IMG/VR virus record: IMGVR_UViG_3300023176_004969
Span: 1 to 27,281 of that record
Origin: a virus
Length of the DNA: 27,281 nt
Strand: one strand, 5' to 3'
Each line of letters opens with the position of its first letter. Positions within the stretch are counted from its first letter, which is position 1. The notes beneath the pieces were generated by a model. That model had not been told where the DNA came from and searched no databases. It was given only the letters and a program-made list of their open reading frames with translations. Below, piece by piece: positions 1 through 27,281 of the stretch. The position numbers were made by a program, and so were the translations under genes.

Positions 1-17
1 TCCACACCACCGGCCAC
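1..17 (-). CDS. Possible 5' end of a leftward gene (partial)
   Basis: Only about five codons are visible (GTG start, then Ala-Gly-Gly-Val), so no function can be given. The reasons to suspect a gene start are a GAGG ribosome-binding sequence at 26-29 (minus strand) eight bases before the GTG at 17-15, and a late-type octamer at 46-53. An in-frame ATG at 23-21 is an alternative start but lies only two bases from the GAGG. The first 45 bases are clearly richer in G and C than the genes around them. The reading could be chance. Confidence 0.3.
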
Positions 18-45
18 GAGCATTACCTCGGCTGGATCTTGGAGT

Positions 46-53
46 TTATTTAG
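46..53 (-). promoter_or_regulatory. Candidate late promoter octamer CTAAATAA
   Basis: The minus strand reads CTAAATAA, identical to the octamer before gp48 at 4450-4457 and close to the T4 late consensus TATAAATA. It lies 22-28 bases before the possible starts at 23 or 17, a spacing similar to that before gp6. It would drive a gene leaving the window to the left. Confidence 0.4.
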
Positions 54-68
54 AGCTCAATATATAGC

Positions 69-494
69 CTATTTGTGTTCTAGTAGTGCCTGGCGTAGTT
101 TGTTTGAACCACCAACTCTTACATTGATGATGCCGTTGTAGTATTCGTCTGTTTCTAATACTCGCCTATCAAACTGTTCTCGTGCTTCAATGTAACTCAT
201 CTCTGCTCTGCTTTTGCAGTAGTAAAGTATTTCACGAGTAAAGTTTTTTTCGCCTAGTGTTTTTACATCTTCGTTCAGTCTATCTGAACTTCCCCAGTAT
301 TCACGCCAATCGCTTTCTTTGTAGCCTCGACGCTTGTTCTTTTTGCCTTTTAATGGTGGCTTGGTTGTTTTAAATTTTGCTAACTTCTTGCCTACGTATT
401 TTTGTTTTGTCTTTTTGTTTGTGATCAGATATACAAAGCCTTCGTATTCGTCAGGTATTGATTCTACTTTCTTACCTTTGTATGTCCAACTCAT
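69..494 (-). CDS. SegE-like GIY-YIG endonuclease
   Basis: 141 residues. The N-terminal part carries a GIY-YIG nuclease core: the GIY-equivalent FVY at residues 20-22 after Gly19, and the YIG-equivalent YVG at 33-35. A YWGSS segment (66-70), a candidate metal-binding glutamate (Glu103 in SYIEARE) and an Asn-Gly motif near 119-120 follow, as in the SegE-like family of T4-type phages. Such enzymes cut DNA and are often free-standing homing endonucleases; whether this one is active or mobile cannot be seen. The ATG is three bases after the stop of the upstream gene, so it should be translated from the same leftward message. No strong ribosome-binding site precedes it, which suggests translational coupling. 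The family assignment is fairly secure; the biological role is inference. Confidence 0.75.
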   Translation of the reverse strand: MSWTYKGKKVESIPDEYEGFVYLITNKKTKQKYVGKKLAKFKTTKPPLKGKKNKRRGYKESDWREYWGSSDRLNEDVKTLGEKNFTREILYYCKSRAEMSYIEAREQFDRRVLETDEYYNGIINVRVGGSNKLRQALLEHK

Positions 495-497
495 ACA

Positions 498-737
498 CTA
501 TATAAGTGGGTGTTTTCTTCTGCCTTGCCATTTTTGATCTTTACGAAATCCTTCAAGCACTTCGTTGTAGTGATTCATAATTTCGTCTTGTCTTGCCTTT
601 GCTAGTCTCATTAATTCTCGTAGTTCACGTCTTGCTGTGCGGCTAGTATTTTTACTTGGCCGTGTTTCAAACTCCTCACTTGCTTTGAGGTAGTCCATTA
701 CTTTCTGCATCAACAAGTCGTGTGTGTCGTCTGTCAT
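498..737 (-). CDS. Small basic protein, possibly Hc1 histone-like
   Basis: 79 residues, function unknown. It is charged and predicted helical. The middle (about residues 29-53) is a run of serine, arginine and leucine with the pattern SRTARRELREL followed by AKARQDEI, which resembles the SxRAR..L..L.K..R...I pattern of the Hc1-type histone-like family. The C-terminus is basic (KWQGRRKHP). Its ATG overlaps the gp46 stop in an ATGA, so the two are probably translationally coupled. The position directly after the gp47-gp46 nuclease genes fits a DNA-related role, but that is inference from context and a weak motif likeness only. Confidence 0.6.
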   Translation of the reverse strand: MTDDTHDLLMQKVMDYLKASEEFETRPSKNTSRTARRELRELMRLAKARQDEIMNHYNEVLEGFRKDQKWQGRRKHPLI

Positions 738-2512
738 TCTACTATGTCAATATCGTTTTCATAGTTAGTAAAGCCATTTTCTTTGATAACTTTCATAACA
801 TGATTGACTCTACCAACAAGTTCGTCTTTGTGTGAAATTAAGAATACATTCTTCTGTCTTTCTCTGCCCATCTTCTTGAGCACAGCCAAACTATTTTCAA
901 CACCAGCAGTGTCCATACCTGAGTCAATAAGCTCGTCAATGAACAACAAGTTGATGCCTTGATACAATGATTCCCAAACATCTCTAAATGCCCAGCTCAT
1001 GCCTAGTATTAGCCTGTTGCGTTCGCCTCTTGATAAGTTGTCAAAATCTAAATCTTGTCCTAGTTGAGTAATCTCAACAGACAGATCATTTAAGAACTTG
1101 ACCTGATGAGGCAAGCCTAGTTTATCTAAGTAGTAAGTTAGCCTGTTGTTTAGATACGCCAAGTTCTGATCAATAATCTTCTTACGTATAAAACTGTCTT
1201 TATTGGTCAGGAGTTTAAGGAGAAACTCTTGGTGTTCTTTTAAATTTGTTAATGTGTTTACAGCATTCCAATCAATTTCTTGTAGTGCTGTTGTTTTTAA
1301 GTCGTCAATCTGTGCCTGATAAGGATCTTCTTCTTGCGTTTTACTTATCAGTGTTTTCTTAAGATTATCTACGTTGTTTCTATGTTCATATGCTTCTTTG
1401 GCACTCTCATAAAACGTGTTTGGTCGTCCGTTTATGTGTCCAATCTCGTTGAGAAAGCCCATAGTAGCTTCTAATTTATCAGCAACCTCAGTTTGATAAG
1501 CAAGTGCATCGCTTAATTCTTTTTGTTTGCGTGTTTCAATTTCTTTTTTCTTGTCTGCATGAAGTTCTTGACCGCAAGTATAACAAATAGCGTCATCTAA
1601 ATCTGTAATATCCTTTTCCGCCTTGTCAACACTTTTAGTTGCTCTTAATAATGCAGCTTCAAGTGTTGCTTTTTCTTTGTTAAGGCTAGTAAGACGATTA
1701 TTTAGTTCTGTCCAGTTAGTTAAATTATCATGTGCTTCTAGTTCTGCATCAATATCTAGTTTTTCTAATTCTTCAATAGCAGTTTCTAGTTTTTCATAGT
1801 CTTTCTTTTGTTTTGCAAGCCATGCACGTTGTCTACCAGCCAGTGTCTCGATGCTTTGTTCAATTTTTTTGTTACTTGCTTCTATTGCATTAATCTTTAA
1901 TGTTTCTTCTGTAATAAAATCTTTTGTTTGTTTTGTTTTTTCTTTAAGTAATTCGGCTTTTTCAGTAAGGATAGTAATACCAAGTAACTGTTCAATAACT
2001 GCACGTTGATCATTTGCTCTCATACTGAGGAAAGGCTCTGTGTATGTGTTGAGTGCAACAATATGTTTGAACATATCGTGACTCATATCTAACAGTTCTG
2101 CAATAGATTTTTGTGTTTCTCGGCTATCGCCTTGTGATTCGTCAATGTTTGCATCTACTTGTTCGTGATTGTTGATGTAAAACTTAAGAACATTAGGCGA
2201 CCTGCCACGTTCAATCCGATAACTATTGCCATCTTTATCGAAGTTAAGGGTGACTAACATACCTTTGGAATTGGTCTTGTTAATAAGATTGTTCCGTTTG
2301 ATGTTAGTCAGTGCTTGGCCGTATAAGGCATAAGACAGTGCATTAATTATTGTTGTCTTGCCCGTTCCGTTTCTTGATCCAGTGTCGTCACCTCCTTGGT
2401 CTAAGTTTTCACCAAGCACAAGTGTTAGCTGTTCTTTGTTAAAATCAACAGCTTGGGTAACATTACCCACACTCATAAAGTTTTTTACAGTTAAATCTTT
2501 AATTTTTATCAT
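734..2512 (-). CDS. gp46: gp46, Rad50/SbcC-like ATPase of the recombination nuclease
   Basis: 592 residues (T4 gp46 has 560). This is the ABC-type ATPase subunit that works with gp47 to resect DNA ends in phage recombination-dependent replication and host DNA breakdown. In order: Walker A around residues 45-54 (GSRNGTGKTT, Lys52), long coiled-coil arms about 185-305 and 320-455, a zinc-hook CYTC at 310-313 between them, the ABC signature LSRGER at 493-498, Walker B LLFIDE at 522-527, and the switch His561 in ISHKDE. All key residues are present, so it should be active. The ATG overlaps the gp47 stop by four bases (ATGA), as expected for two subunits made together. Confidence 0.95.
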   Translation of the reverse strand: MIKIKDLTVKNFMSVGNVTQAVDFNKEQLTLVLGENLDQGGDDTGSRNGTGKTTIINALSYALYGQALTNIKRNNLINKTNSKGMLVTLNFDKDGNSYRIERGRSPNVLKFYINNHEQVDANIDESQGDSRETQKSIAELLDMSHDMFKHIVALNTYTEPFLSMRANDQRAVIEQLLGITILTEKAELLKEKTKQTKDFITEETLKINAIEASNKKIEQSIETLAGRQRAWLAKQKKDYEKLETAIEELEKLDIDAELEAHDNLTNWTELNNRLTSLNKEKATLEAALLRATKSVDKAEKDITDLDDAICYTCGQELHADKKKEIETRKQKELSDALAYQTEVADKLEATMGFLNEIGHINGRPNTFYESAKEAYEHRNNVDNLKKTLISKTQEEDPYQAQIDDLKTTALQEIDWNAVNTLTNLKEHQEFLLKLLTNKDSFIRKKIIDQNLAYLNNRLTYYLDKLGLPHQVKFLNDLSVEITQLGQDLDFDNLSRGERNRLILGMSWAFRDVWESLYQGINLLFIDELIDSGMDTAGVENSLAVLKKMGRERQKNVFLISHKDELVGRVNHVMKVIKENGFTNYENDIDIVE

Positions 2513-3522
2513 GCTAATTCGTTATAAATGTCCAAAAGTAGCTTTTTGTTAAAGCTGTCTGTGTCGATACTTTGTATTTCCTTACTAACAATCTGGTCGA
2601 CACTTTCAAATTGTGTAATATCCAAGTCGGTGTTTATTTCTTCCAACTGTTTTTGTGGAATAAGTGTTATTTCTCTACAACCAAAGCGATCTATAAAGGT
2701 TTCTTTGATAAAACTTGCTTCTTCATAGCTGATATCAATGTCTAAGTTAACTCTAAGATACATATTTGGTTTGATAAGTGTCTCTTGTTCATCAATCAAC
2801 TGTGATAACTTGACTGTTCTATACTTAGGACAATCTGGCCAGTTGATATACTCTGGTTCTGCATCGTTCTCACGGTCCAATATCATCATACCACGGTCAT
2901 CATCCCAAGCATCTGCATAGTTGTGTGGGAAAGCATTACCGATGTAGTGTATCTTACCCTGCTTCTGTCGCTTGTGGAAGTGTCCGCTGAACACATACTC
3001 TTGATTCTTGAAGTGTTCCGACTTTAGTTCACCGTGATCTGGCATCTGCACCATGGCATTCATATAGAAGCTAGGCAATTCAAAGTGTCCAAACAGGTAT
3101 TTGGCTTGTAACTTCTCTATTCTACGCCATTCGTCGCCTACTAACCATGGAACTAGTGCAACATCTTCTATAACTTGCATTTCATCTACCATAGTAATGC
3201 CTGGTATGTGTTTTGCAAACTCAGTTGACTTCACATCACGTTTGTCTTTGTAGTATAAGTCGTGGTTACCAGCAAACATGTAGAACTTCTCAAACGATTC
3301 GCCTAGCTTTTCTAGCAATCGTATGGTTGTATCCATGGTTGTAAGGTTCAAACTGTTCCTATTATGGTGCCAGTCGCCGCAAAAGATGCCTGTTTCACAG
3401 TTATTAGCTTTGGCTTGTTTGATATACCAATCGATATAGGCTTCGCAGTCCTGATTATGAACTCGTGAGTTACCCTTCATACCTAAATGTATGTCAGTAA
3501 ACACTGCTGCTTTCTTAAACAA
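2509..3522 (-). CDS. gp47: gp47, Mre11/SbcD-like nuclease subunit
   Basis: 337 residues (T4 gp47 has 339). A calcineurin-type metallophosphoesterase that supplies the nuclease active site for the gp46-gp47 complex. Metal-binding motifs in order: TDIH (Asp10, His12), CGDWHHNR (Asp50), AGNHD (Asn86, His87), FGHFE (His146) and SGHFHKR (His181, His183). The C-terminal 100 residues are the capping region typical of the family. The start is TTG at 3522-3520: the phosphoesterase motif begins at residue 9, no in-frame ATG lies before the upstream stop, and GGAG sits seven bases before the TTG. A sigma-70-like promoter lies in the short gap before it, so it may also be transcribed independently of gp55. 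Confidence 0.94.
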   Translation of the reverse strand: MFKKAAVFTDIHLGMKGNSRVHNQDCEAYIDWYIKQAKANNCETGIFCGDWHHNRNSLNLTTMDTTIRLLEKLGESFEKFYMFAGNHDLYYKDKRDVKSTEFAKHIPGITMVDEMQVIEDVALVPWLVGDEWRRIEKLQAKYLFGHFELPSFYMNAMVQMPDHGELKSEHFKNQEYVFSGHFHKRQKQGKIHYIGNAFPHNYADAWDDDRGMMILDRENDAEPEYINWPDCPKYRTVKLSQLIDEQETLIKPNMYLRVNLDIDISYEEASFIKETFIDRFGCREITLIPQKQLEEINTDLDITQFESVDQIVSKEIQSIDTDSFNKKLLLDIYNELA

Positions 3523-3545
3523 ATAATTTCTCCGTATTGAATACT

Positions 3546-3574
3546 ACTATAGCAAGAAAATCTAACAAAATCAA
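3546..3574 (-). promoter_or_regulatory. Candidate sigma-70 promoter between gp55 and gp47
   Basis: On the minus strand a -35 TTGATT (3574-3569) is followed after exactly 17 bases by -10 TATAGT (3551-3546), preceded by TGC, an extended -10 motif. The -35 overlaps the gp55 stop codon. It would start a message just ahead of the gp47 ribosome-binding site. Confidence 0.6.
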
Positions 3575-4401
3575 CCAGATTTTTGTTCTTCTTGCCTTCT
3601 TAGTGCTGCTTCCCACTCACCTTGGTGTAGTCTTGTGTAACTTGGACTGTAATCATTCATTTCAAGTATGTCATCACGTATGTTTTGATTTCGCTTTTCT
3701 AAATTAATGACACGCACAAAGCTATTAGTAACAGCAGCGGTATAATAAGCAAAAGGATTGTTGGATTTAGATTCATCAAATTGTAGTCCTATCTGAGCTA
3801 GTTGGAGTATTGCTTGGCCTTTCATCTCGTCTTTGTATGTATAACCTCTAACGTTACCTCGTGTAGAGTATCTATCAACAAGTTTTAGCCACATCATGGC
3901 AAGTTTGTTAGTTGCTTTACCATGTTCTTTACTAAAATGTCCGTTTTCCATTCCGCCTATCCAATGTGACTTGCCTATGCACACTAAATTGTCGTTCTCG
4001 TCAAACTTGAAGTGTTGAAATGGTGGAAAATTTAGTTTTGTTTTGTGATCTGCAACAGTTTTAGGGTTTTTCTTACGTCCAGGTTCGTCTGGTATATGAT
4101 CAAACATCATAACACGAAACACCAAGTCTGTTTTTTCTATTGTTCTATAATCTACTTCAAATTCTGCAAGTTTTACCTTTTTTCCAGCTGCTTTAGCTGC
4201 TTCATATGCAGTTTGTCCTTGCTTTTTTGCCTTGTTACGCTTTGCTTCTGCTATTGTTCTAATGTTAATTTTTGCAATTTCTGGTAAAATGATATCATAG
4301 TCAGCGTATTCTGGCGACACATAGCTGCAAAATGTTGCTTTTGACTTGTGTATCTCAGCTAACATGTCTTTGTTGTTTAAATAATTTACTTTTCTAGCCA
4401 A
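3571..4401 (-). CDS. gp55: gp55, late-transcription sigma factor
   Basis: 276 residues against 185 in T4. It binds host RNA polymerase and directs it to late promoters. The start resembles T4 gp55 (NYLNNKDMLAEI at residues 6-17), and residues about 162-245 match the sigma region-2 core (GYTYKDEM at 187-194, FDESKSNNPFAYYT at 208-221, then the NSFVR.INLEKR helix). About 115 residues between these parts have no T4 counterpart and include a His/Trp/Gly-rich stretch (SHWIGGMENGHF, 145-156); I recall such a long form from marine T4-like phages. The hydrophobic clamp-binding tail of T4 gp55 is not evident. The start is TTG at 4401-4399: AGGAG (4412-4408) is six bases upstream and an in-frame TAA rules out an earlier start. 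Confidence 0.9.
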   Translation of the reverse strand: MARKVNYLNNKDMLAEIHKSKATFCSYVSPEYADYDIILPEIAKINIRTIAEAKRNKAKKQGQTAYEAAKAAGKKVKLAEFEVDYRTIEKTDLVFRVMMFDHIPDEPGRKKNPKTVADHKTKLNFPPFQHFKFDENDNLVCIGKSHWIGGMENGHFSKEHGKATNKLAMMWLKLVDRYSTRGNVRGYTYKDEMKGQAILQLAQIGLQFDESKSNNPFAYYTAAVTNSFVRVINLEKRNQNIRDDILEMNDYSPSYTRLHQGEWEAALRRQEEQKSG

Positions 4402-4420
4402 TATAGACTCCTTTTATAGC

Positions 4421-4449
4421 ATAATAAACTATGCACTTAATTTTGTCAA
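4421..4449 (-). promoter_or_regulatory. Strong sigma-70 promoter for the gp55-gp47-gp46 operon
   Basis: On the minus strand there is a perfect -35 TTGACA (4449-4444), a 17-base spacer and a -10 TATTAT (4426-4421), one mismatch from consensus. Transcription should start near 4414, giving a very short leader of about 13 bases whose 5' end is already the AAAGGAG ribosome-binding site of gp55. This is what an early gene read by unmodified host polymerase would have. Confidence 0.8.
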
Positions 4450-4457
4450 CTAAATAA
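4450..4457 (+). promoter_or_regulatory. Candidate late promoter octamer before gp48
   Basis: CTAAATAA, a variant of the T4 late octamer TATAAATA. It lies 16 bases before the gp48 ATG with AGGAG (4463-4467) between, and abuts the -35 box of the divergent leftward promoter. T4 late promoters need only this -10-like element, and no convincing -35 is seen. It would start the long rightward tail operon. Confidence 0.65.
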
Positions 4458-4473
4458 TGTATAGGAGAAATAA

Positions 4474-5310
4474 ATGGCTAATACCTTTCAAACCACACCT
4501 GCAAGTAATGGTAGTGAACTAACACAGTTCAATGCTAATAACCGTTACTCAAAGCAAAATTTAAGTGATCTCACAGGTTCAAATGCTAATCAACTTATGA
4601 GTAGGCACCGTGCAAGAAACATTCCTGCAGGTGCAGAGCCTTTGAAAAAAGATGCAAAAATAGCGTCTATGGCTCCTTTAAACTCAGATATTGGGGATGA
4701 TTGGCGTGTAAAAATAAGTGTTCCTGATCTTGCCACGTTTAGATCTAGTCCTTTATTAACTCCTTTAGCTGACACTGGTTTCAATGTTGTCTTTCCTATT
4801 GTTCCTACTATTGCTGTGCAGTATATGGCTCAATATGACAGTATCGCACCGGTTCATACTAACTATACTTATCCTCAATACGTGAATAGTAGTGTAAACG
4901 AGATTGCTATTACAGGAGAATTTCCTGTGCAAAGCGAAGAAGAAGGTAGATACTGGATAGCCGCAACACATTTCTTCCGTAGCGTTACAAAAATGTTTTA
5001 CGGAGACAGCAGTAACAAAGGTGCACCACCTCCGTTGTGTAAGTTAAACGGCTATGGCGACTTTGTTTTGAATAATGTTCCTGTTGTTGTAACAAGTTTT
5101 GTAAGTGATTTGCCTAACAATGTTGATTATATCCGTGTTCCTGTTGAAAATGCACAACAAGTTGGTTCGTATGCACCAAAATATCAAATGGTTCCACGTA
5201 ATAGCACAATTGCAATTACTGTTAGACCAACATACAGTAGAGGTAGAATTGCTGAATTTAGTCTTGACAAGTTTGTAAACGGAGATTTAACTGATAAAGG
5301 ATTTATCTAA
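4474..5310 (+). CDS. gp48: gp48-like baseplate tail-tube cap/initiator
   Basis: 278 residues (T4 gp48 has 364). In T4, gp48 sits on the baseplate hub and starts tail-tube polymerisation. The centre carries the conserved tube-like block: FPIVPTI (107-113), the HTNYTYPQYVNSSV stretch (128-141), ITGEFPVQ (146-153), then AATHFFRSVTKMFYG (163-177) and a PPPLCKLNGYG segment followed by NVPVVVTSF. The first 75 residues are polar and probably flexible. It is the first gene of the rightward late operon, with AGGAG seven bases before the ATG, and its stop overlaps the next ATG by one base. T4 gp54 is related, so confusion with gp54 is possible, but the pattern fits marine gp48 proteins best. Confidence 0.82.
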   Translation: MANTFQTTPASNGSELTQFNANNRYSKQNLSDLTGSNANQLMSRHRARNIPAGAEPLKKDAKIASMAPLNSDIGDDWRVKISVPDLATFRSSPLLTPLADTGFNVVFPIVPTIAVQYMAQYDSIAPVHTNYTYPQYVNSSVNEIAITGEFPVQSEEEGRYWIAATHFFRSVTKMFYGDSSNKGAPPPLCKLNGYGDFVLNNVPVVVTSFVSDLPNNVDYIRVPVENAQQVGSYAPKYQMVPRNSTIAITVRPTYSRGRIAEFSLDKFVNGDLTDKGFI

Positions 5311-5612
5311 TGGCTACATATACTAAAACAAGTCCATATTCTAATACAACAATAACAGAAAGTGGCGAACTTGATATATTAAAAATACGTCCGGTGCCTG
5401 CAGATGATGACGATTACCTATACGAAGTAGAAGCTCAATATAATTTTCGTCCAGATTTGTTAAGTTATGACTTATATGGCACTCCAAAGTTATGGTGGGT
5501 GTTTGCTCAGCGTAATTTAGACATATTAAAAGATCCTGTATTTGATTTTAAATCAGGTGTTAAAATATTTTTACCAAAGAAAAGCGCATTACAGAAGGCC
5601 TTAGGTATCTAA
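5310..5612 (+). CDS. gp53: gp53-like baseplate wedge protein (short form)
   Basis: 100 residues, half the length of T4 gp53 (196). Residues about 45-90 form the conserved LysM-like unit: NFRPDLLSYDLYGT (45-58), LWWVFAQRN (61-69), then a DP..DF..G segment ending in FLP (87-89). In T4, gp53 clamps the inner wedge of the baseplate. The N-terminal 44 residues are shorter than in T4, so this is close to a minimal version. It overlaps both neighbours by one base (TAATG at each junction), which points to coupled translation within the tail operon. Confidence 0.85.
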   Translation: MATYTKTSPYSNTTITESGELDILKIRPVPADDDDYLYEVEAQYNFRPDLLSYDLYGTPKLWWVFAQRNLDILKDPVFDFKSGVKIFLPKKSALQKALGI

Positions 5613-7954
5613 TGACTATAAAACCTAACATGTTGCATCAATTTGCAAGTTTCAACAATGTTTTTACGCTGTCGGTGTTGACAGTGGACGAAGTTAACAT
5701 GCCAGATGAAACATATAGAGTAGGAGAACCTCTTTTACAAATTCTACGCAGCGGCGGCGGCGCAGAAAACAAGATTACAACAGCATATGAAGATGCTATT
5801 GGTAAGAAATTAGAATACTTCATTGATGATGTATCTATTGAAGGACTTATGGTTCCTAACAGTAAAACAAGAACTACAAACGCAACATTTATAGAGTTTA
5901 ATGTTACAGAACCTTATAGTATGGGTTTGTTTTTGCAAACCTTGCAAATTGCTGCTACCACAGCAGGCTATACAAACTATTTGCAAGCACCGTTCTTGTT
6001 AACAGTTGAATTTATTGGTTATGACGATGATGGAGATATACTTGTAGTCGAAGATGGTCGTAATTTGAAAAGAATGTTTCCTTTAAAATTTACAAATGTT
6101 GAATTTAACATTGCAGAAAACGGAACCACATATCAAGTTGAATGTATCCCTTGGAATGAACAGGCATTTTTAGATAATGTTGAACAAACAAAAACAGATT
6201 TAGCATTAAAAGGTAAGACAGTAGTAGAAATACTACAAAACGGCGAACAAAGTTTGACTACAATTATGAATGGTCGTTTTGAAGAACTTAGAAAGGCAAA
6301 TAAACTAAGCACAGCTGATGAGATTGTAATTAGTTTTCCAAATGAATTTGCTACCGGACTTACACCTGCTCAAAGACTTAGTAATAACGATCAAGGTGCT
6401 ACTATGCCTGGTAAAAGCACACGTAAAAAAGGCGGCGGACTATTTGGAAACATTGTAAAAGGCGCTGTTGGAGGTATAATTGGCGGTGCTCTAAGCGGAA
6501 ATAAGAATATAGGACAAAATGCACTAGGTGGAGCACTTGGTGGAGCACTTGGAGGCGGTTTTGCTGGAGGACTCAGCGCAAGCATTGGAGGATTACTTAC
6601 CAGTTTTAAAGAAGGCGATGTAAATGGATTATTTCAAGGTATTACAGGCTTTTTAGGAGCACAAGCACCACAAGATTTTGAAGCATTTATCAGTATGATA
6701 ACAGGACAAGTGTTTACAAAAAGCAGCATTGGCGAAGGACTATCAAAATTATCACAAGCATCTGGTAGTGTTAACAGTTTAGGTAACAATAAAATAATAG
6801 ATGCGTTCCAAGACATGGGACAAGCACCTATGCCCCAAACAGGACAGGTTTATGATAGTAAAAACAAGGTAATGACACGTGGTAAAAACGTAATCAGTCC
6901 TGATGAACGTGTTTTTGCCTTTCCAAGCGGTTCAAAAGTTACTAGAGTAATTGAAGAAGTGGTGCTTACAAGTGAATGGGCAAAAAATGTAAAAGAAAGA
7001 GCTCCAGATGAAAACGGAATGGTTGAATGGTTCAAGATTATCAGCGAAGTTTATATAAAACCTGGTGCACAAGCCGAACAACTAAACGGTGCTCCTGCAC
7101 AAACTTATCATTATAAGATTGTTCCTTATAAAGTTCATACAAGTCACTTTCAAAAACCAACTGATCCTGGGTTAAACTACAATGCATTGCAAGATAAGGT
7201 AGTAAAAGAATACAATTATATCTACACTGGAGAAAGTAAAGATATTCTTAGTTTTGATATTAATATCAATGCTGCATTTTTTACAGCGACAATGGCGGAT
7301 CAAGGTCAAAACAATGTAAGTTTCAAAACAGGTGGCTCACAAATGAAAGTAGTCCAAGATAAAGATGGACAATTGACATTAAATGAACCAACTAGCGCAA
7401 TAAGTTCATCAGGACAGGTTTTGATGGTAGATCAATTGCGTTCTAGCACTCAAGGTGGCGGTGGTGCCGGCATTGATAACAATAAAATTAGAACAGCACG
7501 TATGTTTCATGACATAATTATTAATAGCAATGTAGATTTAGTAAGTTTAGAACTTGAAATACTTGGCGATCCTTATTATGTGTTTGATAGCGGTATGGGA
7601 AATTATACTGCAAAAGATATTGATCAAAATGAAACAGAAAACGGGGATATAGAATATCAAAGAGGTGAAGTTGACATTGTTGTAAACTTTAGAACACCAG
7701 TTGATTATAACGAAAATACTGGAACAATGGATTTTCCAGAAGATACAGTTCCTGTAGATGCATTTAGTGGATTGTATAGGGTTGTTAGTGCTGTAAATAA
7801 TTTTAAAAATGGACGTTTTACACAAAGATTAACACTATTACGTAGACGCAACCAAGAACGTGATATAAAACAAGTTGCAGCACAAGACAAAGCTGTAAAA
7901 GTAAAAGATGCATCACCTGAACAACAAGTTTATAGTCCCTATGGAGCAGGATAA
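5612..7954 (+). CDS. Baseplate hub-like structural protein with a glycine-zipper insert
   Basis: 780 residues. Residues 1-245 are beta-rich, with blocks such as EPYSMGLFLQTLQIAATTAGY (about 99-119), a PFLLTVEFIGYDDDG stretch and FPLKFTNVEF..IPWNE, a style I associate with the hub proteins of marine T4-like phages. Residues 274-332 are a dense Gly/Ala/Leu/Ile segment with GxxxG spacing. The C-terminal part (about 440-780) is beta-rich again, with LEILGDPYYVFDSG and FSGLYRVVSAVNNF, a pattern found in gp27-type hub proteins, followed by LTLLRRRNQE. It lies between gp53 and the gp5-like spike, where a gp27-type partner would be needed, and no separate gp27 gene is visible. The hub role is inference; only structural protein is secure. 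One-base overlaps at both ends. Confidence 0.65.
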   Translation: MTIKPNMLHQFASFNNVFTLSVLTVDEVNMPDETYRVGEPLLQILRSGGGAENKITTAYEDAIGKKLEYFIDDVSIEGLMVPNSKTRTTNATFIEFNVTEPYSMGLFLQTLQIAATTAGYTNYLQAPFLLTVEFIGYDDDGDILVVEDGRNLKRMFPLKFTNVEFNIAENGTTYQVECIPWNEQAFLDNVEQTKTDLALKGKTVVEILQNGEQSLTTIMNGRFEELRKANKLSTADEIVISFPNEFATGLTPAQRLSNNDQGATMPGKSTRKKGGGLFGNIVKGAVGGIIGGALSGNKNIGQNALGGALGGALGGGFAGGLSASIGGLLTSFKEGDVNGLFQGITGFLGAQAPQDFEAFISMITGQVFTKSSIGEGLSKLSQASGSVNSLGNNKIIDAFQDMGQAPMPQTGQVYDSKNKVMTRGKNVISPDERVFAFPSGSKVTRVIEEVVLTSEWAKNVKERAPDENGMVEWFKIISEVYIKPGAQAEQLNGAPAQTYHYKIVPYKVHTSHFQKPTDPGLNYNALQDKVVKEYNYIYTGESKDILSFDININAAFFTATMADQGQNNVSFKTGGSQMKVVQDKDGQLTLNEPTSAISSSGQVLMVDQLRSSTQGGGGAGIDNNKIRTARMFHDIIINSNVDLVSLELEILGDPYYVFDSGMGNYTAKDIDQNETENGDIEYQRGEVDIVVNFRTPVDYNENTGTMDFPEDTVPVDAFSGLYRVVSAVNNFKNGRFTQRLTLLRRRNQERDIKQVAAQDKAVKVKDASPEQQVYSPYGAG
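6527..6550 (+). repeat. 12-base tandem duplication in the glycine zipper
   Basis: GGTGGAGCACTT occurs twice back to back (6527-6538, 6539-6550), each copy encoding Gly-Gly-Ala-Leu. The match is exact at the base level, so it looks like a recent slippage or duplication that lengthened the Gly-rich segment by four residues. Confidence 0.85.
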
Positions 7955-9438
7955 TGGTAGATACAGCAGGTAAAACAGAACATCAACGCACAGCAGACCA
8001 AGGAGTGCAAGAGCGTAATCCTGGACCTTATCTAGCCCGTGTTATTAAACATGCAGATCCTTATTATCTAGGAGGCTTAGAAGTTGAGCTTTTAAAAACT
8101 ACAGAAGCAGGTAATATAGGCGAAACATTAGGTCAAACTACTATAGTTTACTATGCAAGTCCGTTTTACGGTATAACACAGAGTGCAAATATTGGTAAAA
8201 ATGACAAATACAGTGATACACAGAAAAGCTATGGCTTTTGGGCTATTCCTCCTGACCCTGGCAGCTTGGTTCTTGTGACATTTGTTGAAGGAACTAGGGA
8301 ATTTGGATATTGGTTTGCTTGTGTGCCTGAAAAAGGCATGACATATATGGTTCCAGGAGGACAACCAGCAACAGAACAACTTACAGGACAAGTTCCTAGC
8401 GATTTAAAAGGCAAAAGATTGCCTGCAGGCGAATATAACAAGTCAACTACAAAGCCTCAAACCAATAATGTTATAAAATACAAACGTCCTATTAATGATG
8501 ATTTTGTGAATCAGCTTTTAGAGCAAGGATTAGTAGAAGATGACATAAGAGGAATTACTTCTAGTAGTGCGCAACGTGAATTTCCTAGTGCAGTAATAGG
8601 TATTAGCTCACCAGGGCCTGTAGACAAACGTGGCGGATCACCACAAGGCAAGATTGGCTTAAAGGAAAGCCAAGCAACAGTGCATACAAGTCGTTTAGGC
8701 AGTAGCAGTTTTGTTATTGATGATGGAGATGACAAATTAATACGCAAAGGATCACCTGAAGATACACCTTATGAGTATGTTAACAAAGAAGCAAGCGGTA
8801 AAGGTGGAGATGTAACAAGGCCACACAACGAATTAATACGTTTACGCACTAGAACTGGCGCACAAATATTAATGCACACCAGTGAAGATCTAATTTATAT
8901 CAACAACAGCAGAGGAACATGTTGGCTAGAAATGTCTAGCAATGGTAAACTTGATGTTTATGCACAAGACAGCATAAGTTTTCATACTGAAGTTGACATG
9001 AATTTTGTTGCAGATAGAGATATTAATTTTGAAGCTGGTAGAAACATTAATATGATTGTTAATGAATCGATATTTCAATCAGCTGGACAAAACTTAGAAG
9101 TAAAAGTTGGTGTAGACGGCAAAATACACGCTGGTGTTTCCTTGCAAACACTTAGTGGAGAGGACACTATTGTAACAGCAGGCGGCACAGTGTGGATTGA
9201 TGGTGGACCTGATGTTCAACTTAATGGCGGTAATGCAGCAGAAGCAGCACTAAAAGCACATTTTCCACAACGTGTTCCACAACATGAACCTTGGAATGGA
9301 CATGAAAACTGGAATCCACCTGAAGTAGAACCAGAAAAAACAGATTCAGTAAATGTAACAGAAAGCCAAGATATACATCCTGAAGATAGGACTGTGCAAA
9401 CTGACAGAACAATAATGAACGACTTGGGCAAGGAGTAA
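7954..9438 (+). CDS. gp5: gp5-like central spike (OB-fold plus beta-helix, no lysozyme seen)
   Basis: 494 residues. The start (about 24-130) is an OB-fold spike domain of the gp5/VgrG kind: GPYLARVIKHADPYYLGGLEV, then YGFWAIPPDPGSLVLVTFVEG and FGYWFACVP. After a linker, residues about 300-430 are short strands repeating around RTRTGAQILMHTSED, NSRGTCWLEMSS, DVYAQDSISFHT and VDMNFVADRDINFEAG, the pattern of a trimeric beta-helix needle. T4 gp5 (575 residues) has a lysozyme domain between these parts; I find no glutamate-plus-aspartate lysozyme core here. The end has clustered histidines (His436, His444, His450 in an HEPW..HEN context). Function inferred: membrane-piercing spike on the hub, with the preceding gene as likely partner. 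The stop is four bases before the next gene. Confidence 0.82.
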   Translation: MVDTAGKTEHQRTADQGVQERNPGPYLARVIKHADPYYLGGLEVELLKTTEAGNIGETLGQTTIVYYASPFYGITQSANIGKNDKYSDTQKSYGFWAIPPDPGSLVLVTFVEGTREFGYWFACVPEKGMTYMVPGGQPATEQLTGQVPSDLKGKRLPAGEYNKSTTKPQTNNVIKYKRPINDDFVNQLLEQGLVEDDIRGITSSSAQREFPSAVIGISSPGPVDKRGGSPQGKIGLKESQATVHTSRLGSSSFVIDDGDDKLIRKGSPEDTPYEYVNKEASGKGGDVTRPHNELIRLRTRTGAQILMHTSEDLIYINNSRGTCWLEMSSNGKLDVYAQDSISFHTEVDMNFVADRDINFEAGRNINMIVNESIFQSAGQNLEVKVGVDGKIHAGVSLQTLSGEDTIVTAGGTVWIDGGPDVQLNGGNAAEAALKAHFPQRVPQHEPWNGHENWNPPEVEPEKTDSVNVTESQDIHPEDRTVQTDRTIMNDLGKE

Positions 9439-9442
9439 AACT

Positions 9443-11011
9443 ATGACGGGGGCAGTAGTATCAGATAAAACAACACCGCAGCAATATTTGCAAAGTAGAG
9501 CTCTTGATGCACAACGGAGATTGGTTGAAGGTGATTTACCAGGGTTTGCTGAAGATATTTCTCGCACATGGGCAGTTACAGCCAATGGAATAAGTCAAGC
9601 AGGTGCAGCAAATAAATTTGTTAGTGGTGCAACTGTAGCAAGTATATCATCTGCTGTGCAAGACATTAGTGTTTCGTTGTCTATCAAAGATAATTTAATA
9701 GTTGGCGGTATAGCAGGTGCATTAAATGGTGGATTAAAAGGTGCTATTGAAGGTGGATTGAACAGTGCTTTGAATGCAGCTATAGCTCAAAGCGGCATAG
9801 CCGATCAATTGAATAGTGTTGCAGGACAATTAGGTGTAAATTTACCAGCAGTTCCAGGACTTCCTGCCTTAGGTGGCAGCAGTATAAGCGGTGCAAGTGG
9901 TGGAGCAGCAGCCGCAGCAAGAGCAGGTGTTACACGATCAGGAACAATACCTACAGATTCGCCTGCTGCTGCAAGAACCAGCATACAAGATCCTACACAA
10001 GCAGATGTTGAAATTACAGTTGATAGCTTTTTACAAGGACTACAAGGAAGTTTAAGTAGTCTTGCTCAAGGAATAGGCGGATTACTTGGCGGCGCAATGC
10101 AGCAATTAATGAGCAGCACAGCTCTTAGTGGTGCGTTAGGTGGACTAATGAACGGGCTAAGTGAAGGACTAGGAAAAGCACTAGGTGGATTAGCAAATGC
10201 ATTAGGTGATGCAGCAAATGGTATTATGACTGGATTAGGAAATGCTATAAAAAGCATACCAGGTGTAGGTCCTGTTTTAAGTAATATGACAAATGCAATC
10301 GGAGATTTTGCCGGAAATATTAGTAAAGGCTTTGATAATTTACCACAAGGTGTGCAAGCAGGTGTAAATGGTGCTATAGCAGCCACTGGTGCTGCTTTGT
10401 TAAACAAAACAAACATCGGATTGCCAAAAATATCTCCGGCTATAGCAGGAACCGTAGTTGCTTCTTTAACAATGGCAGATAATCCTGCTGCCCAACTAAG
10501 GCAAATTGCATCTACTGCAAAAGAAGTTGATAGAAAAACATTTCCTGAAACTAGAGATCCAAGATTTGCAAATATTGCCAGTGCTGCAACAAAAGCAGCT
10601 AAAGAAATGGAAAAGAATATTAGAAGAAATGACGACGGTGATTTCCAAATGAATAGAAATCCAGAAAGAGCAGAATCAAATATTCAAAAGACACAAGTAA
10701 TAACCAATGGTGCAATTACGCCAACTACAAATACATTTGTTGATAACCTAAATAGTATACAATTACAAAGTTATGAAACCTATGCCAGAATTTTAAATGG
10801 TAAATTTGCATCCTACGGAGGCGATGCACAAATACTTGCCAATCAAGCATATAGAGAATACATTGAATTTGAGCAATTAGTTTCGCCAGAAACAAAAGCA
10901 TTTGTTCTTGAAATTAAAAACACCGATGCCAAGTTAATCAAATCACTTGCAGACAGATTCTTATTGTTCTATCGCAGCAGTAAGAGTCGGTATACCGCAA
11001 AAGGACTGTAA
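9443..11011 (+). CDS. Gly/Ala-rich tail protein, unknown role (candidate tape measure)
   Basis: 522 residues, not assigned to a family. Two long Gly/Ala/Leu stretches (about 85-140 and 195-310) have GxxxG-type spacing and could be membrane-active or tightly packed helices. Residues about 330-430 are polar and helical, and the end (about 430-522) is a compact helical region with aromatic residues (FLLFYRSS). No signal peptide, and no enzyme motif was found. AGGAG seven bases before the ATG supports the start. It lies between the spike and gp25. T4 gp29, the 590-residue hub and tape-measure protein, has no obvious counterpart elsewhere in this window, so this gene or the 780-residue hub-like gene may do that job. 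That is a hypothesis from size, composition and place only. Confidence 0.6.
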   Translation: MTGAVVSDKTTPQQYLQSRALDAQRRLVEGDLPGFAEDISRTWAVTANGISQAGAANKFVSGATVASISSAVQDISVSLSIKDNLIVGGIAGALNGGLKGAIEGGLNSALNAAIAQSGIADQLNSVAGQLGVNLPAVPGLPALGGSSISGASGGAAAAARAGVTRSGTIPTDSPAAARTSIQDPTQADVEITVDSFLQGLQGSLSSLAQGIGGLLGGAMQQLMSSTALSGALGGLMNGLSEGLGKALGGLANALGDAANGIMTGLGNAIKSIPGVGPVLSNMTNAIGDFAGNISKGFDNLPQGVQAGVNGAIAATGAALLNKTNIGLPKISPAIAGTVVASLTMADNPAAQLRQIASTAKEVDRKTFPETRDPRFANIASAATKAAKEMEKNIRRNDDGDFQMNRNPERAESNIQKTQVITNGAITPTTNTFVDNLNSIQLQSYETYARILNGKFASYGGDAQILANQAYREYIEFEQLVSPETKAFVLEIKNTDAKLIKSLADRFLLFYRSSKSRYTAKGL

Positions 11012-11023
11012 GGTAAATACGTT

Positions 11024-11467
11024 ATGGCTACTAACGACAAACCATTATATAAAAATATCACAGTAAGAGCGGCAAACGACGACGATACACCTGTGACAAG
11101 TAAAAAGTATAGAGGTATAAGCACAGTTAACCCAAATACAGGCAGCTTCAATCTCTACGATATTAGTTTGATAAAGCAAGATATTGTAAATCATTTTCAT
11201 ATACGCCAGGGAGAAAAACTCGAAAATCCTACATTTGGAACAATTATTTGGGACATTTTATTTGAACCTCTTACTGATGGGTTAAGAGACGCTATTATAC
11301 AAAATGTCACAGAAATAATAAATTATGATCCTCGTGTAAGCGTAGATAGTGTAACTGTAGATTCATATGAAAGTGGCATTCAAATTGATTGCTCGCTAAC
11401 TTACTTAACATACAGTATAAGTGAAACTATGCGATTGAAATTTGATCAAAGTGCCGGACTAATTTAA
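11024..11467 (+). CDS. gp25: gp25 baseplate wedge protein
   Basis: 147 residues (T4 gp25 has 132). It forms part of the inner wedge and links baseplate to sheath. The family pattern is clear: DISLIKQDI..H (46-59), GEKLENPTFGT (63-73), LFEP (79-82), and NYDPRV (100-105), the equivalent of the EPR core motif with Asp for Glu. The first 40 residues are a polar extension. TAAGG at 11009-11013 serves as the ribosome-binding site ten bases before the ATG. The stop codon is inside a perfect 16-base palindrome that precedes gp6. Confidence 0.93.
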   Translation: MATNDKPLYKNITVRAANDDDTPVTSKKYRGISTVNPNTGSFNLYDISLIKQDIVNHFHIRQGEKLENPTFGTIIWDILFEPLTDGLRDAIIQNVTEIINYDPRVSVDSVTVDSYESGIQIDCSLTYLTYSISETMRLKFDQSAGLI

Positions 11468-11479
11468 GTGCGCACTTAA
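11464..11479. other. Perfect 16-base palindrome in the gp25-gp6 gap
   Basis: TTAAGTGCGCACTTAA reads the same on both strands and includes the gp25 stop codon. As RNA it could fold as a six-pair stem with a GCGC loop, too weak and lacking a U-tract for a clear terminator. It lies nine bases before the late octamer of gp6, so it could be a protein site or an RNA-processing hairpin, or chance. Confidence 0.7.
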
Positions 11480-11487
11480 TTAAATCA

Positions 11488-11495
11488 CATAAATA
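11488..11495 (+). promoter_or_regulatory. Late promoter octamer before gp6
   Basis: CATAAATA differs from T4 TATAAATA only at the first base. It is 23 bases before the gp6 ATG, with GAGGA (11505-11509) between. The gap of about 50 bases here is the largest in the rightward operon, so a separate late start for gp6 and the giant gene is plausible. Confidence 0.7.
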
Positions 11496-11518
11496 TTACA
11501 AAGCGAGGACAGTGCAAA

Positions 11519-14500
11519 ATGTCAAGTACAGAACGTCAAAATAGACTTCTCTTAGCAGAAGATTGGAAAACGATATATCAGAGTTTTAAATACGCTGATT
11601 TTCAAAGTTATGATTTCGACAACCTACGTCGAACAATGATTAGTTATATACGTCAAAATTATCCTGAAGATTTTAACGACTATATTGAAAGCAGTGAATA
11701 TCTTGCACTGATTGACCTTATTGCTTTCCTTGGACAAAACCTTGCTTTCCGCACTGACCTAAACGCACGAGAAAACTTTATAGAAATTGCTGAACGTAGA
11801 GAAAGTATTCTCCGTTTAGCTCGTTTAATTAGTTATAATCCAAAAAGAAACCAAGCAGCAAATGGATTATTAAAAATTGAGAGTATTAGCTCAACCGAAG
11901 ATGTTGTAGATAGTAACGGAAATAACCTTGCAAACCAAAGTATTATTTGGAACGACGGGACTAATCCAAATTGGTATGAACAATTTATAAAAATATTAAA
12001 CGCAGCATTACCAGTTAATACTGCTTTTGGACGTCCTATCAAAAAAGCAACTATAAACGGTGTTGTTACAGAGCAATATAGATTTAATGGAATAAACACT
12101 GATATTCCTAGCTTTACATTTAGCAAGCAAATTAACAGTGTGAGCACTCAATTTGAAATTGTTAGCACCGGTATTGATACTGATACTAATTCTTTGGTAG
12201 AAGAAGATCCGTTACCTGGTAACAAAATGGCTTTTGTTTATAGAGATAACGGTCAAGGTGCTGGATCTAATAATAGCGGATTTTTTATGCATTTTAGGCA
12301 AGGTGTTTTAAAAAATAATACTTTTGCAATTACAAATAATGCACCAAACACTGTGGTAAACATTGACACAGATAACATAAATGATAGCGATGTATGGCTT
12401 TATAAATTAGATAAACAAAACAATGAAGAATCGTTGTGGACAAAAGTTGATGCTGTAGAAGGTAATAATGTAATTTATAACAGTGTCTCTAAAGGTATAC
12501 GTGACATATATGCAATTCAAACAAGAATAGAAGATAGAATTAGTCTAATATTTGCTGATGGTGTTTTTGGAAATATTCCAAAAGGTAGTTTTAAGGTATA
12601 TTACAGAACAAGTAAAAATTTAGATTTTAGAATTAATCCATCTGATCTAATTGGTATAAATGTTCAAATTCCATATGTAGATAGAAGCAACAAAGAACAA
12701 ACACTTAATTTAGTATTAGAACTAAAAAGTGTTGTTGAAAATAGTTCAACAAGCGAAACAAATGAAAGTATTAAAAGTGTTGCACCTAGCACATATTATA
12801 CACAAAACAGATTAATTACAGGTGAAGATTATAATATCGGAACATTAGGTATTAATCAACAAATAATTAAAACAAAAGCAATAAACCGCACCAGTAGTGG
12901 TATAAGCAGATATTATGATTTAAGAGATGCAACAGGAAAATACAGCAATACGTTGATGTATGGAAATGATGGTGTTTTATTTGCTGAAGAATTTAACGAA
13001 CTAGATAGTTTTGAATTTGCTACAAAAACTGATATTGAAGCAGCTATTAATAATTTAATAATTCCAAAAATTAAAACTGCAAACATTAAAAATTATTATT
13101 ACGAAAAATTTCCAAGAAATACAAGTATTGCAAATTTAAACATAACATGGAATCAAACAACAACAGGAACAAATATTTCTACAGGATATTTTACTGACCT
13201 ATATACCTTACCTGTTGTTGTTAGTTCATTTACACAAGGTTTGCCAAAATACATCGAACCTGAAGCATTGATTAAATTTGCTCCTCCAGCAGGTTTTTAC
13301 TTCGACAAAGATAATGCACTGAAAGAAGGCACCCCAAGTGTTGCTGGTGATAGAACTTATATTTGGAGCAAGGTGATAAGTGTTGACGAAGATGGCACAG
13401 TAATTGATGCCGATACTGGACTAGGTCCTATAGTGTTCAATGACGTAATTCCAAATGGTGTAACTGTTGCTGAAATTATTTCTCCTATTGTTGGAGCATT
13501 GACAGGTGATGTTACAGTGCAACTTGTTGATCAAGTTTTTGCATACAAAACATTTGGATTGAGATACGATGTTGATGCTAGACAATGGAAACTAGTTTTA
13601 AATACAAATTTAAATGCAAATAGCGATTTTAGTTTAGGTAAACAAGGTGATAATACTAATCAACAATTAGATGCAAGTTGGCTTTTGCTGTTCGAAACCA
13701 ATGGCGAAAAGTATACAATGACAACACGTTCGTATCGATATGTTTTTGAAAGTGACGATCAGATACGTTTTTATCATGATAGCACGGATAGGATATATGA
13801 TAGTAAAACAGGAAAAATTGTTAAAGATTCGATAACTGTGTTGAGTAACAACAATCAGCCTGACAGTTTAAATGCATTTACAGTAGATTGGCCTTGGCAA
13901 GTTGTTAAAGAATATAGAGATGCCGACGGCTATATTGATAACAAAAAACTTGAAGTTGGATTTTTTGATAGCGACGATGACGGAGTTGTTGATGACCCTG
14001 ATACTTTTAGAAATATAATTCAACCAACTGTATCTCCTACCACAAAATATATATTTGCTAAAAAATATACTAGAAATGGCACCGAAGTTTATGATTATAT
14101 TAATGCTGAATCTGAAAATATAGTTGTTCCAGCATTAGGAGATCCTAATGCTATTACATCATATGCTGATGGCACCATAATATATAATTGGAAAAAAGAT
14201 ATTTTTTATACAGTAAATCTAACATCTAATCAATTTGAGTTAAACACAAATTACAAAGTTTATACAGGTAGAGATAACATAAAATTTGGATATAGTCATG
14301 CTGCTAACGAAAATCGCAGAATAGACCCAAGTAGTTCAAATATTATGGATGTTTATATATTAACTAAGTCTTATGATACAAACTATAGGAAATCATTAAA
14401 TGGAGAAATTACCGATGTGGTATTACCTCCTAGTAGCGATAGTTTATTTCAAAGTTATGGAGCAGACATTGCTCAAATTAAAAGTATCAGCGACGAAGTA

Positions 14501-14977
14501 ATTTATCACCCAGTAAAATATAAACCGTTGTTTGGTAGTAAAGCGAGTAGTAATTTGCAAGCAGTATTTAAAATTGTAAAAAATCCTACAAAGGTAGTAA
14601 ATGATAACGATATTAAAGCAAGGGTAATTGAAGCAATAAATGAGTATTTCTCTTTAGAAAACTGGGATTTTGGAGAAACATTTTATTTCAGTGAATTAGC
14701 TGCATATATTGTAAAACAAACTGCGCCTGATCTTAGTAGTATAGTTCTAGTTCCAAGACAAGAATCGCAAAGTTTTGGTAGTATGTATGAAATCAAAAGT
14801 GAAAACGATGAAATATTCATTAGCTCGGCAACAGTCGAAGATGTAGAAATTATTGATGCTATAACAGCAAGTAGATTGAAAGCAGCCGGAAATGTAGTAA
14901 CCAGTGATGAGGTTCTCAACACAGGAGTTCAAAGTAGTGAATCAGCAAGCACAATTATTATTGGAGGCGATTATTAA
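11519..14977 (+). CDS. gp6: gp6 baseplate wedge protein, enlarged
   Basis: 1152 residues against 660 in T4. gp6 is the ring-forming wedge protein of the inner baseplate. The N-terminal about 115 residues are strongly gp6-like (YADFQSYDFDNLRRTM, YIESSEYLALIDLIAFLGQNLAFR, ENFIEIAERRESILRLA). A central APSTYYTQNRLITGEDYN block (from residue 422) is the conserved segment shared with J-type baseplate proteins. The end has WDFGETFYFSELAAYI and EIFISSATVEDVEIIDAI, also family marks. The extra length lies mainly between about 520 and 980 and is beta-rich, with Asp-rich loops DADGYIDN (801-808) and DSDDDGVVDDPD (817-828) that resemble calcium-binding loops. GAGGA precedes the ATG by nine bases. The stop overlaps the ATG of the giant gene by one base. 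Confidence 0.92.
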   Translation: MSSTERQNRLLLAEDWKTIYQSFKYADFQSYDFDNLRRTMISYIRQNYPEDFNDYIESSEYLALIDLIAFLGQNLAFRTDLNARENFIEIAERRESILRLARLISYNPKRNQAANGLLKIESISSTEDVVDSNGNNLANQSIIWNDGTNPNWYEQFIKILNAALPVNTAFGRPIKKATINGVVTEQYRFNGINTDIPSFTFSKQINSVSTQFEIVSTGIDTDTNSLVEEDPLPGNKMAFVYRDNGQGAGSNNSGFFMHFRQGVLKNNTFAITNNAPNTVVNIDTDNINDSDVWLYKLDKQNNEESLWTKVDAVEGNNVIYNSVSKGIRDIYAIQTRIEDRISLIFADGVFGNIPKGSFKVYYRTSKNLDFRINPSDLIGINVQIPYVDRSNKEQTLNLVLELKSVVENSSTSETNESIKSVAPSTYYTQNRLITGEDYNIGTLGINQQIIKTKAINRTSSGISRYYDLRDATGKYSNTLMYGNDGVLFAEEFNELDSFEFATKTDIEAAINNLIIPKIKTANIKNYYYEKFPRNTSIANLNITWNQTTTGTNISTGYFTDLYTLPVVVSSFTQGLPKYIEPEALIKFAPPAGFYFDKDNALKEGTPSVAGDRTYIWSKVISVDEDGTVIDADTGLGPIVFNDVIPNGVTVAEIISPIVGALTGDVTVQLVDQVFAYKTFGLRYDVDARQWKLVLNTNLNANSDFSLGKQGDNTNQQLDASWLLLFETNGEKYTMTTRSYRYVFESDDQIRFYHDSTDRIYDSKTGKIVKDSITVLSNNNQPDSLNAFTVDWPWQVVKEYRDADGYIDNKKLEVGFFDSDDDGVVDDPDTFRNIIQPTVSPTTKYIFAKKYTRNGTEVYDYINAESENIVVPALGDPNAITSYADGTIIYNWKKDIFYTVNLTSNQFELNTNYKVYTGRDNIKFGYSHAANENRRIDPSSSNIMDVYILTKSYDTNYRKSLNGEITDVVLPPSSDSLFQSYGADIAQIKSISDEVIYHPVKYKPLFGSKASSNLQAVFKIVKNPTKVVNDNDIKARVIEAINEYFSLENWDFGETFYFSELAAYIVKQTAPDLSSIVLVPRQESQSFGSMYEIKSENDEIFISSATVEDVEIIDAITASRLKAAGNVVTSDEVLNTGVQSSESASTIIIGGDY

Positions 14978-17900
14978 TGTCATATAACGACGAGCAAAAC
15001 GAATACCCTTTGCCAGTTGGCGATTCCAGTAATCAAAAAAGTGCTAATTTTTTACCAAGATATTTTAGAAGCGATGCTAACAAAAAATTCTTAGGCAGCA
15101 CTCTTGATCAAGTTACTTCTCCGGGAGTTGTAGAAAAAATTAATGCTTTTGCCGGACGTAGAGAAGCAAAGGCTGTGAAAGCTACTGACACCTACTTGCC
15201 AGAAATAAGTGCAAACAGAGAAAATTATCAGCTGGAACCTGCTGTTGTAATTAAAGACAATATTGGTAATGTTGACTTTTATAAAGATTATAATGATTAT
15301 ATTGGACAACTAACTGCTTTTAGATCTACAACAAAAGATCACAGTAAATTAAACAGTCAAGAATTTTATTCTTGGGATCCCCATGTTGATTGGGATAAAT
15401 TTACAAACTTCCGTGAATATTATTGGTTACCAAATGGACCACAAGAAGTTCCTGTAGTAGGACAAAGTTTAGAAGTCCGTAGCACATATACAATATCAAC
15501 TGTCACTGATGACGATAACACTGCTTTCCTTTTAACACCAAATGGATTAACAAGAAATCCAACAATAAAATTATTTAGAGGTCAAACATATAGATTTGAA
15601 GTGGATTGCCCAGGACATCCTATTAGTATTGCAATCAGTCGTGCTTTCCAGCCTGCTGTTGATGTTATTGACAGTAGTCTTATTACTACATTATACGAGG
15701 ATGGTATTGAAATTATCCCAGAAGATACAGGAGAGCTGAAAGACAGAGAATATGCTATTCGAGAAGGCTTTATTGAAAAAGGCATTCTTGAATTTACTGT
15801 TCCGATGAACGCCCCTGAAACATTATACTATATAAGTCAAAATGATATCAATACTAGTGGAGTATTTAATATCTACGATATAGAAGCAAACACAGAAATT
15901 GATGTCGCAGCAGAAATACTTGGTAAAAAAACTTATACAACAAGTAACGGTTGGAATTTCACAAATGGTATGAAAGTGTATTTCCAAGGCAATGTTACTC
16001 CAGCAGAATATGCTGAAGGATTATTTTATGTTGAAGGTGTAGGCGAAGGCATAAAACTTATTCCATTGACAGACTTAGCTGTTCCTGCTATATTCACACA
16101 AGATACACTTATACCATTTGATACAAACGGCTTTGACAGAGTTCCTTTTGGCGATGCAAAAAGTTTTGCAGGAACAAAAGATTATATCTGTATTAACAGA
16201 GCAGATGAAAGCAGGAATGGGTGGGCAAGATATAACCGTTGGTTCCACAAAGATGTAATAGAATTAGCTGCACAAATTAACAATCAAGATGCAGGCCTAG
16301 ACGAGTCGTTTAGAGCAAAACGTCCTATTATAGAATTTGAAGCAAACATACGTTTGTATAATCATGGATCAACAGCAAAGAAGAATGTTGATCTTGTTGA
16401 TACCTATACTAAAGATGTTTTTAGTAATATAGAAGGACAAGCAGGATACAATATCGATGGCATAGATATTGTAGAGGGTATGCGTATTTTGTTTACAGCA
16501 GATCCTGATACTTTAGTAAACGGCAAAATTTATGAAGTTAAATTTATTACACATACTAATACAACTCAAATTAGTTTAATTGAAACTGAAGACACTGATC
16601 CTTTATTAGACCAAACAGTTTTAGTTAAAGATGGTAACAAAAATGCTGGTAAGATGTTTTGGTATAACGGAACAGAATGGCAATCTGCGCAAGATAAAAC
16701 AGCCTTAAACCAAGCACCAAAATTTGATTTATTTGATAGCAATGGATATAGCGTAGGTGACACAGATTATTATCCAGCAAACAGTTTTAATGGTAACAGG
16801 ATTTTTGCATATAGAGTTGGCACCGGTGCAAATGACACAGAATTAGGATTTCCATTATCTTACAAAAATATTAACAATGTAGGTGATATAGTATTTGATT
16901 TTCCTTTGCTTACTCAAAGCTACGAGTATGAAACAAATAATACTATTTTTACAACTGCAAGTGAAGAATTATTTTTAAAGAAAATTAAAAACGGTTCCAC
17001 ATACTATTGCAACGGTTGGACAAAAGCAAATGAATTAAGCAGTCAATATGTGATTAGAAAATACACTGGCGATGATATAACAAATCGCTTTCCTATTGAT
17101 GTATATAAAAATAGTGCAAATCTAACAGACTTGGTTTGTAAGGTATTTGTTAACAACAAATTTTTAATACAAGGCATTGATTGGAATTTTGTAGATGACT
17201 TGTCTGTAAGAAAAATTAATCTAGTTGAAGAATTATCTACAGATGATGTTATTATTATTAAAACAAAAAGCAGTGCAGAAAAAACAGATGTTGGATATTA
17301 TGAAATACCCTACAATTTAGAACGCAACCCACTAAACAATAATATTACAGAATTTACACTTGGTCAAGTAAATGATCATGTTGAAGGCATGATTGCTGAA
17401 ATACCAGAATTTTCTGGTATGCAACCAGGACGTAGTAATCTTAGAGATTTGGGTATAGTATCAAAATATGGACGCAAGTTCTTACAACACAGCGGACCTA
17501 TAAACTTACCTCTTTATCATTTAACAGATAAAAATGCAAATATAGTAAAAGCTATTAGGTTAGCAAAAACAGAATACAGCAAATTCAAAAGGGAATTTTT
17601 AAAAGCAGCAACCAATAGTTCTTTTGTAGGACCTATAAAAGATCATGTTGATTTAATTATGCAAGAATTGACAAAAAACAAGTCAAAAAATATGCCATTT
17701 TACAGCACTGATATGTTAGGATTTGGTGGTGCTAAACTACTTGAATATAAAGTTTTAGATAGCAGAAATACATATTATGCTTTATCAAAAATATTCAATG
17801 TAAAACAATTAAGTAGAAAAGCTGTGTATGTTTACATTAACGATACACAATTAGTTTATGGACTTGATTATACTTTTACCGATAACGGATTTGTAGATAT

Positions 17901-20900
17901 TACAGCGACAATGCAAAATGACGATGTAATTAAAATTTATGAGTATGAAAATACTGAAGGTAGTTTTGTTCCTCCGACTCCAACAAAAATAGGAATTTAT
18001 CCTTCGTATGTTCCGTCATTGCAAGTAGATAATACATATTCTTCAAATACCAATATAATAATAGGTCACGATGGTAGTAAATCTGTTGCCTATAATGATT
18101 ATAGAGATGATCTACTTTTAGAATTAGAAAAAAGAATTTATAATAATTTAAAAATTGATTATGATAAGTCTATTTTAAATATACATGATTACATAGAAGG
18201 CAATTATCGCAATAGTAATATTACAAAAAAATCATTAGACAAAATATTAATAAGTGACTTTATTTCTTGGTTACCATTGGTAGGAAATCCTGATTATACT
18301 GAAAATGATTTTGTAACACGAGGTGATGGTTTTACTTACAATTACAGCAGGAGTGTAAGTCCTACTGGTGAACAACTACCAGGGTATTGGCGTGCAGTAT
18401 ACAAAATGGCATACGAAACTGACACACCTCATACAACTCCATGGGAAATGCTAGGATTTAGTGTTAAGCCTACATGGTGGGAAACCAAATACGGTCCAGC
18501 ACCTTATACAAAAGATAATTTGATAATGTGGAAAGACATTGAAAATGGTTATATTAAAGAACCAGGCAAACCACTTATTGTTGCAAAAAAATATGTGCGT
18601 CCAGGCTTGACAAGTCATTTGCCCGTAAACGAATATGGACAATTATTAGATCCACTAGCCAGCGGGTATGCTAAAGATTTTAGCTACACAACTATGTCTA
18701 ATGTTTTATTTAAATTTGGAGATGAAGCACCTATTGAAACAGCATGGAGACGTAGTAGTGATTATGCTTTTAGTTTATTACTAGCTATGATTGTAAATAG
18801 ACCTGCACAAGTTTTTGCAATTGCATTTGATAGATCTAGAACTAGTAGGAATCTTGCTGGTAATTATGTTTACAATAACAAAAAAGCAATTCGTTCAGTT
18901 GATCTAGTTTTTCCTAAAACTAAAACAAATAATTTAGTTAATCAAACATTGGGTTTAGTAAATTATATAGAAAATTATTTACAAAGCAATATCAATGCAA
19001 ATTATGAAAAATATATTGATAATTTACAAAATTTAAACTCACAAATGGGAATTAAATTAGCAGGATTTGCAGATAAAGACAAATTAAAACTAGTATTAGA
19101 CAGTAGGACACCTTTAAATCAAGGTAATGTTTTTATTCCTCAGGAAAATTATCAAATTTTCCTAAACACAAGTAGTGCGCAAAATCTCATTTCTTATAGT
19201 GGAATAGTAATTGAAAAAGTAGATAGAGGATTTAAAGTTTCTGGATATGATAAAGAAGATCCATTCTTTACAATCTATAAACCTTTTGAAAGCGCAAACG
19301 ATATTGCAATCAACGTTGGCGGCATCAGTGATAGTTTTATAACCTGGGATGAAGGCAAACAACTTGTCGCAGGAAAAATTGTAAAATACAATAATAGATT
19401 CTACAGGATAAATGAAACACACACAACCGGAACAAATTTTGACAACACTTTGTATACACAATTAAACGAGTTGCCTATTACAGGTGGTGCTACTGCTTTA
19501 ATTAGAAAAAGATATCAGTCTGTTCCTTCTGTTGTTGATTATGGCACTGTATATACAAAGATACAAGAAGTCGTTGATTTTATTTTAGGTTATGAAAAAT
19601 ATTTAAAAGAACAAGGATTTGTTTTTGATTATAATAATAGAGAAACTGAAAGTATTGAAGATTTTAGGTTAGCTATAAAAGAATATTTGTTTTGGACAAC
19701 ACAAAATTGGGCAGAAGCAAGTGTAATCGTATTAAGTCCCGCAGCTAACCAACTTAAATTTTCTAAAGATTATTTTGTTGTAGATAATATCTTTGACAAT
19801 TTTTATGGTCTGGATGTTTTACAAGCCGATACTTCAAAACTGAGAAGTAGCTTTACTAACATAATTAGAGACAATACAAACCAATTTGGTATTACTCCAA
19901 AATCAACAGCTCAAGGCATATTCTTTGTTAAACTTCCGCTTGTTCAAAAAGAGCATGTTGTGCTAATTGATAATACCACGGTATTCAATGATACAATATA
20001 TGATCCTGAGCCAGGCTATAGACAAGAGCGTATAAAGATTGTAGGATATAGAACCGACGGGTGGAACGGTAGTCTAAATATTCCAGGCTTCACATATGAT
20101 GAAGCACTTGTCACAGAATGGGAATCTTGGAAAGATTATTACATTGGCGAACTAGTAAAATATAAACAATTTTATTATACTGCTACTGTAACACATACAG
20201 GCACAGAAGAATTTGATTTTAACAACTGGAATGTGTTGCCAAAACGTCCTGAAAGTTCTTTGATGCCTAACTGGGATTATAGAGCAAATCAGTTCACTGA
20301 TTTTTATGATTTAGATACTGATAATTTTGACAGCGAACAGCAACGTTTAGCACAGCATTTGATAGGCTATCAAAAACGTCAATATTTAGAAAACATAATC
20401 AATGATGATGTTGCACAATACAAATTCTATCAAGGAATGTTACAAGACAAAGGCACAAAAAATGCACTAACAAAACTATTTGACAAGTTAGGCAGTGCAG
20501 ACAAAGACAGTCTTGAATTTTATGAAGAATGGGCAATACGTTTAGGACAGTATGGTGCGACAGATAGTTTTGACGAAGTTGAATATCAACTAGACGAAAA
20601 ACAATTTAGGATTGAACCTCAAACTGTTGAACTTGTAAACACTGTTGATATTAGCCGAACAGACCTTGTTTACCAATATCCTAAAAATAAAGTTTACTTG
20701 CAAAACCAAGATTATGATCATGCACCATTTCCAACTAATTCTAGTTTAGAAGAATATACAAAGACTGGCGGATATGTAGCATTAGATCAAGTTAATTTTA
20801 TTGCACGTAGTTTAAAAGATGTTCTAAGTTTTGATATTAATTCAGTTAACCTAGACACATATATTTGGGTGCCTGAAGTTCAACAGAGTTGGAATGTTTA

Positions 20901-23900
20901 CAAGCATATTCAATCACCTGCACGTATAAACAAAATTATAAAAACAGATTTAGGATTCACAGCAATATTTGATAGAGCTGTGCCATTTACAACTGGTGAA
21001 ATAATCGGTATTAACAATATAAACGAGGATGTAAATGGATTTTGGACAGCTAGAGATGTATCATTAAATGTTGTAGAATTTTATTCTAACAAAGACATCG
21101 GCGATGATGAAATTGATTTAAGCGATAGCACTCTTGGAATAGTAAGTCAGCTGAACAGTCGCAGAATAGCAAATATCACCGATGTGAACGCTTTACTAAT
21201 AGACTACGATATCAATGACAATGATAATTTATGGATAGACAATAACGGAGCCGAAAAAAGCGAAGTTATTTCAAATACAAAAATATTTAATCTACAAGCA
21301 GAAATACCAAACGAAGAAGGCCTTAACGATGTAGGATATGGCACAGCTTTTGCTGCAAGCGGCAGCAATCAAGTATTAGCAGTTGGTATGCCTGATGTTG
21401 GCTTGAATGGTAAAGTAGCCGTTTATTCAAGATTAAGTGAAGCATTAGAATACACATTATTACAAACACTAGAACCAGAAGCAATTTCATCAGTAGGTAT
21501 TGTAGGAATTGTGAATAGCAATCCAGGTGAAATTACTACTTCAGGTCCGCATGGTTTAAGAGAAAGTGAAAGAATACAAATCAGAAACGCAGAAGGACTT
21601 ACTGCTTTAAACGACAATTACTATTATGTTTCTATTTTGACTTCTACATCATTTAGTATCTATAATGATAAAGATCTTACTTCTCCTGTTGATACTTCAG
21701 CAATGGGTTCACACACAACTAATTCTGGTTTAATTTCTACAGGTGTTTTATATGACACCGGTTCTGGGTTTGGAACATCAGTTGATGTAACTCAAAATGG
21801 ACAATACATTTTAGTTGGTGCGCCGTTAGCAAGTGATGTTCGCAGTAAGTATGTTGGAGAATTTGACGGCACAGCAAGTTATTTACAATATGATATTGTA
21901 AGCGATAGAGGAACACTATGGAGAGCTGTTAGAGACACACCGGCTGGTATTGCGGATAGCACAATAGGAACATTATCTCAAGATTGGGAATTGGTTGATG
22001 TTCTTGAAGCAGATCCCACAGGAAATCTAAGCGGTTATAGCAATCAAGGTGTTATCCATGTTTACAAAAAAGATGTAACAACATATAAATTAGAAACCAC
22101 AATCTTATCTCCTGTAGCTAGAGATAATGAACAATTTGGTATTGCTATTAAATCGGCATTTACTAACGATTTAGTTCATAGGTTCTACATAAGAAGTTTA
22201 GCAGATAACGGCAGAATCTATTTTATAGAAAATAGTTTAGCAAATGTTAATTTTTTCAACTATACTAGAGATCAAAATTACAAAGGCACTTTTGATCCTT
22301 TGAAAAATTATTATCAAAATGAGATAGTATTTGCTGATTATATTTTGTATAGAGCTACAACTAATATTTTTGCAAGTAGTGGTGTTTTACCTGGCAGCTC
22401 ATCAGATTGGGAAGCATTAGATCAATATGTTGATTATGTAGGGTTTGTGCCTAACTTTGGAGATGTTACAGCAGTTGAAAGTGACAGTGTTGGTTTAGGA
22501 ACTGCTGTTGAAATTGGTAAAAGTTTTGACGTTAGTAAAGATGGCAGTGTATTAGCTATATCAGGTTATTTGGATCTTACAGAAATTAATCGTATAAGTG
22601 TATACAGATATAATGATAATCAAGGCCGTTACATATATGAATCCAATATTGATGGCGATATAAAATTAGAAGAAGATTTTGGACAAGCTCTTGCTGTTTC
22701 TGATGATGGAAAAGATATAGCAGTTGGTGCTATAGGTAGTGATGTTACTGGATTAAACAACGGAAAAGTTTATATTTTTAGATATAACTTTGATAGTGAT
22801 AATCCTGAATATAGTTTTCAACAAGAATTATTTTCACCAAAAGGTGATGCAAATGAAGCGTTTGGATATAGTATCGATTTTGCAAATAATAAATTAGGTA
22901 TTATGAGTATAAACGGAGATAATATTTCTCAAGTTACATTTGATAGCAACACAACACAATTTGATAATAGTGCTACAACAATTACAGACACTGTAAGAGA
23001 TAATGGACAAGTATACATTTTTGAAAATTATAATGATACTTGGATATATGCAGAAAAAATGCGCTATTTTAGAGACACAACAAAAGCAGTTGAACCAACA
23101 TTAAAACTAATTGATAATCATATTATTGTTGGACAGCCTGGTTCGTTGTTTACAAACGATGCAGGTGTTGGAACAAATACTGGTTTTGTTGTAGATTTTA
23201 GATCTGACAAAAATACAAACTCATGGACATCAAACAGTTTAGTTCAAGATTTTGTTGATTTAACAAAAATTAAAAATGTTTTCTTATACGATAAAACCAA
23301 TGGAGATCTTGTAACATATTTAGATTATATCGACCCTGTGCAGGGAAAAATTGCAGGACCTGCAGAACAAGAATTGTCATATAAACTATATTATGATCCT
23401 GCTGTTTATAATATAGGCAGCACAAATACAGGAAACAAAACACCTTGGGACAGTAGTTATATAGGAAAACTGTGGTGGGATTTAAGCACTATTAAGTGGT
23501 TTAATACAAGACAACGTGGATTAGAATATAAAACTAATAACTGGAATACACCATTACCTAGTTTTGAAGTAGATGTCTATGAATGGGTTGAAAGTGATTT
23601 ACTTCCAACAGAATGGGATGATATTGCAGACACTGTAGAAGGTTTAGCCGATGGCATTAGCGGAACATCTAAGTATGGTGACGATAGTTATGTAATAGCA
23701 AACATTTATGATCCTGTTACAGGAACGTTTGCAAACAAATATTATTATTGGGTAAAAAATAAAAAAACATTGCCTTCAATTGAATCAAGATCAATTAGTG
23801 CATTTGATGTTACACTTCTTATACAAGATCCTGCAGGGCAAGGATACAGATTTGTTGCGTTCTATGAAAACAACAAATTTGGACTTTATAACGTAAGAAA

Positions 23901-26900
23901 TCTAGTCAAGGATGAAAATATAGTTCTGCATATTGAATGGAAAAAGTTTGAAACTGAAAACAACATTCATAGTGAATATCAGCTTCTAACTGAAGGTGTG
24001 CCTTCAAGTAAACCAAATGCAGATATTGTGCAAAAATGGATAGACAGTTTAGTTGGTTATGATAAAAACAGTAACCAAATACCTGATATAGATATAAGCA
24101 TACCACGTAGATATGGTGTTTTAAACACACCTAATCAAAGTATGTTTATTAATAAAACTGAAGCCTTAAAACAAATAGTTGAAAGGGTCAACGGTGTATT
24201 AGCGGAAAATTTAATTGTTGATGATTTTGACATCAGTGGATTACAAAAAGTTGATCCTTTGCCTAGCATATACAGTAATGATTATGATGTAAAAATTGCA
24301 AGTGAAAATCTTTTAAGATTTGTTGCAGTTGCTAAAATTGAAACTGCTACTTTGTCGCCTACAGTTATTGACGGTAGAATAAAAAGTGTTACAATTACTA
24401 ATCCTGGTAGAGGATATATTGACACTAGTTATGTTTCTGGTAGTGTAAGAAAAGGTCCAACAGTTGACATTAGAGGCACAGGAACTGGTGCAAAAATACA
24501 ATTGTATATTAATAATATAGGACAAGTAACTAGTGCAGTAGTTTTGAATGAAGGTAAAAATTATGGTGCCGATACAATTTGTATTGTAAGACGTTTTACT
24601 GTCCTAGTAGAAAACGATAGCACTATAGGCGGATTTTGGAGTTTATACAATTATACACCTGCACAACGAGAATGGAGTGTTGAAAGAATACAATCATATG
24701 ACACAACTCTGTATTGGCAATATGTAGATTATTATGTAGATGGATATGATGAAACAACAGCTATAAATCATTTAGTCCCAGGCAGCTATGCTCTTGAAGC
24801 AACAAATGACCTTATTGGTGAAATTGTTAAAATCGAAAATATAGGTTCAGGCGGTTGGCTTCTACTAGAAAAAATAGATAATCAGCCAGAAGTAGATTAT
24901 ACTGTAAATTATAAAGTAATTGGTAGACAAAACGGAACAATAGAATTCAGTAAATTGTTATATCAAAATGTATCAAGCGGTTTTGATAATCAAGTATTTG
25001 ATTCTTATTTGTATGATAGAGAACCAGTTAATGAAGTTCGTATAATTATGGAATCATTACAAAATCAAATATTTGTTGATCAATTAGAAGTTGAATGGAA
25101 TAAATTATTCTTTGCAAGTGTAAGATATGCATTATCAGAACAGGTTAATATTGATTGGATATTCAAAACCAGCTTTGTTAAAGCACAACACAACGTTGGC
25201 GAATTAGAACAGAAAATAACATTTAAAAATGATAATTTATCAAATTATCAAGATTATGTAAACGAAGTTAAACCTTACAAAACCAAAATTAGAGAATATG
25301 TTAGCAGTTACCAAAAAACTGAACCTTCTCAAACAAGCGTCACAGATTTTGACCTACAGCCACGTTATGATGCAGTTGAAGGACGTATTGTTGCTGAAAG
25401 AACAAGTGTATTTAATAGCGAAGTTCAGACATATAGTCCTTTTGTTCAAACTTATCCTCAGAAACATTGGTTAGATAATGTTGGTTTTGAAATCAAAGAA
25501 ATTAAAATTTACGACGGTGGTAGTGGATGGACAGACGGTCCTAACGTTACAATCAGCGGCGGCGGAGGTCCTACACTAAAAGGGACAGCATCTCTTGCAG
25601 GAACCAAGGTAAATTCAATAGAAATTAATACAAGTAATGCTAGATACATTACAGCTCCTACAATTACATTTGATGGAAGTCAAGACGAAGACTCTACACC
25701 AGCAAAAGCAATTGTTATACTTGGAAATGGTAAAGCAAAAGCCACACATATGTTAATGAAGTTTGACCGTGTAAGTGGTAGCTTAGTATTCACAAGTCTT
25801 CAAGTTCCTACAGAAACATTTACAGGAACTGGTGCACAAGAAGAATTTACACTTACTTGGCCTATTGACACAAGAAAATCAAAAGTTGTTGTAACAGTAA
25901 ATGGAGTTGAAGCATTAAGTAGTGAATACACCCCAGGAAACAAAGAAGATACAAGTGTAGGTTATACTAGAAACCTGGGCACTATTACCTTTACTGAACC
26001 ACCTGCTTTGGGTGCAGAAATTTTGGTTGATTATTATAGAAACGCAAGTATGCTTACTGCTGCTGATAGGATTAGTTATTTTTATAAACCTACAACTGGT
26101 ATGCCTGGTTTAGGCACTAATGAAGACGGCAGTGTTGATTTAGCACAAGTAATGGACGGAATTGATTATGGTGGAGTTCAGATAGACACAATCAGTTTTG
26201 GCAATACTCTTGGATTTGATGCCGATGGTTTTGGAGCCAATAGTTTTGACACATATGATACTACATTTGATGATGAAATATTTGTCTTAGATGGAAGCAC
26301 TGATATTTTAGATTTAGCTCTTCCTCTCGAAGCCAATGTTGAATACAATGTATACTTTAAAAGTGTATTAGCACCTACTAGTGAAAATCCTATTAGATTA
26401 GACAGTTCATCATGGCCTACTCCAGATCCAAAGGTTCCATATGCAGTTATATCTCCTATTACAGGTGACGGTATAACCACAAGTATTGTTGTAAACGATA
26501 TTTTAGAAAAATTCAATGAACTCGACGATGTTCCGTATGTTGCAAACACAACAGGCGATACTGTAATATTCAGAAAAGCATCTAGTGATGGAACTACAAC
26601 ACCAGACTTTACAAACTTTGACATAGAATTAAAAGGCGGCGATTTTGCGCTTTCTACAGCTACCGGTGTGCAAGCAGGTGATATAACTGTTGACGGTGAT
26701 GGGTTTGTTACGCCAACAACGAGCAAAGGTCCAGAAGAGCAAGTTCCAGGACAGTTAGTCGATGCACTTGATATACAAGTCTTCAACAGAGTTCAAGACG
26801 GCCAAGGTATAATTACAGTTCATAACTACCTAACCGATGATGGTAGATTAGAATATCCATTAAGTGGAGTTGCTGCATCTCAAACAAATGTTATTGCTAA

Positions 26901-27281
26901 ATTAGACGATGTTATTATTGATCAATCTGAATATACTATTGATTGGAAAACAAACACATTTATTTTTGCAGATAGCACAGCAATAGAACCAAATAAAAAT
27001 CTCAATATTATTCTTATTGATAACAATGGATTAGATTTAATTGATAGTGACAGAATAGTAACAACAGAAAAAACCACAAGACTTGATACAAATATAAAAT
27101 ACAGCACAGAATATAGTTTATTTGTAACAAGGAACGGAAATGTTGAATTAGCTGCACCAAAAGATAATAATGGAACATTAGAAATTGAACTTACAACACA
27201 AAGTGCTATAGGTGACATTTTTGATTATACTGTGTATAATAACACAACTCCTGATTTTAGTCAAATTGTAATTGACGAATC
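14977..27281 (+). CDS. Giant modular tail/baseplate structural protein (3' end outside window)
   Basis: I followed the frame to the window end: more than 4100 codons without a stop, so the gene is incomplete here. GGAGG (14963-14967) lies nine bases before the ATG. The first 150 residues (FLPRYFRSDANKKFLGSTLDQ, FYSWDPHVDWDKFTNFREYYWLP) resemble giant virion proteins of marine T4-like phages. Then: cupredoxin-like domain (about 189-300); small beta units ending in NG-type turns (700-768, 942-990, 3620-3689, 3965-4022); a helical region with WEMLGFSVKPTWWE (about 1155-1168); CBM5/12-like modules (1456-1500, 1715-1755, 2299-2341, 2442-2483); an FG-GAP-like propeller (2120-2748); and GxGY glycine-rich units (3130-3206, 3503-3588). 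No signal peptide or enzyme motif was seen. It occupies the place of T4 gene 7 after gp6. Probable role: peripheral baseplate/fibre protein, perhaps contacting host surface glycans (inference). Confidence 0.85.
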   Translation, partial: MSYNDEQNEYPLPVGDSSNQKSANFLPRYFRSDANKKFLGSTLDQVTSPGVVEKINAFAGRREAKAVKATDTYLPEISANRENYQLEPAVVIKDNIGNVDFYKDYNDYIGQLTAFRSTTKDHSKLNSQEFYSWDPHVDWDKFTNFREYYWLPNGPQEVPVVGQSLEVRSTYTISTVTDDDNTAFLLTPNGLTRNPTIKLFRGQTYRFEVDCPGHPISIAISRAFQPAVDVIDSSLITTLYEDGIEIIPEDTGELKDREYAIREGFIEKGILEFTVPMNAPETLYYISQNDINTSGVFNIYDIEANTEIDVAAEILGKKTYTTSNGWNFTNGMKVYFQGNVTPAEYAEGLFYVEGVGEGIKLIPLTDLAVPAIFTQDTLIPFDTNGFDRVPFGDAKSFAGTKDYICINRADESRNGWARYNRWFHKDVIELAAQINNQDAGLDESFRAKRPIIEFEANIRLYNHGSTAKKNVDLVDTYTKDVFSNIEGQAGYNIDGIDIVEGMRILFTADPDTLVNGKIYEVKFITHTNTTQISLIETEDTDPLLDQTVLVKDGNKNAGKMFWYNGTEWQSAQDKTALNQAPKFDLFDSNGYSVGDTDYYPANSFNGNRIFAYRVGTGANDTELGFPLSYKNINNVGDIVFDFPLLTQSYEYETNNTIFTTASEELFLKKIKNGSTYYCNGWTKANELSSQYVIRKYTGDDITNRFPIDVYKNSANLTDLVCKVFVNNKFLIQGIDWNFVDDLSVRKINLVEELSTDDVIIIKTKSSAEKTDVGYYEIPYNLERNPLNNNITEFTLGQVNDHVEGMIAEIPEFSGMQPGRSNLRDLGIVSKYGRKFLQHSGPINLPLYHLTDKNANIVKAIRLAKTEYSKFKREFLKAATNSSFVGPIKDHVDLIMQELTKNKSKNMPFYSTDMLGFGGAKLLEYKVLDSRNTYYALSKIFNVKQLSRKAVYVYINDTQLVYGLDYTFTDNGFVDITATMQNDDVIKIYEYENTEGSFVPPTPTKIGIYPSYVPSLQVDNTYSSNTNIIIGHDGSKSVAYNDYRDDLLLELEKRIYNNLKIDYDKSILNIHDYIEGNYRNSNITKKSLDKILISDFISWLPLVGNPDYTENDFVTRGDGFTYNYSRSVSPTGEQLPGYWRAVYKMAYETDTPHTTPWEMLGFSVKPTWWETKYGPAPYTKDNLIMWKDIENGYIKEPGKPLIVAKKYVRPGLTSHLPVNEYGQLLDPLASGYAKDFSYTTMSNVLFKFGDEAPIETAWRRSSDYAFSLLLAMIVNRPAQVFAIAFDRSRTSRNLAGNYVYNNKKAIRSVDLVFPKTKTNNLVNQTLGLVNYIENYLQSNINANYEKYIDNLQNLNSQMGIKLAGFADKDKLKLVLDSRTPLNQGNVFIPQENYQIFLNTSSAQNLISYSGIVIEKVDRGFKVSGYDKEDPFFTIYKPFESANDIAINVGGISDSFITWDEGKQLVAGKIVKYNNRFYRINETHTTGTNFDNTLYTQLNELPITGGATALIRKRYQSVPSVVDYGTVYTKIQEVVDFILGYEKYLKEQGFVFDYNNRETESIEDFRLAIKEYLFWTTQNWAEASVIVLSPAANQLKFSKDYFVVDNIFDNFYGLDVLQADTSKLRSSFTNIIRDNTNQFGITPKSTAQGIFFVKLPLVQKEHVVLIDNTTVFNDTIYDPEPGYRQERIKIVGYRTDGWNGSLNIPGFTYDEALVTEWESWKDYYIGELVKYKQFYYTATVTHTGTEEFDFNNWNVLPKRPESSLMPNWDYRANQFTDFYDLDTDNFDSEQQRLAQHLIGYQKRQYLENIINDDVAQYKFYQGMLQDKGTKNALTKLFDKLGSADKDSLEFYEEWAIRLGQYGATDSFDEVEYQLDEKQFRIEPQTVELVNTVDISRTDLVYQYPKNKVYLQNQDYDHAPFPTNSSLEEYTKTGGYVALDQVNFIARSLKDVLSFDINSVNLDTYIWVPEVQQSWNVYKHIQSPARINKIIKTDLGFTAIFDRAVPFTTGEIIGINNINEDVNGFWTARDVSLNVVEFYSNKDIGDDEIDLSDSTLGIVSQLNSRRIANITDVNALLIDYDINDNDNLWIDNNGAEKSEVISNTKIFNLQAEIPNEEGLNDVGYGTAFAASGSNQVLAVGMPDVGLNGKVAVYSRLSEALEYTLLQTLEPEAISSVGIVGIVNSNPGEITTSGPHGLRESERIQIRNAEGLTALNDNYYYVSILTSTSFSIYNDKDLTSPVDTSAMGSHTTNSGLISTGVLYDTGSGFGTSVDVTQNGQYILVGAPLASDVRSKYVGEFDGTASYLQYDIVSDRGTLWRAVRDTPAGIADSTIGTLSQDWELVDVLEADPTGNLSGYSNQGVIHVYKKDVTTYKLETTILSPVARDNEQFGIAIKSAFTNDLVHRFYIRSLADNGRIYFIENSLANVNFFNYTRDQNYKGTFDPLKNYYQNEIVFADYILYRATTNIFASSGVLPGSSSDWEALDQYVDYVGFVPNFGDVTAVESDSVGLGTAVEIGKSFDVSKDGSVLAISGYLDLTEINRISVYRYNDNQGRYIYESNIDGDIKLEEDFGQALAVSDDGKDIAVGAIGSDVTGLNNGKVYIFRYNFDSDNPEYSFQQELFSPKGDANEAFGYSIDFANNKLGIMSINGDNISQVTFDSNTTQFDNSATTITDTVRDNGQVYIFENYNDTWIYAEKMRYFRDTTKAVEPTLKLIDNHIIVGQPGSLFTNDAGVGTNTGFVVDFRSDKNTNSWTSNSLVQDFVDLTKIKNVFLYDKTNGDLVTYLDYIDPVQGKIAGPAEQELSYKLYYDPAVYNIGSTNTGNKTPWDSSYIGKLWWDLSTIKWFNTRQRGLEYKTNNWNTPLPSFEVDVYEWVESDLLPTEWDDIADTVEGLADGISGTSKYGDDSYVIANIYDPVTGTFANKYYYWVKNKKTLPSIESRSISAFDVTLLIQDPAGQGYRFVAFYENNKFGLYNVRNLVKDENIVLHIEWKKFETENNIHSEYQLLTEGVPSSKPNADIVQKWIDSLVGYDKNSNQIPDIDISIPRRYGVLNTPNQSMFINKTEALKQIVERVNGVLAENLIVDDFDISGLQKVDPLPSIYSNDYDVKIASENLLRFVAVAKIETATLSPTVIDGRIKSVTITNPGRGYIDTSYVSGSVRKGPTVDIRGTGTGAKIQLYINNIGQVTSAVVLNEGKNYGADTICIVRRFTVLVENDSTIGGFWSLYNYTPAQREWSVERIQSYDTTLYWQYVDYYVDGYDETTAINHLVPGSYALEATNDLIGEIVKIENIGSGGWLLLEKIDNQPEVDYTVNYKVIGRQNGTIEFSKLLYQNVSSGFDNQVFDSYLYDREPVNEVRIIMESLQNQIFVDQLEVEWNKLFFASVRYALSEQVNIDWIFKTSFVKAQHNVGELEQKITFKNDNLSNYQDYVNEVKPYKTKIREYVSSYQKTEPSQTSVTDFDLQPRYDAVEGRIVAERTSVFNSEVQTYSPFVQTYPQKHWLDNVGFEIKEIKIYDGGSGWTDGPNVTISGGGGPTLKGTASLAGTKVNSIEINTSNARYITAPTITFDGSQDEDSTPAKAIVILGNGKAKATHMLMKFDRVSGSLVFTSLQVPTETFTGTGAQEEFTLTWPIDTRKSKVVVTVNGVEALSSEYTPGNKEDTSVGYTRNLGTITFTEPPALGAEILVDYYRNASMLTAADRISYFYKPTTGMPGLGTNEDGSVDLAQVMDGIDYGGVQIDTISFGNTLGFDADGFGANSFDTYDTTFDDEIFVLDGSTDILDLALPLEANVEYNVYFKSVLAPTSENPIRLDSSSWPTPDPKVPYAVISPITGDGITTSIVVNDILEKFNELDDVPYVANTTGDTVIFRKASSDGTTTPDFTNFDIELKGGDFALSTATGVQAGDITVDGDGFVTPTTSKGPEEQVPGQLVDALDIQVFNRVQDGQGIITVHNYLTDDGRLEYPLSGVAASQTNVIAKLDDVIIDQSEYTIDWKTNTFIFADSTAIEPNKNLNIILIDNNGLDLIDSDRIVTTEKTTRLDTNIKYSTEYSLFVTRNGNVELAAPKDNNGTLEIELTTQSAIGDIFDYTVYNNTTPDFSQIVIDE
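15541..15876 (+). other. Cupredoxin-like domain lacking copper ligands (giant protein 189-300)
   Basis: The pattern RNPTIKLFRGQTYRFEVD, then GHP (213-215), then FTVPMNAPETLYYISQ (273-288) matches the plastocyanin-like beta-sandwich frequent in marine phage virion proteins. The ligand site usually written YYxCxxHxxMxG reads YYISQNDINTSG here, so Cys, second His and Met are all replaced; only His214 remains. Likely a structural fold, not a copper site. Confidence 0.55.
19342..19476 (+). repeat. CBM5/12-like module A (giant protein 1456-1500)
   Basis: Pattern W....(L)VAG.IVKYNNRFYRI...H, about 45 residues, ending in a Leu-Pro. It resembles the short three-strand carbohydrate-binding module in which a Trp, a G.xV strand and a Y.A/R strand are spaced regularly. 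The final Trp is missing, so this is the weakest of four copies. Confidence 0.35.
20119..20241 (+). repeat. CBM5/12-like module B (giant protein 1715-1755)
   Basis: WESWKDYYIGELVKYKQFYYTATVTH, then NNWNVLP. This is the cleanest copy of the W..Y..G.xV.Y...YY.A......W..LP pattern. Confidence 0.5.
21496..21726 (+). other. FCCH-like beta module inserted in the propeller (2174-2250)
   Basis: The order GIVNSNPGEITTSGPHGL, a (S/D)ERIQIRNAEGLTALND turn, YYYVSILTSTSFSIY and a PVDTSAMG ending matches a small beta domain common in phage tail proteins that database searches tend to relate to the E1 FCCH domain. It sits between the first two propeller blades. Confidence 0.45.
21871..21999 (+). repeat. 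CBM5/12-like module C (giant protein 2299-2341)
   Basis: Y..YDIVSDRGTLWRAVRDT, then QDWELVDV. It lies inside the propeller region, between two blade strands, so it would protrude from a loop. Confidence 0.45.
22300..22425 (+). repeat. CBM5/12-like module D (giant protein 2442-2483)
   Basis: L.NYYQNEIVFADYILYRATTN, then SSDWEALDQ. This second module inside the propeller region shares the Y..(D/E)IV.....LYRA......W spacing with module C. Confidence 0.45.

Follow-up and report, generated by a model that had tools for sequence, protein, structure and literature searches.

The window analysed here, a stretch of 27,281 nucleotides that is the whole of record IMGVR_UViG_3300023176_004969 with nothing beyond, closes on a giant open reading frame that encodes one real, very large and conserved structural protein. 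We consider it probable (roughly 75%) that this is the baseplate-wedge protein at the gp7 position of a RaK2-related jumbo myovirus, a member of the family PHROG_10938 enlarged with beta-rich modules. Its observed basis consists of one conserved gene, its position, its family, folds of binding type, and relatives that carry no separate T4-type gp7. The features of the frame, in coordinates of the record, are as follows.

14977..27281, + strand: giant ORF; ATG start, 4,101 codons (to 27279), running stop-free off the contig end
14975-14979, + strand: TAATG, one-base overlap of the gp6 stop and the giant's start
14963..14967, + strand: GGAGG ribosome-binding site, within the 3' end of gp6

The preliminary description had reported a frame of more than 4,100 codons, open at the edge and starting one base inside the gp6 stop, and both statements are borne out. 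At the base composition of the sequence, a stop-free run of 4,101 codons has a chance probability of ~10^-138. The stop is supplied by a near-identical contig (L021, 9 differences in 13,281 positions), one of 46 loci collected by searching with the final 1,093 residues that the window encodes. Extended in this way, as had been proposed, the frame terminates at L021:15194-15196, which projects to ~29196 in window coordinates, and the complete protein has 4,739 amino acids (~533 kDa, pI 4.6). Among the fetched loci, 44 are complete at both ends (37 distinct sequences, all from uncultured viruses) and measure 4,458–4,896 codons from stop to stop. Comparison with three relatives, 82–84% identical to the C-terminal query, gives a dS of ~1.4, a dN of 0.12–0.14 and a dN/dS of 0.08–0.09 over the frame; dN/dS stays below 0.14 in each segment, the propeller included. 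Because of the L021 stop, the similar length of the 37 distinct complete sequences and the dN/dS of ~0.09, misassembly and a chance frame are excluded. The chance that an assembly artefact has fused several genes is vanishingly small, as homologues also exist in cultured phages and the frame holds no internal stops. The claim of a single polypeptide therefore stands, neither an in-frame stop nor a misassembly having been found. The further claim, that the gene takes up a large share of the coding capacity, fails because its 14.2 kb correspond to only ~4% of the genome in relatives of ~330 kb (two related contigs, L046 and L153, are of this size).

The genes upstream of the giant include several baseplate components.

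5310..5612, + strand: gp53-like baseplate wedge subunit (PHROG_7145, E 2e-24; the gp53 name is taken from gene order with Vibrio phage 2.275.O)
7954..9438, + strand: baseplate hub / tail lysozyme, gp5-like (PHROG_13211, E 2e-42)
11024..11467, + strand: gp25-like baseplate wedge subunit
11519..14977, + strand: gp6 baseplate wedge subunit, 1,152 aa (PHROG_10646, E 2e-291; PHROG_219, the T4 gp6 family, E 6e-23)

The gene order of the window (gp53, structural, gp5, a 522-aa ORF, gp25, gp6, giant) agrees in the main with that of 121Q, RaK2, GAP32 and PA5oct. In the window's group gp6 has ~1,150 residues, nearly double the 660 of T4 gp6, and the best match of the window's gp6 to the T4 family is N-terminal. 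The 522-aa ORF (9443-11011), between the hub/lysozyme and gp25, returned a weak peptidase match alone from PHROG (E 0.005) and is a putative baseplate component. The T4-type late promoter core TATAAATA does not occur in the whole window, against 4.4 occurrences expected from dinucleotide shuffles; despite this absence, gene order predicts a gp55-like late sigma gene at 3571-4401. The phage is most likely a marine or brackish, RaK2-related jumbo myovirus.

The giant matches PHROG_10938 ('virion structural protein') with a full-protein score of 1098 bits, in five stretches covering profile positions 18–2489 of 3324. A tblastn search with the giant returned 84 phage records, all of them, among the matches listed, jumbo phages or fragments of jumbo phages, and a scan of IMG/VR with the most conserved block identified at least 594 relatives. 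Members of the family (121Q gp582, RaK2 ORF070, PA5oct gp355, Atu_ph07 gp180) are homologous over residues 1–165, ~400–1990 and 2750–3500, and share with the window the place after gp6 and a single gene per genome. In every annotated record inspected the homologue lies directly 3' of gp6 or its positional equivalent (the gene preceding it in SCTP-2 is annotated as hypothetical). RaK2-like homologues have 3323 (121Q), 3326 (RaK2), 3332 (XaC1) and 3341 (GAP32) residues, the window's giant being ~1,400 residues longer; others reach 3771 (Vibrio 2.275.O), 3807 (SCTP-2), 3857 (PA5oct), 4449 (Atu_ph07) and 4555 (Phosso). In a tree of the core the uncultured clade stands apart from the cultured phages; the tree contains some long branches and is weakly supported at its deepest nodes. 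A 'YHYH domain-containing protein' of an uncultured Caudovirales phage (A0A6J5L0K2, BFVD model) is 46% identical over the N-terminal ~990 residues and shares their predicted fold; it is a database entry only, with no described function.

Several further loci were noted. Stenotrophomonas phage RAS14 (L146:20959-30375) carries behind gp6 an unannotated member of 3,138 residues with a low-complexity Ser-Thr-Pro tail. L153 (PBPT01000016.1, 335,231 bp) and L155, both assigned to a single Candidatus Neomarinimicrobiota MAG, carry jumbo-phage giants, with a frame still open after 4,959 codons, and are probably mis-binned phage genomes. Since the genome-contig relatives are scattered over MAGs of unrelated phyla and were taken as mis-binned, no host was assigned.

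Virion presence is recorded for homologues in three phages other than that of the window. In phAPEC6, gp245 (381.88 kDa) yielded 17 unique peptides in virion mass spectrometry and adjoins gp244, a baseplate wedge protein (PMC7247149). In CBB, CBB_236 yielded 21 peptides in virion mass spectrometry and adjoins the gp6 CBB_237, its homologue status being assigned by position (PMC5259590). For PA5oct gp355, ESI-MS/MS is stated in the note of the sequence record. By analogy the giant may also be a virion protein; virion presence of homologues does not by itself place it in the baseplate.

An alignment of 28 sequences divides the protein into family-wide blocks (residues 1–150, 400–900, 1000–1940 and 2750–3500) and variable parts (residues 150–400, 1950–2750 and the C-terminal part).

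14977..15471, + strand: conserved N-terminal part, residues 1-165, LPRYFR...FL motif, in all relatives
17971..18846, + strand: most conserved core, residues 999-1290, WR..Y...TD.PH..PWEMLGF..KP.WW
20308..20580, + strand: helical segment of low pLDDT, residues ~1778-1868, FYQGxxQDKGT motif; may correspond to the gp7 core helices
23224..25476, + strand: second family-wide conserved block, residues 2750-3500
24289..24591, + strand: G-x-GY repeat module, residues ~3105-3205, shared with cyanophage gp7
25477..27279, + strand: divergent beta-rich C-terminal part, residues 3501-4101 of 4739

Two AlphaFold2 monomer models, of residues 1–998 (pLDDT 81) and 999–1993 (pLDDT 79), make up the folded part and show mainly beta structure. 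Among the PDB matches listed, the core at residues 999–1290 has no solved relative by sequence or by fold. A module of the cyanophage gp8 family that resembles the G-x-GY repeat module lies within giants of relatives. The C-terminal end of the L021 giant reads ...ARFIRDKTISLPR, and this tail is kept within the clade. Its conserved form, RF[IL]R..TI.LP[RK] (L021:15150-15193 and relatives), follows a poorly conserved stretch. The tail is possibly a docking peptide.

The recognisable modules are of the following kinds.

15472..15876, + strand: cupredoxin-like beta-sandwich, residues ~166-300 (AlphaFold2 model; Foldseek rusticyanin probability 1.00, E 2e-4)
19345..19464, + strand: CBM5/12-type module 1, residues 1457-1496 (Pfam PF02839; chitin-binding-domain fold matches of the model of residues 999-1993)
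20119..20238, + strand: CBM5/12-type module 2, residues 1715-1754 (four-stretch HMM)
21850..21996, + strand: CBM5/12-type module 3, residues 2292-2340, inserted in the propeller (four-stretch HMM)
22279..22419, + strand: CBM5/12-type module 4, residues 2435-2481, inserted in the propeller (four-stretch HMM)
21328..23202, + strand: FG-GAP beta-propeller of about seven blades by eye, residues 2118-2742 (PF14312; blade HMM)

The limits of the cupredoxin-like domain were set from its strands and from alignment occupancy. This domain is largely missing from RaK2-like homologues. A copper-ligand loop (Cys/His/Met) is not apparent in its sequence, and metal binding is not claimed. The first CBM module scores 28 bits against Pfam PF02839 (CBM_5_12, residues 1456–1486; cut-off 26.2), and chitin-binding domains prevail among the confident short Foldseek matches of the model of residues 999–1993. 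These matches (1ed7 and others) reach a probability of 1.00, with an rmsd of 1.8 for 1ed7, and E-values of only 0.1–0.3 because the domain is so short. Modules 2 to 4 are identified solely by an HMM derived from all four CBM-like stretches, whose matches begin at residues 1456, 1713, 2292 and 2435, and by the matches of this HMM in relatives. The blade HMM repeats from residue 2118 to 2695, and adding the divergent third and last blades by eye gives the count of about seven. Both HMMs were built from the giant itself, and the evidence therefore lies in their matches in other members. Of 19 members, 16 have two CBM modules between propeller blades. Members of the uncultured clade show a recognisable propeller and none of the nine GenBank homologues does; the RaK2-like members likewise have no recognisable cupredoxin-like insert, propeller or further CBM modules. 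A Pfam match to E1_FCCH fell below its cut-off. The literature was searched for FG-GAP propellers in baseplates, with no relevant result. Pfam and PHROG identified no enzyme domain in the giant, and the earlier view of its modules as adhesive rather than enzymatic holds, the recognisable ones being binding folds. The CBM modules may bind chitin or another glycan.

The place of the giant directly after gp6 is that of gene 7 in T4, as the preliminary description had proposed. T4 gp7 (PHROG_964, 1,032 aa), a wedge protein present as a monomer in six copies per tail (PMC3004832), thus has the same position and the role expected here. The giant is 4.6 times longer, however, and the T4 order gp8–gp12 is not kept downstream of it. 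The position stands, but homology to T4 gp7 in sequence or fold was not found: hhalign against T4-type gp7 gave a probability below 1%, a PDB sequence search identified no direct homology, and gp7 was not among the 50 Foldseek PDB matches listed for the models of residues 1–1993. The profile searches and monomer predictions that had been suggested thus yielded PHROG_10938 and the binding folds, but no gp7. The tail structure of phiKp24 was left out of the comparison because it is described as a separate family. PHROG_964 finds a match only in T4 and none in six jumbo records (a 330-kb relative and five cultured phages), all six of which contain PHROG_10938, a family absent from T4 and cyanophage S-SRM01. 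The absence of a second gp7 refers to these six records, the window's own genome being incomplete.

In cyanophages (Kyanoviridae) the gp7 slot is also occupied by giants: P-HM2 (4,454 aa, annotated gp7 and followed by gp8), Sf-CH5 (4,878 aa), ACG-2014f (4,225 aa) and S-SRM01 (3,895 aa). This gp7 (PHROG_2885, 'baseplate wedge initiator') has the slot, the size class and the G-x-GY repeat module in common with the giant. PHROG_2885 is not among the giant's PHROG matches, and no significant full-length similarity was found; only the repeat modules and a KGT motif align. T4 and cyanophage gp7 have a common segment around FYSTKGxxxSYKFLFK (hhalign E 2.6e-6). In profile comparison only ~90 residues of two cyanophage gp7 proteins of 3.9–4.5 thousand residues (L145:16048-27735 and L150:13914-27278) align with T4 gp7. 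The jumbo giant has FYQGxxQDKGTxxxLTKLF at ~1817–1836, its KGT helix lying near residue 1,820 and that of cyanophage gp7 near residue 200. The best hhalign match to cyanophage gp7 falls exactly at the KGT motif and is weak (probability 2%, E 0.03). With a larger profile this match outscores all of 150 controls with shuffled columns, the motif having been picked after inspection. With an HMM of the T4 and cyanophage motif, hmmsearch scored the giant below shuffled proteins. The motif HMM thus failed against shuffles and the profile–profile comparison beat shuffled columns, so that a core shared with gp7, as the KGT helical motif would indicate, is left as suggestive.

These observations bear on whether the giant descends from gp7. 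A non-homologous giant may instead have replaced gp7, and perhaps gp8 or gp10, in the jumbo phages; this differs from the wedge-scaffold reading in ancestry only, with the same slot and role, and we regard it as a serious contender at somewhat less than even odds. It is favoured by the lack of any connection to T4 gp7 in profiles or folds, by the failure to find the T4 gp10 family in the records of 121Q, RaK2, Atu_ph07, Phosso and the 330-kb relative, and by a full-length gp8 family match in the cyanophage only, the jumbo giants having just the repeat module. Against it, residue 1819 of the giant marks a counterpart of the KGT helical motif that T4 and cyanophage gp7 have in common; this segment is helical and of low confidence in the AlphaFold2 monomer model, as expected for a helix bundle that needs partners. 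The giant most likely works like gp7, and its actual identity as gp7 is not established.

As a wedge scaffold, the giant would be translated in coupling with gp6 and, as one large monomer per wedge, would assemble with gp6, gp25 and gp53 in all six. The conserved blocks (residues 1–165, 400–1990 and 2750–3500) would bind gp6, gp25 and gp53 and form the wedge. The beta modules specific to the clade (the cupredoxin-like domain, the CBM5/12 modules, the FG-GAP propeller and the beta-rich C-terminal part) would project outward, where they may dock fibres or touch surface glycans or peptidoglycan. Such contact would be relayed to the baseplate switch, the wedge changing shape and the sheath contracting. 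Copy number, wedge placement, ligand binding and signalling are all inferred by analogy with T4.

The same modules could belong to a peripheral adhesin or fibre dock on the baseplate that is no part of the wedge scaffold, and they are also the most variable parts between clades. We think this unlikely, given that the family-wide conserved blocks total ~2,300 residues, that the genomes tested have no other gp7, and that the giant's start codon overlaps the gp6 stop. A tape-measure protein, as the great length of this tail-region gene might suggest, is rejected as highly improbable on grounds of fold and size: both models are mainly beta structure, ~820 helix residues would suffice (estimated at 0.15 nm per residue) for a tail of ~123 nm as in CBB (PMC5259590), and the predicted tape measure of Atu_ph07 is a different gene, gp701 (PMC6102473).

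Under the preferred reading as a wedge protein, the giant adds one more member to a family already described, in an established slot, with kin known from cultured jumbo phages. Nor is its size new, proteins of 4.2–4.9 thousand residues occupying the gp7 slot of Atu_ph07, Phosso and the cyanophages. Of interest are the combination of propeller and CBM modules in the marine clade and the fact that proteins in this slot are giants in cyanophages as well, in parallel. Only tentatively do we propose that in two lineages separately, the cyanophages and the RaK2-related jumbo phages, the gp7 slot came to hold a giant scaffold that accepts modules, and that the wedge of the marine clade has a built-in FG-GAP propeller with chitin-binding modules.

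The analysis links the gp7 position of the baseplate to a widespread family of very large structural proteins of phages that has no functional name. One of the largest virion proteins of jumbo phages thus goes by 'hypothetical' in their annotation. The alignment and domain map supply a basis for testing the wedge role and glycan binding. If the proposal is true, the baseplate scaffold itself, and not only the fibres, would read the host surface.
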